DNA from: Micromonospora purpureochromogenes | Lineage (GTDB): Bacteria > Actinomycetota > Actinomycetes > Mycobacteriales > Micromonosporaceae | DNA length: 64,000 nt | Direction: 5' to 3' | NCBI RefSeq assembly: GCF_900091515.1 | Contig: NZ_LT607410.1 | Coordinates: 3,224,001-3,288,000, forward strand | Shown: one piece after another, positions 1 to 64,000 of the stretch | How the letters are laid out: each line of letters starts with the position of its first letter | Numbering within the stretch: position 1 is the first letter of the stretch | The notes under the pieces: generated by a model | Databases searched by the model: none | Seen by the model: the letters and a program-made list of their open reading frames with translations, nothing else | What the model was told of the DNA's origin: nothing | Program-made: the position numbers and the translations under genes

Positions 1-40
1 CCGGACACCGGTAGCTCGCCCACGAAGAGAGGTTAAAGCC

Positions 41-307
41 ATGCGAGACGAGGTCCGCACCTTCGTCATCGAGCAGCTCGAGGACATGAACTACGACGTC
101 GAGGGGATCGACGACGAGACCACCCTCGGCCCGTCCGGGGTCGACCTGGAGTCCCTGGCCCTGGCCGACCTGTCCGTCCGCGTCGAGGACCGGTACGGCC
201 TGACGTTCGCCGACGACGAGTCGGAGAAGCTGGCCCTGATGACGGTCGGCGAGTTCACCCGCATGGTCGCCGACCGGGTCGCCGGGTCGACCAGCGACAA
301 CCGCTGA
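41..307 (+). CDS. Acyl carrier protein
   Basis: An 88-residue acidic helical protein with the length and pattern of a discrete acyl carrier protein. The phosphopantetheine attachment region is GVDLESLALADL (about residues 33-44), with the Ser of ESLAL as the likely modified residue; the classical DSL is here ESL. It should carry acyl intermediates as thioesters for the ketosynthases downstream. The ATG is preceded by AGAGAGG about 8 bases upstream. Its stop overlaps the next ATG by one base (TGATG), so it is translationally coupled to a second ACP. It is the first complete gene in the window, and the operon may begin further upstream. Family assignment is firm; the substrate is unknown. Confidence 0.85.
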   Translation: MRDEVRTFVIEQLEDMNYDVEGIDDETTLGPSGVDLESLALADLSVRVEDRYGLTFADDESEKLALMTVGEFTRMVADRVAGSTSDNR

Positions 308-552
308 TGTCCGGTCAGCCCGACCTGGGGCGAGCTGACCTGGTGAGCATGCTCGCCGAACTGACCGCGAAACCCGTCGACCAGGTGCCGCACCGGGTCG
401 GCTCGATGGAACTCGCCTGGCTCGTGCACCTCGTCGAGCAGCGCTACGACCGGCGGCTGGACCTCACCGACGACCAGCTCGCCGGGATCCGCACCGTCGA
501 CGACGCCCTGGCGGTGTTCCGCACCTCCCTGACCAGCCCCGCAGATGGTTGA
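307..552 (+). CDS. Second acyl carrier protein-like protein
   Basis: An 81-residue protein with a carrier-protein pattern. GSMELAWLVHLVEQRY (about residues 32-47) aligns with the DSLxxxxLxxxLExxF helix of ACPs, and the Ser of GSM is the candidate phosphopantetheine site; the preceding Asp is Gly. The tail IRTVDDALAVF resembles the last ACP helix. Two consecutive ACPs beside ketosynthases and an acyl-AMP ligase is a layout known from aryl-polyene-type clusters. It overlaps the next gene by 8 bases. Because the DSL motif is degenerate it could be a non-loaded or specialised carrier. Confidence 0.7.
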   Translation: MSGQPDLGRADLVSMLAELTAKPVDQVPHRVGSMELAWLVHLVEQRYDRRLDLTDDQLAGIRTVDDALAVFRTSLTSPADG

Positions 553-1717
553 GCGGGGGCCCGTACCGATCGTCGGCAGCTACGCCGTCAGCGCCCTGGG
601 CAGGGGCGTCGACGCGCAGCTCGCCGGGGTGCTCGCCGGCACGCCGGCGTTCCGGCCGGTACGTCGCTTCGACACCACGGGCCGCCGGGTGACCGTCGCG
701 GCCACCCTGCCCGACGTCGGGACCCTGCCCGACGAGCTGGCCGACGCGATCGACGCGGCCTGCCGGGCCGCCGGCCTGGACGCGGCGATCCGGGCGGAGT
801 CGGCCCTGCTGCTGGCCACCCACGGCGGGCCGCTGTCCCAGCCCGTCGCCTTCGCCGACGATCGTCCGCTCACCGGACCCGACGCTGGGGCCGCGAGCGG
901 CGCCGAGGTCGAGGTGCCCGCGCTCGCCGGGCACCTGGCCCGCCGGTGCGGCCTCGGGGGGCCCGCCCGGGTCTACACCAGCGCCTGCGTCTCGGCGAGC
1001 ACGGCGGTCGCGGACGCGGCCACGATGATCGGCCGGGGCGGCGTCGCACGGGTGGTGGTCGCCGCCGGCTACCTGGTCGAACCGGACCAGTTCGCGCTCT
1101 TCGACGCCGGCCGGGCGCTCGCCGCCGACGGGGCGGTCCGCCCGTTCAGCGCCGGCCGGCAGGGGCTGCTGCTCGGCGACGGGGTGGCCGCGGTGGTGCT
1201 GGAGTCCGCCGGGGCGGCCCGTCGCCGGGGCGTCACGCCGGTCGCCACGGTGTGCGGGTGGGGTCGGGCCGGCGACGCGTACCACCCGTGCCAGCCGGAC
1301 CCGCAGGGGCGGGGACTGGCGCGGGCGGTGGAGGCGGCCCTGCGCCGGGCGGGGCTGGACGCGGCGGCGGTGGGCTACGTCAACGCCAACGCCACCGGCA
1401 CCGGGTTCAGCGACGCCTCCGAGGCGGCCGCGTTGCGGCTGGCGCTCGGCGACCTCGCCGGCCGGGTGCCGGTCAGCTCCACCAAGTCGGTGCACGGGCA
1501 CGCGCTGGAGGCCTCCGGCCTGCTCGAACTGGTGGTCACCGTGCAGGCGCTGCGGGACGGGAAACTGCCGGTCAACGCCGGCTGGCTGGGCCCCGACGAG
1601 GCCTGCCCGCTGGACGTGGTGATCGACGCGCCCCGGCCGGTCGGCACCCCGTACGCGCTCAGCCTCAACGCCGCCTTCGGCGGGGCCGACACCGCGCTGC
1701 TGGTGGCGGCCCCGTGA
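545..1717 (+). CDS. Beta-ketoacyl synthase with Asn replacing the first catalytic His
   Basis: A 390-residue thiolase-fold ketosynthase. The nucleophile is Cys148 in TSACVSAS and the second histidine is His319 in KSVHGHALEASG. The first histidine motif, normally NAHGTGT, reads NANATGTG, so position 282 is Asn and the following Gly is Ala. Classical FabF-type decarboxylative condensation uses Cys-His-His, so this protein may have altered chemistry (acyl transfer, or condensation without normal decarboxylation) or act as a partner of the complete ketosynthase at 3827-5080. It lies in the ACP/ACP/KS/KS-like/ligase/KS block and is coupled on both sides (8-base overlap upstream, GTGA downstream). 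The family is certain; the activity is inferred. Confidence 0.85.
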   Translation: MVERGPVPIVGSYAVSALGRGVDAQLAGVLAGTPAFRPVRRFDTTGRRVTVAATLPDVGTLPDELADAIDAACRAAGLDAAIRAESALLLATHGGPLSQPVAFADDRPLTGPDAGAASGAEVEVPALAGHLARRCGLGGPARVYTSACVSASTAVADAATMIGRGGVARVVVAAGYLVEPDQFALFDAGRALAADGAVRPFSAGRQGLLLGDGVAAVVLESAGAARRRGVTPVATVCGWGRAGDAYHPCQPDPQGRGLARAVEAALRRAGLDAAAVGYVNANATGTGFSDASEAAALRLALGDLAGRVPVSSTKSVHGHALEASGLLELVVTVQALRDGKLPVNAGWLGPDEACPLDVVIDAPRPVGTPYALSLNAAFGGADTALLVAAP

Positions 1718-2214
1718 GGGCGGTGCTGGCCGAGGCGCGCTGGCCGGAGCCCGGCGACGGACCGCCGCCGGCGCTGCCCGGGTTCGTGCACTCGCCGTTC
1801 GCGCCGCTGGTGGCGGCGGTGGCCGACCGCTGCCTGACCCGCCGGTACGGCGCGCGCCCGGCGCCGGCGGGCACCACCTGCGCGGTGGTGCTGGTCAGCG
1901 CCGCCGGTGACCGGCCGAGCGCCGCGCACGTCCGGGCCACGGTCGCCGCCGGTGGCCGGGTCGGGCCGCTGTTCTTCTTCCAGTCGGTGCCGAACAGCGT
2001 GGCCGGGCACGTCGCGGCGCGCTGGGGACTGGATGGCCCGGTGGTGTGCCTGAGCCCCACCGGTGACCCGCGCGCGGACGGCCTGGCCCAGGCGGACCTG
2101 CTGCTGCACGACGGCGACGCCGACGAGGCGTTGCTGGTCGGAATCGAAGAGGCACCGGACGGCACGCCCACCGGGGCGGTCGCGGTGCTGCTGGGGGGAG
2201 GAACGAGGCAATGA
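1714..2214 (+). CDS. Ketosynthase-like N-terminal-domain protein (chain-length-factor-like)
   Basis: A 166-residue protein starting at a GTG that overlaps the preceding stop (GTGA). The stretch FFFQSVPNSVAGHVAARWGL followed by GPVVCLSPTGD resembles the short beta-ketoacyl-synthase-like family (Ketoacyl-synt_2) often found with aryl polyene ketosynthases. It covers only the first half of a thiolase fold and has no TACAS cysteine or HGTGT motif, so it cannot be a complete enzyme. A structural or chain-length role with the neighbouring ketosynthases is likely. The end overlaps the ligase ATG (ATGA). An open frame extends further 5' inside the preceding gene, but coupling argues for the GTG start. 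Confidence 0.65.
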   Translation: MRAVLAEARWPEPGDGPPPALPGFVHSPFAPLVAAVADRCLTRRYGARPAPAGTTCAVVLVSAAGDRPSAAHVRATVAAGGRVGPLFFFQSVPNSVAGHVAARWGLDGPVVCLSPTGDPRADGLAQADLLLHDGDADEALLVGIEEAPDGTPTGAVAVLLGGGTRQ

Positions 2215-3830
2215 GGACGAAGGGACTGCGCGGGGCGCTCGCCGCCGACACCGCGCTGGGCGCCGGCAACGTGCTCGCCCGGGTGCTGGCGCACGGGGCC
2301 GACCCGACGGGACCGGGGTTGACCTTCGACACCCCGGTCGACGGGCACCCCGCCGAGCGGCCACTCACCCTGGGCCAGCTCGACGAGCGGGTCGCGGCCC
2401 GGGCGGCCTGGCTGCACCGGCGCGGCGTGCGGCCCCGCGACCCGATCGCGGTGTGGGCCACCGACGCCGCCGACATGGTGCTCGGCTTCCTGGCGCTGAC
2501 CCGGCTCGGCGCGATCCCCGCGCTGATGAACGGCAAACTCCGCCCGGAGATCGCCGCCGAGTACATCCGCCGGCTGCGCGCCGCCGGGGTGCTCGCCGAC
2601 GCCGCGCACACCGCGGCCCTCGCCGGACACGACCTGGGCGCGCCGCTGCTCGGGCAGCCCGCCGAGGCCGGCGCGGGCGACCCGGCCGACGCGCCGCCGC
2701 ACTACCGCCACCACGACGAGGACCCGATCGTCATCACCCACACCTCCGGCACCACCGGGGTGCCGAAGGCGGTGCTGCACTCGCACGCCAGCCTCTTCGC
2801 CGCCACCCGGCACCTGCTGTCCATGCCGCAGGCGCAGGGCACCAGCCGGATCCTCAACGCGCTGCCCGCCCCGCACACCGCCACCGTGCTGATGGTCAAC
2901 CAGGCGCTGGGCAACCGGGCGGAGATGCTGCTCCTGTCCGAGCAGGGCGGCGAGCGGGTGCTCGACGCGATCCAGCGCTGGCGCCCGGACGGGGTGTTCG
3001 GCTTCTCCGTCACCTGGGCGGAGCTGGCCCGCTTCGACCTGTCCGGGTACGACCTGGACTCGGTGCGGCTGTGGTTCAACACCGGGGACTGCTCGCACGA
3101 GCCGCACGTGCGGCGTCTCGTCGCGGTCGGTTCCCGCGACACCGTCACCCGCGAGGGCGTGGTGCGGGTGCCCGGCTCGGTCTTCATCGACGGGCTCGGC
3201 TCCAGCGAGATGGGCCACTCGATGTTCCACCTCACCCACACCGCCGACACCGACCGGTACGGCCGCTGCGTCGGCCGTCCCTACCGGTTCACCAGGGTGG
3301 CGGTGCTCGACCTCGACGGCAACGAACTGCCGCCCGGCGAGGTGGGCTGGCTGGGCATCGACTCGCCGTCGCTGTTCCGCGGCTACTGGAACGACTCGGT
3401 GACCACCTACCGGTCCCGACTACGCGGCTGGTACCTCACCGGCGACCTCGTCCACGCCGACGCCGAGGGCCGCTACTACCACCTGGACCGGGCCGTCGAC
3501 TCGGTGGAGCTGGCCGACGGGCGGCGCTTCTTCACCGCGCTGTCGGAGGAGCGCATCCTGGCCGCCTGCCCCGACGTCACCGACTGCACCGTGGTGATGG
3601 TCAAGCAGGACGACGGCATCGTCGTCACCGACGTGCTGCTGGAACTGGCCGCCGGCGCCGACCCGGGGACCGACCGCACCGGGGCCGTGCGCGCCGCGCT
3701 CGGGGCGGACGTCGGCGCGACCCTACGCCGGGTGGTGCCGGTCGCCTCCGCCGACATCCCGGTCACCGTCACCGGCAAGGTACGCAAGGTGGCGCTGCGC
3801 GAGCGCTACCTGACCGAGTCGGCGTCATGA
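2211..3830 (+). CDS. AMP-dependent acyl-CoA synthetase / acyl-ACP ligase
   Basis: A 539-residue member of the ANL superfamily. The ATP-binding motif is THTSGTTGVPKAVLHSH at about residues 176-192. The adenylate-binding segment follows around GLGSSEMGHS, the GWYLTGDL hinge motif near residue 408, and the C-terminal catalytic lysine is Lys523 in TVTGKVRKVAL. It should activate a carboxylic acid as the acyl-AMP and pass it to CoA or to one of the two ACPs at the start of the operon. The hydroxymandelate-synthase-type enzyme downstream makes an aromatic acid a reasonable candidate substrate, but this is inference. ATGA overlaps couple it to both neighbours. Confidence 0.85.
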   Translation: MRTKGLRGALAADTALGAGNVLARVLAHGADPTGPGLTFDTPVDGHPAERPLTLGQLDERVAARAAWLHRRGVRPRDPIAVWATDAADMVLGFLALTRLGAIPALMNGKLRPEIAAEYIRRLRAAGVLADAAHTAALAGHDLGAPLLGQPAEAGAGDPADAPPHYRHHDEDPIVITHTSGTTGVPKAVLHSHASLFAATRHLLSMPQAQGTSRILNALPAPHTATVLMVNQALGNRAEMLLLSEQGGERVLDAIQRWRPDGVFGFSVTWAELARFDLSGYDLDSVRLWFNTGDCSHEPHVRRLVAVGSRDTVTREGVVRVPGSVFIDGLGSSEMGHSMFHLTHTADTDRYGRCVGRPYRFTRVAVLDLDGNELPPGEVGWLGIDSPSLFRGYWNDSVTTYRSRLRGWYLTGDLVHADAEGRYYHLDRAVDSVELADGRRFFTALSEERILAACPDVTDCTVVMVKQDDGIVVTDVLLELAAGADPGTDRTGAVRAALGADVGATLRRVVPVASADIPVTVTGKVRKVALRERYLTESAS

Positions 3831-5080
3831 CCGCCGTCATCACCGGAATGGGGCTGTTCAGCCCGGTCGGGCGGGGCGTGGCGGCCACCTTCGACGCGCT
3901 GACCACCGGGAAGTCCGGGCTGGCCCGGCCACCCGAGGGGCACCCCGCCCGGGAGTCGCTGGAGGTCGCCGGGCTGCTGCCGCCGATCGACCCGCGCACG
4001 GTCGCCTCCGGCCCGGAGACCAAGGTGCTCGACCGGATCGTGGTGCTGGCGCTGCTCACCGCCGCCGACGCGCTCGCCGATGCCGGGATCGAGGTCGGCC
4101 GGGACGTCGATCCGGCGCGGATCGGCGTCATCGTCGGCGGGGTCGGCGGGATGTCCACGCTGGAGACGCAGGTGGTGGCGCGGGCCGCCCGGGGGCGGGC
4201 GGCGGTCAGCCCGTACCTGCTGACCGGGATCCTGCCGAACATGCCGTCGGCGCGGATCGCCATCGCGCACGGCATTCGCGGCTACAGCTCCGCGGTGGGC
4301 ACGGCGTGCGCCTCCGGCGCACAGTCGGTCGCCGACGCGGTCCGGTTGATCCGGGCCGAGGAGGCCGACGTGGTGCTCTGCGGGGCCAGCGAGGCGCCGC
4401 TCTTCCCGACCTTCGCCGACACCTTCGGCAACGCCCGGGCGCTGGCCCGCGGCTGGGACGACCCGACCCGGGCCAGCCGACCGTTCGACACCCGGCGCAA
4501 CGGCTTCGTCCTCGCCGAGGGGGCGGCGCTGCTGGTGCTGGAACGCGCCGAGCACGCCGCGGCGCGCGGCGCCACCGCCTACGCCGAGGTGGCCGGGTAC
4601 GGCGCGACCACCGACGCGTACCACCCGACCGCGCCCCGGCCCGACGGCGCGGGCGCGGCCGAGTGCATGCGGCGAGCGCTGGCCGGCGGGGGAGTGTCGG
4701 CGGGCGACGTCGGCTACGTCAACGCGCACGGCACCGGCACCAAGCTCGGCGACATCGCCGAGACCACCGCGCTGGCGACGGTCTTCGGCGTCGGCGGGGT
4801 GCCGGTCAGCTCCACCAAGGCGCTCACCGGGCACCTGCTCGGCGCGTCCGGCGTGGTGGAGGCGGCCGCCTGCGCGCTGGCCCTCGGCGCGGGGCTGCTG
4901 CCGCCGACGTACCACCTCGACGACCCGGACCCGGCCTGCCCGGCGGACCACATCCGGGTCGAGCCCCGGGCGACCGGGACGGAGTTCGCGCTGACCAACT
5001 CGTTCGGCTTCGGCGGCCAGAACGTCAGCCTGCTGCTGCGGCGTACCGCCGGGGCGCGGGCCGCCGGACCGCACAGGTGA
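3827..5080 (+). CDS. Beta-ketoacyl synthase (FabF/KAS II type) with intact active site
   Basis: A 417-residue decarboxylating ketosynthase with all three catalytic residues: Cys161 in GTACASGA, His301 in NAHGTGT and His336 in KALTGHLLGASG. The C-terminal NSFGFGGQN motif is also intact. It should condense an acyl group on its cysteine with malonyl-ACP. It is the only ketosynthase of the operon with a complete triad, so it is the likely catalytic partner of the Asn-type ketosynthase (545-1717) and the short KS-like protein (1714-2214). The ATG overlaps the ligase stop (ATGA). After this gene comes the only real gap of the operon, 59 bases. Confidence 0.9.
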   Translation: MTAVITGMGLFSPVGRGVAATFDALTTGKSGLARPPEGHPARESLEVAGLLPPIDPRTVASGPETKVLDRIVVLALLTAADALADAGIEVGRDVDPARIGVIVGGVGGMSTLETQVVARAARGRAAVSPYLLTGILPNMPSARIAIAHGIRGYSSAVGTACASGAQSVADAVRLIRAEEADVVLCGASEAPLFPTFADTFGNARALARGWDDPTRASRPFDTRRNGFVLAEGAALLVLERAEHAAARGATAYAEVAGYGATTDAYHPTAPRPDGAGAAECMRRALAGGGVSAGDVGYVNAHGTGTKLGDIAETTALATVFGVGGVPVSSTKALTGHLLGASGVVEAAACALALGAGLLPPTYHLDDPDPACPADHIRVEPRATGTEFALTNSFGFGGQNVSLLLRRTAGARAAGPHR

Positions 5081-5139
5081 CCACCCGGGCCGTACGCGCC
5101 CGGACCGCACTCACGGGGGGACATGGGGAAGGGCTGGAG

Positions 5140-6249
5140 ATGGACATCCGTGGAATAGACCACATCGAACTGTACGTGGGGGACGCGCGGCAGGCCGCCT
5201 TCTACTTCGGCACCGCGATCGGCTTCCAGCTGCGGGGCCAGGGAGGCCCGGAGACCGGGCTGGCCGGGCAGCGCTCGCTGCTGCTCAGCCAGGGCGACAT
5301 CCGGATGCTGCTCACCTCGGGGCTGACCGCCGGGCATTCCGCCTCGACGTACGTGCAGCGGCACGGCGACGGGATCGCGGTGGTGGCGCTGGAGGTCGGC
5401 GACGCCGCCGGGGCGTACGCGGAGCTGGTGGCCCGGGGTGCGACCGGGGTGAGCGCGCCGCGGACCTGGACCGGCGCGGACGCCGAGGTGGTGACCGCCG
5501 AGGTGGGCGGCTTCGGCGACGTGCTGCACCGGCTGGTGGAGCGGCGCGGCGACCGGACGGAGTTCCTGCCCGGGGCGGTGGAGACGACGCCGCCGGTCAC
5601 CGACGACGACAAGCTGCTCGCCGAGATCGACCACCTGGCGGTCTGTGTGCCGCCGGGGCAGCTCGACGAGACCGTCGCGCACTACGAGCGGGTCTTCGGC
5701 TTCGCGCAGATCTTCGAGGAGCACATCGAGGTCGCCGGCCAGGCGATGAACTCCAAGGTGGTGCAGAGCCCGTCCGGGCGGGTCACCCTGGTGCTGCTGG
5801 AACCGGACGCGGGCCACCGCCCCGGCCAGATCGACGCGTTCCTCACCGAGCACCACGGCGCCGGGGTGCAGCACCTCGGGCTGCGCACCGACGACATCGT
5901 CACCGCCGTCGGGGCGCTCGCCGAGCGGGGGGTGCGCTTCGCCGGCACCCCCGGGGCCTACTACGACGACCTGGAGCGGCGGGTCGGCCCGATCGCCGCG
6001 CCGCTGGACCGGCTGCGCGACCTGAGCATCCTGGTCGACTCCGACCACGGCGGGCAGCTGTTGCAGATCTTCACCGAGTCGATGCACGTGCGCCGCACCC
6101 TCTTCCTCGAACTGATCGAGCGGCGCGGGGCGCGCACCTTCGGCAGCGGCAACATCAAGGCGCTCTACGAGGCCAAGGAACGGGAGCTGGCCGCGGCGGG
6201 GGCAACCCCCGCCGTCGTGGCCGGCACGGCACGAGGGGTTGGGGCATGA
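5140..6249 (+). CDS. hmaS: 4-hydroxymandelate synthase (HPPD-fold dioxygenase)
   Basis: A 369-residue protein with two VOC domains. The Fe(II) ligands are His165 (EIDHLAV), His245 (VQHLGL) and Glu324 (LFLELIER), four higher than the H161/H241/E320 I recall for the Amycolatopsis hydroxymandelate synthase. The residues separating it from 4-hydroxyphenylpyruvate dioxygenase favour HMS: the strand reads VTLVLLEPD with Leu220 where HPPD has Asn in its PxNEP motif, preceded by NSKVVQSPSG, and the C-terminal motif is GSGNIKALYEA rather than GKGNFKALFEA. HMS converts 4-hydroxyphenylpyruvate to 4-hydroxymandelate, the first step to 4-hydroxyphenylglycine. Genes for the next two steps lie at 47293-49788. 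Ordinary HPPD cannot be fully excluded without assay. The ATG is preceded by purine-rich GGGAAGGGCTGGAG. Confidence 0.82.
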   Translation: MDIRGIDHIELYVGDARQAAFYFGTAIGFQLRGQGGPETGLAGQRSLLLSQGDIRMLLTSGLTAGHSASTYVQRHGDGIAVVALEVGDAAGAYAELVARGATGVSAPRTWTGADAEVVTAEVGGFGDVLHRLVERRGDRTEFLPGAVETTPPVTDDDKLLAEIDHLAVCVPPGQLDETVAHYERVFGFAQIFEEHIEVAGQAMNSKVVQSPSGRVTLVLLEPDAGHRPGQIDAFLTEHHGAGVQHLGLRTDDIVTAVGALAERGVRFAGTPGAYYDDLERRVGPIAAPLDRLRDLSILVDSDHGGQLLQIFTESMHVRRTLFLELIERRGARTFGSGNIKALYEAKERELAAAGATPAVVAGTARGVGA

Positions 6250-7175
6250 CCACCACGGAGTTCCATCCGACGCTGACCGCCGAGGAGGAGGCGCTGCTCC
6301 CGTCCGACGAGGACGTGCGCTGCTACGCCGAACACGGCTGGTACCTGTCGAAGAAGCTGCTCACCGACGAGGAGGTGGACGCGCTCACCGCCGCCGCCGA
6401 CCGCTACTACGCCGGCGAGCGGGACCGCCGCCTGCCGGTGCGCCCGCCGAAGCTCGCCTACTGGGAGCCGGCCAAGGGTCCGGTGCAGCGGCACAACGAC
6501 TACGTCCACCATGAGCACGACGGGCTGGCGGCGATCCTGCGCAAGCCGCTGATCGGGGCGGTCGCCGCCCGGCTGGCGCAGGCCGACGAGATCCGCATCT
6601 TCCAGTCCACGCTGATCTACAAGCCGCCGATCTCCGGCGAGCCGTCCAACATCGTGCCCTGGCACTTCGACAAGCACTACTGGGCGTCCTCGTCGTCGGA
6701 GAAGATGCTCACCGCCTTCATCCCGTTCCACGACTGCGGGGAGGAGATGGGCACGATCACCATGGTCGACGGCTCGCACCGGTGGCAGGAGATCGGCGCC
6801 GACGACACCGTCGTGCGGCACTTCGCCGACCGGGACCGCGACCAGCTCGAGGAGATGCTGGCCGAGAACGCCGCGTACAACGGCGCGGAGATCCGCAAGA
6901 TCCCGATGGTGATCCCCAAGGGACACCTGAGCTTCCACCACTGCCGCACCTACCACGGCAGCGGCGCCAACGTCAGCGGCCGCCCGCGCCAGGCGGTCTC
7001 GCTGCACCTGCAGGACGGCGACAACGCGTGGCGGGAGTATCCGCTCTCCGACGGCACGCTCGCCGCGTACAACCACGACGTGCTGGTCCGCCGCACCCAC
7101 GAGGGGCGGCCCGACTACGCGGACCCCGAATACTGCCCGGTCATCTGGCGCGACCGCGCCCAGCAGGGAGGCTGA
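6246..7175 (+). CDS. Phytanoyl-CoA dioxygenase-family Fe(II)/2-oxoglutarate oxygenase
   Basis: A 309-residue PhyH-family oxygenase. The facial triad is His140 and Asp142 in WHFDKHYW and His237 in [14 protein letters not shown]; Arg248 of that last motif is positioned to bind the 2-oxoglutarate carboxylate. The core also has [10 protein letters not shown], typical of the family. It probably hydroxylates, desaturates or halogen-independently oxidises a small molecule or carrier-bound intermediate. The HxD carries Asp, so it is a hydroxylase-type rather than a halogenase-type site. It is coupled to the HMS by ATGA and followed after one base by the DUF3050 gene. The substrate is unknown. Confidence 0.85.
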
Positions 7176-7176
7176 C

Positions 7177-7974
7177 ATGTCACGGTACGACTGGGGTAGG
7201 ACCCATCCGGGCATCGAGCGGCTGGAGCAGGCGGTGACCGACCGCCGCGACGTGGTGGTCAGGCACCCGCTCTACGCCAACCTGGACACCCACGAGGCGC
7301 TGGTCACCTTCATGGAGCACCACGTCTTCGCGGTCTGGGACTTCATGTCCCTGCTGAAGTCGTTGCAGCGGCAGCTCACCTGCGTCACGGTGCCGTGGAT
7401 CCCCACCGGCCCGACCGGCAGCCGCCGTCTGATCAACGACATCGTGATGGTGGAGGAGAGTGACGAGCTCGGCGAGGCCTTCATCAGCCACTTCGAGCTC
7501 TACGTGCGGGGCATGCGGGAGGCCGGCGCGGACACCACCGCCGTGGACGCGCTGGTCGGGCTGCTGCGGGCCGGTCGCCCGGTGACCGCCGCGCTGACCG
7601 AGGCGGCTGTCCCGGCGCCGTCGGCGCGGTTCGCCGCCACCACCTGGAAGATCATCGAGTCGACCCCGGTGCACTGCCAGGCCGCCGCCTTCGCCTTCGG
7701 CCGTGAGGACCTGATCCCCGACATGTTCACCCAGGTCGTCGCCGTGAACGAGCGCAGCAACCGGCTGCACACGTTCGTCGACTACCTGGAGCGGCACATC
7801 GAGGTCGACGGGGAGCAGCACACCCCGATGGCGATGCAGATGCTCGCCGACCTCTGCGGCGACGACGACGTCAAGTGGCAGGAGTGCGCCGACACGGTCA
7901 ACCTGGCGCTCACCGCCCGGGCCGCGCTGTGGGACGACATCCTCGTCGCCGTGAAGGAGGGGCGCGACCGGTGA
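7177..7974 (+). CDS. DUF3050 family protein, heme-oxygenase-like fold (possible di-iron oxidase)
   Basis: A 265-residue protein that I recognise as DUF3050 from the conserved N-terminal block [24 protein letters not shown] and [13 protein letters not shown]. The C-terminal helices carry [18 protein letters not shown] and [12 protein letters not shown]. The ordered Glu/His/Asp residues (FMEHH, EESDE, SHFELY, ERHIEVD, EQH) resemble the scattered ligand set of heme-oxygenase-like di-iron oxidases, several of which catalyse unusual N-oxygenations or C-C cleavages in natural-product pathways. A metal-dependent oxidase role here is inference from the fold and context. One base separates it from the PhyH gene, and it overlaps the E1 alpha gene by GTGA. 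Confidence 0.75.
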
Positions 7975-8942
7975 CCGACGCCGACCCGGTCCGGCTCTAC
8001 CGCACGGTACGGCTGATCCGCCGCTTCGAGGAGCGGGCCGTCGAGCTGGTCCACTCCGGGGCGATCGTCGGCGGCATCCACCCGTACCTCGGTCAGGAGG
8101 GGATCGCCGCCGGGGTGTGCGCCGCGCTGCGCGACTCCGACCTGGTCACCGGCACCCATCGCGGGCACGGGCACGTGCTGGCGAAGGGTGCCGACCCGGC
8201 CCGGATGATGGCCGAGCTGCTGGGCCGGGAGACCGGGCTGAACCGGGGCCGGGGCGGCTCGATGCACGCCGCCGACTTCGCTCGCGGGGTGCTCGGCGCC
8301 AACGCCATCGTCGGCGCCTCCGGGGCGATCCTCACCGGCGCGGTCTGGGCCCGCCGGCGGCGCGGCGACGACGTGGTGGGGGCGACCTTCTTCGGCGACG
8401 GCGCGGTCAACGAGGGGATGCTGCTGGAGGCGTTCAACCTGGCCGCGCTCTGGCGGGTGCCGGTGCTCTTCGTCTGCGAGAACAACGGCTACGCCACCAC
8501 CATGCCGGTCGCCGGCGCGGTGGCCGGCACCATCGTGGGCCGGGCCGAGGCGTTCGGCATGCCGGCCGCCGTCGTCGACGGCCAGGACCCGGAGACGGTA
8601 CGCGACGCCGCGGCCGCCGCCGTCGCGCGGATGCGCGCCGGCGGCGGCCCGGAGCTGGTCGAGGCCCGCACCTACCGCTTCGACGCCCACCACACCTTCG
8701 AACACGCGGTACGCCTCGACTACCGCCCGCCGGAGGAGGTGGCCGAGGGCCGCTCCCGGGATCCGGTGCACATCCAGGGCGCGCGGCTCGTCCCGGCGGA
8801 CCGGGCGGCGGTCGACGCGGAGGTCGAGTCGACGCTCGACGCGGCCGTCGCGTTCGCCCTGGCCAGTCCCGAGCCCGACCCGGCCGGCGCGCTGGACCAC
8901 CTGTACGCCAGCGGGCTGACCGCCCGGACGGGAGGCGGCTGA
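7971..8942 (+). CDS. Thiamine-diphosphate-dependent dehydrogenase E1 component, alpha subunit
   Basis: A 323-residue E1 alpha-like protein. The ThDP/Mg motif GDGAVNEG begins at Gly142 and ends in the CENN block about 30 residues later. [13 protein letters not shown] and the glycine-rich GRGGSMH motif are typical of pyruvate, acetoin and branched-chain dehydrogenase E1 alpha. Its partner beta subunit follows immediately (TGATG). No E2 acyltransferase or E3 is present nearby. In some natural-product pathways such E1 pairs supply a two-carbon acyl unit to a carrier protein or oxidatively decarboxylate an aryl keto acid, and the two ACPs here make that plausible. GTG start overlaps the preceding stop. 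Confidence 0.88.
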
Positions 8943-9916
8943 TGCCACGGTTGTCCTACCGCAAGGCGCTGACCAGGGCGCTCGCCGACGAACTGGCCCG
9001 CGACGAGGCGGTGTTCCTGCTCGGCGAGGACATCCGGGTGGCCGCGTCGAACATCACCGCCGGCCTGCTCAAGCGGTTCGGGCCGGAGCGGGTCCTGGAC
9101 ACGCCCCTGTCCGAGCAGGCGTTCACCAGCTTCGCCACCGGCGCGGCGCTGGCCGGGATGCGCCCGGTGGTGGAGTTCCAGATCCCGTCGCTGCTCTTCC
9201 TGGTCTTCGAGCAGATCGTCAACCACGCGCACAAGTTCCCGCTGATGACCGGCGGGCAGTGCGCCGCCCCGGTCACCTACCTGGTGCCCGGCTCCGGCTC
9301 CCGGACGGGCTGGGCCGGGCAGCACTCCGACCACCCGTACTCGCTCTTCGCCCACGTCGGGATCGTCACCGCGGTGCCGGCCACCCCGACCGACGCGTAC
9401 GGGCTGCTGGTCTCGGCGATCCGGCACGACGACCCGGTGGTGGTCTTCGCCCCGGCCGGCGCGCTGGACGTCCGCGAGGACGTCGACTTCGCCAGCCTCG
9501 CCCCGGTGCCGTTGGGCCGGGGCGTGGTGCGCCGGGCCGGCGACGACGTGACCGTGGTCGCCGTCGGGCACCTGGTGCACGACGCGCTCGCCGTCGCCGG
9601 GGAGCTGGCCGACCAGGTGTCGGTCGAGGTCTTCGACCCGCGCACGCTCTACCCGTTCGACCTCGACGGGCTGGTCGACTCGGTGACCCGGACCGGGCGG
9701 CTGGTGGTGCTCGACGACTCCAACCGGTCCTGCGGCATCGCCGGGGAGATCATCGCCAGTGTCGTGGAACGGGTGCCGCTGGCCGCCCCGCCCCGGCGGG
9801 TCACCCGCCCGGACGGCGCGGTGCTGCCCTTCGCGCCCGCGCTGGACCGGGCCGTACAGCCCGGCCGGGCGGCCCTCACCGCCGCCATCCACCACGTGAC
9901 CAAGGACGGATCATGA
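8942..9916 (+). CDS. Thiamine-diphosphate-dependent dehydrogenase E1 component, beta subunit
   Basis: A 324-residue transketolase-type E1 beta protein. It shows the N-terminal [28 protein letters not shown], the DTPLSEQAF motif with the ThDP-activating glutamate, and the C-terminal EVFDPRTLYPFD transketolase domain. It should form an alpha2beta2 heterotetramer with the product of 7971-8942. The absence of a lipoyl-domain E2 means the acceptor of the acyl group is unknown; one of the operon ACPs is a candidate. It overlaps the ATP-grasp gene by ATGA. Confidence 0.88.
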   Translation: MPRLSYRKALTRALADELARDEAVFLLGEDIRVAASNITAGLLKRFGPERVLDTPLSEQAFTSFATGAALAGMRPVVEFQIPSLLFLVFEQIVNHAHKFPLMTGGQCAAPVTYLVPGSGSRTGWAGQHSDHPYSLFAHVGIVTAVPATPTDAYGLLVSAIRHDDPVVVFAPAGALDVREDVDFASLAPVPLGRGVVRRAGDDVTVVAVGHLVHDALAVAGELADQVSVEVFDPRTLYPFDLDGLVDSVTRTGRLVVLDDSNRSCGIAGEIIASVVERVPLAAPPRRVTRPDGAVLPFAPALDRAVQPGRAALTAAIHHVTKDGS

Positions 9917-11271
9917 TCGATGTGAACTACCCGTGGCCGGCGGCCGGCCGGGCGTGGACCGACCTGCCGGAGGCTACCCGCCGGGCGATGGTCGCCGCCG
10001 GGGCGCAGGAGTGGGAGCGGATCTTCCACGGCCGGGCGACGTACAACAAGCAGTGGCGGCTGGCCCGGCCGACGGTGCTGACGGCCGACTCCTTCCGCGA
10101 GCTGAACGAGGTCTGCGACCGGATCGCCCAGCTCATCCTGGACGCCTGCCGGCGACGCGCCCGTACGGCGGGGGAGCTGCGGCGGCTGCTCGGCGTACCG
10201 GCGGGGGAGACCCGGCTGCTCGACGAGGACGAGCCGCTGACCGAGGCGCTGCTCGCCGCGTACCGGCCGGACGTGCTGCTCTCCGGCGGGGAACCGCGGA
10301 TCGTCGAGTACAACATCGACAGCAGCCTCGGCGGCGGCTTCGACGCCGACACGGTGATCCAGCGGTTCGCCCAGCTCTACCGGGAGCGTGGCCTGCTCGA
10401 CGGCGTGCCGGCGCGGCCGGCACCGTCCCTGCTGGACCAGCGGTTCGTGGCGATCCGCGACGAACTGGGCCTGGCCGAGGGGGCCCGGGTGGCGCTGCTG
10501 ATGGACTTCGACGCCGAGTACCCGGGGCTGGACGACCCGGAGACCTTCATCCGGATCCTCTCGCCCCTGGTGGACCAGGGCCGGCGCTTCGGCATCGACC
10601 TGGTCATCGCCCCGGTCGCCACCGCCACCCTGGACGCCGACCGGCGGCTGGTGGTGGACGGTGCGCCGGTGGACGCGCTGTTCCGGCTCTTCGTGCCCAA
10701 CCGGGTCACGCCGAGCGCGGGCCTGGAGGCGGTGGCGGGGGCGCTCGCCGCCGGCACCCTGCCGATGTTCGTCAGCGCCGCCGCCTGGCTGCTCGGCAAC
10801 AAGGTCAACTTTGCCTGGCTCTACGAGGACCTGGACCAGCTCCCCGCCGACGACCAGGCCCTGATCCGCCGGTACGTGCCGCACACGGTGGTGCTGACCG
10901 AGGCCGAGCTGGACCGGGCGCTGGCCGAGCAGGCCGAGCTGGTGGCCAAGCCGGCCGACGGCTCCGCCGGCCACGACGTGCTGATCGGCCCGGAGCTGAG
11001 CGCGGCGGCCTGGGCCGACGGGGTCCGCGCCGCCGTGGCACGGGGCGGCAACATCCTGCAGCGGTACATGCCGGCCGACCGGGTGGCGATGGACTTCGTG
11101 CAGATCGAGACCGGCGAGGTGGTCACCGCGAAGGTGCCGTACAGCATCGCCCCCTACCTGTTCGGCCGCACCGGCTCCGGCGCGCTGGCCCGGGTCGGCT
11201 ACCCCGGCTGCGAGGGCGTGCTCAACCTCGCCCGGGGCGTGCTGATGACCGGCATCCTGCTCACCGACTGA
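9913..11271 (+). CDS. ATP-grasp ligase (circularly permuted / glutathionylspermidine-synthase-like)
   Basis: A 452-residue protein with ATP-grasp features: VEYNIDSSLGGGFDAD near residue 132, AELVAKPADGSAGHDVLIG near residue 345 and NILQRYMPADRV followed by a beta-strand core. The layout (YNKQWRLARP at the N-terminus, ATP-binding elements in the C-terminal half) resembles circularly permuted ATP-grasp proteins and glutathionylspermidine-synthase-like enzymes, which join a carboxylate to an amine through an acyl phosphate. As the last gene of the operon it may make an amide bond in the final product. The ATG overlaps the E1 beta stop, and a strong hairpin follows the stop codon. Fold call fairly secure; substrates unknown. 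Confidence 0.75.
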   Translation: MIDVNYPWPAAGRAWTDLPEATRRAMVAAGAQEWERIFHGRATYNKQWRLARPTVLTADSFRELNEVCDRIAQLILDACRRRARTAGELRRLLGVPAGETRLLDEDEPLTEALLAAYRPDVLLSGGEPRIVEYNIDSSLGGGFDADTVIQRFAQLYRERGLLDGVPARPAPSLLDQRFVAIRDELGLAEGARVALLMDFDAEYPGLDDPETFIRILSPLVDQGRRFGIDLVIAPVATATLDADRRLVVDGAPVDALFRLFVPNRVTPSAGLEAVAGALAAGTLPMFVSAAAWLLGNKVNFAWLYEDLDQLPADDQALIRRYVPHTVVLTEAELDRALAEQAELVAKPADGSAGHDVLIGPELSAAAWADGVRAAVARGGNILQRYMPADRVAMDFVQIETGEVVTAKVPYSIAPYLFGRTGSGALARVGYPGCEGVLNLARGVLMTGILLTD

Positions 11272-11283
11272 CCCGGCCGAGGG

Positions 11284-11330
11284 TCGTCTGTCGTCTCCCG
11301 TCGCGGTCGGCGTCGGGAGACGGCAGACGA
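11284..11330. terminator. Probable bidirectional terminator between convergent genes
   Basis: Arms 11284-11300 and 11314-11330 are 17-base complements with one G-T wobble, separated by a 13-base loop. It starts 12 bases after the ATP-grasp stop and ends 7 bases before the stop of the convergent hydrolase gene, so it can end both transcripts. No U-tract follows, as is usual in these genomes. Confidence 0.8.
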
Positions 11331-11337
11331 TCCCGGG

Positions 11338-12033
11338 TCACGGCCGGGGCGCGCGTCGGGCGGCGAGGTGGGCCCCGAGCCGGCGTACCGTCTCCGCCGC
11401 CGCGATGGCGTCGCTACGGGCGCTGCCGTGCCGGCCGTCGCTGCTGTACAGCGACGCGTCCGCGCCGGCCGGGTGGTCGGTGAGGTGCACGTGCACCGTG
11501 TCCAGTCGCGCGGCCAGCCGCCCCGTGTGCGCGGAGAGCAGTCGCATCCGCTGGCCGAGTCCGGGCCGGACCTGCTCCGGGACGGCCGGGCTGTGCGAGA
11601 CGTCGAACATGCCGACGGTGACCACGTCCGCCCCGGCCGCCCGCAGCGCACCGATCATCGCGGCCAGCTCGGCGTCGACCGCGGCCGGGTCGAAGGCCGG
11701 GCGGAACGCGTCGTTGCCGCCGCAGACCACCAGCGCCAGGTCGGGGTCGAAGGCCAGCGCCGCGTCCAGTTGCGCCGCGCGCACCTCATGCGCCCGCAGC
11801 CCCCGCCGGCCCAGGTTGAGGTACGCCAGTCCGGGGCGGGCCGCGCGCAGCTCGGCGGCGATCCGGTCCGCCCACTGCACCGGCGGATACCCGTCGACCG
11901 GCTCGCACATCCCCTCGGCGACGCTGTCGCCCAGCACCACGAACCGGCGCCACGGATGCCCGGCCAGCAGCGCGGCGCTCTCGCCCTCGCGCAGGCAGTA
12001 CGGATCGGTCGCTTCGGTCAGCGTCGATGGCAT
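11338..12033 (-). CDS. SGNH/GDSL-family hydrolase
   Basis: A 231-residue intracellular-looking SGNH hydrolase. Block I is FVVLGDSVAEG (about residue 31, catalytic Ser in GDS) and block III is VVCGGNDAF. The C-terminal DxxH block is less clear, though TDHPAGAD may contribute. Family members are esterases or lipases of small substrates. No signal peptide is visible. I chose the internal ATG at 12033 (MPSTLTEATD) because residues before it are low-complexity Arg/Pro; an ATG at 12087 would add 18 residues. It converges on the large metabolic operon and shares its terminator. Confidence 0.78.
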   Translation of the reverse strand: MPSTLTEATDPYCLREGESAALLAGHPWRRFVVLGDSVAEGMCEPVDGYPPVQWADRIAAELRAARPGLAYLNLGRRGLRAHEVRAAQLDAALAFDPDLALVVCGGNDAFRPAFDPAAVDAELAAMIGALRAAGADVVTVGMFDVSHSPAVPEQVRPGLGQRMRLLSAHTGRLAARLDTVHVHLTDHPAGADASLYSSDGRHGSARSDAIAAAETVRRLGAHLAARRAPRP

Positions 12034-12275
12034 GGCCGGCAGGCTAGCCGACCCGGTCGCCGGGCGTCGACACCGCGTCGGGAGCACGACCGTGAGCTGA
12101 CAGTGGCCCCACTTCCACCAGCGTCGATCGATGTCGATGCGTTACGCGGCCACGTCCGGTCCGGCCCGGGGTGAAACAACCGCGCCGGGGGCCTGGATCC
12201 GGCCCGGTGTCGCGAGAAACATGGGCACTCATCGATCGGCCGATCGGGCCGTCCAGCCCTCCCCGGGAGGAACGC

Positions 12276-13295
12276 GTGAGACTCACTCGACGTGGTGTGA
12301 TGTCCGCCGTCACCGCCGCCGTGGTCAGCGGCGCCGTCGCCGCGGCACCGGCGCACGCCGCCCCCGCACCCCTGTCCGCCGAACGGGCCGCCACCCTCAC
12401 GGCCGCGCTCGGCGCCGACCGCACCGCCGGTTCCTACGTCGACGCCTCCGGGCGTACCGTCGTCGCCGTGACCGACGCCCGGGCCGCCGCCACGGTCCGG
12501 GCCGCCGGCGGGCAGGCCCGCCTGGTCACCCGCAGCACCGCCGCGCTGGAGCGCGCGCAGTCCCGGGTGGACCTCGGCGTGACCGGCACCGCGACGTACG
12601 TCGACCCGGTGACCAACCAGGTCGTGGTCGGCGTGGACAGCACGGTCAGCGCCGCCGACCGGGCCCGCATCGGGGCCGCCGTGGCCGCCTCCGGCGGCAG
12701 CGCGCGCACGACCGACCTGGCCGGGACGCTGAGCATGCGGATCTCCGGCGGCGACGCCATCTACGGCGGCGGCTACCGCTGCTCGCTCGGCTTCAACGTG
12801 CGCAGCGGCAGCACCTACTACTTCCTCACCGCCGGGCACTGCACCAACCTGTCGGCGAGCTGGTACGCCAACTCGGCGCTGAGCACCAAACTCGGCGACC
12901 GGACCGGCAGCAGCTTCCCCGGTAACGACTACGGCATCGTCCGCTACACCAACACCTCGATCGCCATCGACGGCTCGGTCGGCTCGCAGGACATCACCGC
13001 CGCCGGTGACGCGTACGTCGGCCAGGCCGTGACCCGCCGCGGCAGCACCACCGGCACCCACAGCGGCACGGTCACCGGCCTCAACGCCACCGTCCGGTAC
13101 GCCGAGGGCACCGTGCGCGGCATGATCGCCACCAACGTCTGCGCCGAGCCGGGTGACAGCGGCGGCCCGCTCTACGCCGGCAGCACCGCGCTCGGCCTGA
13201 CCTCCGGCGGGAGTGGCAACTGCCGCACCGGCGGCCAGACCTTCTTCCAGCCGGTCAGGGAGGCCCTGAGCAAGTACGGCGTCGCCGTCTTCTGA
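12276..13295 (+). CDS. Secreted S1-family serine protease (streptogrisin/alpha-lytic type)
   Basis: A 339-residue preproprotease. The N-terminus [19 protein letters not shown] ending in AHAAPAP is a signal peptide. A propeptide of about 130 residues follows, then the chymotrypsin-fold domain starting near [12 protein letters not shown]. The triad is His in FLTAGHCTN, Asp in GNDYGIVRY and Ser in [10 protein letters not shown], and paired cysteines flank the His and Ser motifs. The GTG start has GGGAGG 6 bases upstream. The enzyme should be exported and self-processed. A perfect palindromic terminator lies 12 bases downstream, so it is a single-gene unit. Confidence 0.9.
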
Positions 13296-13306
13296 CCCCT
13301 GCCGAA

Positions 13307-13340
13307 GGTGGCTCCCCGGTGTGCACACCGGGGAGCCACC
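13307..13340 (+). terminator. Perfect-palindrome terminator after the S1 protease
   Basis: A 34-base perfect inverted repeat (arms 13307-13323 and 13324-13340) with TGCA at the centre, 12 bases after the protease stop. Stem stability is very high. The 243 bases from here to 13583 hold no convincing gene. Confidence 0.85.
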
Positions 13341-13583
13341 TCACGTCGCCGAGCGGCGTCGCCTCCGGCGTCGGCTGCGGGCCCGGTTGCCCAGCTGCGG
13401 TGGGCCGGCCGGGTCGCGCCGCTGCCGTTCCAGGCGCCGGCGGGCCCGCTTCGACAGGTCCTCCTCCGGGTCGCCGGGACGGAACACCCCCAGACGGAGC
13501 GCCGGTCCACGGTGCGCCTTTCCCGTGGCGTACCGACGGGGTGGTCGCGCCCGGCGCTAACCTCGCCGTGGAGGTGAGGCCGG

Positions 13584-14093
13584 GTGGTGCAGGTGGCGGT
13601 CTGCGGCCCGGCGTCGGCGACCCCGGCCGAGCTGGCCCACGCCCGCCGGGTGGGGGAGCTGCTCGCCGCGCGCGGCGCGACCGTCCTCTGCGGAGGCGGC
13701 GGCGGGGTGATGGCCGCGGTCGCCGCCGGCGCCCGGGCCCACAACGGCCTGGTCATCGCGGTACGCCCCGACGACGGCACCGCCCCCGGCCCGGTCGCCG
13801 AAGCCTGGGCGACGCTGCTGACCAACCTGGGACAGGCCCGCAACGCCGTCCTGGTGTGGAGCGCCGACGCGGTGATCGCGGTGGGCGGCTCCTGGGGCAC
13901 CCTCAGCGAGGTGGCGCTGGCGATGCGCCGGGGCGAGGTGCCGGTGGTGGTGCTCGGCGGCTGGCGGGTGGTGGACGCTGCCGGTGCGCCGGTGTTCGGC
14001 CCGCGCCACGTCGACACGCCCGAGGAGGCGGTCGGTGTGGCGCTGGCGGACCGGCCGGGCGACGGTGGCTCCGGTCCGGAACGCCGGGCGTAG
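13584..14093 (+). CDS. TIGR00725/LOG-like (SLOG superfamily) protein
   Basis: A 169-residue Rossmann-type protein with the SLOG pattern: VAVCGPAS at the N-terminus, ATVLCGGGGGVMAAVAAGA (about residues 33-51), and VIAVGGSWGTLSEVALAM (about residues 96-113), which corresponds to the PGGxGTxxE motif of LOG proteins with the Glu retained. Such proteins bind nucleotides or nucleotide-derived ligands; some are cytokinin-type phosphoribohydrolases, but the Pro-Gly-Gly is not conserved here. The start GTG GTG has GGAGGTGAGG just upstream. The substrate is unknown. Confidence 0.75.
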   Translation: MVQVAVCGPASATPAELAHARRVGELLAARGATVLCGGGGGVMAAVAAGARAHNGLVIAVRPDDGTAPGPVAEAWATLLTNLGQARNAVLVWSADAVIAVGGSWGTLSEVALAMRRGEVPVVVLGGWRVVDAAGAPVFGPRHVDTPEEAVGVALADRPGDGGSGPERRA

Positions 14094-14110
14094 CCTCCTC
14101 CCATGATCAG

Positions 14111-14659
14111 GTGTTGTCGGTCGGCGATTCCCCGGCGGCCGTGTCGGTGAGGCGGTGGGCCCGTGGCGGGTGGCCGGTCGTGCTCTGGACCGTCTGCCTG
14201 GTCGGGCTCTGCGCGGTCGGACTCGCCCCGTCGTTCTCGGGGGCGAGCTGCGCCGAGCGGGCGGCGGCGATCGCGGCGCCGCTGCACACCGACGTCGCGC
14301 CGGTCGCCCGGGAGTTGGCACCGCTCGGCACGATCCTGGAGGTGCACTGGGTGCAGCGGGTCGACGGCGGGTTCTGCGATCTCAGCCCCGGTGCCCGGCG
14401 CCTGGCCCGCGAGGGCGTCGCCCGGCTCGCTGACGTGGCCACGTTGACCCGACTGACGGCACCGGACGCCGGGGATCCCGTCGCGCCCGACGCGCGGCTT
14501 TCGCCGTGGCTGCCGTCCCGCGCCGACTGGTGGTCGGGGCCGGCACTGGACGCGCGCTTCGACGCGGGGGCGGACTACGCGTCGGCCTGGTACTGGCTGG
14601 ACCGGGCCAGCGGTGTCGTCTACTTCCGCTCCGACGTGGACTACGACCCCGGCCCCTGA
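14111..14659 (+). CDS. Hypothetical single-pass membrane protein
   Basis: About 182 residues, unrecognised. After a short basic N-terminus (VRRWARGG) there is one hydrophobic segment, PVVLWTVCLVGLCAVGLAP, then an extracytoplasmic domain with two cysteines (ASCAERA and GGFCDLS) that may pair. The domain ends in YASAWYWLDRASGVVYFRSD. The start is uncertain: GTG at 14111 or GTG at 14141 fit the frame, and neither has a good ribosome binding site. Codon use is native. Function unknown. Confidence 0.55.
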   Translation: MLSVGDSPAAVSVRRWARGGWPVVLWTVCLVGLCAVGLAPSFSGASCAERAAAIAAPLHTDVAPVARELAPLGTILEVHWVQRVDGGFCDLSPGARRLAREGVARLADVATLTRLTAPDAGDPVAPDARLSPWLPSRADWWSGPALDARFDAGADYASAWYWLDRASGVVYFRSDVDYDPGP

Positions 14660-14791
14660 TGTCGACGGCCTGCCCTCGTCGGCACCACCCGGCCGGAGAC
14701 CCGTCCCGGGCACCGGCGGGTCCGTGCGGAGGGTCAGCCGGGCGGACGGAGCCAGGACAGGAAACGAGCTCGCCTACCCGAGTCGGCCTGT

Positions 14792-14818
14792 CCTGCCGGC
14801 GGTCACTTCGCCGGCAGG
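14792..14818. terminator. Hairpin overlapping the stop of the TfoX-domain gene
   Basis: Ten-base perfect arms (14792-14801 and 14809-14818, CCTGCCGGCG and complement) with a 7-base loop that contains the TGA stop of the minus-strand gene. It could terminate that gene and transcripts arriving from the plus-strand gene ending at 14659. The interval 14660-14791 shows nothing else. Confidence 0.6.
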
Positions 14819-15135
14819 CACCGGGTGTAGGTGACGCCCTGCTTGACCCAGCTGCGAAGGTCGGCGTCCTTCGCGCATGCCGACGGCTCGACCGTGATCC
14901 AACCGCGCATGGTTCGACCGCGCATTTGCGCCGGTTGAGCGCCGTGTTCGGTCAGCAGCTGCTCAGACAGCGCTGGGTTGACCCGGACCATCAAGCCGCC
15001 TGCGCCGCGGATGACCACAGCCATGTTGCCGTTGAGCATCAGCGCCAGGCCACCGAACATCCGCTTCTCGCCGATCCCGGGCTCACGTCCGATCAGGGCC
15101 CGCACCCGGTTCGCGAGATCCTCGTCATATGCCAT
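14803..15135 (-). CDS. TfoX N-terminal-domain protein
   Basis: A 110-residue protein with the TfoX N-terminal domain pattern: MAYDEDLANRVRALIG, EKRMFGGLALMLNGNMAVVI and LMVRVNPALSEQLL. In proteobacteria the domain occurs in competence regulators; in actinomycetes it is common as a stand-alone small protein of unknown function. The ATG at 15135 was preferred over one ten codons upstream because the family begins at MAYDE and AGGATG(T)AGG lies just upstream. It opens the less GC-biased accessory stretch that continues to about 27 kb. Confidence 0.8.
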   Translation of the reverse strand: MAYDEDLANRVRALIGREPGIGEKRMFGGLALMLNGNMAVVIRGAGGLMVRVNPALSEQLLTEHGAQPAQMRGRTMRGWITVEPSACAKDADLRSWVKQGVTYTRCLPAK

Positions 15136-15418
15136 ACCTACATCCTGGCACCATGCAGTGGACAACCTTTCGGATTGGCGCGTCGCGACAGCCCGCGAAG
15201 TCGGGGCCAGGTACGGCCGCCGGAACGCGCGTCAACCGAGGGAAGACCGGTACGCGACCATGACGGTGCACCGCAGCGGTACGACTGGCGCGTGATGGGG
15301 CAGCGCCGCTTCACGAGGTTTCCCCGCAGAAGATGGTGCACAGTCTGTCGAGAACGCCCTGGCGGTTTCGTCTCAGCAGTGGAGCCGGCCACCCGTGGTC
15401 GTACAGAAAGGGGCCAGC

Positions 15419-15859
15419 ATGGCGATCCAGCGGATGGACAACGTCCTCATCGTTGTCGACGACCTCGACGCGGTAATTGCATTCTTCGTCGAACTTGGCA
15501 TGGAGCTGGAGGGCAAAGGGCCGATCGAGGGACGTTGGGTGGAGCGTGTCATCGGGATCGACGACGTCCGGCAGGACGTCGCTATGCTGCGCACCCCGGA
15601 CGGCCACGGTCGCATCGAGCTGGCGAGGTTCCACACGCCGAAGGCGATCAGCGCCGAGCCGAAGGATGCACCAGCGAATACGCTGGGCATTCGTCGCATC
15701 ATGTTCGCCGTCGACGACATCGAGTACGTCGTCGCCCGCCTGCGTACCCACGGCGCCGAGCTCGTCGGCGAGCTGGCGCAGTACGAGGACGCCTATCGTC
15801 TGTGCTACGTCCGCGGCCCGGAGGACATCATCGTCGGACTGGCCGAACAGCTCAGCTGA
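15419..15859 (+). CDS. VOC (glyoxalase/bleomycin-resistance-like) family protein
   Basis: A 146-residue protein with the paired beta-alpha-beta-beta-beta pattern of the vicinal oxygen chelate superfamily: MDNVLIVVDDLDAVIAFFVELGMELEG, then RIELARFHTP, then IRRIMFAVDDIEYVVARLRTHGAELVG and the final GPEDIIVGLAEQL with a Glu in metal-ligand position. Stand-alone members can be isomerases, lyases or drug-binding proteins, and no specific activity can be read here. GAAAGGGG precedes the ATG by 6 bases. It is monocistronic; the 250 bases upstream hold no gene I can support. Confidence 0.82.
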   Translation: MAIQRMDNVLIVVDDLDAVIAFFVELGMELEGKGPIEGRWVERVIGIDDVRQDVAMLRTPDGHGRIELARFHTPKAISAEPKDAPANTLGIRRIMFAVDDIEYVVARLRTHGAELVGELAQYEDAYRLCYVRGPEDIIVGLAEQLS

Positions 15860-15942
15860 GGTCTGCCGAAGGGACCGTGCAGCGAACCGCGCCCGACCGC
15901 CGATGGGCCAAGGCCACCACGGGCGTGGCTGATCATTGAGCG

Positions 15943-16938
15943 GTGATGAACCCTGCCGCGTTGCCGGCCGACCCCGGTGCGTTCTCGTTGGCCGTTCCGC
16001 CGCTGTTTGCCGCGCTGGCTCCGGCGCGCAGCATCCTCATCGCCGGAGCGGGCGGGGGGTTCGACGTGTACGCCGGCCTGCCCTTGGCGTTCGCCCTGTC
16101 TCGCGGCGGCGCACAGGTGCACCTGGCCAGCCTGTCCTTCTCTGAACTCGAACTGATCGACCGGGACGCGTGGGTAGCGGAGCACGTCGCGGCGGTGCAG
16201 CCGGACACTGGTAGCCCGGACTGGTACTTCCCCGAACGGACGCTCGCCCGGTGGCTGGCGGCTCAGGAGCTGCCGTCGACCGTGTACGCCTTTCCGCCGC
16301 TGGGTGTCCAGCCGTTACGGGCGGCGTACCGGTACCTGGTCGAGCAACTCCACATCGATGCGGTGGTGCTGGTCGATGGCGGCACCGATGTCCTGCTGCG
16401 CGGCGACGAAAGCGATCTCGGTACCCCGGTGGAGGACATCACCAGCCTGGCCGCCGTGGCCGCGCTGGACGTGCCGGTCAAGCTGGTGACCAGTCTCGGC
16501 TTCGGCATCGACGCCTACGACGGCGTCAACCACGTCCAGGTGCTGGAGAACCTCGCCGCACTCGACCGCGACGGCGGCTACCTCGGTGCCCTGTCCATCC
16601 CCGGTTCCAGTCGGGAGGCGGCGCTGTACCGCGATGCCGTCGCCGACGCCCGGGCCGCCACCCCGGACCGGCCGAGCATCGTCCAAGGACAGATCGCCGC
16701 CGCCACCAGCGGCGCGTTCGGAGACGTCCGGTTCACCCGGCGCACCGGCGGCGGCGACCTGTTCGTCAACCCGCTGATGGCGATCTACTTCACCGTCGAC
16801 CTCGACAAACTCGCCGCCCGATGCCTGTACCTCGACCGCATCGAAAACACCATCGGCAGGCGACAGGTCATCACGCGCATCCAAGCGTTCCGCGACGAAC
16901 TGCTCAACGCACGCATCCCCCGCGCATTTCCGCACTGA
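15943..16938 (+). CDS. DUF1152 family protein
   Basis: A 331-residue protein of the DUF1152 type, recognised from ILIAGAGGGFDVYAGLPLAFAL, DAVVLVDGGTDVLLRGDES and the C-terminal GGDLFVNPLMAIYFTVDLD. The glycine-rich N-terminal loop suggests nucleotide or cofactor binding, and the DGGTD loop may be part of the active site. No biochemical function is established to my knowledge. The start is GTG 15943 or the adjacent ATG 15946. It is flanked by a VOC gene and, convergently, by rph, and is probably its own transcript. Confidence 0.75.
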   Translation: MMNPAALPADPGAFSLAVPPLFAALAPARSILIAGAGGGFDVYAGLPLAFALSRGGAQVHLASLSFSELELIDRDAWVAEHVAAVQPDTGSPDWYFPERTLARWLAAQELPSTVYAFPPLGVQPLRAAYRYLVEQLHIDAVVLVDGGTDVLLRGDESDLGTPVEDITSLAAVAALDVPVKLVTSLGFGIDAYDGVNHVQVLENLAALDRDGGYLGALSIPGSSREAALYRDAVADARAATPDRPSIVQGQIAAATSGAFGDVRFTRRTGGGDLFVNPLMAIYFTVDLDKLAARCLYLDRIENTIGRRQVITRIQAFRDELLNARIPRAFPH

Positions 16939-17035
16939 ACGCCCGCAGGGCGGCAGCTCCGGATGCCGAGCAGGTCAGTGCCGCTTGGAAACTATGTGCT
17001 TGGGAGGCAGACGGGCCATCTCGGTGAGTGGTCAG

Positions 17036-19633
17036 TCAAGGCAGGATCTCGACGTACCCGTCGCTTCCGTGCACGCGGATCCGCTGCCCATCGGGAATCA
17101 GCCGGGTGGCATCCACCACACCGACGACAGCCGGCAGGCCGTACTCCCGCGCGATCACTGCGCCGTGTGTCATCAATCCTCCGACCTCCGTCACCAGGCC
17201 TGTGATGGCGACGAAGAGGGGCGTCCAGCTCGGGTCCGTGTGGGGCGTGACGAGGATGTCACCCGGTTCGAGATCAGCCTGGGCCATGTCCAGGATGACG
17301 CGGGCGCGCCCTTCGATGGTCCCGGCGGAGACGGGTAGGCCGATCAGGGCGCCGGTCGGCACGTCGTCGCGTCGGTACGCCCCGGCGATGGCCTCGCCAT
17401 CCGATGTCAGCACCCGGGGCGGCGTGAGCGCGTGGTACGACCGGAACGCGTCCTCGCGCTGCTGGATGAGCTGGTCATCCACCTGGCTCGAGCGCGCGAC
17501 GTCGTGGAGCTCCTGGAACGTGAGGTAGAAGATGTCCTCCTTCTCAGCGAGCACGTTGGCCTGCACGAGGCGCTCGGCCTCTCCCAGCAGGGCCTGCTTG
17601 TAGACGAAGTAGCGGCTGACGATGCCGTACTTCGGGTACTCCCGGTAGCCGATGAAGGTCCGGACCCGGTCGATCATGCGCTTCGTCTCGTCGGCCTTCT
17701 GCTCCCCGTCCGGCAGTGCCCGCAGGCGTTCGAGCACCACCTGCGCCTTCTTCTGCGCCTCCTGCCGTCCTTGCTCGAAGCGCCGCTCGGCGGCGCCCGG
17801 CTCGAAGTTCCTGACGTTGTCGAGGATCACGGGCACGAGCGTGGTGGGGCGTTCGCGCCAACGCGGTCTCGTGATGTCGATCTCGCCGACGCAGCGCATG
17901 CCGTACCGGTCGAGGTAGGCCTCGATGGCGTCGCGCGCTTCGGTCCCGCCCGCGAGCTTCGGCAGCTCGTCCAGGAAGCCGTCGTCCTCCACGCCCTGCA
18001 GGAACGCCACCACCTCCGGGTGCGGGCGGATCACGTCCGCGACGTCGAGCAGCGCCAGTCCCATCTCCGACGTGACGTTGCCGGGGGCGGACAGCGTGAG
18101 GGTGTCGGCCGCGTTCTTCTCGCCCAGCCATTCCCGCAGCTGGTCGTTGAGCCACCAGGTGGCCTCCATCCCCGCCATGATCGCCTGCATGCTCAATGGA
18201 TCACCGAGGACTCGCTTGTGCTCCTGGAAGGCCTCCAGCAGGAAGTCGAACAGCGCCGGTCCGGTCTTCGTCCGGATCTCGCGCCGCAGGGCCGCGATGG
18301 AGGCCTGGCTGCGTTGGATCAGCTCGGTGACGATGGCCGGATCGGTCTCGATCGGGGCGGACGCACCGCTGGCCGGCGGTCCGCCGGGACCAGCCTCCGG
18401 GAGCGTCGGGACGAAGTCGCCGCAGTCGAGGACGGTCTCCAGCGCGTCCCTGATCAGCGGATCGCCCCTCCCCACCATCTCCAGGAGGCCGGCTCGGCTC
18501 GCGGGCGAGGCCAGGCGCCGGGTGACGTCGACGAACAGCCTCCCGCCGGCCTCGTGCATCGGCGCCATGGCCGTCAGCTGCCACACGGAGACGCCCAGTG
18601 GCTTCATGGGGTCGGTCATCATCTGCTGATGACCGACGGAGACGTAGACGTGGTTCTCCCGGTCGCGGGCCGCGGGGATGGGGAACAGCGTGGTGATTGG
18701 CCGGCTCTGCACGATCTGGAAGTCATCGTCGGCCAGGCACCATTCGATGTCCTGCGGGCGGCCGAAATGCGCTTCGATCCGCCGCCCGAGCTGCACGAGC
18801 CGCACGACCTGCGCACCCGTCAGCGCCGGCTGCTCCTGCCGCTGCGGGTCGATCGCCACTTCCTGCGTCCCGCCAGCCGGCAGGGCGTGGACGGCACGCT
18901 GTTTGGCGGCGACCGCCTCGGCGACGACCTCGCCGTCGCGCACCTTGAAGACGTCCGGGTTCACCAGGCCGGCGACCAGGGCCTCGCCGAGGCCGAAGCT
19001 GGCGTCCACGGTGGCGACCTTCCGGTTGCCCGTGACGGGGTCGGCCGTGAACAGGATGCCGGCCGCATCCGAGAAGACCATCTGCTGCACGACCACGGCC
19101 ATGTGGACCGTACGGTGGTCGATGCCGTTCCGCAGGCGGTAGGTCACGGCCCGCTCGGTGAATAGCGACGCCCAGCACCGGCTGACGTGCTGGAGGATCG
19201 CCGCCCGGCCCACGACGTTCAGGTACGTGTCCTGCTGGCCCGCGAAGGAGGCCGTCGGCATGTCCTCTGCCGTGGCGCTGGATCGCACGGCGTAGGCGGC
19301 TTGCTCGCCGAGCTGGGCGAGCGCGCGGGTGATCGCCGCCGCCAGATCGCCCGGGATGGCGATCCCTTCGATGGTCCGGCGGATCCCCGCGCTGAGCGTG
19401 CGGATCGCCCCCCGGTCATCCGGGTTCAGGCGCGTCAGCTGATCGAGCCGATCGTCGATCGACGGCGCTTCCGCCATGATCCGCCGGAAGGCGGCCGTCG
19501 TCACGCAGAACCCAGCCGGTACGCGGATGCCTTCGATCCGCGACAGCCCGCCCAGGTGCGCGGCCTTGCCGCCAACGATCGCGACCTGCGTCTCGTCAAC
19601 CTCTTGAAGATCCAACACGTACTGCTCGATCAT
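17036..19633 (-). CDS. rph: Rifamycin-inactivating phosphotransferase (PEP-synthase-like)
   Basis: A 865-residue protein, the usual length of rifamycin phosphotransferases (about 865-870). The N-terminal ATP-grasp domain has VGGKAAHLGGLSRIEG and VRSSATAEDMPTASFAGQQ, the middle rifamycin-binding region is helical, and the C-terminal swivelling His domain has GGLMTHGAVIAREYGLP with the phosphorylated His823. The enzyme transfers the beta phosphate of ATP to the ansa hydroxyl of rifamycins; true PEP synthases lack this middle domain. The ATG at 19633 has GGAGG 7 bases upstream. A palindrome matching the rifamycin-associated element lies about 320 bases upstream, with a glycosyltransferase remnant between. 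It probably serves as self-defence against environmental rifamycins. Confidence 0.88.
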   Translation of the reverse strand: MIEQYVLDLQEVDETQVAIVGGKAAHLGGLSRIEGIRVPAGFCVTTAAFRRIMAEAPSIDDRLDQLTRLNPDDRGAIRTLSAGIRRTIEGIAIPGDLAAAITRALAQLGEQAAYAVRSSATAEDMPTASFAGQQDTYLNVVGRAAILQHVSRCWASLFTERAVTYRLRNGIDHRTVHMAVVVQQMVFSDAAGILFTADPVTGNRKVATVDASFGLGEALVAGLVNPDVFKVRDGEVVAEAVAAKQRAVHALPAGGTQEVAIDPQRQEQPALTGAQVVRLVQLGRRIEAHFGRPQDIEWCLADDDFQIVQSRPITTLFPIPAARDRENHVYVSVGHQQMMTDPMKPLGVSVWQLTAMAPMHEAGGRLFVDVTRRLASPASRAGLLEMVGRGDPLIRDALETVLDCGDFVPTLPEAGPGGPPASGASAPIETDPAIVTELIQRSQASIAALRREIRTKTGPALFDFLLEAFQEHKRVLGDPLSMQAIMAGMEATWWLNDQLREWLGEKNAADTLTLSAPGNVTSEMGLALLDVADVIRPHPEVVAFLQGVEDDGFLDELPKLAGGTEARDAIEAYLDRYGMRCVGEIDITRPRWRERPTTLVPVILDNVRNFEPGAAERRFEQGRQEAQKKAQVVLERLRALPDGEQKADETKRMIDRVRTFIGYREYPKYGIVSRYFVYKQALLGEAERLVQANVLAEKEDIFYLTFQELHDVARSSQVDDQLIQQREDAFRSYHALTPPRVLTSDGEAIAGAYRRDDVPTGALIGLPVSAGTIEGRARVILDMAQADLEPGDILVTPHTDPSWTPLFVAITGLVTEVGGLMTHGAVIAREYGLPAVVGVVDATRLIPDGQRIRVHGSDGYVEILP

Positions 19634-19761
19634 TGCGATACCTCCGAGGCAGCCGTGCTCCCTTGAACTGCACCGGCCGATCGAGTCACCGGCGCCTCGA
19701 GCTGTGTCGAACCTCTTGTCAAGCACGTCCTCATGTCTGGTTGGCTTCCCTCTGACGAGTC

Positions 19762-19893
19762 GGCCAGCCGCTGCCGCTGGTCGGGCGGCGCGCACCCCCG
19801 CACCTCCGCGTCAAGCGTCCGCAACTGCACCGCCGATCTCATCAGCGGTTCGAGGTCGCCGCGTCCCCCGTACGTCGACAACACACCCACGTC
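19762..19893 (-). pseudogene. N-terminal remnant of a UGT-type glycosyltransferase
   Basis: About 44 codons on the minus strand read DVGVLSTYGGRGDLEPLM, then AVQLRTLDAEVRGCAPPDQ. This is the signature N-terminus of actinomycete UDP-type glycosyltransferases (VLLSTYGSRGDVEPLVxLAxxLxxxGAEVRVCAPPD). Homology stops near 19762, before the rest of the fold, so only the first beta-alpha-beta unit survives. It lies directly between the rifamycin-associated palindrome and rph, and rifamycin glycosyltransferases are known to be preceded by the same element. A deletion that removed the rest of such a gene and brought rph near its promoter is a reasonable explanation. Confidence 0.6.
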
Positions 19894-19936
19894 GTGCCCC
19901 CCATGCGCTCGTCGGTGCTGGTCCGGCCGCCGATTC

Positions 19937-19968
19937 TGCGGCAAGACCCGGGTCTTGCCGCAAGCCCC
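19937..19968 (-). promoter_or_regulatory. Rifamycin-associated element (RAE)-like palindrome
   Basis: The minus strand at 19968-19950 reads GGGGCTTGCGGCAAGACCC, one mismatch from the 19-bp RAE consensus as I remember it (GGGGCTTGCGGCAAGGCCC), which precedes rifamycin-inactivation genes in actinomycetes. It overlaps a 26-base perfect palindrome (19937-19962) of its own. It sits about 60 bases upstream of the glycosyltransferase remnant and about 320 upstream of the rph ATG, on the correct strand. Rifamycin-responsive control of rph is the expected role. Confidence 0.7.
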
Positions 19969-20322
19969 CCTGCGCGCTATACGTTAGAAGTGGCAAGGAG
20001 TGATCTTCTTGCCTTTGCTTTTGTCGTCCGCCGCGGGCTGAGATCCTTCGACCGCCTGAGCGTGCCGGGTACCTCCGGCGGGTGCCGGGCCCCCACGACC
20101 GCCGCAGCGACCTGGCACTCTCAGAGGCGGTGGCCACGGCCGCCTCGCCCGGGTGGGATTGGCCAGCGCGATCGTCGGTCCGCCCATCACGCCGCGCGCG
20201 TACCTGCTGCGCTGAAGGCGCTAGCAGCCCCTTCCACAGCAACGGACGCTCAGCGTCTCGGCGCCGCATTGCGGCAGCGCGCCCGCGACAGGGTGACGGA
20301 ACCTCTGCCGTGGCCGCGCGCG
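19969..20322. other. Intergenic, no gene seen
   Basis: 354 bases between the RAE-like palindrome and the TPR gene. Frames here are short or of improbable composition. One imperfect hairpin, GGCAAG to CTTGCC, lies at about 19993-20014. It could end the TPR transcript or form part of the rph control region. Confidence 0.4.
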
Positions 20323-20985
20323 TCAGATGTGCGTTCTAGCCTGCTCGATGTGCCGCACGATGGCGTGAGCACCATGCGCGCGTGCGACGGCATGCGCCTC
20401 GTCGAGTGTTGCGATCGCGTCCGCACGGCGGTCCTGGGCGGCGGCGATGTAGGCCAGCCCGATCATGTTGGAGGCCACGCCCGGCAGAGCCCCGACCTCC
20501 CGGCGCAGCCGGGACGACTCCTCCAGCCGCTCGCGCGCCTCGTCCAGCCGGCCAGCCGCGTGCGCCGCGATGCCTAAGTGCCGCAGCGCCTCGGACCGGG
20601 TCGGCTTGTCGCCGGTCTGCGCTGCCAGTCGGCAGGACTGCTCGAGGTACGGAACCGCGGTCTCGTCGTCACGCCGGATGAACTGGTGGAGGCAACCGAT
20701 CCAGAACAATGCCTCGGCCTCGCCGCCCGTGTCCCCCAGTACCCGGTACAACGTGAGCGCGCGCTCGAACAACGGCAGTTCAGCGGGATCCTCGGCGGGC
20801 AACGAACCGGCGTCGGCGGGCGCGCTCTGAAACCGCGCATGCAGAATCAGCCCACGCGCCAACGCCGCATCGGCCTCGACCGCGTCCAGGCCCTGTTCGG
20901 CGTCGACCAGCCCGCTGGTATCGCCGCCGAAAACTGCCCGCTCATAGGCTTCTCTGGCCCGTTCGATCCGATCGTCGGTGCTCAT
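20323..20985 (-). CDS. Tetratricopeptide-repeat protein
   Basis: A 220-residue all-helical protein with TPR-like repeats from about residue 70: ALTLYRVLGDTGGEAEALFWIG, SCRLAAQTGDKPTRSEALRHLG, SRLRREVGALPGVASNMIGLAY and a last DAIATLDEAHAVARAHG. It has no signal peptide, helix-turn-helix or enzyme motif, so a protein-interaction role is the only inference. The ATG at 20985 (MSTDDRIERA) is preceded by GGGGGCGG; an upstream in-frame ATG at 21042 would add 19 unlikely residues. It stands alone; the ECF42 module is divergent upstream. Confidence 0.72.
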   Translation of the reverse strand: MSTDDRIERAREAYERAVFGGDTSGLVDAEQGLDAVEADAALARGLILHARFQSAPADAGSLPAEDPAELPLFERALTLYRVLGDTGGEAEALFWIGCLHQFIRRDDETAVPYLEQSCRLAAQTGDKPTRSEALRHLGIAAHAAGRLDEARERLEESSRLRREVGALPGVASNMIGLAYIAAAQDRRADAIATLDEAHAVARAHGAHAIVRHIEQARTHI

Positions 20986-21298
20986 CGCCGCCCCCGTTGG
21001 CATCGCCACTACCTGCTGGATCCGGCAGTCTAGTCGGGGCAACCTGTCATCATCTGGATCGGCTGCGACGGATGCCTCCTCTTCCGGTCCGCTCAGCCAG
21101 CTAGCGGAAAAAGGCTCACTGAGCGCGTCCCGAATGCGTTCCCCAGCTCCGTGTGAGCGTCGCCGCCTCTAAAGCTGCGACGATAAGCTTTCGGATCAGC
21201 AGGCCGTCCGCGTCAGCCATCGCTCAGGGGCCGGTCCGACGGGCGAAACGCGGGTCGGAGGGATCGGCTGCGTCGCGGCGAGAGTTTCTCCGGGGCCG

Positions 21299-21325
21299 TG
21301 TCGATCCGTGGGCCGCTCGTTCGAC
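21299..21325 (+). promoter_or_regulatory. Candidate ECF42-dependent promoter
   Basis: TGTCGA at 21299-21304, then 17 bases, then CGAC at 21322-21325. ECF42 sigma factors are reported to recognise a TGTCGA -35 and a CGA/TC -10 element. It ends 48 bases before the ATG of the DGPF gene in the ECF42 operon, consistent with autoregulation. The rest of 20986-21298 shows only a 34-codon minus-strand frame with no support. Confidence 0.6.
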
Positions 21326-21373
21326 GTGGGGGTGCGAGGCCGAGAGGCGGCCCCGCCGGATGAGGAGAACGCG

Positions 21374-21790
21374 ATGCCGCAGTACATGCTGATCATGCGG
21401 GGCACCGATGAGACGAACACGGCCATGATCGCCAACATCGACGAGATGATGGCCGCGACCCGCCTGTTCATCGAGGAGACGGCCAAGGCCGGCGTTTACG
21501 TCGCGGCCGAAGGCCTGGACGATCCGGGCCAGGGCGTCGTGGTGCACTTCAGCGACGAGGCGCCGGTGGTCACGGACGGGCCGTACGGAGAGACCAAGGA
21601 ATTGTTCGGGGGCTTCTTCCTGCTCGATGTCGCCTCGAAACAGGAGGCGGTCGAGTGGGCCAAGCGGGTCCCGTCGGTCCCCGGGTCCAAGATCGAGATC
21701 CGGCGGGTGCCCGGGGAGGACGAGGTCCCGCAGGACAACGCGAAGTTCGTCAAGGAAGGGGCCTTGCGCGAGAGCAGCGGCCAGATCTGA
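21374..21790 (+). CDS. YciI/DGPF-domain protein, ECF42 partner
   Basis: A 138-residue YciI-like protein: MPQYMLIMRGTDE at the start and the diagnostic VTDGPYGETKELFGGFFLLDV (DGPF motif) at about residues 61-81. DGPF genes are the standard neighbours and regulatory targets of ECF42 sigma factors. The ATG has GAGGAGA 6 bases upstream, and the stop overlaps the sigma-factor ATG by one base. Its biochemical role is unknown; the YciI fold is ferredoxin-like with a possible catalytic His/Asp in relatives. Confidence 0.85.
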   Translation: MPQYMLIMRGTDETNTAMIANIDEMMAATRLFIEETAKAGVYVAAEGLDDPGQGVVVHFSDEAPVVTDGPYGETKELFGGFFLLDVASKQEAVEWAKRVPSVPGSKIEIRRVPGEDEVPQDNAKFVKEGALRESSGQI

Positions 21791-23004
21791 TGGGTACGGC
21801 CGACGTCGAGGCCGTCTGGCGGATCGAGTCGGCGCGGATCGTCGCCGCGCTGACCCGGTTCACCGGCGATTTCGGGCTGGCCGAGGATGCGGCGCAGGAG
21901 GCGGTGGCTGAGGCGCTGGTGTCGTGGCCGCTTGCCGCTCCGGCCAATCCGGCCGGCTGGCTGATGGCCACGGCCCGGCGGCGGGCGATCGACGCGATCC
22001 GCCGCCGGACCGCCCTGCAGGACCGGTACGCCCTGCTGGCGGCCGGCCCGGCGGTCGACGACGAGATCGACCTCGACAGGATCGACGACGACGTCCTGGC
22101 GCTGATGTTCGTCAGCTGTCACCCGGTGCTCTCCCGCGAGGCCCGGGTGGCGCTGACCCTGCGCGTGGTCGGCGGCCTGTCCAGCGAGGAGATCGCCCGC
22201 GCGTTCCTCGTGCCTGTGCCGACCGTGCAGGCCCGCATCACCCGGGGCAAGAAGACGATCGCGGCGGCTGGGGTGCCGTTCGAGCTGCCGGCGGCCGGCG
22301 AGCGCCGGGAGCGGCTGGGCGCCGTGCTCAGCGTCCTCTACGTGATCTTCACCGAGGGGTCGACGGCCACGTCGGGCGACCGGCTGCTGCGCCCCGACGT
22401 CGCGTACGAGGCGATCCGGCTGGCCCGCACGCTGGCCGCGCTGCAGCCGGACGAGCCGGAGGTGCACGGCCTGCTGGCGTTGTGCGAGCTGACGGCCGCG
22501 CGCTTCCCGGCCCGGACCGGCCCGGACGGTTCACCGGTCCTGCTGGCGGACCAGGACCGGCGGCGGTGGGACTTCTCGGCGATCCGCCGTGGGCTGGCCG
22601 CGCTGGCCAGGGCATCGACTCGCGGCCTCGGCCCCTACGGCCTGCAGGCCGCGATCGCCGCCGCCCACGCGTCGGCGCCCTCGGTGGAGGCGACCGACTG
22701 GGACCGGATCGTGGTGCTCTACGAGGCGCTCGGCCGGGTCGCGCCCTCGCCGGTGGTCGAGCTGAATCGGGCCGTCGCCGTGGCCATGGCCTCGGGTCCG
22801 GCGCAAGCCCTGACCATCGTGGACGAACTGATCGCCTTGGACCGGCTCCCCGGTTCGCATTTGGTTCCGACCGTACGCGGAGAGCTGCTGGCCCGCCTCG
22901 GCCGGCGACCGGAGGCGCGCGCCGAGCTGGAGCTGGCGGCCCGGCTGTGCGCCAACCAGCGCGAACGCTCGGTGCTGCTGCGCAAGGCGGCCGCGCTGGG
23001 CTGA
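21790..23004 (+). CDS. ECF42-group RNA polymerase sigma factor with C-terminal TPR extension
   Basis: A 404-residue protein. Sigma region 2 spans roughly residues 10-80 (RFTGDFGLAEDAAQEAVAEA, then GWLMATARRRAIDAIRRR), and region 4 includes LRVVGGLSSEEIARAFLVP and VQARITRGKKTI near residue 155. The remaining 230 residues are the ECF42 C-terminal extension with repeated helices (LYEALGRVAPSPVVELNRAVAV, LPGSHLVPTVRGELLARLGR), which replaces an anti-sigma factor as the control element in this group. Its partner DGPF gene is directly upstream. It probably drives its own operon from the promoter at 21299-21325. The inducing signal is not known. Confidence 0.9.
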   Translation: MGTADVEAVWRIESARIVAALTRFTGDFGLAEDAAQEAVAEALVSWPLAAPANPAGWLMATARRRAIDAIRRRTALQDRYALLAAGPAVDDEIDLDRIDDDVLALMFVSCHPVLSREARVALTLRVVGGLSSEEIARAFLVPVPTVQARITRGKKTIAAAGVPFELPAAGERRERLGAVLSVLYVIFTEGSTATSGDRLLRPDVAYEAIRLARTLAALQPDEPEVHGLLALCELTAARFPARTGPDGSPVLLADQDRRRWDFSAIRRGLAALARASTRGLGPYGLQAAIAAAHASAPSVEATDWDRIVVLYEALGRVAPSPVVELNRAVAVAMASGPAQALTIVDELIALDRLPGSHLVPTVRGELLARLGRRPEARAELELAARLCANQRERSVLLRKAAALG

Positions 23005-23229
23005 CTTCTCCAACTCGGCCGGCCGGGATTCGAGCGCGGCCCGGATGCCGTCGATCGCGTCGGCCCGGCGGTCAGGCGCAGCGGCGGCTCTGCCATGCCG
23101 GCGCCCGCGACGATCAGTAGATCGTGTCAGGGACTTGAAGCATTGCGAGGTAGGTAAGCGCCTTGACACAGCTCAAAGAAGCGCTGCCCTCCTCGCTGAC
23201 AGCTGTCCGGTCGAAGCGAGGAGGCCGGT

Positions 23230-23274
23230 ATGGGCTCGTTGATCATCGGGATGGATCCGCACAAGCGATCGGCG
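23230..23274 (+). pseudogene. 5' stub of an IS110-family transposase
   Basis: Fifteen codons read MGSLIIGMDPHKRSA, the typical start of IS110-family transposases (IVGxDPHKRSAT), preceded by GAGGAGG. After this point the frame loses similarity. The 130 bases upstream contain nested inverted repeats (GCGAGG to CTCGC around AGCGC to GCGCT, about 23140-23200), as expected for the noncoding left end of an IS110 that encodes its bridge RNA. The rest of 23005-23389 holds no gene. Confidence 0.5.
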
Positions 23275-23389
23275 GCAGAAGAGGATGGTGAAGCCGGGCG
23301 GGCATCGCGAACGTGGATCGGCGTCGCGGTCTGCGACGCGCGTACGGTAAGGACCTGGGCCACGAGTTGTCCGGCCGTACCATCTCCCG

Positions 23390-24577
23390 GTGATCTCCCC
23401 TCGCCGACGGCTGGTCGCCGCGTCCATCCTCTTGGTGTTCGAGGCGGTGGCGTTCGCGCTACTCGTCACCGAGTCCGTGACGGGTGCGATCGCCGCCGTT
23501 GGCTTCACCTGCGTGTCGTTGTGGGTGCATGTCGTCCTGCACGAGTGCGGGCACCTCGTCGTGGCGAAGCTGCTGCGTCTGCCGGTCATCGCGGTCCGTA
23601 TCGCACCCTTTACCGGGTGGCGGAGCGAAGTGTGGGTCCGGCCGGCGCCGTCGGCGACCGCGTTGCCGCTGCGGATGGTGCTGTTCTACCTCGGTGGCCC
23701 GATGGCGAACCTGTGCACTGCGACGGTGCTCGTTACCGCAACGGCGTTGACGAGTACGGCGTTGACACGCCTCGCACTGCTCGGCGCAGCGCTTTTTGCG
23801 GCGCTGCTCGGGGTGGTCAATCTCATTCCCGGGATATCGCCCCGCAGTGACGGCCGCAACCTGCTTCGCTGGCTCTTGGCGCCAACAGCCACCCGCGCCG
23901 CGCTACGGGCGGGCTACTACCAGGAGGAGGTAAGCAGGACGTTGCGGACGATTGCCCGAGGGGAGGTTGACGACGATCGTCTCGGAGATCCGGTTCGCGA
24001 CGGCAACGACCCGCGACTCGCGCTCGTTGCCTTCCAACGGCGCTGGGGCACGGGACACGCGCAGTCGTCGGCGGACTTCATCGCCGACGCCGAGCGGCTC
24101 GCGGCGCTGGCTCGCGCCGACAGCACCGATCCCATGGCCGCCGCCGCAATCGGGCAGGTGCTTACCGTCCAGTTCGGGTTGTGGTACCTGTACGCCGCAG
24201 TGGTGAACGGATCGCCGGTCGAACACCAAGAGGTGTTGGAGATCTCGGAACTGGCCCAGCTCGCCTTCCACGTGCAGCCGCACATGTTGTCCGCGCGTGT
24301 CGCTATGAGCCTGGCTCACCTGCTCAACCAGCGGCCGGAGCATGCGCGGTCGCTGCTTCTCGACATTCGGCCGGGTGTTGACCCGCCGGACCTGTGCAGC
24401 GTCGCGTTTCTCCTGCGGGCCATCGCCGAGCGTTACCTCGGCAACCACGCCGATGCCTACACCCTCGTGAGGGCGGCCGGGGGCGACTACCAGCAACTGA
24501 CACGGGTCGTTGCCGCGATCCAGGCAGCCGATCCGGTGCCGCCCTTGTTCGCCCTGGCACCGATGGCCGACACGTAA
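23390..24577 (+). CDS. M50-family (site-2-protease-like) membrane metalloprotease
   Basis: A 395-residue protein. Hydrophobic segments occur at about residues 8-25, 27-50, 93-118 and 125-145. The zinc motif HECGH is in VVLHECGHLVVAK (about residue 52), and a downstream LIPGISPRSDGRNL segment matches the NxxPxxxxDG motif of M50 proteases with the metal-ligand Asp. The C-terminal half (residues about 180-395) is soluble and helical. It could cleave a membrane protein or function in peptide maturation. The GTG start lies 6 bases after TACCAT, so the mRNA may be leaderless. No partner is evident nearby. Confidence 0.75.
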   Translation: MISPRRRLVAASILLVFEAVAFALLVTESVTGAIAAVGFTCVSLWVHVVLHECGHLVVAKLLRLPVIAVRIAPFTGWRSEVWVRPAPSATALPLRMVLFYLGGPMANLCTATVLVTATALTSTALTRLALLGAALFAALLGVVNLIPGISPRSDGRNLLRWLLAPTATRAALRAGYYQEEVSRTLRTIARGEVDDDRLGDPVRDGNDPRLALVAFQRRWGTGHAQSSADFIADAERLAALARADSTDPMAAAAIGQVLTVQFGLWYLYAAVVNGSPVEHQEVLEISELAQLAFHVQPHMLSARVAMSLAHLLNQRPEHARSLLLDIRPGVDPPDLCSVAFLLRAIAERYLGNHADAYTLVRAAGGDYQQLTRVVAAIQAADPVPPLFALAPMADT

Positions 24578-24678
24578 CCGACCTGCCTGCGCCAGCAGAG
24601 AGCGCCCGGTGCCGGCCCCTCGACGCGGCGAAGCGAAGCACCCGGATGCCGGGCGACGTCTCGCGAGCGAGCGAGGAC

Positions 24679-25260
24679 TCAGCGGGCGGGAGCCGGCTCG
24701 GACGACGGCCGCCACTCCCGCCTGATCAGCCCGTAGACCCACGAGTCAGAGACCTCGCCGTTCACGACGCAGTCTTCCCGCAACGTCCCTTCACGCACGA
24801 ACCCGAGCTTCTCCAGCACGCGGGCAGATGCCACGTTGCGTGTATCGGTCTCAGCCTGGACGCGGTTCAGGTCCAGCGTGTCGAATGCCCACCGCAGCAA
24901 AACGCGGGCGGCCTCCGTCGCGTAGCCGTGGCCCCACGCTGCATCGTCGAAGCAGTAGCCCAGCGATGCACTGCGGTAGTCCGGATTCCACCGGTTCAGG
25001 CTGCACCAGCCGATGAACACCCCGTCGGAGACACGATCCACGGCCAGCCGCGCTCCGGTGCCCCCCTCTGCCATCTGCCGGCAAGCCGTGATGAACCGCT
25101 CGGAGCGCACCCGTTCGCTCCACGGCGGCGCGTCCCAGTAGCGCAACACGTAGGCGCTGCTGTGCAGCGCGAAGAGGTCGTTCGCATCCGCGTCGTCGAA
25201 GGGACGCAGTCTAAGGCGAGTGGTGTGCAGCGTGGGGGTGGGCAGCGACATGCGCGTCAT
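24679..25260 (-). CDS. GNAT-family N-acetyltransferase (RimJ/RimL type)
   Basis: A 193-residue acetyltransferase of the RimJ/L group: LHTTRLRLRPFDDADANDLF at the N-terminus, SLGYCFDDAAWGHGYATEAA with the acetyl-CoA pyrophosphate loop, and NVASARVLEKLGFVREG near residue 155. Such enzymes acetylate protein N-termini or small amines. The ATG at 25260 has GGGAGGG 6 bases upstream, better than the other in-frame ATGs. It lies just downstream of, and on the same strand as, the IS110 transposase, and may receive read-through. Confidence 0.85.
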   Translation of the reverse strand: MTRMSLPTPTLHTTRLRLRPFDDADANDLFALHSSAYVLRYWDAPPWSERVRSERFITACRQMAEGGTGARLAVDRVSDGVFIGWCSLNRWNPDYRSASLGYCFDDAAWGHGYATEAARVLLRWAFDTLDLNRVQAETDTRNVASARVLEKLGFVREGTLREDCVVNGEVSDSWVYGLIRREWRPSSEPAPAR

Positions 25261-25374
25261 GTTCCCTCCCATGATTGGCCGATCAACCAGACATCTGATG
25301 CCGGCGACTCGCAACGGGTTTTCTCGGCGGGCGGGAGAGTGACGTGCCCGCTCGCCGGCATGAGTAGCCCTGTG

Positions 25375-26604
25375 TCAAGCGGTGGTCGCCAGGACGGCCT
25401 GCAGAGCTCGGTGGCGGATGGGGTCGTAGGGGACGCAGTCTTGCCAGCAGCGCCAGATCACGTGCAGCCAGGCGCGGGCGAGGATTCGTGTCGCGTGGGG
25501 GTGGTCGTGGCCCCGCGCTCGGGCTCGTTGGTAGAGGTCGGCGGCCCAGGGGTTGGCGTGGTGGGAGTCGCCGGCGAAGTCGATGACCGCTGCACGGAGT
25601 TGTTTGTCGACGGCCCAGCGGAAGCCGACGACTTTCACTTTCCCGGACTGCCTGGTCGAGGGTGCGGCGCCGGCCAGGCAGGTGAGTGCCTCCGGTGTCG
25701 GGAAGCGGCCGCGGGCGTCACCGATCTCAGCCAGAAGGCGGGCCGCTCGCACGATTCCCGCCCGGGGCAGGGACGTGAACACCTCCGCGTCGGGATGCTG
25801 GAGCAACTGGACCTCGATCTGTTCCTCCAGCGCGTTGATCTGCTCGCGCAGGGTAGTAAGCCCAGCCACCAACGCGGCGGTGACGTGCGCCCGGGCGGTG
25901 GCTTCAGGACCGGTGGTTCCGCGGGTAGCCGCGAGCAGATGGGCGTGCAGCAGCCCGGCTCGTGCCGGGTTGGGGTAGGAGACGGCGTGCAGCCAGTTCT
26001 GCAGTCTGCGTGGCGACAGCCAGTCGACCTTGTCCTGAGTCGGGAACCGAGTGAGGAAGCTCAGGGTGATGGCGGAGTCGATGTCGCGGAACAGCCCGAT
26101 CACGCCGGGGAGAACGTGTTCGAGGTGGGCTCGGAGTTGATTGGCCATCGCGACCCGGGCGGCGATGAGGTCCTTGCGGGCGCGGACGGTCATCCGCAAC
26201 GTGAGTGTCGCGGGAGAGTCGGGGGTGAGGGGACGCAGGCGGTGGTGATCGGTGCGGACGGTGTCGGCCAGGACGTAGGCGTCGAAGCGGTCGTCCTTGT
26301 TGCCGGCTGCCCCGTAGCGGCGGCGCAGGTGCTTGATCTGGTTCGGGGCGATCACGAAGACCGTGAGTCCTGCCTCGAGGAGGGCCTCGACGACGGGCCC
26401 GTCGGGACGTTCGATACCGACCTCGAGTACCCCGGTCTGCTGCAGGCAGCGCAGCAGCTTCCGCAGCCCCGTAGCGGTGTGTTCGACGATCATCCGTTGA
26501 ACCTCGACACCGTCGGGGCCAACGATCGCGAGGGCGTGTTCAGTGCTGGCCCAGTCGATGCCCGCGGTTGGTCGACGCATCGAGGGGTCGTGTTCGACAC
26601 TCAT
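25375..26604 (-). CDS. IS110-family transposase (DEDD recombinase)
   Basis: A 409-residue IS110-type transposase, apparently intact. The RuvC-like acidic residues are Asp17 (AGIDWAST), Glu65 (VGIERPDG) and Asp105/Asp108 (KDDRFDAYVLAD). The C-terminal transposase-20 domain has SLPRAGIVRAARLLAEIGD and CLAGAAPSTRQSGK. AAGGAGG lies 7 bases before the ATG. IS110 enzymes insert without terminal inverted repeats and are guided by a bridge RNA from the noncoding end. The full element ends cannot be fixed from one copy. Confidence 0.93.
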   Translation of the reverse strand: MSVEHDPSMRRPTAGIDWASTEHALAIVGPDGVEVQRMIVEHTATGLRKLLRCLQQTGVLEVGIERPDGPVVEALLEAGLTVFVIAPNQIKHLRRRYGAAGNKDDRFDAYVLADTVRTDHHRLRPLTPDSPATLTLRMTVRARKDLIAARVAMANQLRAHLEHVLPGVIGLFRDIDSAITLSFLTRFPTQDKVDWLSPRRLQNWLHAVSYPNPARAGLLHAHLLAATRGTTGPEATARAHVTAALVAGLTTLREQINALEEQIEVQLLQHPDAEVFTSLPRAGIVRAARLLAEIGDARGRFPTPEALTCLAGAAPSTRQSGKVKVVGFRWAVDKQLRAAVIDFAGDSHHANPWAADLYQRARARGHDHPHATRILARAWLHVIWRCWQDCVPYDPIRHRALQAVLATTA

Positions 26605-26643
26605 GGTGTCCTCCTTGCTGTTGCAGCAGCAGGTGGGCACCCA

Positions 26644-26732
26644 GTGGTCTCAGGACACGGAAGCCAGTCGCTCACTGATCGGCGCTCGACGGCGCTCAGC
26701 CCTGTCGCCAGTCATACGTGTCCTGGGACCAC
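26644..26732 (-). ncRNA. Candidate IS110 bridge RNA hairpin
   Basis: Arms 26644-26659 and 26717-26732 are 16-base complements with one mismatch, enclosing a 57-base loop with smaller pairings. It lies 40 bases upstream of the transposase ATG, within the noncoding left end where IS110-family bridge RNAs are encoded, and would be transcribed in the same direction. The target and donor loops cannot be assigned from a single copy. Confidence 0.5.
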
Positions 26733-27079
26733 CGGGCCCCGCGGAACTCATGCCGGACCTCTCAGGGTCGAGCGGACGAGGCGGTGGCCCGGTGGGGACC
26801 AGGTGCGCCGACGACCCGAAATCGCCGGCACCAGACACGGTGCCCGACGAGACCGCCGACAGGAAGAGTCTGCGCAGTGAGCGGATTTACGGGGCTTGGC
26901 GGTCGCCTTCGTGAACTGGTGGTGCATGCCCATCTCGCCGCCGTGGTAGTGGTTTCGACGGTGCCGCCGGCACGGTCCTCGGCTCACCCCGGCCGGCATC
27001 GCAAAATGCAGAAGCCTCGCGATCCCGCCCGCGGCGGGGGCGAATGCGGGTGCGGTGGCGAACAGGAGAAAATGGACGC

Positions 27080-27430
27080 ATGAGGGAGCGGGCCGGCCTG
27101 ACCCAGGTGGAGTACTTCGTACTGCACGAGTCCGACGGCGACACGCCCCTGCCCGAGATCGCCGACGCCTGGCTCGCCAACGGGGCGAGGTCCCCGACGG
27201 TCGAGGAGGCCGTGCCGACGCTCGCCGGGGCGCTGGTGAGCCTGACCGCCGACGGTCTGGTGGAGGTGCGGCGGTTCACCACCTGGCCGGCCGCCTGGAA
27301 CGGCGGCGTGCGGGTCGAGGATGAGCACCTGCGCGCCGAGGTGGGCGGCAGCGACCCCTGGCTGCCCGGCCCCGCCCGGATCGGTCTGCTGGTCGCCCGC
27401 ATCACCGAGGAGGGCGGGGCGTACCTCTGA
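27080..27430 (+). CDS. Hypothetical protein, possibly winged-helix-like
   Basis: A 116-residue protein without a recognised family name. GLTQVEYFVLHES, PTVEEAVPTLAGALVSLTADGLVEVRRFTTWP looks like helices followed by a beta wing, a MarR-like or winged-helix pattern, but no DNA-binding data support it. AGGAG lies 11 bases before the ATG. The next gene follows 42 bases later and they may be co-transcribed. Confidence 0.6.
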   Translation: MRERAGLTQVEYFVLHESDGDTPLPEIADAWLANGARSPTVEEAVPTLAGALVSLTADGLVEVRRFTTWPAAWNGGVRVEDEHLRAEVGGSDPWLPGPARIGLLVARITEEGGAYL

Positions 27431-27472
27431 CTCCCGCCCGGGGGTGTCGCGGCGCGGTGGCAGACTGGCCCG

Positions 27473-27802
27473 GTGGACGAGGATGCCGACGGGCAGTGGT
27501 ACGCGGTCCGCTGCGTGTTCCACAACGACGCCGGCGAGCCCATCGTCTACGAGGAGCGCATCACGATCTGGCGGGCGGGCAGCCTGGACGAGGCGATCGC
27601 CCTGGCCGAGGCGGAGGCCGTCGAGCACACCGACGGCATCTCCTTCACCTACTCGGGGCTCGCCCAGGCGTTCCACCTGTTCGACGAGCCGGGCCACGGC
27701 GCGGAGGTCTACTCGCTGATGCGGGACAGCCACCTGCCGCCCGACGAGTACCTGACCCGGTTCTTCGACACCGGCCACGAGCGCCAGGGGGCGGTGGGCT
27801 GA
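27473..27802 (+). CDS. DUF4288 family protein
   Basis: A 109-residue protein matching DUF4288: WYAVRCVFHNDAGEPIVYEERITIWRA and EAIALAEAEAVEHTDG. The family is small, cytoplasmic and uncharacterised. The GTG start lacks a strong ribosome binding site. Its stop is one base away from the stop of the convergent nucleotidyltransferase gene. Confidence 0.75.
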   Translation: MDEDADGQWYAVRCVFHNDAGEPIVYEERITIWRAGSLDEAIALAEAEAVEHTDGISFTYSGLAQAFHLFDEPGHGAEVYSLMRDSHLPPDEYLTRFFDTGHERQGAVG

Positions 27803-27803
27803 C

Positions 27804-28277
27804 TCAGCCGACCGCGGCCCGGAGCAGGGCGATGTCGTGCTGGTCGACGGCGCGCGGCGGGTAGCCCTCCCGGAAGCGCAACTGCTGGGCCACCGACAGG
27901 CAGGGCACCGGTCGCCCGTCGATGGCGCCCTCGGTGAAGCCGTCCGCGGCGTAGCCGAAGCTGGCGCCGTCCAGCCCCTCCTGGACCCCGGTGCCGTCCG
28001 GCCGGAACGCCACCGGGTGCAGGTCGACCCGCCGGCCGTCCGGCGCGGTCAGCTCGGCGCGGACCGGCAACCAGTCGACCGTCATGACGAAGCGGAGCCG
28101 GTCCAGCAGGGCGAGGACCTCCGCCTGCTGGGCCGCATCGACGGCGAGGTCGAGATCGCCGTGCGGTCGGGTCTGCCGGCCGACCACCGCGTCGACCGCC
28201 CAGCCGCCGGCCACCCAGGCCCGCAGCCCGTGCGCGGCGAACTCGGTCAGCAGCGCCGTCACCTCGTCTGCGTCCAC
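27804..28277 (-). CDS. Nucleotidyltransferase (aminoglycoside/lincosamide adenylyltransferase-like)
   Basis: A 157-residue nucleotidyltransferase. AWVAGGWAVDAVVGRQTRPHGDLDLAVD (residues about 19-46) contains the Gly-rich loop and the DLD metal-binding aspartates, like 2''-adenylyltransferase and LinB-type enzymes. RRVDLHPVAF supplies the third acidic residue. Stand-alone relatives in actinomycetes are often of unknown substrate, so antibiotic resistance should not be assumed. The GTG start lies inside the 3' end of the SARP/CGNR gene (19-base overlap), indicating coupling. Confidence 0.75.
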   Translation of the reverse strand: MDADEVTALLTEFAAHGLRAWVAGGWAVDAVVGRQTRPHGDLDLAVDAAQQAEVLALLDRLRFVMTVDWLPVRAELTAPDGRRVDLHPVAFRPDGTGVQEGLDGASFGYAADGFTEGAIDGRPVPCLSVAQQLRFREGYPPRAVDQHDIALLRAAVG

Positions 28278-29656
28278 CCGGCCAGCCTGCCAGAGGGTGC
28301 CGGCGCGCCCTGGCAGGGTGCGTCCGTGGCGGACCGGCCGCAGGTGGCGAGGCTGCACCACCGCCGCAGGCCGCTCTCGTCGAGGAACAGCCACCCGCAC
28401 CGCTCGTCGGGGCACACGCGCACGGTGAGCCGGCGCGGGTCGGCCAGCAGCTCGGCGGCGCTCCAGGCGACCGCGTGCACGGGCAGTCGCAGCCCGGCGC
28501 TCAGGTCCGGCCACCACCGGCCGCGACCGTCGGCGTCGCGTCGGAAGACCAGCGTCTTCGCGGCCTCCTCGGCGTACCGGGCGACAGCGTCGAAGGTGCG
28601 CTGGTCCTCGGGGTCGGTCAGGCAGGCGTACAGCCGGGCGCGCAGCGCGCGGGCCTCGTCGAGGGCGGCGTTCGCCCCGACCGGATTCCGGCGGGCCAGG
28701 TCGAGCAGGCGACCCACGGTCACCTCGTCGGCCAGCCCCACGTGGCCGGTCCAGACCGCCAGGGTGCGGTAGCCGCGCAGCCACTCCGCGCCCGGCATCG
28801 GCGGCTGGTGGCCCCAGCCGGCGAAGGTGTTGCAGAACTCCAGCGCCGGATGCCCGCCGACGCTCCACGGCAGGGACTCGCCGCGGACCCGCACCTCGTA
28901 CACCGGTCGGCCGGTCCGCTCCAGGCGGTGGTCGGCGCGCAGGATCCGCCGGTGCACCTCCCGCAGCCGGTCGCCCGGCTCGATCCCCAGGTCGTCCACC
29001 AGGGTGCGGCGGGTGCGCCGGTACAGCCGCAGCGCGTCGGCCTGCCGGTCGCCCCGGTACAGCGCGGTCATCAGGGTGGCGACCAGGTGCTCCCGGGTCG
29101 GGTGCCGGCCGACCACCGGGGTCAGCTCGGTCACCACGCGGGCGTGCTGCCCCAGCGCGAGCCGCGCCTCGGCGCGCAGCTCGACGCCGGTGAGCCGGCG
29201 CTCCTCCAGCGGCCCGTCCAGCCGTTCCCTCAGCATGTCGTCGGCCGTGCCGGCGAGCAGCCGGCCCCGCCGCAGCGCCAGCGCCCGGTCCAGCAGCCGG
29301 ACCCGGTCGGCCGGGTCGGTGGTGGTGGCCGCCCGGTCCACCAGTTGGACGAACTCCACCGCGTCGACCCGGTGCCCGTCGGGCTCCACCAGGTAGCCGT
29401 CGCCCCGGGTGGTGATCCGGACCTGGTACGGGGCCAGCGACGCCCGCAACCGTCCGATGTAGGTATGCACGGCACCCCGGGCCGAGGCCGGCGGGTCGCC
29501 GTTCCACACCAGGTCGATGAGCCGGTCGGTACTGACCAGGTGGCCGACATCCAGCAGCAGCACCGCGAGGACGCACCGCTCCTGCCGCCGGCACCCCAAC
29601 TCGACCGGCTCCCCGTCCCGCCGCGCCTCGAACGCCCCGAGCAGAAGAAACTCCAT
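28259..29656 (-). CDS. SARP-type regulator fused to an ABATE/CGNR zinc-finger module
   Basis: A 465-residue fusion. Residues 1-90 form an OmpR-like winged helix (FLLLGAFEARRDGEPVELG, RGAVHTYIGRLRASL), residues 95-245 the BTAD helical domain (AVEFVQLVDRAA, LMTALYRGDRQADALRLYRRTRR), and residues from about 265 an ABATE domain (HPALEFCNTFAGWG, GYRTLAVWTGHVGL). The C-terminus is a CGNR-type zinc finger, VRVCPDERCGWLFLD and RRWCSLATCGRS, in which the signature CGNR is CGRS. SARPs activate secondary-metabolite genes. The next genes downstream are a nucleotidyltransferase (overlapping). Whether it controls the metabolic operons in this window is unknown. Confidence 0.85.
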   Translation of the reverse strand: MEFLLLGAFEARRDGEPVELGCRRQERCVLAVLLLDVGHLVSTDRLIDLVWNGDPPASARGAVHTYIGRLRASLAPYQVRITTRGDGYLVEPDGHRVDAVEFVQLVDRAATTTDPADRVRLLDRALALRRGRLLAGTADDMLRERLDGPLEERRLTGVELRAEARLALGQHARVVTELTPVVGRHPTREHLVATLMTALYRGDRQADALRLYRRTRRTLVDDLGIEPGDRLREVHRRILRADHRLERTGRPVYEVRVRGESLPWSVGGHPALEFCNTFAGWGHQPPMPGAEWLRGYRTLAVWTGHVGLADEVTVGRLLDLARRNPVGANAALDEARALRARLYACLTDPEDQRTFDAVARYAEEAAKTLVFRRDADGRGRWWPDLSAGLRLPVHAVAWSAAELLADPRRLTVRVCPDERCGWLFLDESGLRRWCSLATCGRSATDAPCQGAPAPSGRLAGWTQTR

Positions 29657-29714
29657 ACCCGTCCTGACCCCCTGACCGCCCACCCCGGTTGTCACCCCGA
29701 CACCCCCATCGCCC

Positions 29715-29774
29715 GTTGATCATGGAGTTGTTGCCACGACACGCCGGGGGTGGGGCGATAACTTCATGATCAAC
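29715..29774. repeat. Dispersed inverted repeat, copy 1 (TGATCA-AGTT type)
   Basis: Arms 29715-29735 and 29754-29774 are 21 bases each with three mismatches. The core TTGATCATG-AGTT recurs, with variation, at 59832-59890. It lies in the intergenic space between divergent genes at 29656 and 29861. It may be a REP-like element or act as a terminator. Confidence 0.65.
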
Positions 29775-29860
29775 AGGGTGGGGGAGGGGTGGTGGTCAGG
29801 GGGTGGTGAGGGGAGGGGGTGAGGGTGGGGGCGGTTTGACGAGCCGATGGAGGAGTAGAG

Positions 29861-30385
29861 ATGGGTAGGAGAACGAGTGTCGCCCTGGTGGCGGCCGTGG
29901 TTGCGGTGGTCGCGGGCGGGGCGAGCCCGGCGGCCGCCGAGAGCACCGGGGGTACGGGGGGCTGGGTGCCCGCTCCGCAGGGATCCTTCGAACAGCCGGC
30001 CGGGGCCCGGTGCGACTTCGCCATCCGCAGCGAGCCCGTGCGCGACGAGGTCCGCAAGCTGGTGCTGGACACCAACCCGGACGGCTCGCCCCGCCGTGAG
30101 CTGTACGCGGGGGACCTGATCGTCAAGGTGACCAACACCGACAGCGGGGCGAGCACCCAGGTGGACGCCAGCGGCATGGCCCTGATCGAGTTCCACCCGG
30201 ACGGGTCGCAGACCTGGTACGCCAACGGCCCGGCGCTCTTCGGGTTCCGGCAGGACGGCGGCACGCTGCCGCGCGGGTTCTGGCTCATCGACGGGCAGTA
30301 CGTGATGGAGTTCAGCCCGACGTTCTACAAGACCCTCACCATGGTCCACGGCACGACGCACAACGTCTGCGAGGACCTGGACTGA
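29861..30385 (+). CDS. Secreted hypothetical protein
   Basis: A 174-residue protein with a clear signal peptide (MGRRTSVALVAAVVAVVAGG, cleavage after SPAAA, about residue 27). The mature part is rich in beta strands (RCDFAIRSEPV, LIVKVTNTDSG, MALIEFHPDGSQ, YVMEFSPTFY) and has two cysteines that could pair. No family is recognised and no catalytic motif is visible. A strong terminator follows 9 bases after its stop, so it is monocistronic. Confidence 0.75.
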   Translation: MGRRTSVALVAAVVAVVAGGASPAAAESTGGTGGWVPAPQGSFEQPAGARCDFAIRSEPVRDEVRKLVLDTNPDGSPRRELYAGDLIVKVTNTDSGASTQVDASGMALIEFHPDGSQTWYANGPALFGFRQDGGTLPRGFWLIDGQYVMEFSPTFYKTLTMVHGTTHNVCEDLD

Positions 30386-30394
30386 TCGTCCCGC

Positions 30395-30431
30395 CGCGTC
30401 CCCGGGTGGCCGTCGGCCGCCCGGGGACGCG
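30395..30431. terminator. Bidirectional terminator
   Basis: Perfect 12-base arms CGCGTCCCCGGG (30395-30406) and complement (30420-30431) around a 13-base loop. It separates the convergent secreted-protein gene and the candidate immunity gene (stop at 30435). Confidence 0.85.
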
Positions 30432-30434
30432 GGC

Positions 30435-30899
30435 TCAGACGGTCTCCTGCGAGATCTCGAACCCGGTCGGCGGCGAGTGGGTGAAACGGCCCCAGACCGG
30501 GTGCGCCGAGATCCGGGCGAACCAGTCGTCGAACGGCTCCGGCCCGCCCCGAAACCACCAGTCCTCGTGGTGCCCGGTCCACTCCGGGTCCGGCCCGAAC
30601 CGGTATTCGGCGTGCAACTGGACGTACTCCTCGTGGTCGCCGTCGGCGTCGACCACCTCGAACTGGCGCACGACGCTCAGGACGAACGCGGCGTCGCCGG
30701 TCGCGCCGACCGTCGCGTACTGGAACAGCAGGCCGTCCTGGTCGGGCAGCTCGGTCGACACCTCGAACTCGACGGCGGCGAAGCGTCGCACGGCGTCCAG
30801 CAGCCGGGCCGGCGGCGGGACGGTGGAGTCTGGCGCGGCGAAGCCGCCGAGGTCGCGGAAGGCGGCCTCGGCGGCTTCGATCGGCAGTCGTCGGGTCAT
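30435..30899 (-). CDS. Candidate immunity protein for the adjacent polymorphic toxin
   Basis: A 154-residue soluble protein without a recognised family. It lies 57 bases downstream of the toxin stop on the same strand, the standard place of an immunity gene. The composition is acidic and aromatic (ADGDHEEYVQLHAEYRFGP, HHEDWWFRGG, FDDWFARISAHPVWG), as is common in immunity proteins that cover a nuclease active site. No signal peptide, so it would act in the cytoplasm. The assignment rests on position and character, not on sequence homology. Confidence 0.6.
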   Translation of the reverse strand: MTRRLPIEAAEAAFRDLGGFAAPDSTVPPPARLLDAVRRFAAVEFEVSTELPDQDGLLFQYATVGATGDAAFVLSVVRQFEVVDADGDHEEYVQLHAEYRFGPDPEWTGHHEDWWFRGGPEPFDDWFARISAHPVWGRFTHSPPTGFEISQETV

Positions 30900-30956
30900 G
30901 CCGTCATCCTGCCCGCCCGGACCCGCCGGCGCGGGCCCGGGCGTCGGCGGGTCGGC

Positions 30957-33900
30957 CTACGGCCACGGCCCCGCCGCCAACTGCCTACCGATGTACGCCA
31001 GCACGTTGCGTGCCTCGGCCGCGGTCTTCGTCTGCAGGATCAACCGGTTGACCTCGGCGTAGTAGGCCGGACTGTGGGTGGTGGAGTGCACGGCCGCGCC
31101 GAGCGGGTTGGCCGAGCTGACGAACCGGGGCAGGTAGGCGCCGTTGGCCGCCTCGTTGATGCCCACCCCGAGGCTGGCCAGGTGCGCCCGGGCCGGTGCC
31201 GCTGCCTTGGCGCCGCTGGCCACGATGTGGTGCGCGGCGGTCTCCGCCGGGCGGACCACGTTCGCCGCGGTGAGGCTCCCCGCCAGGGCCTTCGCGTTCA
31301 CCGAACACGGACCCGAGTTGTGGACGAGCACCGCGTCGGCCGCCCGGCCGTCGCCGGTGACCACGTAGAAGGTGTGGATGCCCGCGACGGTCAAGTTGTG
31401 CACCCGGTCGACCCGGGTGTAGGGCGCGATCCCGTCCACCATGGCGGTGCGGCCGTCGGCCAGCCGGACGACGTCCCCGAGCGCGAGATCACCAGCGTCG
31501 ACCCAGGCCCCGGCCCCCGCCACCCAGAACGGGTGCTTGTCGGTGGCGGTGATGACCTCGCCGTTGACCTCCACGTCGACCAGGTGCTTCACGCCCTGGC
31601 CGATGATCAGGTGGGTGACCTCGCGGGGTCCGCGCTCACCGGTCTCCGGGTCCTCGGCGAGGACCAGGTCGCCGGTGCGGACGTCCTCGATCGGCTTGGT
31701 GCTGCCGTCGGCCATCACCACCCGGGTGCCGGCGGCGAAGCTGTTGCCGACACAGGGGATCTTTGCGGCCGTCTCGACCACCTTCTCGGCGGTGCTGGGC
31801 ACCGCGCGGGCCGCGACGTCGTCCGCGGCGGCCGCCGCCACCTTCGGCGCGGCAGTGGCCGCTCCCTTGATCGCCGAGGTGGCCATACTCGCGCCGGCGC
31901 TGCCGACGATCGAGATGCCCGCGTCGATCAGCTCCGCATTGGACTTGCTGACCCCGGCCGCCTGGAGGCCCGAACTGGTGAAGGAGCTGGTCTCCTCGCC
32001 GCTGAACAACTGCCGGGCGCCGCTGATGGCGACGTCCACGCCGTGCACCGCCACCGCGCCACCGGCGACCGCGCCCACACCCGTCCAGCTCGTCGCGGCC
32101 CCGAGTGCCACGCCCGCGGCGGCCTCGGCGACACCGCCGACGAGTTTCACCCCGCCGAGCACCCTGTTCCAGGGGAACCTGCCGTCGGGATCACCCAGGC
32201 GTATCGGGTTGTTGTAGGCGTACGTGTAGAGCGCCAGGTTCATCGACGCGTACACGCCGCCGTTCGGGGTGCCCTCCAGGTAGTTCTCCAGCACCGGGTC
32301 GGGCGTCTGCCAGACCTGGGTACGCGGGTCGTAGTAGCGGGCGCCGTAGTAGTAGAGGTTGGTCTCCTGGTCGTACTCCTTGCCGGTGAACTGGTGCGGC
32401 ACCGGCTGCGAGGAGTGCTCGGCGACCCAGGTCTCGCCACCGGGGAAGTACTGCAGGTGCTCGGCCATGCCGCCCTGGTCGTCGGTGACGAACCCGGTCG
32501 ACCCGAGGTGGTCGCTGTGCGAGTAGTACTGCCGGTCCTCGCGGCGGAAGTCCGGCTCGACCAGCTTGGTGATCAGCTTGTCCTGGCCGATGTAGACGTG
32601 CTTGAACTCCTGGTTGCCCCGGGTGGAGTAGTTCTGGTTCGGGTAGATGTGGAACTGCGCCCCGTCCTTGACCACCCGGCTGCCCTGGTCGTCGTAGTAG
32701 TAGCGGGCGCTGTTCGGGGTGCCGCCGGCGTTGTCGCAGGACGCCGGGGTCTGCGGCAGCGTCTGGCTCTGCACGTTCTCGTGGCTGCAGGCGAGGCGGT
32801 TCTCCTCGTCCCAGATCATCTGCCGGCGCGGCTTGGGCTGCTGCGACCGGCTGATCTGGTTGCCGTTCTCGTCGTACTGGAAGGTGTAGATGCCGATGCT
32901 GGTCGGTGCGTGCGGCTTCGCGCTGCCGTAGGCGTACCCGTAGTTGTAGCTGAGCTTGCCCTCGACGATCGTGTTGCCGTTGCTGACCAGCTCGTGGGTC
33001 TGGCTCTTGCTGGTGAGGTTGTGCAGGCTGTCGTACTTCAGGTCGACCCGGTAGCGGTCGGTCTGCGGGGTACGCGGCTGGTAGCTGCCCTCCGCGTGGG
33101 TGAGCTGGTAGAGGTCGTCATAGGTGTAGCTCTGCGTGCTCGGGCCGCCGACCTGCATGCCGACCTCGGGGCCGCTGGGCGCGACCGTGTCGTTGGCGAT
33201 CGACATGATGTTGCCGACGTTGTCGTAGCTGTAGTCCAGGTTGTGGAAGACGTAGCCGTTGGAGAGCTTCGCCTGGATGTTGCTCAGCCGCCGGTCCTCG
33301 GCGTTGTACGAGTAGCGGGTGCGGGTGCCGTTGCCGGTGTCCAGCAGGATCCGCTGCTCGAACTTGTCGTAGTCCAGCCGCTTCAGGTAGTCGTAGCTGA
33401 ACTCGCCCTTGACGCCCCGGGCCGAGTCCACCTGGCCGCCGCTGTTGTAGTGGTAGGAGAGCTTCTCCCGGTCCGGCCAGGTCATCGAGAGCATCCGGTT
33501 GAACGAGTCGAACCGGTACTCGGTGGTGAAGCTCTGGATGTGGCTGCCCTGGGCCGGGGTGGTGCGGGTCTCCTTGACCAGCTCGCCGAGCGGGCCGTAC
33601 CGGCGGTTGACCTTGCCGGCGCCGTCGACCACGTCGGTGATCCGGTTGGCCGCGTTCTCCGGCGCGCCCGGAGCCCCGTAGGTGTAGCTGACGTTGTTCG
33701 CCGGGAAGACCGGGTACCGGATCGCCTTGAGCCGGGTGTAGTCGTAGTCGTACTCGATCGCCTTAGACACCGCCGCCAGCTTGCTGGTGACCTTGCGGAC
33801 CAGGTTGTTGGCCAGGTCGAAGGTGGAGGTGACGGTGCCGGAGTCGGGGCTGGTCAGCGACGTGCGCCGGCCGAAGTTGTCGTACGTCGAGCGGGTGACG

Positions 33901-36900
33901 TTGCCCTTGTCGTCGGTCGCGGCGACCAGCTCACCGATCGGGTTGTAGCGGTAGCTGGTCCAGATGACCGGCTGGCCGCCGGCCGGGTTGAACTCCTTCA
34001 CCGCCGTGGTGATCTGCCGGGCGTCGGTGTAGGTGCGCTTGGACTTGCCGTTGGCGTCGGTGACCACCGTCTCGAACTGGGTCACCCCGTCCCGGTCCGG
34101 GCCGAAGCCGTACTCCATCGTGGTGGCGGTGCCGTCCGGGAAGGTGGTGCGGGTGGTCCGGTCCAGCACGTCGTAGCGCACCTCGGTCGGGGTGACCGGG
34201 TCGTACGCCGGGTTGAAGGTGAGGTTGCCGGCGCCCTTGGGCTCGGTCACCGGGTACCAGCTCTTCACCGCCCGGCCCAGGAAGTCGTACGCCACCCGCC
34301 CGGAGACCACCATCACGTCCTGGGGCGCGCCGTCCGGGGTGGCCGGCACGGCGGCGTCCTTCTTGGTCTGCGTGGTGCGGTTCAGCCCGTCGACGAAGGT
34401 GATCGTGTCGATGGTGTCGTCGCGGACGCCGCCGGCCTCGCGGTCGACGTGCCGGGTGACCGCGTACGGGTACGCCGCCTCCGGGTGGTACTCGAAGTCG
34501 ATGGTGAACCGGTTCTCCGGGATCTCGTACGGCCCGGCGACCTGGTCGAGCCGCCCGACCGCGTCGTAGGTGTTGCGGATCTGCTGGTTGTTGAAGTCGG
34601 TGGTGGTCTCCACCAGGCCGAACTTCAGGTTGTGGGTGGCCGTCGACCGGTAGCCGAAGCTGTCGCTGATCGACTCGACGTGGGTGTTGACCACGTCGTC
34701 GTAGGTGTAGTCCAGGCGGTAGCGCTGGCCGGTCTTGTTGGCCGGGCCGGTCACCGACTTGAGGTTGCCGTCGCCGAAGTACTCCAGGTCGGTGGTGGCC
34801 GTGGTGCCGTCGGCGAGGGAAACCCGCACCTGGGCAAGGTCGCCGGTGGTGCAGCTGATCGTCGACTCGCGGTGCCGCATCAGCGTGCCGTCGCCGCGCA
34901 CGTCGATCTGCTTCGGCATGCCGACCAGGTACGCCGCCTGGCAGGCCGGATCCTGCGAGGTGTAGACGATCCGCGCGTCGAGGTCGTCGGCGGCGCCCGC
35001 GTCCGCGGCGTCGAACTGCCGGGTCAGGTTGCCGACGTCGTCGTACTCCCGGGTGACGTAGGTGGTCTTGCCCGGGCTGGCCGCGCCCTCGTGGTACTTC
35101 ACGTCGGTGCGGGAGTTCTGCGGGAACAGCGTCGCGGTGGTGCTGGCCAGGTCGGCCGGGGAGCCCGGCGACGAGACGTTGCGGGTGGTGTAGGTCTGCA
35201 CCGTCTCCTGGTACGGCTTGCCGGCGCCGTCGGCGGTCAGCTCCTGCTCCAACAGCCCCTTGGTGTAGAAGCTGTCGGTGCGGAAGGTGCGGGTGACGCT
35301 GCGGCCCACGGCGTCGCCGTTGGCGTGGTCGCGGTGCTTCTCCACCACCGTGCCGTAGCCGCGGAACTCCCGCTCCCGCCGGTCGTAGACGCCGCCGTCG
35401 TAGTCGTAGGTGACCAGCTGCACGTCCTGGCCGTCGCCGGGCCGGCCGTCGTCCACCGAGACCTTCGTCAGCACCCAGCGCGACTGCGGCTGGCCGTAGG
35501 TGTTGCCGTCGCGGGTGTAGTCGAACTCCATCCGGCCGCCCAACGGACGGTCGACGGCGGCGAGCAGGTTGGTCCGGCCGGTCCGGTTCTCGGCCACCAC
35601 GAGCTGGTTGTCCCGGGTGGAGGAGAGGTGGTCGGCGTACCCGTCACCGTTGATGTCCCGCAGCGCCTGCTCGGTACGGCTGGCGCCGGTGGCGATGTCC
35701 GCGCCCGGGTTGATCACGACGCAGACCACGGTGAAGCAGATGCCGAAGGTGAAGTAGACGCCGCCGCCCAGCTTGGCGTTGCGGTCGCCGTTGACGTCGG
35801 TGAGGCTGCCGTGGAACGGCACCGGCGGCTCGAACCCGTTGCCGGTGTTGAAGCCGACCCGGATCGGGCTGCCGGAGAGGACCTGGTCCAGCAGTCCGTC
35901 GCCGTTCATGTCGGCGAGCGTCCCGGCGGAGGAGGACCGGCCCTGGCTGAACGAGGCGCCACCGGCGAAGCCGTAGAAGTCGGTGTTGAAGCCGATGTTC
36001 AGCCCGGCGTTGGTGCCGCTGCCCTTGTTCAGGCCGGCGGGGTTGCGCCACTGCTCGGCGGCGGCGAAGGCGTACCCGAGGTTGAGCGCGACCTTGCCGT
36101 TCTCGTACACCCGGTCGGGCAGGCTGTCGCCGTTGACGTCGAGCAGGTCGAACGCCCCGTCGGAGCGGGTGCCGCCGAAGCTGCCGCCCACGCCCAGCGG
36201 CGGCATGTCGTTGCCGGACTGGGCGCTGGTGGCCGCGGAGGTGCCGGGCGGGCTGTCGTACCCGCGGCCGGTGGAGATGGTCCGGGCCGCGCTGCCGGCG
36301 CTGGCGTTGCCGGAGACGTTGGTGCTGCGCCGCACCGCGCCGTCGGGCAGCGTGCCCTTGGTGTCGCCGAGCGCGCCGTCCGGGTCGGTGTACTGCACCG
36401 CGCCGGCCCCGACCACGTCGGGGAACTGGTCGCCGTTGAGGTCGAGGAAGTCGACCTGCCCGGTGCTGTCGCCGGTGGCCAGGCTGCCACCGATCGACCC
36501 GATGCCGCCGCCGACGCTGCCGGTCAGCGACACCTGCTGCGACCGGGACAGCCGGGGCACCGCGGTCGCCCCGGCGAAGTCCTGCGGCCGGGGCAGGTTG
36601 ATCGAGTCCACGCCCAGCCGGGAGCTGCTGACGCTGCTCCGGGCGATCCAGGAGTGCTCACCGGCGCCCCACCGACCGTCCTGCGGCGACGGGGTGAACG
36701 GGGTGACCTTCGGCGGGTCGACCCGGGGGTCGGCGGCGAAGTCGTCCTTCTGCGCCTGCGGGTCGACGCTGTCGGGCAGCTGGTCGCCGTAGTGCTCGTC
36801 GACCACCAGGTCGTCCTGGTTGATCGGCTGGGTGGCCCGGTCCCTGTTGCCGTTGTAGCCGACCGCGCCCCAACCCCGGTACGGCTGCGGGAACGCCCCC

Positions 36901-39900
36901 TCCTCGGCGGCGCTGTGGAAGGCGCTCGGCGCGCCCGACCCGCCCACGGTGACCGACTGGCCGGTGAGGAACGCGCGCAGCTTCGGGTCGGTGGTGCTGA
37001 AGTCGAACCACAGCTCGTCACCGGTGTCGGCGGTGATGTCGAACGCTCCGGGCGGAGTCAGCACCCCGTTGGTGACCTGGAAGTACCGCTTGGCCACCAG
37101 CTCGCCGCGGCGCTTGACGGTGAACGCCACCCGGGCGGTGGGGTGCTCGGCGCCGAAGGCGAAGCTCACCGTCGGCTCCACGCTCAGCGTCCCGCCGCTG
37201 GTGACGGTGTACGTAGGCTGCGGCGCGGTCAGCCCGTCGACCGGGTACAGGTCGAGGGTGTACGGCGGGTGCACGTCGATGAAGGGCTTGCCGTTGGCGT
37301 CGGTGAGCCGGTCGACCCCCGGGGCGGCGGTGTAGTAGGCCCGCGGCGTCCAGGTCAGCTTGTCCACGTCGACCGGGGAGTCGACCCGGATCCGCCACTG
37401 CAGCGTCTGTCCCTGCTGGACGTCCACGTCGAGGTTCACCGGCACGCTGCCGGTGGTGCCGGCGGCCAGCGTCTGCTCCAGCACCGGCGTGCCGTTGCGG
37501 GTGATCAGCACGGTCACGTCGTCGGAGGTGGCGCCGGCCTTCACCAGGTCGCCGGAGAGGTGCATGGTGCCGGTCAGCGGCACCTTCACCGTGGCGGCCC
37601 GGCCGCCGAGGGTGAAGTCGCGCGAGGCCTGGAACCGGTACGACGCCAGCCCGTTGACGTCCAGCGGGTCGCCCACCCCGACGTAGCTGACCTTCGGGTC
37701 CCAGGTCACCTCGTCCAGTCCGCCGTCGGCGGCCGAGCCGACCCGGAAGTAGAGCCGGTCGCCGCGTGACACGGTGACCGCGTCCACGCCGGTCGGCGTC
37801 TTCGCGCCGTCGTCGTCGGCCTCGATCCGCGCCGACCAGAGTTCGGTGCCCTCCTTCTGCACCGCCGCCCGGACCCCGTCGGCGGTACGCGACTCAGCGC
37901 GCGCGGCGGCGGTGCCGGGGGCCAGCTGCACCGCGCCCTCGACCTTGACCGTGCCGTCGTACGGCGCCACCCACCGGCGGACGCTGTCCAGCAGCGGGAA
38001 CGAGTCGGTCAGCCGGTCCCGGTCGGCGTTGAACGAGTCGAACAGGCCGGTCGCGTCGACCTCGCCCTGGCCGATCGGGACGGGGGTGTCGCCGCTGACC
38101 CCGTAGACCGGGACACCGTTGGCGCCCACCCGGCCGAACAGCACGCTGGCGCCGTCGACCAGGTCCTGGATGCCGTCGCCGTTGACGTCGTTGAAGTACT
38201 GCTCGGTGGTGGCGAACGAGTTGACGTAGTCGAGCTGGGCGGCGGCCGCGCCCAGGTAGCCCTCGACGCCCAGGGTCAGGGTGTTGCTGGACTCGCCCAT
38301 GATCCCCGGCAGGTTCAGCGGCTGCGCCTGGGCGGCGAACGTCGCCTCGCCGGTCGGGCCGGAGAGGTTCTTGCGGTACTTCACCGACCCGCCGTCGCGG
38401 AAGACCTTGTCGGGCAGCGAGTCGCCGTCGACGTCCACCAGCGCCAGCAGCCCCTTGTCGCTGCCGTGGCTGAAGCCGACCTTCACGCCGACCGAGCCGG
38501 ACTTGCTGGGCGAGCTGCCGACGCCGACGTACAGGTGGCCGCCGCCGCTGGTGTTGGTGTTGGCGTTCAGCGCGCTGGCGTTGCCGGCCTGCTCCGGGGT
38601 GAGGTTCAACGCGGCGCTGCTGAGCCCGTCACCGGGCGAGGTCCACGGCTGCGCCCGGAACGCCTGGTACTGCCCGGCGGAGTCGCGGATGTCGTCGTGG
38701 TAGCTGAACCGGTGCCGGTTGAACTCATGGTCGTCGGCGTCGTACTGGATCACCGCGTCGAGCAGCGTCTTGGCGAACGCGCCCCGCTTGTAGGTGAACT
38801 CGTAGCGGCGGATCAGGCTGTCGTCGAGGGTGACCCGCACCTCGCGGAGCAGGTCCGCGGTGACCCGCTTGAAGCCGCCCCGGGCGTCGATGGAGGTGTC
38901 GACGCGCAGCGCCTCGCCCCGCTCGCGGTCCCGGTCGAAGCTCACCGCGTACCGGCCCTCACTGGTGCCCTGGCCGGTGTAGGTGATCTTCTCGACGTAG
39001 AGGTTGCGACCGGGCACGCTGCCGCCGGCCAGGCCGGTGTCGTCCACCTTGGCGTAGTGGTAGCGCATGAAGTTGCCGCGCGGGTCACGGACCTCGCGGA
39101 CCGACCAGAGGAAGACGTTGCCCGCGTCGTCGGCCAGGCTGGCGTCGGTGGCCGGCCCGCCGGCACCCGCCACCGCCCCGTAGTGCCAGTGGATGCCGTT
39201 CTTGTCGGTGACCTCCCAGGTGTAGTTCTTCGGGTTCGTGCCGTGCCGCACGATCCGCGCGAAGCTGCCCTCGACCCGGGTGTGGAAGACCTTCTCGGCG
39301 CTGCGGGGCACCGGCGCGCCCCGATGCGCCACGGGGGTGAGCTGTTCGCCGTTGAGCAGGTACGTCTCGGTCTCCGTCGCGCCGGCGTACCGGGGCACGC
39401 CCCACCGGGTGTCCACCGAGATGCTGGGCACCGAGAGGTCCCAGCCGACGCCGGTCCAGCCGTTGCCGGAGGAGGAGCTGTAGGAGAGGCCGAGCTGCGG
39501 GGTCAGGCCCTGCCGGCCCGGCGGCACCTGGATCGGGTACGCCAGGTGGTTCTCACCCTGGTTGTTCGCCGACGGCGGGGCGATCAGGTTGATCCCGGAT
39601 CCGGGGTCGGCGGCCTGGATGCCCTTGATCTGGTTGGGGTTGAACTGCACGCCCTCCGGGTGCTCCGGCACCGTCACCGTCGCGTTGATCATGTCGGTGA
39701 AGTGGTCGGTCAGCGAGGTGACGGTGTGGTTGACCTCGTCCACCGACACCCGCTCCAGGACCTGCCAGCAGGTCTGCACGTCGTCGAAGAAGTACGTGTA
39801 GATGTCCTGGGCGGTGAACTCGTCGGTGAGCAGCGCCGGGTCGTACGGCAGCGTGACCTGGATCGAGGCGGCGAACTGCTGCGGGTGCGGGGTGAACCGG

Positions 39901-40316
39901 TAGCCACCCCCCTTCGTCTTGCCGGTCACGTTGGTCATGCCGCTGTCCAGTTTCGGGGTCAGTCCCGGCGGCAGGACGGTGACGCCGATCCCGGTCGGCA
40001 GCCGGACCGCCTTGGGCCCGATGGCCAGCTTCGCCCCGCCGTACGAGACGGTGGTGGCGATCCCGGGCGCGACCACCTGCTGGTAGTCCGGCAGGGTCGC
40101 CGCCACGTCGGTCATCGCCGCGGTGTCGGCGCTCTCGCCGCAGGCCGGGCCAGGGGTGGTCGCCGACTGGGTGCTGGTGCGGTCCGGTCTGGGGCGCGCC
40201 ACCGAGGCGGACAGTCCGGAGGTGACGAGGGCGAGCACCGCGAGGACGGCCAGCAGCCTGGTCCATCGGCTCGTCAGAGCGTGGAGGCGGAACCCGGGGA
40301 GGGGAGGATGCCACAT
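30957..40316 (-). CDS. Giant secreted SpvB/RHS polymorphic toxin with Hint and AHH nuclease domains
   Basis: A 3119-residue protein. Start at ATG 40316, followed by a signal peptide (LLAVLAVLALVTSGLSASVA, residues 21-40). An SpvB domain begins near residue 241 (GINLIAPPSA), then FG-GAP/VCBS repeats of the DVNGDGxxD type, TcdB-like middle regions, and YD/RHS repeats. The RHS core (YYYGARYYDPRTQVWQ) is near residue 2655. A Hint autoprocessing domain (about 2855-3004) starts at CVGNSFAAGTRVVMADGS and ends at VLVHNSGPC. The last 115 residues carry an AHH nuclease motif, AAHHIV, NGAYLP, VHSTTHSPAYY. It likely acts against competing cells. The immunity candidate is downstream. The MFS gene lies upstream with 118 bases between. 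Confidence 0.9.
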   Translation of the reverse strand: MWHPPLPGFRLHALTSRWTRLLAVLAVLALVTSGLSASVARPRPDRTSTQSATTPGPACGESADTAAMTDVAATLPDYQQVVAPGIATTVSYGGAKLAIGPKAVRLPTGIGVTVLPPGLTPKLDSGMTNVTGKTKGGGYRFTPHPQQFAASIQVTLPYDPALLTDEFTAQDIYTYFFDDVQTCWQVLERVSVDEVNHTVTSLTDHFTDMINATVTVPEHPEGVQFNPNQIKGIQAADPGSGINLIAPPSANNQGENHLAYPIQVPPGRQGLTPQLGLSYSSSSGNGWTGVGWDLSVPSISVDTRWGVPRYAGATETETYLLNGEQLTPVAHRGAPVPRSAEKVFHTRVEGSFARIVRHGTNPKNYTWEVTDKNGIHWHYGAVAGAGGPATDASLADDAGNVFLWSVREVRDPRGNFMRYHYAKVDDTGLAGGSVPGRNLYVEKITYTGQGTSEGRYAVSFDRDRERGEALRVDTSIDARGGFKRVTADLLREVRVTLDDSLIRRYEFTYKRGAFAKTLLDAVIQYDADDHEFNRHRFSYHDDIRDSAGQYQAFRAQPWTSPGDGLSSAALNLTPEQAGNASALNANTNTSGGGHLYVGVGSSPSKSGSVGVKVGFSHGSDKGLLALVDVDGDSLPDKVFRDGGSVKYRKNLSGPTGEATFAAQAQPLNLPGIMGESSNTLTLGVEGYLGAAAAQLDYVNSFATTEQYFNDVNGDGIQDLVDGASVLFGRVGANGVPVYGVSGDTPVPIGQGEVDATGLFDSFNADRDRLTDSFPLLDSVRRWVAPYDGTVKVEGAVQLAPGTAAARAESRTADGVRAAVQKEGTELWSARIEADDDGAKTPTGVDAVTVSRGDRLYFRVGSAADGGLDEVTWDPKVSYVGVGDPLDVNGLASYRFQASRDFTLGGRAATVKVPLTGTMHLSGDLVKAGATSDDVTVLITRNGTPVLEQTLAAGTTGSVPVNLDVDVQQGQTLQWRIRVDSPVDVDKLTWTPRAYYTAAPGVDRLTDANGKPFIDVHPPYTLDLYPVDGLTAPQPTYTVTSGGTLSVEPTVSFAFGAEHPTARVAFTVKRRGELVAKRYFQVTNGVLTPPGAFDITADTGDELWFDFSTTDPKLRAFLTGQSVTVGGSGAPSAFHSAAEEGAFPQPYRGWGAVGYNGNRDRATQPINQDDLVVDEHYGDQLPDSVDPQAQKDDFAADPRVDPPKVTPFTPSPQDGRWGAGEHSWIARSSVSSSRLGVDSINLPRPQDFAGATAVPRLSRSQQVSLTGSVGGGIGSIGGSLATGDSTGQVDFLDLNGDQFPDVVGAGAVQYTDPDGALGDTKGTLPDGAVRRSTNVSGNASAGSAARTISTGRGYDSPPGTSAATSAQSGNDMPPLGVGGSFGGTRSDGAFDLLDVNGDSLPDRVYENGKVALNLGYAFAAAEQWRNPAGLNKGSGTNAGLNIGFNTDFYGFAGGASFSQGRSSSAGTLADMNGDGLLDQVLSGSPIRVGFNTGNGFEPPVPFHGSLTDVNGDRNAKLGGGVYFTFGICFTVVCVVINPGADIATGASRTEQALRDINGDGYADHLSSTRDNQLVVAENRTGRTNLLAAVDRPLGGRMEFDYTRDGNTYGQPQSRWVLTKVSVDDGRPGDGQDVQLVTYDYDGGVYDRREREFRGYGTVVEKHRDHANGDAVGRSVTRTFRTDSFYTKGLLEQELTADGAGKPYQETVQTYTTRNVSSPGSPADLASTTATLFPQNSRTDVKYHEGAASPGKTTYVTREYDDVGNLTRQFDAADAGAADDLDARIVYTSQDPACQAAYLVGMPKQIDVRGDGTLMRHRESTISCTTGDLAQVRVSLADGTTATTDLEYFGDGNLKSVTGPANKTGQRYRLDYTYDDVVNTHVESISDSFGYRSTATHNLKFGLVETTTDFNNQQIRNTYDAVGRLDQVAGPYEIPENRFTIDFEYHPEAAYPYAVTRHVDREAGGVRDDTIDTITFVDGLNRTTQTKKDAAVPATPDGAPQDVMVVSGRVAYDFLGRAVKSWYPVTEPKGAGNLTFNPAYDPVTPTEVRYDVLDRTTRTTFPDGTATTMEYGFGPDRDGVTQFETVVTDANGKSKRTYTDARQITTAVKEFNPAGGQPVIWTSYRYNPIGELVAATDDKGNVTRSTYDNFGRRTSLTSPDSGTVTSTFDLANNLVRKVTSKLAAVSKAIEYDYDYTRLKAIRYPVFPANNVSYTYGAPGAPENAANRITDVVDGAGKVNRRYGPLGELVKETRTTPAQGSHIQSFTTEYRFDSFNRMLSMTWPDREKLSYHYNSGGQVDSARGVKGEFSYDYLKRLDYDKFEQRILLDTGNGTRTRYSYNAEDRRLSNIQAKLSNGYVFHNLDYSYDNVGNIMSIANDTVAPSGPEVGMQVGGPSTQSYTYDDLYQLTHAEGSYQPRTPQTDRYRVDLKYDSLHNLTSKSQTHELVSNGNTIVEGKLSYNYGYAYGSAKPHAPTSIGIYTFQYDENGNQISRSQQPKPRRQMIWDEENRLACSHENVQSQTLPQTPASCDNAGGTPNSARYYYDDQGSRVVKDGAQFHIYPNQNYSTRGNQEFKHVYIGQDKLITKLVEPDFRREDRQYYSHSDHLGSTGFVTDDQGGMAEHLQYFPGGETWVAEHSSQPVPHQFTGKEYDQETNLYYYGARYYDPRTQVWQTPDPVLENYLEGTPNGGVYASMNLALYTYAYNNPIRLGDPDGRFPWNRVLGGVKLVGGVAEAAAGVALGAATSWTGVGAVAGGAVAVHGVDVAISGARQLFSGEETSSFTSSGLQAAGVSKSNAELIDAGISIVGSAGASMATSAIKGAATAAPKVAAAAADDVAARAVPSTAEKVVETAAKIPCVGNSFAAGTRVVMADGSTKPIEDVRTGDLVLAEDPETGERGPREVTHLIIGQGVKHLVDVEVNGEVITATDKHPFWVAGAGAWVDAGDLALGDVVRLADGRTAMVDGIAPYTRVDRVHNLTVAGIHTFYVVTGDGRAADAVLVHNSGPCSVNAKALAGSLTAANVVRPAETAAHHIVASGAKAAAPARAHLASLGVGINEAANGAYLPRFVSSANPLGAAVHSTTHSPAYYAEVNRLILQTKTAAEARNVLAYIGRQLAAGPWP

Positions 40317-40434
40317 GGTCGAGACCCCTTCGGCGGCACACGTGGGACGAGGGCTCACGCAGTATCGACAGGTCTCAGTGCCGGGCGACATTGGCCATCG
40401 CTGTATTTAAACTGTCGGATAGTAGATGTAACGC

Positions 40435-41709
40435 CTACTCAGCGTGAGGCGCTGCGGCTTCCCTTGTCGGCACGCCCGCCCCGGATTCGGCTCCGCGCGG
40501 CACCGCCGGCCGAGGCTCCCGGGCCCCCCGGCGGAGCCCGCCGACCAGCAGCGGAGCCACCGTCAGCACCAGGCACGCCGCCGACATCACCAACAGCGCC
40601 GGGATCAGCCCGAGCGCCGCCGCCGACCAGCCGCCCAGCAGCGCGCCGACGGGCAGCCCCAGGAAGGCCAGCGAGCCGGAGATGCCGATCACCCGGGTCT
40701 GCAACGCCTCCGGCACCCGCTCGTAGAGCGCCGCGCCCAGCAGCGGGTTCACCGTCGCGATCGCCATCCCGGACAGGAACGTCACGGTGAGCACCACCAC
40801 CAGCTCGTCGCTGAGCGCGAGCGCCAGCAGCCGGGGCGTACCGCTGGCCGCCGCGCCCACCGCGAAGGTCAGCTGGCGGGGTAGCCGCGGCCCGGCGGCG
40901 GTGAAGAGCAGGTTGCCCAGCAGCGCGCCGCCGGAAAAGACCCCCAGCACCAGGCCGAAGCCGGCCGGGTCGCCGAACACCTCGGCCACCCAGAGCGGGA
41001 TGTAGACCGCCACGCTGGCGTTGGCGAACATGTTCAGCGCGGAGACGACCACCAGCATGGTCAGCAGCACCGGGTCGGTGCGCAGGTAGCCGAAGCCGCC
41101 GCGCAGCGCCCGCAGGTAGCTCTCCCGGGGCGCCGGTTCCGCCGGCGCCGGTGGCCGCACGAGGACACCGATCAGCAGCGCGCAGACCGCGAAGGTCGCC
41201 GCGTCGATCCAGATCGCCCGGGTCACCCCGACCCAGTCGATGAGCAGCCCGCCGAGCACCGCGCCGAACAGCGTCACCCCGCGCACCAGCCCGTCGTAGG
41301 CGGAGGTGAGCCGGATGAGTGGCACCCCGGCGCGCTGCGCGGCCGGGCGGAACATCACGTGCTTGACCCGGTCGCCGATGCCGCGCAGCCCGCCGGCGAC
41401 GGCGACCAGCGCGACCAGCGCGCCGAACCCCAGCCAGGGCGCCAGCGCCACCACCGCCATCGCCACCGCGCTCGCGGCGTCCGCGACGATCGAGGTACGG
41501 CGCACCCCGAACCGGTCGGCCCAGGGGGTGGCCAGCGCGCTGGAGAGCATGTACGGCAAGGTCTCCGCCGCCGCGACGAGGCCCATCTTCGTGGGGCTGC
41601 CGGTGGTCTCCAGCACCAGCCAGGGGATCGCCACCACCGAGATCCGGCTGCCCAGGTTGGAGATCAGGTCGGCGGCGACCAGGACGGTCAGCTCCCGCCG
41701 CGGCTTCAC
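40435..41709 (-). CDS. MFS transporter (drug-efflux-like)
   Basis: A 424-residue major facilitator protein with about twelve hydrophobic segments, starting at LTVLVAADLISNLGSRISVVAIPWLVL. The motif between helices 2 and 3 reads ATPWADRFGVRR, a variant of the MFS motif A (GxLADRxGRR). The C-terminal tail is Arg/Pro-rich. It is coupled by ATGA to the ligase gene upstream (stop 41706), so a role as an exporter for the product of the neighbouring pathway is plausible. No substrate can be read from sequence. Confidence 0.85.
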   Translation of the reverse strand: MKPRRELTVLVAADLISNLGSRISVVAIPWLVLETTGSPTKMGLVAAAETLPYMLSSALATPWADRFGVRRTSIVADAASAVAMAVVALAPWLGFGALVALVAVAGGLRGIGDRVKHVMFRPAAQRAGVPLIRLTSAYDGLVRGVTLFGAVLGGLLIDWVGVTRAIWIDAATFAVCALLIGVLVRPPAPAEPAPRESYLRALRGGFGYLRTDPVLLTMLVVVSALNMFANASVAVYIPLWVAEVFGDPAGFGLVLGVFSGGALLGNLLFTAAGPRLPRQLTFAVGAAASGTPRLLALALSDELVVVLTVTFLSGMAIATVNPLLGAALYERVPEALQTRVIGISGSLAFLGLPVGALLGGWSAAALGLIPALLVMSAACLVLTVAPLLVGGLRRGAREPRPAVPRGAESGAGVPTREAAAPHAE

Positions 41710-43265
41710 GCCGGGCTGCCGATCCCCGCTCCGGTGGCCTCCGGCGCCGGTGGGTGCGCGGCGGCGTGCCGGGCCCGCAGGGCCAGCTTGTCCACCTTGG
41801 CCGAGCGGTTGAGCGGCAGCGCGTCGAGGAACTCCACCCCGCCGGGTGCCCAGGTCTCACTCAGCTCGGCGGTCACCAGCGCGATCAGCTCGTCGCCGGT
41901 CGCCGTGGCCCGCGGCGCGCGCACCACGTACGCGTAGGGCAGCTCGCCGGCGACCGGGTCGGGTACGCCGATCACCGCGGCGGCGCGTACCTCGGGGTGG
42001 CCGGCGAGGACGTCCTCGATCGGGCGGGAGTAGATCGGCCAGCTGCGCTGCCGGGTGAGGATCCGGTCCTGCAGCCGGTCGACCAGGTAGAGGTAGCCCT
42101 CGTCGTCGAGGTGGCCGATGTCGCGGGTCCGGACCCAGCCGTCGACCAGCGTCTCGGCGGTCAGCTCCGGCTGGCCGTGGTACCCGGCGAAGCTCAGGTT
42201 GGTGCGCACCCACACCTCGCCGTCGGCGCCCGGGGGCAGCACCCGCCCGTCGGCGTCGCGGATCTCGATCGCCACGTCCCCGTACGGCTTCCCGCAGGAG
42301 CACAGCCGCTGCGGGTGGGCCGGATCCTCGGCCAGGCCGGGCAGCGCGGTGATCACGACGGCCTCGCTGAGGCCGTACACGATGCGCAGGACCGGGCCGA
42401 AGCGCGCGATCGCCTGCCGCAGCCGGGCCGGCGCGGCGGGCCCGGCGCCCACGTTGAACATGAACATGGCGGAGAAGTCCGCGCCGTCCAGGGCCGGGTG
42501 GTCGAGCACCTGGTAGAGCATCGGCGGGGTGACGAAGGTGGAGTTGATCGCCTCCTGTTCCACGGTGCCGATGAACGCCACCGGGTCCCACTGCTGGCGC
42601 AGGAAGAGCACGCCGCCGGTGAAGAGGTTGAACAGCGTGGTGATCTGCCCGCTGGCCAGCCACATCGGCGAGTGCGACAGGTGCCGCAGCAGCGGGAACC
42701 CGGCGGCCCGGAAGTCGGCGGCCAGGGCGAGGATCTGCCGGTAGAAGCTCTCCCGGTGGTGCACCAGCTTGGGCGTGCCGGTGGTGCCGCTGGTCTGCAG
42801 GAACGACTCCGGCGCGGGCGGGGCGGCGGGCAGGTCGACCGGGCCGCCGGGGGTGAGCTCGGCGCCGAGGCGCAGCACCGGCACCCCGGGCAGCGAGGCG
42901 GCGATCTGGACGCCCAGGCCGTCGGTGGCCCGGGCGTCGTGCACGAAGACGTCGGGACGGGCCAGCCGGACGAACTCGTCGATCTCCCGGCGCGAGGTGA
43001 CCGGGGCGATCCACATCGTCCGGCAGCCCAACAGGTGCAGCGCGAGCTGGAGCAGCGGCCCCTCGACCGCGTTGCCGAGCATCACCAGCACCGCCGCGCC
43101 GGGCCGTACGCCGTGCGCGGCGAGCGCTCCGGCCAGCCCGCGCACCTCGTCGGTGACCTCGGTGTAGCTGAGCCGCCGGCCGTCGCCGACCAGCGCCTCC
43201 CGGTCGCCGAAACCGGCGAACAACTCCAACGCCTGGTGCACGTAGCTGGTCGGTCGATCGGTCAT
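41706..43265 (-). CDS. AMP-dependent acyl/aryl-CoA ligase
   Basis: A 519-residue ANL-superfamily protein. The ATP motif is FLQTSGTTGTPKLVHH (about residue 160), the adenylate motif is YGLSEAVVI, the hinge motif is WVRTRDIGHLDDEGY and the catalytic lysine lies in LPLNRSAKVDKLAL near residue 500. The overall form matches benzoate-like and fatty acyl CoA ligases. It is the first gene of a two-gene unit with the MFS exporter and diverges from the SGNH hydrolase and P450/Hmo/HpgT block. A substrate related to hydroxyphenylglycine is possible but unproven. ATG at 43265 (MTDRPTSYVHQ). Confidence 0.85.
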   Translation of the reverse strand: MTDRPTSYVHQALELFAGFGDREALVGDGRRLSYTEVTDEVRGLAGALAAHGVRPGAAVLVMLGNAVEGPLLQLALHLLGCRTMWIAPVTSRREIDEFVRLARPDVFVHDARATDGLGVQIAASLPGVPVLRLGAELTPGGPVDLPAAPPAPESFLQTSGTTGTPKLVHHRESFYRQILALAADFRAAGFPLLRHLSHSPMWLASGQITTLFNLFTGGVLFLRQQWDPVAFIGTVEQEAINSTFVTPPMLYQVLDHPALDGADFSAMFMFNVGAGPAAPARLRQAIARFGPVLRIVYGLSEAVVITALPGLAEDPAHPQRLCSCGKPYGDVAIEIRDADGRVLPPGADGEVWVRTNLSFAGYHGQPELTAETLVDGWVRTRDIGHLDDEGYLYLVDRLQDRILTRQRSWPIYSRPIEDVLAGHPEVRAAAVIGVPDPVAGELPYAYVVRAPRATATGDELIALVTAELSETWAPGGVEFLDALPLNRSAKVDKLALRARHAAAHPPAPEATGAGIGSPA

Positions 43266-43500
43266 CGCACAGCCCCCAGTCGATGCGTGGCGGCCGGCGC
43301 GACCTGCCCGGTGGGACGCGTCGCGGCGACCGGCAGACAATGGCATCCGGGCAGGTCAGAGCCCGGGACGCGACGGGGTGCGCGGCATGGCGACCGCACC
43401 GCCGCCGGATAGGAGCCTAGGGGCGGGACGTCCTGACCGGACAGAGCCGAACGGTGCCCGCCGGCTCTCCCCGGACATTTGATCTGGTCGATCGGGTTGA

Positions 43501-43530
43501 TTGACGCCCGTCAGCGCCAGCGGCTAGGTT
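43501..43530 (+). promoter_or_regulatory. Sigma-70-like promoter for the SGNH hydrolase
   Basis: TTGACG at 43501-43506, an 18-base spacer, TAGGTT at 43525-43530, 67 bases upstream of the ATG at 43598. It lies in the 332-base space shared with the divergent ligase gene; the rest of that interval (43266-43500) shows no gene, and the ligase promoter is not obvious. Confidence 0.5.
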
Positions 43531-43597
43531 TCTGGACCATCGTCCGGGCGGTGCCGATCATGGACGCCGACTCCGGGCTGCCAACGATGGAGGTTCC

Positions 43598-44908
43598 ATG
43601 TCGACCCCGAAGAGATGGCACGTCATAGCTTCCGCGGCCACCGTGCTGGTCGTGGCCACCCCGGCAGTGGTGGCCAGCGCCGGCCCGTCCGACACCGACA
43701 CCACCCGGCACGGGCAGGGCGAGTGGGCGGGCAGCTGGGCCGCGGCGGTCACCCGCGGCAACACCGTCGGCCTGACCAACACCGGTCTCAACAACCAGAG
43801 CATCCGGATGATCGTGCACACCAGCGTCGGCGGTGACCGGCTGCGCGTACGACTGACCAACCTCTACGGCGACCAGGCCGTCAAGGTCGGCCACGCGACC
43901 GTCGCCCGGCCGAACACCGCGACCCCCGACGACCGGTCCGACATCGACGCCGGCACGCTGCGCGAGCTGACCTTCGGCGGGGCGACCTCGGCCACCATCA
44001 ACAAGGGGGCCGAGCTGCTCAGCGACCCGCTCGACCTCGCCGTCGAGGAGCAGGAGGACCTGGTCGTCACCCTGCACTTCCCGGTGCTCACCGGACCGGT
44101 CACCTTCCACGGCCAGTCCAAGGTCACCAACTTCATCGGCGCCACCGACCTGACCACCGCGGCCGACGGCGCCGGCTTCACCATCCGGCCCAACTGCTGC
44201 TGGATGTTCCTCTCCGGGCTGGACGTCGAGCGCCGGCACACCCCGGGCTCGATCGTCGTCCTGGGCGACTCCATCGGCGACGGCAACGGCAGCACGGTCA
44301 ACGCCAACAAGCGCTGGCCCGACCTGCTCGCCGACCGGCTCGTCGACGCCCGGGCCGAGGTGCGCACCCCGGGGGTGCTCAACCTCAGCCTCGCCGGCAA
44401 CCGGCTCAACCACGAGGGCCCGGAGCCGGGCGCCGGTGGCTTCCCCGGCTATAACGAGCTGGGCCCGAACGCCCTGGCCCGGCTCAACGAGGACGTCTTC
44501 CCGCAGACCGGGGTGAAGACCGTCGTCACCCACCTGGGCATCAACGACATCTGGATGTCCGGCGACTCCGCGGAGCAGATCATCGCCGCGCTGCGCCAGG
44601 TCAACCAGCAGGTCAAGGCGCGCGGCCTGGGCAGCCTGGCGGCCACCCTCACCCCGTACGAGGGGCACGGGAACCCGGGGGTGTGGACGCCCGAGAAGGA
44701 CGCCACCCGGCAGGCGGTCAACAGCTGGCTGCGCGGCGCGGGCGCCCACGAGTTCGACGGGGTGCTCGACTTCGACGCGGTGCTCCGCGACCCGGCGCAG
44801 CCGAGCCGGCTGCTGCCCGCGTACGACTCGGGTGACCACATCCACCCGAACGACGCCGGCAACCAGGCGATGGCGGACGCCGTACCACTACGACTGCTCG
44901 GACTGTGA
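43598..44908 (+). CDS. Secreted SGNH/GDSL hydrolase
   Basis: A 436-residue exported esterase-like protein. The signal peptide MSTPKRWHVIASAATVLVVA is followed by a beta-rich N-terminal region with LRVRLTNLYGDQAV (about residues 81-94) and the SGNH domain. Block I is VVLGDSIGDGNG (Ser in GDS), block II SLAGNRLNH (Gly), block III THLGINDIW (Asn) and block V DHIHPNDAG (Asp and His). All catalytic positions are present. The substrate could be an acetylated polysaccharide or a lipid ester. It has its own promoter and a strong terminator immediately after the stop. Confidence 0.9.
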   Translation: MSTPKRWHVIASAATVLVVATPAVVASAGPSDTDTTRHGQGEWAGSWAAAVTRGNTVGLTNTGLNNQSIRMIVHTSVGGDRLRVRLTNLYGDQAVKVGHATVARPNTATPDDRSDIDAGTLRELTFGGATSATINKGAELLSDPLDLAVEEQEDLVVTLHFPVLTGPVTFHGQSKVTNFIGATDLTTAADGAGFTIRPNCCWMFLSGLDVERRHTPGSIVVLGDSIGDGNGSTVNANKRWPDLLADRLVDARAEVRTPGVLNLSLAGNRLNHEGPEPGAGGFPGYNELGPNALARLNEDVFPQTGVKTVVTHLGINDIWMSGDSAEQIIAALRQVNQQVKARGLGSLAATLTPYEGHGNPGVWTPEKDATRQAVNSWLRGAGAHEFDGVLDFDAVLRDPAQPSRLLPAYDSGDHIHPNDAGNQAMADAVPLRLLGL

Positions 44909-44912
44909 CACC

Positions 44913-44945
44913 GGTGGGGCGGCGGGGGTGACCCGCCGCCCCACC
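44913..44945 (+). terminator. Terminator/attenuator before the P450 operon
   Basis: Perfect 14-base arms GGTGGGGCGGCGGG (44913-44926) and complement (44932-44945) around a 5-base loop, 4 bases after the SGNH stop and only 25 bases before the P450 GTG. Either the P450 operon starts at a promoter within this hairpin region or it depends on read-through. Confidence 0.8.
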
Positions 44946-44970
44946 GTCCATCCTGGGAGGAAGCACCACC

Positions 44971-46188
44971 GTGGACGTCGACGAGATCCTGACCGGCCTC
45001 TACAGCGAGCAGGGTCGGCAGAACCCCTATCCGTGGTACGCGGCGCTGCACGGGCACGGACCGATCAGCACCGTGCCGGCCCGCGCCGAACACCGCACGA
45101 TCACCGCGGTCGCCACCGGGTACGACCTGGTCGACCAGGTGCTGCGCGACCCGCAGTGGTACAAGCAGGCCCCGCCCGGCTGGCAGGAGCAGGAGATCCT
45201 GCGCACCTTCAACTCCTCGATGATGTTCGTCAACCCGCCGGACCACACCCGGATGCGCTCGGTCTTCGCCAAGACCTTCACCCCGCGCCGGCTGGGCGCC
45301 CTCGAACCGGTGATCGTCCGGGTGGTCGACACGCTGCTGGACCGGATGGCGGAGGCGGGCGCCGACGGCGCCGAGACCGACTTCGTGGCCGACTTCGCGT
45401 ACCCGGTGCCGGCGCTGGTGATGGCCGAGTTCATCGGCCTGCCCGAGTCCGACCTCGCCTGGTACCGGCAGCGGGTCGACTGGATCGACGAGTTCCTGGA
45501 CGTGGCCGGGAAGACCCCGCAGCGCCTCGCCCTGGCCAACCAGGCCGCCGAGGAGCTGCGCGCCTACTACCGGGACCTGATCGCGCACCGCCGCGCGCGG
45601 CCCGGCGAGGACCTGATCAGCGGGCTGGTCGAGGCGGTGGACGCCGGCGACGTTCCGCTGACCGAGGAGGAGCTGATCAGCAACCTGATCGTGCTCTTCA
45701 ACGCCAGCTTCGTGACCACCGTCTACATGTTCAGCAACGGCCTGCCGCTGCTGCTCGCGCAGCCCGACGTCGTCGCGGCGCTGCCCGGTGACGACGCGCT
45801 CGCCCGGGGCTGCGTGGACGAGGTGCTGCGGCTGGCGAGCCCGGTGCACTTCCTGGCCCGGGCCGCGCCGGACGACACCGAACTCGGCGGCGTACCGGTC
45901 CGGCGGGACGAGAACGTCCTGCTGATGATCGCCGGCGCCAACCGCGACCCGGCCCGCTTCCCCGATCCCGACCGGTTCGACCCGCGCCGGGACGGGCCGC
46001 CCTCGCTCGCCTTCGGCGTCGGCCCGCACTTCTGCCTCGGCACCGCGGTGTCCCGGCTGGAGGGGCGGCTCGCCCTGCCCCGGCTGCTGGCCCGCTTCCC
46101 GCGGCTGACGGTCACCCGGACACCGACCTACAGTGGGAGCCTCTTCCTGCGCGGCATCGACAAGCTCTTCGTCTCGACCGGCGGATAG
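44971..46188 (+). CDS. Cytochrome P450
   Basis: A 405-residue class I bacterial P450. The heme-ligand loop FGVGPHFCLG contains Cys355. The ExxR motif is DEVLRL (EVLR) near residue 287, and NRDPARFPDPDRFDP is typical. The I-helix region reads NASFVTTVYMF where the usual sequence is AGxET(T); the acidic residue of the acid-alcohol pair is Val, so oxygen activation may differ, as in some P450s that use substrate or water networks. GTG start with GGGAGG about 10 bases upstream. It is the first gene of the P450/hydrolase/Hmo/HpgT operon. Substrate might be an aromatic or carrier-bound amino acid. Confidence 0.9.
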   Translation: MDVDEILTGLYSEQGRQNPYPWYAALHGHGPISTVPARAEHRTITAVATGYDLVDQVLRDPQWYKQAPPGWQEQEILRTFNSSMMFVNPPDHTRMRSVFAKTFTPRRLGALEPVIVRVVDTLLDRMAEAGADGAETDFVADFAYPVPALVMAEFIGLPESDLAWYRQRVDWIDEFLDVAGKTPQRLALANQAAEELRAYYRDLIAHRRARPGEDLISGLVEAVDAGDVPLTEEELISNLIVLFNASFVTTVYMFSNGLPLLLAQPDVVAALPGDDALARGCVDEVLRLASPVHFLARAAPDDTELGGVPVRRDENVLLMIAGANRDPARFPDPDRFDPRRDGPPSLAFGVGPHFCLGTAVSRLEGRLALPRLLARFPRLTVTRTPTYSGSLFLRGIDKLFVSTGG

Positions 46189-46196
46189 GAGACGGC

Positions 46197-47300
46197 ATGC
46201 CCCTCGACCCCCAGGTGGTGGCGTACCGGGCCGCGCGGGCCGCGGCCGGCACGCCGCCGCTCTACACCCGGACCCTCGCCGAGGCCCGCGCCGCCGACCT
46301 CGCCGCGATCCGCGCCGGCGGCGGCGACGTCGAGCCGGTCCACGAGGTACGCGACACCCACGTTCCCGGCCCGGCCGGCGACCTTCCGGTACGGGTGTAC
46401 CGGCCGGCCGGTGACGGCCCGCTGCCCACCCTGCTGTACTTCTTCGGCGGCGGCTGGACGTTGGGCAGCGTGGACACCGCCGACGGCATCTGCCGCCGGC
46501 TCGCCAACGCCTCCGCAGGCCAGGTCGTCACGGTCGGCTACCGGCTCGCCCCCGAGCATCCGTTTCCCGCCGCGGTGCACGACTGCCACGCCGCGACGGC
46601 GTGGATCGCCGGGCACGCCGAGGAGTTCGGGGCGGACCCGGACCACCTCGTCGTCGGCGGCGACAGCGCCGGCGGCAACCTGGCGGCGGCGGTGACCCTG
46701 CTGGCCCGCGCCACCGGCCCCCGGCTCGCCGGGCAACTGCTGGTCTATCCGAACACCGACCAGCGGGCCGACCGCGCCCCGGCCGGTGACGAGGACCCGC
46801 TGCTGTTCAACCGGCACTCCGTCGACTGGTACCGGCGGCACTACCTGCCCGACGAGGCCGACGCGGCGGACCCGCTCGCCTCCCCGCTGCTCGCCGCCGA
46901 CCTCGCCGGCCTTCCGTCGGCCCTGGTCGTCACCGCCGAGTACGACCCACTGCGCGAGGAGGGGGAGCGGTACGCCGAGCGGCTGCGCGAGGCGGGCGTG
47001 CCGGTCACGCTCAGCCGGTATCCCGGGATGATCCACGGGTTCTTCGCGATGCCCGGCGTCTTCGACGCCGGCCGGCGGGCGCAGGACGAGGCCGCCGCGT
47101 TCCTGCGGGACCGCTTCGCGCTGGGCGGCGCGGGATCACCACCCGGCGACGCGCGGCCGGCCGGCGAGCCTGCCGCCGGTGCACTCGCGCCCGGCGGCTG
47201 GGCCGACGGCCCGTGGCCGGCCGGCGAGCCTGCCGCCGGCGAGTCGGCCGGTGACGTCGCTGCCGCCGGAACGGGACCGGGTGGGCCGGCCGATGGCTGA
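46197..47300 (+). CDS. Alpha/beta hydrolase of the hormone-sensitive-lipase type
   Basis: A 367-residue carboxylesterase-like protein. The nucleophile motif is GGDSAGGNLAA (Ser near residue 160), the acid is in EYDPLREEG and the histidine in PGMIHGFFAM. The oxyanion-hole motif, normally HGGGW, reads FGGGW. The last 60 residues are a Gly/Ala/Pro-rich tail with a duplicated PAGEPAAG unit and are probably disordered. It lies 8 bases after the P450 and overlaps the Hmo gene by 8 bases, so it belongs to the same pathway. Its role (ester or lactone cleavage) is not known. Confidence 0.83.
   Translation: MPLDPQVVAYRAARAAAGTPPLYTRTLAEARAADLAAIRAGGGDVEPVHEVRDTHVPGPAGDLPVRVYRPAGDGPLPTLLYFFGGGWTLGSVDTADGICRRLANASAGQVVTVGYRLAPEHPFPAAVHDCHAATAWIAGHAEEFGADPDHLVVGGDSAGGNLAAAVTLLARATGPRLAGQLLVYPNTDQRADRAPAGDEDPLLFNRHSVDWYRRHYLPDEADAADPLASPLLAADLAGLPSALVVTAEYDPLREEGERYAERLREAGVPVTLSRYPGMIHGFFAMPGVFDAGRRAQDEAAAFLRDRFALGGAGSPPGDARPAGEPAAGALAPGGWADGPWPAGEPAAGESAGDVAAAGTGPGGPADG
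47155..47239 (+). repeat. 25-bp direct repeat within the hydrolase tail
   Basis: Two identical 25-base copies at 47155-47179 and 47215-47239, spaced by 60 bases and in the same reading frame, each encoding PAGEPAAG. It probably arose by a small tandem duplication in the disordered C-terminus. Confidence 0.85.
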
Positions 47301-48441
47301 TCCGGTGCGCTCCGACCTGCCGACGCCCCGGCCCGCTCCGGCCGGCCCCACCGACGACGGGCCGCCGGTCTGCCTGGGGGACTTCGCCGAGCTGGCCCGG
47401 GCGGCGGTGCCGCCGGGTGTCTGGGACTACGTCGACGGCGGCAGTGGCGCCGAGACCACCCTCGCCGCCAACCGGGCCGCCCTCGACCGGGTCGCCGTGC
47501 TGCCCCGGATGCTCACCGGGGTGGACGATCCCCGCACGGCGGCGACGCTGCTGGGCCGGGAGCAGGCGATGCCGGTGGCGGTCGCGCCGATGGCGTACCA
47601 GCGGTTGCTGCACCCCGACGGCGAGTCGGCGCTGGCGGCGGCCGCCGGCGCGGCCGGGGTGCCCTACGTGCTCAGCACGCTGAGCAGCACCACCATCGAG
47701 GAGGTGACCGCCGCCGGAGCCGGGCCGGTCTGGTTCCAGCTGTACTGGCTGCGCGACCGGGCGCTGGTCGCCGACCTGCTGGACCGGGCCCACACCGCCG
47801 GCTGCGCCGCGCTGATGGTGACCGTCGACGTGCCGGTGCTCGGCCGGCGGCGGCGGGACGTGCGCAACGGCTTCGCGTTGCCGCCGGACGTCACCGCGGC
47901 GAACCTGCCCGGCGGCCGGGACGACCTCGCCCACACCGGCACGCCCGGGGTGTCGGCGATCGCCGCGCACACCGGCGCGGTCTTCGCCCCCGCGCTGACC
48001 TGGGCCGACCTGGACTGGCTGCGGGACCGTACCCCGCTGCCCCTGCTGGTCAAGGGCATCCTCGACCCGCGCGACGCGGTGCGGGCGGTGCAGGTCGGCG
48101 CGGACGCCGTGGTGGTCTCCAACCACGGCGGCCGGCAGCTCGACGGCGCTCCCGCCACCGCCACCGTGCTGCCCGAGGTGGTCGCCGCCGTCGCCGGCCG
48201 CGCCGAGGTGCTGCTGGACAGCGGCATCCGCAGCGGCACCGACGTGCTGCGCGCGCTCGCCCTCGGCGCGACCGGGGTGCTGCTGGGCCGGCCGATGCTC
48301 TGGGCCCTGGCGGCCGGAGGGCGGGCCGGCGCGGAGACGGCGCTGGCGCTGCTCGCCGCCGAACTGCGCGACGCGCTCACCCTCGCCGGCTGCGCCGACC
48401 CGGCGGCGGCCCGCGACCTGCGTACCCTGATCGGAGGCTGA
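47293..48441 (+). CDS. hmo: 4-hydroxymandelate oxidase (FMN-dependent)
   Basis: A 382-residue member of the FMN-dependent alpha-hydroxy-acid oxidase family. It has PPGVWDYVDGGSGAETTLAANR at the N-terminus, the RRRRDVRNGFALPPDVTAANL segment seen in glycopeptide Hmo proteins, the active-site VVSNHGGRQLDGA with catalytic His and Arg, and DSGIRSGTDVLRALALGA for FMN phosphate binding. Hmo oxidises 4-hydroxymandelate to 4-hydroxybenzoylformate. It lies between a hydrolase (8-base overlap) and the HpgT-like aminotransferase, and the HMS producing its substrate is about 41 kb upstream. The first 25 residues are a loose extension. Confidence 0.88.
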   Translation: MADPVRSDLPTPRPAPAGPTDDGPPVCLGDFAELARAAVPPGVWDYVDGGSGAETTLAANRAALDRVAVLPRMLTGVDDPRTAATLLGREQAMPVAVAPMAYQRLLHPDGESALAAAAGAAGVPYVLSTLSSTTIEEVTAAGAGPVWFQLYWLRDRALVADLLDRAHTAGCAALMVTVDVPVLGRRRRDVRNGFALPPDVTAANLPGGRDDLAHTGTPGVSAIAAHTGAVFAPALTWADLDWLRDRTPLPLLVKGILDPRDAVRAVQVGADAVVVSNHGGRQLDGAPATATVLPEVVAAVAGRAEVLLDSGIRSGTDVLRALALGATGVLLGRPMLWALAAGGRAGAETALALLAAELRDALTLAGCADPAAARDLRTLIGG

Positions 48442-48444
48442 GCC

Positions 48445-49788
48445 GTGGACGAACCGGTGGACCTGGACCTCGCCTCGTTGCACCCGGCCGTCGACGACCC
48501 GGCGTTGAACTCGATGAACTTCCTCAACGAGGTGGCCCAGCACTGGCCGGACGCGGTGTCGCTGGCCGCCGGCCGCCCGTGCGAGGAGTTCTTCGACGAC
48601 GACGCGCCGCGCCGCTGGCTGGACCGGTTCCGCCGGCACCTCGTCGAGGACCTCGGGCAGCGTCCCGAGCAGGCGCGACGCACCTTGTTCCAGTACGGCC
48701 GGACCAAGGGCGTCGTCCACCAGCTCGTCGCCCGCAACCTCGCCGTCGACGAGGGCGTCCACGTCGACCCCGAGGCGGTCGTCGTCACGGTGGGCTGCCA
48801 GGAGGCGATGTTCCTGGTGCTGCGCGCGCTGCGCGCCGGGCCCCGGGACGTGCTGCTCGCGGTGGCCCCGACGTACGTGGGGCTGACCGGCGCGGCCCGC
48901 CTGCTGGACCTGCCGGTGCGGCCGGTGGCGGGCGGCCCGGCCGGGGTGGACCTGGCCGACCTGCGCGACCAGGTGCGTCGGGCCCGTGCCGAGGGACTGC
49001 GGCCCCGGGCCTGCTACGTGATGCCGGACTTCGCCAACCCCTCCGGCGCCAGCGTCAGCCTGGCGGATCGGCGGCGCCTGCTCGACCTGGCCGCCGAGGA
49101 TGAGCTGCTGCTGATCGAGGACAACCCGTACGGCCTCTTCCCGGCCGGCGAGCAGGGCCGGCTGCCCACCCTCAAGGCGCTGGACACCCGGCGTCGGGTG
49201 GTCTACCTCGGCTCGTTCGCCAAGACGGTGCTGCCCGGCGCGCGGGTCGGGTACGTGGTCGCCGACCAGCGGGTCGCCGGCCGCGACGGCACCGTCGGGC
49301 TCCTCGCCGACCAGCTCGCCAAGATCAAGAGCATGGTCACCGTGAACACCTCGCCGCTGGCCCAGGCGATCATCGGCGGGGCGCTGCTGGAACACGACTG
49401 CTCGCTGGTCACCGCCAACGTGCGCCAACGGGCGGCGTACGGCCGCAACCTGCGCCACCTGCTCGCCGGTCTGGCCCGGCGGTTCCCGGCCCCCTCGCCG
49501 GTGCGCTGGAACGCGCCGGCCGGCGGGTTCTTCGCGGTGGTCACGGTGCCGTTCCCGGTCGATGACGCGCTGCTGCGCCGCTCGGCGGAGCGCTACGGCG
49601 TGCTGTGGACCCCGATGGCGCACTTCTACGACGACGGCGCGCCCGTCGACGCGCTGCGCCTGTCGGTCAGCGCGGTCACCCCGGACCAGATCGACCTCGG
49701 CCTGGACCGGCTCGCCGCGCTGGTCGCCGACGAATTGACCACCACCGGCTCGCCGAGCGCGCTGGTCAATTCCGATGCGGTCCGCTGA
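48445..49788 (+). CDS. hpgT: 4-hydroxyphenylglycine aminotransferase
   Basis: A 447-residue fold-type I PLP aminotransferase. It matches the HpgT pattern: LHPAVDDPALNSMNFLNEV at the N-terminus, SLAAGRPCEEFF, TLFQYGRTKGVVHQL, PDFANPSGASVSL, EDNPYGLFP, and the PLP lysine Lys260 in LGSFAKTVLPGARVGYV. HpgT converts 4-hydroxybenzoylformate to 4-hydroxyphenylglycine, usually with tyrosine as amino donor, which regenerates hydroxyphenylpyruvate. The GTG start follows Hmo by 3 bases with GGAGG 7 bases upstream. The 3' end overlaps the convergent LacI gene by 23 bases. With HMS and Hmo this completes the Hpg route. Confidence 0.87.
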   Translation: MDEPVDLDLASLHPAVDDPALNSMNFLNEVAQHWPDAVSLAAGRPCEEFFDDDAPRRWLDRFRRHLVEDLGQRPEQARRTLFQYGRTKGVVHQLVARNLAVDEGVHVDPEAVVVTVGCQEAMFLVLRALRAGPRDVLLAVAPTYVGLTGAARLLDLPVRPVAGGPAGVDLADLRDQVRRARAEGLRPRACYVMPDFANPSGASVSLADRRRLLDLAAEDELLLIEDNPYGLFPAGEQGRLPTLKALDTRRRVVYLGSFAKTVLPGARVGYVVADQRVAGRDGTVGLLADQLAKIKSMVTVNTSPLAQAIIGGALLEHDCSLVTANVRQRAAYGRNLRHLLAGLARRFPAPSPVRWNAPAGGFFAVVTVPFPVDDALLRRSAERYGVLWTPMAHFYDDGAPVDALRLSVSAVTPDQIDLGLDRLAALVADELTTTGSPSALVNSDAVR

Positions 49789-50821
49789 GCTCGCCGGAGC
49801 CACGGGGGATCAGCCGGCTCGCCACCAGGTGGGTCGTCGGCCGCCACTGTTCCCCGTCGAGCCGCCGAAAGATCAGTGACGCGGCGACCCGACCCATCTC
49901 GGACGGGTCCTGCGCGACGACCGTGACGGCCGGCTGGAGGAGGTCGGCGAGGGGGAAGTCGTCGAAGCCGACCAGGGCGACCTCGTGCTGCCGGCCGAGC
50001 TGCTGCAGCGCCCGGATGGCCCCGACGGTGACCAGGTTCCGCGCGGTGAAGAGCGCGGTGGGCGGTGAGCCGGCGGACAGCAGTCGGTGCACGGCCTCCT
50101 CCGAGGCCCGCTCGGTGTGCAGGTCGTGCACCATGGTCGCGGGCGACGGTCGGATGCCGTGGTCGCTGAGCGCTTCCTTGTAGCCCTGGAACCGTTGACG
50201 CGCCGTCGGGATGCTCCGCAGGTCGCCCAGGTAGGCGATGTCGCGGTGTCCGTGTCGGATCAGGTGGTGCACCGCCGCCGCCGCGCCCTCGTGGTTGTCG
50301 GTGAGGACAGCGTCCACCGGCAGACCGACCGGCGGCCGGTCGACGAACACCACCGGGGTGCCGGTGTCGACCTCGCCGGCGAGGTACCGCTGGTCGTCAC
50401 TGGCCGGGACGACGACCAGGGCGTCCGCCTGCCGCCTGGTGAAGGCGCGGACGAGTTCGCGTTCCCGCTCCGGGTCTTCGTCGACGCTGCCCGCGAAGAT
50501 GAGGACCCCCCGGTCCCGGGCGGCGTCCTCCAGTGCCCGGTGCAGGGCGGCCGAGAACGGGTTGGCCAGATCCTCCAGCACGGCGGCGATCGCCGCGCTG
50601 CGACCGCTGGACCGGCGGAGGCTGCTCGCGGTGAAGTTGGGCCGGTAGTCCAGTTGCGCGATCGCCCGCTGCACCGCCGCGGTCTTGGGTGCCGACACGC
50701 CGGCCTCGCCGTTGACGACCCGGGAGACCGTCTTCGGGCTGACCCCGGCGAGCATGGCGACGTCCCGCAGCGTCGGTCGGGCCTTGCCGGTGCTCGTCGT
50801 TGCGGAGGCGGCAACGTGCAT
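49766..50821 (-). CDS. LacI-family transcriptional regulator of the fructan locus
   Basis: A 351-residue LacI-type repressor. The N-terminal helix-turn-helix is PTLRDVAMLAGVSPKTVSRVV (about residues 16-36), followed by the hinge helix region YRPNFTASSLRRSSG and a periplasmic-binding-like sugar domain. It lies downstream of, and on the same strand as, the GH32 gene. Two TGACATCG-type palindromes at 53534-53646 between the GH32 and ABC transporter genes are its likely operators. ATG at 50821 is chosen with GGAGC upstream; an earlier in-frame ATG would add 24 residues. The likely effector is fructose or an oligofructan derivative. Confidence 0.85.
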   Translation of the reverse strand: MHVAASATTSTGKARPTLRDVAMLAGVSPKTVSRVVNGEAGVSAPKTAAVQRAIAQLDYRPNFTASSLRRSSGRSAAIAAVLEDLANPFSAALHRALEDAARDRGVLIFAGSVDEDPERERELVRAFTRRQADALVVVPASDDQRYLAGEVDTGTPVVFVDRPPVGLPVDAVLTDNHEGAAAAVHHLIRHGHRDIAYLGDLRSIPTARQRFQGYKEALSDHGIRPSPATMVHDLHTERASEEAVHRLLSAGSPPTALFTARNLVTVGAIRALQQLGRQHEVALVGFDDFPLADLLQPAVTVVAQDPSEMGRVAASLIFRRLDGEQWRPTTHLVASRLIPRGSGELSGPHRN

Positions 50822-50906
50822 GGGCGCTCCTACCGGGACGGGTGCGGCGGCGCGGGCGGGGCCACGACGTCCGCCGTGGCCCCGACCGAACATGATCGAG
50901 CCCAGG

Positions 50907-53453
50907 TTATCCCCATACCGACCGCAGCGGCCGGACGGTCAGCGACCGTACGAGCACCTCACCGCCCTCGGCGAAGAGGCGGGTCCGATCGCTGGTGGGC
51001 GACGGGAAGACCTGGTCGGTGATGGTGGTCTCACCCGCCCCGCCGAACACCTCCACCGAGGAGCGGTCCACGTACGCCGTCATCCGCACCCGGTTCCCGT
51101 CGACCGACAGCGGGCCGGAGTGCACACCGGGGAAGAGCGGACCGACGTCCACCAGGCCGGCGTGCGTCCGGTCGACGAAGAGGCGGCGGGCACCGACGTC
51201 GTACCCGATCAGGGTGCGTTCCTGGTCACCGGCCCGGACCTGGAGGCCGAAGCGGTCCGCGTCGCGGAGCTCGAACTCCGCCTGGATCTCCAGCACGCTG
51301 CCGTCCGCCGCCGCAGGCAGGTCGAGCACCCCGGGCGGGACGGTGGCGTCGTGCAGCGTGAACGCGGCGCCGCCACCGCGCAGGGCGGTCGGTCGCCCGG
51401 CCGGCTGCTGGACGAGGCGCACCTCGCCGTCGACGGTCTTCAGCCCGAACTCCCGGGGCAGGGCCATCGCGCCGCGCCAGGGTGAGGTGGGGATGCTGCC
51501 GGCGTACTGCCAGTTGTTCATCCAGCCGATCACGACGCGCCGGCCACCGGGGACGTTGTCGTACGAGACCGCCGCGTAGAAGTCCTTGCCGTAGTCGACC
51601 CAGTCGTAGCGTTCCAGCTCGCCGGGTGCCGGCCGGTCGGCGAACATGACGTGGTCGACGAGGATGTGTCCCCAGCCGCCGGAGTTGAAGTCGTTGATCT
51701 CCAGATGGGCCCGCCGGCCGGCCAGGTCGCGTACGTCCCAGCTCACCCAGTCCAGGCGCTCGCTGTCCCTGCCGGTGGCGGTCCGGACCACCTCGCCGTC
51801 CACGACGAGGTTGACCGCGGTCTCCACCGACCGGGGCAGCACCGGCTCGTCGGTGGCGACGAGGTGGTCGACCAGCAGGTGCCCCCAGCCCCCGGTGTGC
51901 TGGTCGACGATCCGCAACCGGGCGCTGCGGCCCCGGAACTCGGTCACGTCCCAGCTACGCCAGTTCATGAAGCCGGAGAAGTTCCCGGTGCCGGTGCGCA
52001 CCACCTCGCCGTCGACCAGCAACTCGACCACGGTACGGCCCGCGCCGGCGTCCAGGTGGCCACCGGCGCCGACGAGCAGGCCCAGGTGGTTGCGGTCGAT
52101 GGTGAACTCGGGTGACGTCAGCGTGCCGGTCGTGGAGTCGGCCTCGTAAAAGGTGGTGAGCAGCTTCTCGCCGACGTGGCCCCGCTCCGAGCGGGTCGGA
52201 CCCACCACCGGCGCGCGGCCGCGCAGCCCGCCGGTCGCGGTCCAGCCGGCCTGCTCGTACGTCTGCCCGTCGGGCAGTTCGAAGTCGAGCACCGGCTCGG
52301 CGCCGGCGGGCACGGCGTCGGTGGTGGTGCCGGCCAGGTGCGGGTGGGCGCCGCCGCCGACGAGCAGGTTCAGGTAGTCCTGCTCGATGCTGAAGTCAGG
52401 GGAGACCATCCGACCCCGGGGCGCGTCGAAGCCGAGGAAGCTGTTGACGAGGGCCCGGCCCTGGAAGCCGCTGACCTGCTGCTGGCCGGGCACCGTACCG
52501 GGATACGGTCCGGTCCCGAACGGGCCGGGCCCCGACGCCGGATCGTTCTGGACCGTCCATCCCGCGTAGTCGCCCTCGAAGTCGGCAAAGACCTTTCCGG
52601 CCGGCGGCGCCGGCTCGCCCTCCACCACGGTCTCCGCGGTGAACGTGGTGCCGTCCCAGTCGCCGAGGAAGTACTGCGCCCCCGAGCCGCCGGCCACCGC
52701 GCCGGGGTTGAGGTTGACCACCAGGACCCACTTGCGGCGCTGCGGGTCGCCGTCGACCGGCAGCTCGAACAGGTCCGGCACCTCCCACACGCCGCCGACC
52801 GCGTTGGCCGGGCCGAAGTCGCTCAGGTGACGCCACGAGCGGAGGTCGGACGAGCCGTAGAAGCTCACCTTGTGCTCGGTGGCGAGCACGACCGCCATGG
52901 TCCACTGCCCGGATCTGGTGTCCCAGAAGACCTTCGGGTCGCGGAACTCGCGGGAACCGAGGTCGAGCACGGGATTGCCGGCGTACTTCGTCCACGTGCG
53001 ACCGCGGTCGGTGCTGTAGGCCAGCGACTGGGCCTGGATGCCGGTGGCCGGGTACCAGCTGGTGTAGACGGCGACCATCGCCGGGGCGCCCGGGGCGCCG
53101 AAGCCGGACGTGTTGCGCTCGTCCACCACGACCGAGCCCGAGAAGATGTGCTCGTCCGCCGAGTACCCAATGGCGACCGGCAGCTCCTCCCAGTGCTGCA
53201 GGTCTCGGCTGACCGCGTGGCCCCAGGACATGTTGCCCCACTGCGCGCCCTCGGGGTTGTACTGGTAGAAGAGGTGCCACTCGCCCTCGTACCACACCAG
53301 CCCGTTGGGGTCGTTCATCCAGTTGCGCTCGGGGCTGAAATGGACCTGTGGTCGGTACGGCTCGTCCCTGGTCGCGGTCGACGCCCCGGCGGCACCCGGC
53401 ACCAGCGCCACGAGAGTCGCGGCGGCCACGGCCAGCCATCGGCGAATCCTCAT
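50907..53453 (-). CDS. Secreted GH32 fructan hydrolase (levanase/inulinase type) with inserted modules
   Basis: An 848-residue secreted enzyme with a signal peptide (residues 1-25). Catalytic residues are the nucleophile Asp48 in WMNDPNG, the transition-state stabiliser Asp172 in FRDPKV and the acid/base Glu224 in WEVPDLF (most relatives have ECP). Around residue 275 the beta-propeller is interrupted by a roughly 340-residue insert with two similar beta-rich modules (LLVDGEVVRTGTG, LVVDGEVVRTATG and GGWGHxLVDH). The catalytic domain resumes at WVDYGKDFYAAVSYDNVP. It should release fructose from levan or inulin. GGAGGACGGG precedes the ATG. Confidence 0.9.
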   Translation of the reverse strand: MRIRRWLAVAAATLVALVPGAAGASTATRDEPYRPQVHFSPERNWMNDPNGLVWYEGEWHLFYQYNPEGAQWGNMSWGHAVSRDLQHWEELPVAIGYSADEHIFSGSVVVDERNTSGFGAPGAPAMVAVYTSWYPATGIQAQSLAYSTDRGRTWTKYAGNPVLDLGSREFRDPKVFWDTRSGQWTMAVVLATEHKVSFYGSSDLRSWRHLSDFGPANAVGGVWEVPDLFELPVDGDPQRRKWVLVVNLNPGAVAGGSGAQYFLGDWDGTTFTAETVVEGEPAPPAGKVFADFEGDYAGWTVQNDPASGPGPFGTGPYPGTVPGQQQVSGFQGRALVNSFLGFDAPRGRMVSPDFSIEQDYLNLLVGGGAHPHLAGTTTDAVPAGAEPVLDFELPDGQTYEQAGWTATGGLRGRAPVVGPTRSERGHVGEKLLTTFYEADSTTGTLTSPEFTIDRNHLGLLVGAGGHLDAGAGRTVVELLVDGEVVRTGTGNFSGFMNWRSWDVTEFRGRSARLRIVDQHTGGWGHLLVDHLVATDEPVLPRSVETAVNLVVDGEVVRTATGRDSERLDWVSWDVRDLAGRRAHLEINDFNSGGWGHILVDHVMFADRPAPGELERYDWVDYGKDFYAAVSYDNVPGGRRVVIGWMNNWQYAGSIPTSPWRGAMALPREFGLKTVDGEVRLVQQPAGRPTALRGGGAAFTLHDATVPPGVLDLPAAADGSVLEIQAEFELRDADRFGLQVRAGDQERTLIGYDVGARRLFVDRTHAGLVDVGPLFPGVHSGPLSVDGNRVRMTAYVDRSSVEVFGGAGETTITDQVFPSPTSDRTRLFAEGGEVLVRSLTVRPLRSVWG

Positions 53454-53533
53454 CCCGTCCTCCGTCCGTCCAGAGCGTCCGGCACCCGCTGCCGGTGCCG
53501 GGGTTCGCCCGTGGCCGAAATCGTGTGGCTGGC

Positions 53534-53547
53534 TGACATCGATGTCA
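53534..53547. promoter_or_regulatory. LacI-type operator 1 (GH32 promoter)
   Basis: TGACATCGATGTCA, a perfect 14-base palindrome. On the minus strand it overlaps TTGACA at 53548-53543, which pairs with CACGAT at 53525-53520 (17-base spacer) as a candidate promoter for the GH32 gene. Binding would block that promoter. Confidence 0.75.
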
Positions 53548-53632
53548 AGGGTTACGCCGGAGTTACGCCTCGGTTAGGAAAAACCAGGCATGTGCCCATT
53601 GACATCCCTGTGGTGCTCACTTGAAACTGCGC

Positions 53633-53646
53633 TGACATCGTTGTCA
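53633..53646. promoter_or_regulatory. LacI-type operator 2 (ABC transporter promoter)
   Basis: TGACATCGTTGTCA, one base from operator 1, 41 bases before the binding-protein ATG. A weaker third copy (TGACATCCCTGTGG) lies at 53600-53613 and overlaps a TTGACA -35 at 53599-53604. The likely transcription start falls near operator 2. Confidence 0.72.
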
Positions 53647-53687
53647 TCGACTCTCCGGTTCCGCCGGGCGTCATCGAGGGAGAACAC

Positions 53688-54770
53688 ATGTTCCAGCGCA
53701 TCGTCCGCCGCCGCGCGGCCCTGCTGGTCGCCGCCGCGGCAGCAACCAGCCTGGTCGTCACCGGATGCGGCGACAGCTCGGGCGACGGCGGTTCGGGCAG
53801 CAAGACCGTCGCCGTCTCGCTGATCACCAAGAACTCCACCAACCCGTTCTTTGTCACCATGCAGCAGGGCGCGAAGAAGGCCGCCGACGCGGAGGGCGTG
53901 AAGCTGACCCTGGCCGCCGGCAAGGAGGACGGCGACGAGGCCAGCCAGGTGCAGGCCATCGAGGACGCGATCGCCCGGGGTGACGCGGGCATCCTCATCA
54001 CCCCGAACGGCCCTGGCGTGAACCCGGCCATCAAGAAGGCCCGCGACGCCGGGCTCTACGTCATCGCGCTGGACACCCTGCCCGACCCGGCGGACACCGT
54101 GGACATCACGTTCGCCACCGACAACTTCAAGGCCGGTGAGCTGATCGGCAAGTGGACGGCAGCCCAGCTCGCCGGCAAGCCCGCGACCATCGCTCTGCTG
54201 GACCTCTTCAACGACAAGGTCGTCTCGGTCGACTACGACCGCGACCAGGGCTTCCTGACCGGGATGGGCATCGCCACCGCCGACCGGAAGAAGAACGGCG
54301 ACGAGGCGAAGACGGGCAGCTACTCGGGCGGCACCTACACGATCGCCTGCAACGAGCCGACCAACGGCGCCGAGGACGGCGGTCGCACCGCGATGGAGAA
54401 CTGCCTGACCAGGAACCCGGACATCAACGTGGTCTACACCATCAACGAGCCGGCCGCCGTCGGTGCCCACAAGGCCCTCCAGGCGGCGGGCAGGACCCAG
54501 GGCGTGCTGGTCGTCTCCGTCGACGGTGGCTGCGACGGCGTCCGCCAGATCAAGGACGGGATCATCGGCGCCACCTCCCAGCAGTATCCGCTGAAGATGG
54601 CCGAGCTCGGCGTGCAGGCGATCAAGAAGATCGCGAACGACGGGGAGAAGCCGAAGACCTCCGCGGGCCTCGATTTCTTCGACACCGGCGTCACCCTGGT
54701 CACCGACAAGGCGGCCACCGGCGTCGAGAGCATTACCAGCACCGACGGCGCGCAGCGCTGCTGGGGCTGA
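53688..54770 (+). CDS. Sugar ABC transporter substrate-binding lipoprotein (fructose-like)
   Basis: A 360-residue periplasmic-binding-type lipoprotein. The signal peptide ends in the lipobox SLVVTGCGDSS, so Cys26 is lipidated. The mature part has the type I sugar-binding pattern: LITKNSTNPFFVTMQQGAKKAA, AIARGDAGILITPNGPG, and VVSVDGGCDGVRQIKDGIIGATSQQYP. These motifs resemble fructose/ribose-binding proteins. It is the first gene of the transporter operon under the LacI-type operators. A hairpin after the stop probably lowers expression of the permease and ATPase relative to this protein. Confidence 0.9.
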   Translation: MFQRIVRRRAALLVAAAAATSLVVTGCGDSSGDGGSGSKTVAVSLITKNSTNPFFVTMQQGAKKAADAEGVKLTLAAGKEDGDEASQVQAIEDAIARGDAGILITPNGPGVNPAIKKARDAGLYVIALDTLPDPADTVDITFATDNFKAGELIGKWTAAQLAGKPATIALLDLFNDKVVSVDYDRDQGFLTGMGIATADRKKNGDEAKTGSYSGGTYTIACNEPTNGAEDGGRTAMENCLTRNPDINVVYTINEPAAVGAHKALQAAGRTQGVLVVSVDGGCDGVRQIKDGIIGATSQQYPLKMAELGVQAIKKIANDGEKPKTSAGLDFFDTGVTLVTDKAATGVESITSTDGAQRCWG

Positions 54771-54793
54771 GCCACCACCGCCACGGCCGAGGA

Positions 54794-54817
54794 GCCCGGG
54801 GAAACGCCACCCCGGGC
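54794..54817 (+). terminator. Attenuating hairpin in the sugar ABC operon
   Basis: Arms GCCCGGGG (54794-54801) and CCCCGGGC (54810-54817) with an 8-base loop, 23 bases after the binding-protein stop and 52 before the permease start. This is a common position for partial terminators that boost the binding protein. Confidence 0.55.
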
Positions 54818-54868
54818 CTTCGGCCGGGCGGCCCGTCCGCCACCGTCGACAACGGCAGGGAGCCCGCC

Positions 54869-55893
54869 GTGACCACCACGACACCACCGACCACCGCCGC
54901 ACAGCAGTTCGCCCTGCGCCGGCAGTCGCCACTGCAACGCGTCCAGCACCTGCTGCACGCGCACCCCGCGATCAGCCCGTTCCTCGTGCTGGTCATCTCG
55001 TTCGTCGTCTTCTCGACCCTCAACCCGCGGTTCGCCTCGCCGAACTCGCTGTCGCTCGTCCTGCAGCAGGTCGCGGTCATCGGCGCGCTCGCCGTCGGGC
55101 AGACACTGGTCATCCTGACCGCCGGCATCGACCTGTCGGTCGGCGCCATCACGATCCTGGCCATGATGCTCGCGGCCAAGCTGGCCGAGGGTCAGGGGCT
55201 ACCCGGCCTCCTCGCCGTCGTCCTCGCCGTCGCGGTCGGCGCCGGCGCGGGAGCGCTCAACGGGACGCTGGTGACGCGGTTGAAGCTGCCGCCCTTCATC
55301 GTCACGCTCGGCACGCTCAGCGTCTTCACCGCCATCGGGCTGCTCTACTCCGGCGGCCAGAGCGTCCAGGCCACCGACCTGCCGGCGGTGCTGAGCTGGA
55401 CCGGCGAGTCCTTCCCGGTGGGGCGATTCCGGATCACCGCCGGTGTCGTCGCGGTCGTCGTCCTCTACCTCGCGGTCGGCTTCGCCCTGGCGAAGACCGC
55501 CTGGGGCCGGCACGTCTACGCCGTCGGCGACGACAAGGAGGCCGCCCGGCTCGCCGGCATCCGGATCGACCGGGTCCTGCTCAGCGTCTACGTCGTCGCC
55601 GGCGCCATCTACGGCATCACCGCCTGGATCCTGATCGGACGTGCCGGTGCGGCCAGTCCGAACGCCATCACCGACGCCAACCTGGAGAGCATCACGGCCG
55701 TGGTCATCGGCGGCACCAGCCTCTTCGGCGGCCGGGGTGCGGTGCTCGGCACCCTGCTCGGCGCGCTGATCGTCGGGTTCTTCCGCAGCGGCCTCTCCCT
55801 CGCCGGGGTCGACGACCAGTACCGGGTACTGGCGGTCGGCCTGCTGGTGATCCTCGCCGTGGCCGTGGACCAGTGGATCAGGAAGGTGAGGTC

Positions 55894-55897
<4 letters not shown>
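54869..55897 (+). CDS. Sugar ABC transporter permease (RbsC/FrcC type)
   Basis: A 342-residue integral membrane protein with about ten hydrophobic segments, beginning after a 45-residue cytoplasmic N-terminus at PAISPFLVLVISFVVFSTL. The family motifs LTAGIDLSVGAI, IVTLGTLSVF and VIGGTSLFGGRGAVLGTLLGALI are clear. It should form the homodimeric channel of the sugar importer. GTG start at 54869, with GGCAGGGAG upstream. The stop overlaps the ATPase ATG (ATGA). Confidence 0.9.
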
Positions 55898-56736
<839 letters not shown>

Positions 56737-56790
56737 GTCGGTGGCAGCGGTGGACGGGGCGCCAGGATGCCCCGGCAGGAGAGGAACGAC

Positions 56791-57750
56791 GTGATCACGG
56801 TAGTCGGCGAGGCTCTGGTGGACCTGATCGAGCACGAGCCGGGGGAGACGGTGGCCCGTCCCGGGGGCAGCCCCGCGAACGTCGCCGTCGCGCTCGCCCG
56901 GCTCGGTCAGCCCACCAGCCTGCTGACCCAGCTCGGCGACGACGCGTACGGGCGGACGCTGCGCGCTCATCTGAGCGGCAGCGGCGTACGGCTGGATCCG
57001 GCCTCGGTGGTCGACCTGCCGGGCACCAGCGTGGCCCGGAGCCGGGTGGGCCCGGACGGACAGGCGGCGTACGACTTCGACATCGCCTGGCGGTCCTTCC
57101 CCGACGGCGCGCTCACCGCGCGTCCGGGCCCGGCCGACGTCTGCCTGCACACCGGCTCCCTCGCCACCGTGCTGCGCCCGGGCGCCGACGACGTGCTGGC
57201 GCTGGTGCGGGCCCGGCGGTACCACGCGACGATCAGCTACGACCCGAACTGCCGGCCGTCGCTGATGGGCGACCCGGCGGCGGCCCGGCAGCGGGTCGAG
57301 GAACTGGTGGCGGCGAGCGACATCGTCAAGGTGAGCCTGGAGGACCTGGCCTGGCTCTACCCGGGCCGCCGGTACGAGCGGGCGGGACACGACTGGCTGG
57401 CGGCGGGGGCGTCCCTCGTGGTGGTGACCCAGGGAGACGGTGGGGCGTGGGCGGCCACCCGTCGATGTGCCGTACGGGTGGCCGCGCTGCCGGTGACCGT
57501 GGTGGACACCGTCGGGGCGGGCGACGCGTTCACGGCCGGGCTGCTGGCGGCGCTGGACGACCGGGAGATGCTCGGCGCGGTGCGGCGGCCGGCCCTGCGC
57601 GCCGTCGGGCCGGACGCCCTCACCGCCGTGCTCCGCCAGGCCGCTCGCGTCGCCGCGTGGACCTGCGGCCGACGGGGCGCCGATCCACCCACCCGTGCCG
57701 ACCTGACGGCCGGCTCCTCCGCGGTGGCGGGATCCCCGGTGGCCGGCTGA
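56791..57750 (+). CDS. PfkB-family carbohydrate kinase (probable fructokinase)
   Basis: A 319-residue ribokinase-fold kinase. It has VVGEALVDLIEHEPGE at the N-terminus, RPGGSPANVAVALARLGQP (PfkB motif 1) and DTVGAGDAFTAGLLAAL (PfkB motif 2 with the catalytic Asp). GTG at 56791 is preferred over ATG at 56767 because AGGAGAGG lies 6-7 bases before it. Phosphorylating imported fructose fits the locus. The last 25 residues are an Ala/Gly-rich tail. Confidence 0.87.
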   Translation: MITVVGEALVDLIEHEPGETVARPGGSPANVAVALARLGQPTSLLTQLGDDAYGRTLRAHLSGSGVRLDPASVVDLPGTSVARSRVGPDGQAAYDFDIAWRSFPDGALTARPGPADVCLHTGSLATVLRPGADDVLALVRARRYHATISYDPNCRPSLMGDPAAARQRVEELVAASDIVKVSLEDLAWLYPGRRYERAGHDWLAAGASLVVVTQGDGGAWAATRRCAVRVAALPVTVVDTVGAGDAFTAGLLAALDDREMLGAVRRPALRAVGPDALTAVLRQAARVAAWTCGRRGADPPTRADLTAGSSAVAGSPVAG

Positions 57751-57806
57751 CACCGGCGGCGCAAGGGGGCGGTCGCGGTTCCGGTGGCCGGCCCGTAGCG
57801 ACCATA

Positions 57807-58067
57807 ATGGACGTCATGGTCGCTTGGGAGTACGCCCTGCTGGTCCGCCGCTACCAGGGACAGGGACGCAATTTCCACGTCTCGTTCGTCTGGTACGCCC
57901 CGGACGGGTCACGCACCGACATCACGGCGTACGGCGACACCGCGATCGCGCACCTCAACCGGGCCGGCCGGGAGGGCTGGGAGCTGGTCTCGGCCGTCGA
58001 GGACGTGAACAACGTGCAGGGCAGCACCGAGGTGCACCGCTACCACCTGAAGCGTCCGATCGCCTGA
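57807..58067 (+). CDS. Small hypothetical protein
   Basis: An 86-residue protein, beta strands followed by a short helix: WEYALLVRRYQGQGRNFHVSFVWYAPDG, AYGDTAIAHLNRAGREGWELVSAVED. The GREGWELVS segment resembles DUF4177-type small proteins. The start is ATG 57807 or ATG 57816. No ribosome binding site precedes either, so a leaderless mRNA is possible. Role unknown. Confidence 0.6.
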   Translation: MDVMVAWEYALLVRRYQGQGRNFHVSFVWYAPDGSRTDITAYGDTAIAHLNRAGREGWELVSAVEDVNNVQGSTEVHRYHLKRPIA

Positions 58068-58134
58068 TCCCGCGCTGTTGCTAGCGTGACCTACCTACCG
58101 GCGCGGGCGGGTCGCCGGCGGGGACGGGAGGGCG

Positions 58135-59793
58135 ATGGTGCGGCAGCGGTACGTCGTCGGCGTGGACTTCGGCACGCTGTCCGGCCGGGCGGTGGTGGTC
58201 GCTGTCGACGACGGCGCCGAGCTGGGCAGCGCGGTGCACCCATACCGGCACGGGGTGCTCACCGACCGGCTGCCCGACGGCCCGCCGCTGCCCCCGGACT
58301 GGGCCCTGCAGGACCCGACCGATCACCTGGCGGTGTTGCGGATCGCGGTGCCCGCCGCGCTGGCCGCCGCCGGGGTCGACCCGCGCGACGTGGTCGGCGT
58401 CGGCGTGGACGCCACCTCCTGCACGGTGCTGCCGACGCTCGCCGACGGCACCCCGCTCTGCACGCTGCCCGGGCTGCGGGACCGGCCGCACGCCTGGCCC
58501 AAGCTGTGGAAGCACCACGCCGCCCAACCCCAGGCCGACCGGATCAACGCCATCGCCCGGGAACGCGGCGAGCCCTGGCTGGGCCGCTACGGCGGCCGGG
58601 TCTCGGCCGAGTGGCAGCTGGCCAAGGCGCTGGAGCTGCTGGAGGCCGACCCGGAGGTCTTCGACGCCGCGCAACGCTGGATCGAGGCGGCCGACTGGAT
58701 CGTGTGGCGGCTCTGCGGACGGGAGACCCGCAACGTCTCCGCCGCCGGCTTCAAGGGGCTGCGCCAGGACGGCCGCGAGCCGTCCCCGCAGTTCCTCGCC
58801 GCGCTGCACCCGGCGCTGCCCGGGCTGCTGGCCAAGGTCGACGGGCCGCTGGCAGCGCTGGGTGCCCGGGCGGGGACGCTCACCGCCGAGGCGGCCGGCT
58901 GGACCGGCCTGCCGGAGGGAACCCCGGTGGCGGTCGGCGCCATCGACGCGCACGTCACCGCGGCGGCCGCCCGCTGCGTCGCGCCCGGGCGGATGCTCGC
59001 CGTGCTGGGCACCTCCACCTGCCTGATCATGAACGCGGACGACTGCCACGAGGTGCCCGGCGTGTGCGGGGTGGTCGACGGCGGGGTGAGCGCCGGCAGC
59101 TGGGGGTACGAGGCCGGGCAGAGCGGGGTGGGCGACATCTTCGCCTGGTACGTCAACCGGGCGCTGCCCGCGTCGTACGCCGAACAGGCGCGGCGGCGCG
59201 GCGTCAGCCCGTACGAGCTGCTGGACTCGCTCGCCGCCGAGCAGCCGGTGGGCGGGCACGGGCTGCTCGCGCTGGACTGGCACAGCGGCAACCGCTCGGT
59301 GCTGATGGACCACGAGCTGAGCGGGGTGCTGGTCGGCCTGACCCTGGCCACCCGGCCGGAGGAGATCTGGCGGGCGCTGCTGGAGGCGACCGCGTTCGGG
59401 GCGCGGACCGTGGTGGAGGCGTTCACCGCCGCCGGGGTGCCGGTGCGCGAGCTGACCGCCGCCGGTGGCCTCACCGCCAACCGGCTGCTGCTGCGGATCT
59501 ACGCCGACGTGCTGGGCCGGCCGCTGCACGTGCTGGACGCGGCGCAGCCGGCGGCGCTGGGCGCGGCCATCCACGCGGCGGTGGCCGGCGGGGCGTACCC
59601 GGACGTGTCGACCGCGTCGGCGGCGATGGGTGCGCCGCACCGCGAGACGTTCCACCCGGACCGGGCCCGCGCCGCCGCCTACGACGAGCTGTACGCCGAG
59701 TACCGGGCCCTGCACGACCACTTCGGCCGGGGCGGCACCGACGTCCTGCACCGCCTCCGCGCCCTCCGCAACCGCGCCCACCACACCCCCTGA
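58135..59793 (+). CDS. araB: Ribulokinase
   Basis: A 552-residue FGGY-family kinase. The N-terminus YVVGVDFGTLSGRAVVVAV and GVGVDATSCTVLP are the AraB-type phosphate motifs, and the C-terminal half has GTSTCLIMN, SGVGDIFAWYVNR and LTAAGGLTANRLLLRIYAD. Length and motifs match AraB rather than xylulokinase or glycerol kinase. It would phosphorylate L-ribulose for arabinose use, although araA and araD are not in this window. GGGAGGG lies 6 bases before the ATG. It converges on glyA and the shared terminator at 59928-59962. Confidence 0.87.
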   Translation: MVRQRYVVGVDFGTLSGRAVVVAVDDGAELGSAVHPYRHGVLTDRLPDGPPLPPDWALQDPTDHLAVLRIAVPAALAAAGVDPRDVVGVGVDATSCTVLPTLADGTPLCTLPGLRDRPHAWPKLWKHHAAQPQADRINAIARERGEPWLGRYGGRVSAEWQLAKALELLEADPEVFDAAQRWIEAADWIVWRLCGRETRNVSAAGFKGLRQDGREPSPQFLAALHPALPGLLAKVDGPLAALGARAGTLTAEAAGWTGLPEGTPVAVGAIDAHVTAAAARCVAPGRMLAVLGTSTCLIMNADDCHEVPGVCGVVDGGVSAGSWGYEAGQSGVGDIFAWYVNRALPASYAEQARRRGVSPYELLDSLAAEQPVGGHGLLALDWHSGNRSVLMDHELSGVLVGLTLATRPEEIWRALLEATAFGARTVVEAFTAAGVPVRELTAAGGLTANRLLLRIYADVLGRPLHVLDAAQPAALGAAIHAAVAGGAYPDVSTASAAMGAPHRETFHPDRARAAAYDELYAEYRALHDHFGRGGTDVLHRLRALRNRAHHTP

Positions 59794-59831
59794 CCCACCC
59801 CGGCCCGCGCCCATCCCGCCCGACGACCTCG

Positions 59832-59890
59832 GTGATCAAGAGGTTTGCGTCGGGGAGAGCGCGTTCCCGTGACCGAAACTTCTTGATCAC
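59832..59890. repeat. Dispersed inverted repeat, copy 2 (TGATCA-AGTT type)
   Basis: Arms 59832-59851 and 59871-59890 are 20 bases, core GTGATCAAG-AGTTT, with three mismatches. It is similar in form and core to the copy at 29715-29774. It lies between the convergent araB and glyA genes. Confidence 0.65.
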
Positions 59891-59927
59891 GGGGCCTGGG
59901 CCGGCCGGCGAAAAGGGGGAGGGACGG

Positions 59928-59962
59928 CGACGCCCCGCCGGGCGGGGCCGGGCGGGGCGTCG
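59928..59962. terminator. Terminator for glyA and araB
   Basis: Perfect 12-base arms CGACGCCCCGCC (59928-59939) and complement (59951-59962) with an 11-base loop, 15 bases after the glyA stop. Confidence 0.8.
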
Positions 59963-59977
59963 GGGGTGCGGGTGGGG

Positions 59978-61414
59978 TCAGCCCAGGTCGACCGCGGGGT
60001 AGAGGGGGAAGCCGGTGAGCAGCTCGCTGGCCTGCTTGCTGATCTTGTCGGCCAGCGCCGGGTCGAGGACGTACTTGGCCTTCGACGGGGTGCCGTCCGC
60101 GTTGCTGCCGGCCTGCGTCTGGCTGAGTACGGTGTGGATCAGCTCGGCGGTCTGATCCATCTCGGCGACGCCGAGGCCCCGGGTGGTCAGCGCCGGGGTG
60201 CCGATCCGGATGCCCGAGGTGTACCAGGCGCCGTTCGGGTCCTGCGGGACCGCGTTGCGGTTGGTGACGATGCCGGAGTCCAGCAGCGCCTGCTCGGCCT
60301 GCCGGCCGGTCAGGCCGTAGCCGGAGACGTCGAGCAGCACCAGGTGGTTGTCGGTGCCGCCGGTGACCAGCTTCGTACCCCGGCGCACCAGGCCCTCGGC
60401 GAGCGCCTGGGCGTTGTCGACGATGCGCTGGGCGTAGTCGGCGAAGTCGGGGCGGCGGGCCTCGGCCAGGGCGACGGCCTTGGCCGCCATCACGTGCGGC
60501 AGCGGACCGCCGAGCACCATCGGGCAGCCCCGGTCCACCTGGTCGGCCAGCTCCGGGCCGCAGAGCACCATGCCGCCGCGCGGACCGCGCAGCGACTTGT
60601 GGGTGGTGGTGGTGACGATGTGCGCGTGCGGCACCGGGTCGAAGTCGCCGGTGAAGACCTTGCCCGCGACCAGGCCGGCGAAGTGCGCCATGTCCACCAT
60701 GAAGGTGGCGCCGACCGAGTCGGCGATCTCCCGCATGATCCGGAAGTTCACCTTCCGCGGGTACGCCGAGTAGCCGGCGACCAGGATCAGCGGCTTGAAC
60801 TCGCGGGCCGCCTCGGCCACCCGGTCGTAGTCGATCAGGCCGGTCGCCGGGTCGGTGCCGTAGCTGCGCTGGTCGAACATCTTGCCGGAGATGTTCGGTC
60901 GGAAGCCGTGGGTGAGGTGGCCGCCGGCGTCCAGCGACATGCCGAGCATCCGCTGGTTGCCCAGCTCCCGGCGCAGCGCGAACCAGTCCGCCTCGGTGAG
61001 GTCGTTGACCTGGCGTACCTGGGCCTTCTTCAACGCCGGGGACTCCACCCGGTCGGCCAGGATCGCCCAGAACGCCACCAGGTTGGCGTCGATGCCGGAG
61101 TGCGGCTGCACGTACGCGTGCGCGGCGCCGAACAGCTCCTTGGCGTGCTCGGCGGCGAGCGCCTCGACGGTGTCCACGTTCTGGCAGCCCGCGTAGAAGC
61201 GGCGGCCGACGGTGCCCTCGGCGTACTTGTCGCTGAACCAGTTGCCCATGGCCAGCAGGGTGGCCGGAGAGGCGTAGTTCTCGCTGGCGATGAGCTTCAG
61301 CGACTCGCGCTGGTCGGCCAGCTCGGCGCCGATGGCGTCGGCCACCCGGGGCTCGACGGCGCGGATCACCTCGAGCGCGCTGCGGAATGCGGTGGATTCG
61401 GCGTTCAGCGACAT
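59978..61414 (-). CDS. glyA: Serine hydroxymethyltransferase
   Basis: A 478-residue PLP enzyme making glycine and 5,10-methylene-tetrahydrofolate from serine. Motifs include [13 protein letters not shown] (about residue 41), [24 protein letters not shown] and the PLP lysine motif [14 protein letters not shown]. It is longer than the E. coli form by about 60 residues, with insertions around residues 125-165 as in other actinomycete forms. GTAGGAGGTCGC directly precedes the ATG. A ZTP riboswitch lies in the leader, linking expression to folate and purine status. Confidence 0.95.
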
Positions 61415-61438
61415 GCGACCTCCTACAGACGTGCGGAA

Positions 61439-61522
61439 GGCCCAGGCGCTCGGCGTGCGTCCTCATGACGGGACCGCTTCCCGATGGTGCTCCATCCCCA
61501 CGCGCCAGTCACGGCCCGCGCC
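61439..61522 (-). promoter_or_regulatory. ZTP riboswitch (pfl motif) in the glyA leader
   Basis: On the minus strand the leader reads GGGCCGTGACTGGCGCG, then GCACCATCGGGAAGCGGTCC, and, after a linker, GCGCCTGGGC. These match the conserved pfl elements (CGUGACUGGCG, CCACCGGGGAGCG, CCGCCUGGGC). P1 forms between GGGCC and GGUCC. It ends 24 bases before the glyA ATG. ZTP riboswitches activate folate and one-carbon genes, often glyA, on ZTP accumulation. Confidence 0.88.
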
Positions 61523-61650
61523 GATCCTACCGGGTCGCCCCGGCGGGGCCCGCCCGACCTCGCCGGAGTGGTTGGGCGGGCCGGTGGTGGGCACAGCAGC
61601 GGGTGGGGCCGTGCCGGCACGCGCGGTCCGCGGACGAGAGGAGACAGGCA

Positions 61651-62457
61651 ATGAGCGCACCGACCACCGGACGGCCGCTGGCCGTGGTCACCGGGGCCTC
61701 CAGTGGCATCGGGTACGAACTGGCCGGACAGTTCGTCGCCCACGGGTACGACGTGGTGATCGCCGCCGAGGACCCGGGCATCGGGGAGGCGGCGGAGCAC
61801 CTGCGCCGCGACGGACGCGCCCAGGTCCAGCCGGTCCGGGTGGACCTGGCCACCTTCGACGGGGTGGCGGCGCTGGCCGAGGCGGTCGACGCGACCGGGC
61901 GGCCGGTCGACGCCCTGGCGGTCAACGCCGGGCGCGGCGCCGGCGGGGCGTTCGTCGGCGACACCGACCTGCGCGACGAGTTGAACATCATCGACGTCAA
62001 CGTCACCTCGACGGTGCACCTGACCAAGCGGCTGCTGCCGGCGATGGTCGAGCGGGGCACCGGTCGGGTGTTGTTCACCTCGTCGATCGCCTCGACCATG
62101 CCGGGGGCGTTCCAGGCGGTCTACAACGCCTCGAAGTCGTTCGTGCAGTCCTTCGCCGAGGCGCTGCGCAACGAGTTGAAGGACACCGGAGTCACCGTCA
62201 CCTCGCTGATGCCCGGCCCGACCGACACGAAGTTCTTCGAACGCGCCGACATGACGGACACCCGGGTCGGCGCCGGCAGCAAGGACGACCCGGCCACGGT
62301 CGCCGCACAGGGCTTCGAGGCGATGATGAAGGGGGAGGAGAAGGTCGTCGCCGGCTCGCTGAAGAACAAGGTGCAGGCGGCCGCGGCCCGGTTCACCCCG
62401 GACCGGCTCAAGTCCGAGCAGCACCGGAAGATGGCCGAGCCGGGCTCGGCGGACTGA
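61651..62457 (+). CDS. Short-chain dehydrogenase/reductase
   Basis: A 268-residue SDR. The cofactor loop is AVVTGASSGIGYELAG (residues 10-25), and the catalytic Ser, Tyr and Lys are in LFTSSIASTMPGAFQAVYNASKS (YxxxK). DVNVTSTVHL supplies the catalytic Asn. The C-terminal part (GEEKVVAGSLKNKVQ) resembles short-chain DltE-like proteins. Substrate unknown. The ATG has GAGAGGAGA 7 bases upstream. It diverges from glyA. Confidence 0.88.
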   Translation: MSAPTTGRPLAVVTGASSGIGYELAGQFVAHGYDVVIAAEDPGIGEAAEHLRRDGRAQVQPVRVDLATFDGVAALAEAVDATGRPVDALAVNAGRGAGGAFVGDTDLRDELNIIDVNVTSTVHLTKRLLPAMVERGTGRVLFTSSIASTMPGAFQAVYNASKSFVQSFAEALRNELKDTGVTVTSLMPGPTDTKFFERADMTDTRVGAGSKDDPATVAAQGFEAMMKGEEKVVAGSLKNKVQAAAARFTPDRLKSEQHRKMAEPGSAD

Positions 62458-62501
62458 CGCGCCGCCGCCGCGCGGCCCCCACGCCCGCGGCGCGGTCTGC
62501 G

Positions 62502-62507
62502 TACGAT
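62502..62507 (+). promoter_or_regulatory. -10 element for a leaderless transcript
   Basis: TACGAT, a TANNNT match, ends 6 bases before the ATG at 62514, the spacing of leaderless promoters in actinomycetes. No ribosome binding site lies in between. Confidence 0.45.
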
Positions 62508-62513
62508 CGGCGG

Positions 62514-63383
62514 ATGCCAGCCGAGGACGCCGACGGCAGCCTGGTCGCCATCAGCGACCTGCACGTCGGGTACGCGGAGAACCGGGCGCTGGTCGAGGCG
62601 TTGCGCCCGGCCTCGCCCCGCGACTGGCTGATCGTCGCCGGGGACGTGGGCGACACCGCCGCCGACGTCGAGTGGGCGTTGGGTCTGCTGGCCGAGCGGT
62701 TCGACACGGTGGTGTGGGCGCCCGGCAATCACGAGCTGTGGACCCCGCAGGGCGACCCGGTCACCCTGCGGGGCGTGGCCCGCTACCAGCACCTGGTGCG
62801 ACGGTGCCGGGAGCTGGGCGTGCTCACCCCGGAGGACCCGTACCCGGTGTGGCGGGGGCCGGGCGGGCCGGTGCTGGTGGCGCCGCTGTTCCTGCTCTAC
62901 GACTACAGCTGGCGGCCGGCGGGCTTCGACACCCGCGAGGCCGCCCTGGCCGAGGCGTACCGGACGGGAATCGTCTGCACCGACGAGTTCCTGCTGCACC
63001 CCGACCCGTACCCGAGCCGCCACGAGTGGTGCGCGGCCCGGGTCGCCGAGACCGCCCGCCGCCTCGCCGAGCGGGATCCGGCCCTGCCGACCGTGCTGGT
63101 CAACCACTGGCCGCTGGTGCGGGAACCGACCCGGGTGCTGCGCTACCCGATCTTCGCCCAGTGGTGCGGCACCGAGGTCACCGCCGACTGGCACCGCCGC
63201 TTCGACGCCGCCGCCGTGGTCTACGGGCACCTGCACATCCCCCGGACCACCTGGCACGACGGGGTCCGCTTCGAGGAGGTCTCGGTGGGCTACCCGCGGG
63301 AGTGGCGGCGTCGGGGCGTACCCCCGGGGCAGGTGCGGCGGATCCTGCCGGCGCCGGACGGGGTGCCGCCGACCGCCTGGTGA
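62514..63383 (+). CDS. Calcineurin-like metallophosphoesterase
   Basis: A 289-residue metallophosphatase. The metal ligands appear in order: AISDLHVGYAENR (D-x-H), WLIVAGDVGDTAAD (GD), WAPGNHELW (GNHE), VNHWPLV (H) and VVYGHLHIPR (GHLH), all intact. No signal peptide, so it is cytoplasmic. Substrates in the family range from cyclic nucleotides to phospholipids and proteins. The TACGAT just upstream suggests a leaderless mRNA. A terminator hairpin follows. Confidence 0.88.
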   Translation: MPAEDADGSLVAISDLHVGYAENRALVEALRPASPRDWLIVAGDVGDTAADVEWALGLLAERFDTVVWAPGNHELWTPQGDPVTLRGVARYQHLVRRCRELGVLTPEDPYPVWRGPGGPVLVAPLFLLYDYSWRPAGFDTREAALAEAYRTGIVCTDEFLLHPDPYPSRHEWCAARVAETARRLAERDPALPTVLVNHWPLVREPTRVLRYPIFAQWCGTEVTADWHRRFDAAAVVYGHLHIPRTTWHDGVRFEEVSVGYPREWRRRGVPPGQVRRILPAPDGVPPTAW

Positions 63384-63390
63384 CGCGCGC

Positions 63391-63417
63391 CGGGGCCCGG
63401 CCGACGGCCAGGCCCCG
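63391..63417. terminator. Terminator between convergent genes
   Basis: Arms CGGGGCC (63391-63397) and GGCCCCG (63411-63417), loop 13 bases with an internal GGCC pairing, 7 bases after the metallophosphatase stop and 13 before the hemerythrin stop. Confidence 0.65.
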
Positions 63418-63430
63418 TGCGGGAAAGCGC

Positions 63431-63931
63431 TCAGGCCGTGACCGCGTCGACGGCCTTCTTGATGGCCTTGGGGGCGGTGGGGGTACGCGGCGCGTCCTTG
63501 CGCATCGCGATCATCCGCTCACCGATCTCCTGGAGCTGGTTGCGGCCGAGGGCCTCGCGCACCTTCGGGAACCACTCCTGCTCCTCCTCCTCGACGTGGT
63601 GCTCGACGTTCTCGATCAGCACCGTGGTCTTGGCGACAAAGCGCTCGTCGGAGGCGTCCATCGCGGCCAGCTCCGCGCAGAGCAGGTCGGCCACGTGGTG
63701 CTCCTCGTACGACTCGAGGATGTCGTCCTCCAGGTCGGGCAGGAGCTTGCGGACCTCCGGGTACATCACCTCGTTCTCCAGATAGGTGTGCACCGTCAGG
63801 GCTTCGAGGATCTGGTTCACCAGTTGCTGGCGCTTGCTGGCCAGGCCCTCCTCGGCCTTCTGGAACTCCTTGAAGAGGCGGCGCATCTCCTTGTGGTCCT
63901 CTTTGAGCAGGACGATGGCATCGGTGGACAC
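63431..63931 (-). CDS. Hemerythrin HHE domain protein
   Basis: A 166-residue four-helix hemerythrin-like protein. Ligand-type residues are in KEDHKEMRRLFKEF, VHTYLENEVMYPEV (HxxxE), SYEEHHVADLL and VEHHVEEEEQEWFP (HxxxE). Such HHE proteins bind di-iron and may sense oxygen or NO or handle oxidative stress. The Lys-rich C-terminus (APKAIKKAVDAV) is typical of actinomycete forms. Its promoter should lie between 63932 and the end of the window, which shows no further gene. Confidence 0.87.
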   Translation of the reverse strand: MSTDAIVLLKEDHKEMRRLFKEFQKAEEGLASKRQQLVNQILEALTVHTYLENEVMYPEVRKLLPDLEDDILESYEEHHVADLLCAELAAMDASDERFVAKTTVLIENVEHHVEEEEQEWFPKVREALGRNQLQEIGERMIAMRKDAPRTPTAPKAIKKAVDAVTA

Positions 63932-64000
63932 CGGCAGACCTCCTTGGTTCGACTGACGTCTGCCCCGGTACCCCGAGGGTGAGCTGCGAAAACGGATGGG

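Follow-up and report, generated by a model that had tools for sequence, protein, structure and literature searches.

The window analysed here, a 64,000-nucleotide stretch of Micromonospora purpureochromogenes DNA to which all coordinates refer, contains two operons that probably constitute a single biosynthetic cluster, in which a route through 4-hydroxymandelate synthase (HMS) and 4-hydroxymandelate oxidase (HMO) is joined to a small polyketide machine and a putative ATP-grasp amide step. Gene content, linkage, the HMS and HMO assignments, and the ATP-grasp and half-ketosynthase (half-KS) folds are supported by the sequence. Micromonospora has been mined for decades. Markers of both operons occur in more than half of the genomes examined (92 of 160), and no assigned product of the cluster was found in the open literature. 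Consistent with the initial annotation, which knew of no matching pathway, no described cluster with this gene set was found in open-licence PMC literature. The cluster is compact, with about 21 genes, and therefore suits heterologous expression and exact gene removals. It could reveal how a stand-alone E1 pair, a DUF3050 protein, and a half-KS work, and its two ATP-grasp alleles offer a ready comparison for amine specificity.

Extent, coupling and linkage of the two operons

Operon 1 and its upstream flank comprise the following genes, position 1 being the first base of the window:

-2039 to -642, + strand: AMP-ligase, upstream of base 1
-606 to 23 (1 to 23 inside the window), - strand: Sfp/HetI-type phosphopantetheinyl transferase (PPTase)
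41 to 307, + strand: ACP1, acyl carrier protein (PP-binding 19.5 bits, just under the cut-off of 20.8)
307 to 552, + strand: ACP2, acyl carrier protein with Ser33 and W38/H41 (no Pfam match, weak NCBIfam match)
545 to 1717, + strand: KS1, FabF/AmcF-like ketosynthase (sub-cut-off NCBIfam matches: fabF at 222 bits and AmcF at 158)
1714 to 2214, + strand: half-KS partner, ApeC/AmcG-like (chain-length or cyclisation factor)
2211 to 3830, + strand: middle ligase, AMP-forming, CreM/AvaA6 neighbourhood (AvaA6 model 501 bits, cut-off 975)
3827 to 5080, + strand: KS2, FabF-type ketosynthase with complete Cys-His-His
5140 to 6249, + strand: HMS-type dioxygenase (I339/Y343)
6246 to 7175, + strand: PhyH Fe(II)/2-oxoglutarate oxygenase
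7177 to 7974, + strand: DUF3050 haem-oxygenase-like protein (MgoB/PvfA/HamA family)
7971 to 8942, + strand: E1 alpha, thiamin-diphosphate (ThDP) enzyme (PF00676)
8942 to 9916, + strand: E1 beta, ThDP enzyme
9913 to 11271, + strand: ATP-grasp ligase, glutathione-synthetase/GspS/YgiC fold

The initial annotation described twelve coupled genes at 41 to 11271, with all junctions except one being overlaps of 1 to 8 bases or gaps of a single base, and ORF and start calls confirm both points. ACP1 and ACP2 overlap by 1 base and ACP2 and KS1 by 8; the KS1/half-KS, half-KS/ligase and ligase/KS2 junctions overlap by 4 bases each; the exception, between KS2 and HMS, is a 59-base gap; HMS and PhyH overlap by 4 bases, and a 1-base gap separates PhyH from DUF3050, which is followed by overlaps of 4 (DUF3050/E1 alpha), 1 (E1 alpha/E1 beta) and 4 bases (E1 beta/ATP-grasp). 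Gene order is constant throughout Micromonospora. Among 71 loci (70 distinct), the offset is -1 for ACP1/ACP2 in 67/68, -8 for ACP2/KS1 in 68/68, -4 for half-KS/ligase in 63/68, -4 for ligase/KS2 in 60/69, -4 for HMS/PhyH in 55/70, and -4 for DUF3050/E1 alpha in 63/67. Less constant are KS1/half-KS (-4 in 19/68, with starts picked automatically), E1 alpha/E1 beta (-1 in 34/71), and E1 beta/ATP-grasp (-4 in 31/71). Because identical offsets recur across the loci, the coupling is not due to chance, and tight coupling of the twelve genes, as read from gene spacing, is confirmed.

The gene block is thus real, but the cluster is larger than first described. Extension of the contig upstream of base 1, which the initial annotation had proposed, uncovered the AMP-ligase and PPTase genes, and a second gene set lies about 30 kb downstream of operon 1 in the same window (40435 to 49788). 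The upstream ligase was matched in 40 of 40 loci (L054-L093, 79-91% identity) and the PPTase in 31 of the same 40; at a threshold of at least 70% identity the ligase is present in 40 rows, the window's own included, and it also occurs in L104, L105, L106 and L128. A promoter and terminator consensus scan was uninformative: it gave 0 promoters and a single terminator-like site, where shuffled sequence would be expected to give 1.1. Median Nei-Gojobori dN/dS values of 0.21-0.56 by gene (250 locus pairs drawn at random, with smaller samples for certain genes) would fit purifying selection, with dS compressed by high G+C and the upstream-ligase row contaminated by other ligases, and are not leaned on here.

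Operon 2 comprises:

40435 to 41709, - strand: MFS transporter, by reading the sequence, overlapping the third ligase
41706 to 43346, - strand: third AMP-ligase
43598 to 44908, + strand: GDSL/SGNH-type esterase, by reading (no NCBIfam match)
44971 to 46188, + strand: cytochrome P450
46197 to 47300, + strand: LipP1-family esterase (above cut-off)
47179 to 48441, + strand: FMN 2-hydroxyacid oxidase, closest among solved structures to 4-hydroxymandelate oxidases
48445 to 49788, + strand: HpgT-like aminotransferase

The ATP-grasp gene of operon 1 is present in 96 of 160 Micromonospora genomes and absent from 64. As raw genome counts not corrected for shared descent, this marker and the P450 of operon 2 occur together in 92, the ATP-grasp gene alone in 4, the P450 alone in 2, and neither in 62; an aminotransferase of at least 73% identity likewise accompanies the ATP-grasp gene in 92/160. 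At least the operon 2 ligase lies downstream in 22 of the 24 named Micromonospora loci having at least 9.9 kb of downstream sequence. In one genome (G404) the operons are 925 kb apart, and both are retained. Of the two genomes with the P450 and no ATP-grasp gene, G464 matches the ligase, esterase, and aminotransferase only in pieces and G535 the aminotransferase only in pieces; the P450 and FMN oxidase are still near-full matches in both despite the missing operon 1. As a shared SGNH gene flanks operon 1 in 48 of the 53 loci and the counts are uncorrected for descent, the linkage is partly inherited synteny.

Kribbella, in which the two gene sets are adjacent, also has the cluster, as does a Solwaraspora-type genome; Kribbella locus L040 has all six operon 2 proteins tested and an MFS gene after the third ligase, and the Kribbella P450 is only 45% identical to that of the window. 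Sister clusters in L104/L130, from another family, and in genome G424 (L122/L128) combine HMS, FMN oxidase, LipP1 esterase, PhyH, KS1, half-KS, KS2, ligases, and the E1 pair. With more flanking sequence, L104 proved not to be a shortened cluster lacking E1, and the E1 pair, being present in G424 and G926 too, is not an add-on of the Micromonospora type. The aminotransferase is present in the Kribbella and L104 clusters; in G424 its closest relative (50%) lies about 200 kb from the HMS and FMN oxidase cluster.

The hydroxymandelate route

The initial assignment of the dioxygenase as HMS-type is borne out by its diagnostic residues and by its best solved relative, 2r5v (E 2.9e-95), listed as PCZA361.1, which we take to be the A. 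orientalis HMS. The Fe ligands of the HPPD/HMS family, H165, H245, and E324, are present in 68 of 68 sequences, and so are I339 and Y343, presumably equivalent to I335 and Y339 of the A. orientalis enzyme, the diagnostic Ile and Tyr that replace two active-site Phe; the genome's other HPPD has F/F. S205 and V207, considered as diagnostic, were rejected because the housekeeping HPPD has identical residues.

In glycopeptide antibiotics, the 4-hydroxyphenylglycine pathway consists of HmaS, Hmo, and HpgT. Because an oxidase and an aminotransferase sit in the same window, HMS is best explained by this route, and on sequence grounds it is most likely the first enzyme of a branch towards 4-hydroxyphenylglycine, or else 4-hydroxyphenylglyoxylate. 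This branch from tyrosine was missed in the earlier reading of HMS. The FMN oxidase, whose true start is probably further in since matches begin at residue 64, has five top solved matches at 376-380 bits, all named HMO and representing just one or two enzymes in variant form, followed by L-lactate oxidase (358 and 334 bits) and hydroxyacid/glycolate oxidases (284-288 bits). An HMO-type gene is therefore linked to HMS in the window, with homologues in the L040, L104 and L122 clusters; for the L104 oxidase, lactate and glycolate oxidases outscore HMO, and several genomes have more than one FMN hydroxyacid oxidase. Several relatives of the aminotransferase at 68-90% identity, among 120 listed, are automatically named (S)-3,5-dihydroxyphenylglycine transaminase. 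However, as it belongs to a huge family, with 3926 proteins at E<=1e-40, and no HpgT match was found in NCBIfam or among solved structures, 4-hydroxyphenylglycine itself is less sure than the keto acid 4-hydroxyphenylglyoxylate. The likeness to the glycopeptide pathway lies in the I/Y-signature HMS, the FMN oxidase nearest solved HMOs, and the aminotransferase with transaminase-named relatives, whereas the genes here are spread over two operons amid ACP, KS, ligase, and ATP-grasp genes, and the operon genes do not include an NRPS.

Polyketide, oxygenase and ligase components

Both carrier proteins retain the serine (ACP1 Ser38 in 67/67; ACP2 Ser33 in 68/68), and ACP2 has W38 (68/68) and H41 (67/68), both at positions that PMC10777205 names for CmaA3, the starter ACP of cma. 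The KS1 active site reads Cys148-Asn282-His319, with Asn in place of the usual first His, an observation that speaks against the preferred reading; Asn is found in 66 of 67 rows, and in the single row with His, L028, a KS2 match had been assigned wrongly. It is no hallmark of every HMS cluster, since KS1 of G424 has His. The small protein earlier called KS-like is the ApeC/AmcG-like half-KS partner, and the middle ligase, with 8ztz as best solved relative and AvaA6 as top NCBIfam match, is likely an acyl-ACP ligase. No matching paper was found for the structure depositions 9vwb (DUF3050), 8ztz, and 9cjn.

Of the aryl-polyene likeness initially proposed, what stands is the half-KS fold, which resembles the ApeO-ApeC entry, and general KS/ACP homology; in contrast to aryl polyene clusters (ApeO-ApeC, ApeR), neither operon has a ketoreductase (KR), dehydratase (DH) or glycosyltransferase among its genes, and the lack of KR and DH had been recognized initially. 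Since the cma cluster, without the KR gene of ava, still yields p-coumaric acid, and the cispentacin pathway uses host FabI, this absence is no argument for a non-reduced chain. With the highly reducing type II PKSs ava and cma (avenalumic and p-coumaric acid) the cluster shares two ACPs, a KS, a chain-control partner, and an AvaA6-neighbourhood ligase, but no 3,4-AHBA or nitrite genes (CreD/CreE-type included) occur among the operon genes and the AvaA6 score is below cut-off. With the AmcF-AmcG system (cispentacin/coronafacic acid) it shares a KS, a half-KS partner of ~160 residues, and a small ACP; here, however, all models score below cut-off (AmcF 158 for KS1 and 205 for KS2 of 325; AmcG 37 of 80; AmcB 18 of 80 bits), no counterpart of AmcE, AmcC, or AmcD was seen, KS1 has its Asn, and a second KS is present.

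PhyH has H140, D142, and H237 in 70/70 sequences. In DUF3050, E97, H105, H207, D211, and H215 are among the residues invariant in 65/65 and, by alignment, are candidates for the 3 His/3 carboxylate metal site of haem-oxygenase-like diiron oxidases (HDOs); the gene has been lost from otherwise intact clusters in several genomes. Its identification as a PvfB/MgoC N-oxygenase was ruled out, because the AurF-like gene encodes the N-oxygenase of mgo and ham, whose haem-oxygenase-like member is MgoB/HamA (PvfA). The E1 pair, of which the alpha subunit is 31-34% identical to two genome paralogues compared, has no E2 among the operon genes, as initially noted. The ATP-grasp call likewise holds, by its overall GspS/GSS fold. 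This fold is common to GspS, YgiC, and eukaryotic-type glutathione synthetase, with identity to matched structures of about 11-18%; two divergent allelic classes in Micromonospora set the present ligases apart. The allele tree conflicts with the operon tree, and therefore the amine partner may vary between lineages.

Proposed pathway and alternatives

In the preferred reading, HMS would convert 4-hydroxyphenylpyruvate to 4-hydroxymandelate, the FMN oxidase would convert this to 4-hydroxyphenylglyoxylate, and the aminotransferase could convert the latter to 4-hydroxyphenylglycine. Beyond 4-hydroxyphenylglyoxylate, we infer every substrate, the order of steps, and the product, as well as what the E1 pair, DUF3050, and both ketosynthases do. 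In a second arm, ligases would load an aryl acid onto ACP2, as well as a further acyl group, for extension by one or two C2 units through KS1/half-KS and KS2, any reduction being borrowed from fatty-acid synthesis. An aryl starter is supported by L105 (L106 in part), in which the upstream ligase, ACPs, KS1, and half-KS adjoin pabAB, an AurF-like gene, KR, and UbiD. The E1 pair probably takes an alpha-keto acid, 4-hydroxyphenylglyoxylate being the obvious candidate, for C-C or acyl bond formation, and oxidation would be due to PhyH, P450 and, where present, DUF3050. The ATP-grasp enzyme, whose fold supports an amide step, might form the amide with or from hydroxyphenylglycine, a use of this residue that would need no NRPS gene in either operon, and the MFS protein would act as exporter. 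The sequence of aryl starter, one extension, oxidation, and amidation suggested initially is possible. More tentatively, and with some doubt on our part, the keto acid from HMS and HMO may both be aminated and serve the stand-alone E1 pair for aroyl transfer onto a type II PKS intermediate, with a lineage-swapped GspS-like ligase setting the amide partner, all NRPS-free; if so, a new small-molecule class would come from most Micromonospora species.

It is also conceivable, yet rather unlikely, that hydroxymandelate or 4-hydroxyphenylglyoxylate is itself the aryl starter, loaded to ACP2 by a ligase or handed to it in aroyl form by the E1 pair, extended once and cyclised by KS1/half-KS, for example to a five-membered lactone or carbocycle, the aminotransferase serving another step. 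AmcF-AmcG, which extends 2-oxoglutarate once and then cyclises, provides a precedent, and the KS1 and half-KS matches to these models, the aryl-acid genes adjoining their relatives, and the retention of HMS, FMN oxidase, and E1 pair in G424 with no aminotransferase nearby all favor it; the AmcF, AmcG, and AmcB scores are nevertheless all below cut-off, no AmcE-like decarboxylase is found among the operon genes, and the aminotransferase accompanies the ATP-grasp gene in Micromonospora and is kept in the Kribbella and L104 clusters.

A role for the middle ligase as ATP-dependent diazotase, with DUF3050 as partner in N-N chemistry and a product carrying or passing via a diazo or related group, is highly improbable: AvaA6 is the best NCBIfam match, but 501 bits is below the cut-off of 975, and no nitrosuccinate pathway gene was seen among the operon genes. 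DUF3050 or haem-oxygenase-like relatives do occur in the mgo and ham operons, and in L124, where the neighbours are a PurB-like lyase, an amidase, and a ferredoxin; still, the mgo/ham N-oxygenase is not of the DUF3050 type, the mgoB mutant still produced mangotoxin, HamA was found to be non-essential for hydroxylamine intermediates, and otherwise intact clusters have lost DUF3050. Hardly credible at all is a conserved chromosomal block of primary or housekeeping metabolism rather than one pathway, for which the common site beside the SGNH gene and the presence of the ATP-grasp gene in 96 genomes could be cited, since that gene is missing from the other 64, Kribbella and L104 show a grouping of genes of these kinds as well, the cluster has its own carrier proteins and PPTase, and its last gene, ATP-grasp, exists as divergent alleles.

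Operon 1 and its upstream genes

All genes of the 12-gene operon proposed in the initial annotation (operon 1, 41-11271, plus strand) were found at the coordinates assigned there, and the overlaps and gaps between them match its description. Because most junction offsets are repeated across up to 71 loci (70 distinct), the less constant ones being KS1/half-KS and the final two of the operon, translational coupling is a kept feature of operon 1. The window genome is a single contig of 6.67 Mb, and named relatives of the ATP-grasp gene belong to Micromonospora in 29 of 30 loci; a wider list of names is nearly all Micromonospora, the exceptions being a few from Solwaraspora, Salinispora and Kribbella. 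The window is assigned to Micromonospora on these grounds. The cluster is real and conserved, but the boundaries first drawn did not hold, since it is bigger, with a ligase and a phosphopantetheinyl transferase (PPTase) upstream and a second operon downstream. Extension beyond base 1, suggested at the outset, revealed the upstream pair in the preceding DNA (minus coordinates):

-2039..-642, plus strand: AMP-ligase
-606..23, minus strand: PPTase, Sfp-type

Forty loci, picked for spread and not at random, were fetched from 96 genomes of the genus and one other genus with a match. The upstream ligase is present in all 40 (79-91% identity) and the PPTase in 31, and the gene order of operon 1 is identical throughout, apart from gaps in L079, L054, L091 (HMS and most of PhyH absent) and L072 (half-KS hidden by N). 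The called PPTase start lies 15-18 bases from ACP1 in 38 of 39 loci, and there is therefore little room for two promoters between them; the PPTase may truly begin deeper inside its called frame, where GTG candidates occur at 8 and -10.

Farther upstream, a whiE-like type II PKS set (biotin carboxylase, ACP-cyclase fusion, cupin, KS-alpha and KS-beta, partly read by eye) occupies 2380-7649 of locus L010, equivalent to window -15.6 to -10.4 kb. At another locus, L136, whiE-like KS matches adjoin the SGNH gene, a common chromosomal neighbour of operon 1, with no operon 1 matches between, resembling an empty site.

A second operon and a probable hydroxyphenylglycine route

When the FMN oxidase of a sister cluster was searched in 14 chosen genomes, a homologue was found in every one, several having additional homologues. 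G424 and G926 were set aside from the distance count, as their own clusters supplied or contain the enzyme. Of the 12 other cluster-bearing genomes, 10 have it ~6-15 kb 3' of the ATP-grasp gene and in the same orientation, and G500 has it on a different contig. The window copy, at 47179-48441 and 36 kb from the ATP-grasp gene, is surrounded by genes for MFS, AMP-ligase, GDSL, P450, esterase and aminotransferase proteins (operon 2). In Kribbella (L040), all six operon 2 proteins tested follow operon 1, with converging strands and one MFS-like gene between. Among named Micromonospora loci that extend 9.9 kb or more downstream, 22 of 24 have at least the operon 2 ligase in that stretch, many being cut off by the end of the fetched DNA; L012 and L035 gave no match.

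Of 160 genomes of the genus, 96 carry the ATP-grasp gene, 94 the P450, 92 both and 62 neither (Fisher p 8e-37, shared descent ignored). The aminotransferase, counted from 73% identity upwards, is found in 93, accompanying the ATP-grasp gene in 92 and leaving four genomes with the latter only and one with the former only. G404 retains both operons though they are 925 kb apart. The two genomes with the P450 but without the ATP-grasp gene, G464 and G535, keep P450 and FMN oxidase nearly whole, while the aminotransferase in both, and the ligase and esterase in G464, are matched only piecewise.

The 4-hydroxyphenylglycine pathway employs HMS, a hydroxymandelate oxidase and an HpgT-type aminotransferase. 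The window FMN oxidase matches 4-hydroxymandelate oxidases best (380 bits vs 358 for the next kind), relatives of the aminotransferase carry HpgT-type automatic names, and the three enzymes together make up a predicted set for this pathway. These assignments give good support to the keto acid 4-hydroxyphenylglyoxylate as an intermediate; hydroxyphenylglycine itself is a somewhat less secure predicted product, because the aminotransferase family is large and the protein matched none of the curated HpgT models and structures. Past the keto acid, the mechanism is one that we infer. The initial annotation knew of no described pathway with this gene set, and the cluster is indeed uncharacterised as far as could be found. 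It is explained in part by a known amino-acid route and is a new combination of known enzyme kinds. No cluster of such make-up is described in the portions seen of PMC10698177, PMC13108848, PMC10777205, PMC11705231, PMC12154687, PMC3298696 and PMC11659414.

Variation within the cluster

The operons are separated by 35 kb in the window strain, vs a median of 9.2 kb in 32 hand-chosen genomes, and the ~26 kb of extra DNA contains two genes read by eye, the second of which looks like a polymorphic toxin:

25375-26640, minus strand: IS110-family-like transposase
30957-40391, minus strand: giant RHS/YD-repeat protein, 3144 residues, Hint-like region close to the C-terminus

Two ATP-grasp clades, of 22 and 17 members, are resolved among the 39 ingroup loci. 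Each is monophyletic when the tree is built on this gene, and neither is when it is built on five others; L083, L084 and L088 change sides between the two. Each analysis is a single tree, and some nodes are weak. The divergence of the ATP-grasp gene relative to the other genes is 2.69x between classes and 1.28x and 1.59x within them. From this conflict and the excess between classes, we read the gene as probably exchanged between lineages, the amine partner changing with it.

Three loci lack DUF3050 altogether (L012, L013, L079) and only a remnant is left in L016, L054 and G412, with the other genes of the cluster intact; this pattern favours a step that is late or optional. A second DUF3050 (65-69%) in L124, L125 and L127 adjoins a PurB-like lyase, an amidase, a 4Fe-4S ferredoxin and FAD monooxygenases (families tested in L124 only), a setting that presumably resembles diazofluorene-type clusters, and another (43%; L126, 9419-10180) adjoins a DpgA-like type III PKS and an AMP-ligase.

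Related clusters in other genomes

The half-KS query matched 10 of 394 class genomes, three within the genus; the other seven were fetched. L104/L130, from a different family of the same order, carry the upstream ligase, both ACPs, KS1, half-KS, ligase, KS2, HMS and PhyH, together with FMN oxidase, aminotransferase and LipP1 esterase, and an E1 pair ~8.6 kb beyond; within the fetched stretch, DUF3050 and ATP-grasp gave no match, and condensation-domain and aaRS-like proteins occur instead. G424 (L122/L128) belongs to Micromonospora and lacks an ATP-grasp gene of the window type; its gene set is rearranged and comprises HMS, FMN oxidase, esterase, PhyH, both KS, half-KS, ligases, E1 pair and a glycosyltransferase. 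All three HMS-bearing types, the window's included, thus have in common ACPs, KS1/half-KS, KS2, two ligases, HMS, FMN oxidase, esterase, PhyH and E1 as their core; only the window type adds DUF3050 and ATP-grasp.

Of the cluster, Streptomyces-like L105 (1626-15713) has only the ligase-ACP-KS1-half-KS part, accompanied by pabAB, an AurF-like N-oxygenase, KR, UbiD and a DAHP synthase fused to an aryl ligase, and its product could be of the 4-amino- or 4-nitrostyrene type. The part recurs in L106, as does a gene that by reading is similar to the AurF-like one. These neighbours (pabAB, AurF-like, KR and UbiD in L105; the AurF-like reading in L106) point to aryl acids as starters of this part. More distant KS1 relatives (L107-L110) have other gene settings. 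Paralogues of the middle ligase (54-63%) in 20 of 160 Micromonospora genomes mark further clusters (L121, L122/L128, L123); in L123 (G545), ACPs, ligase and KS2 stand together with a MenD-family ThDP enzyme and an asparagine-synthetase-type (AsnB) amidotransferase, a possible parallel to the E1 and ATP-grasp of the window.
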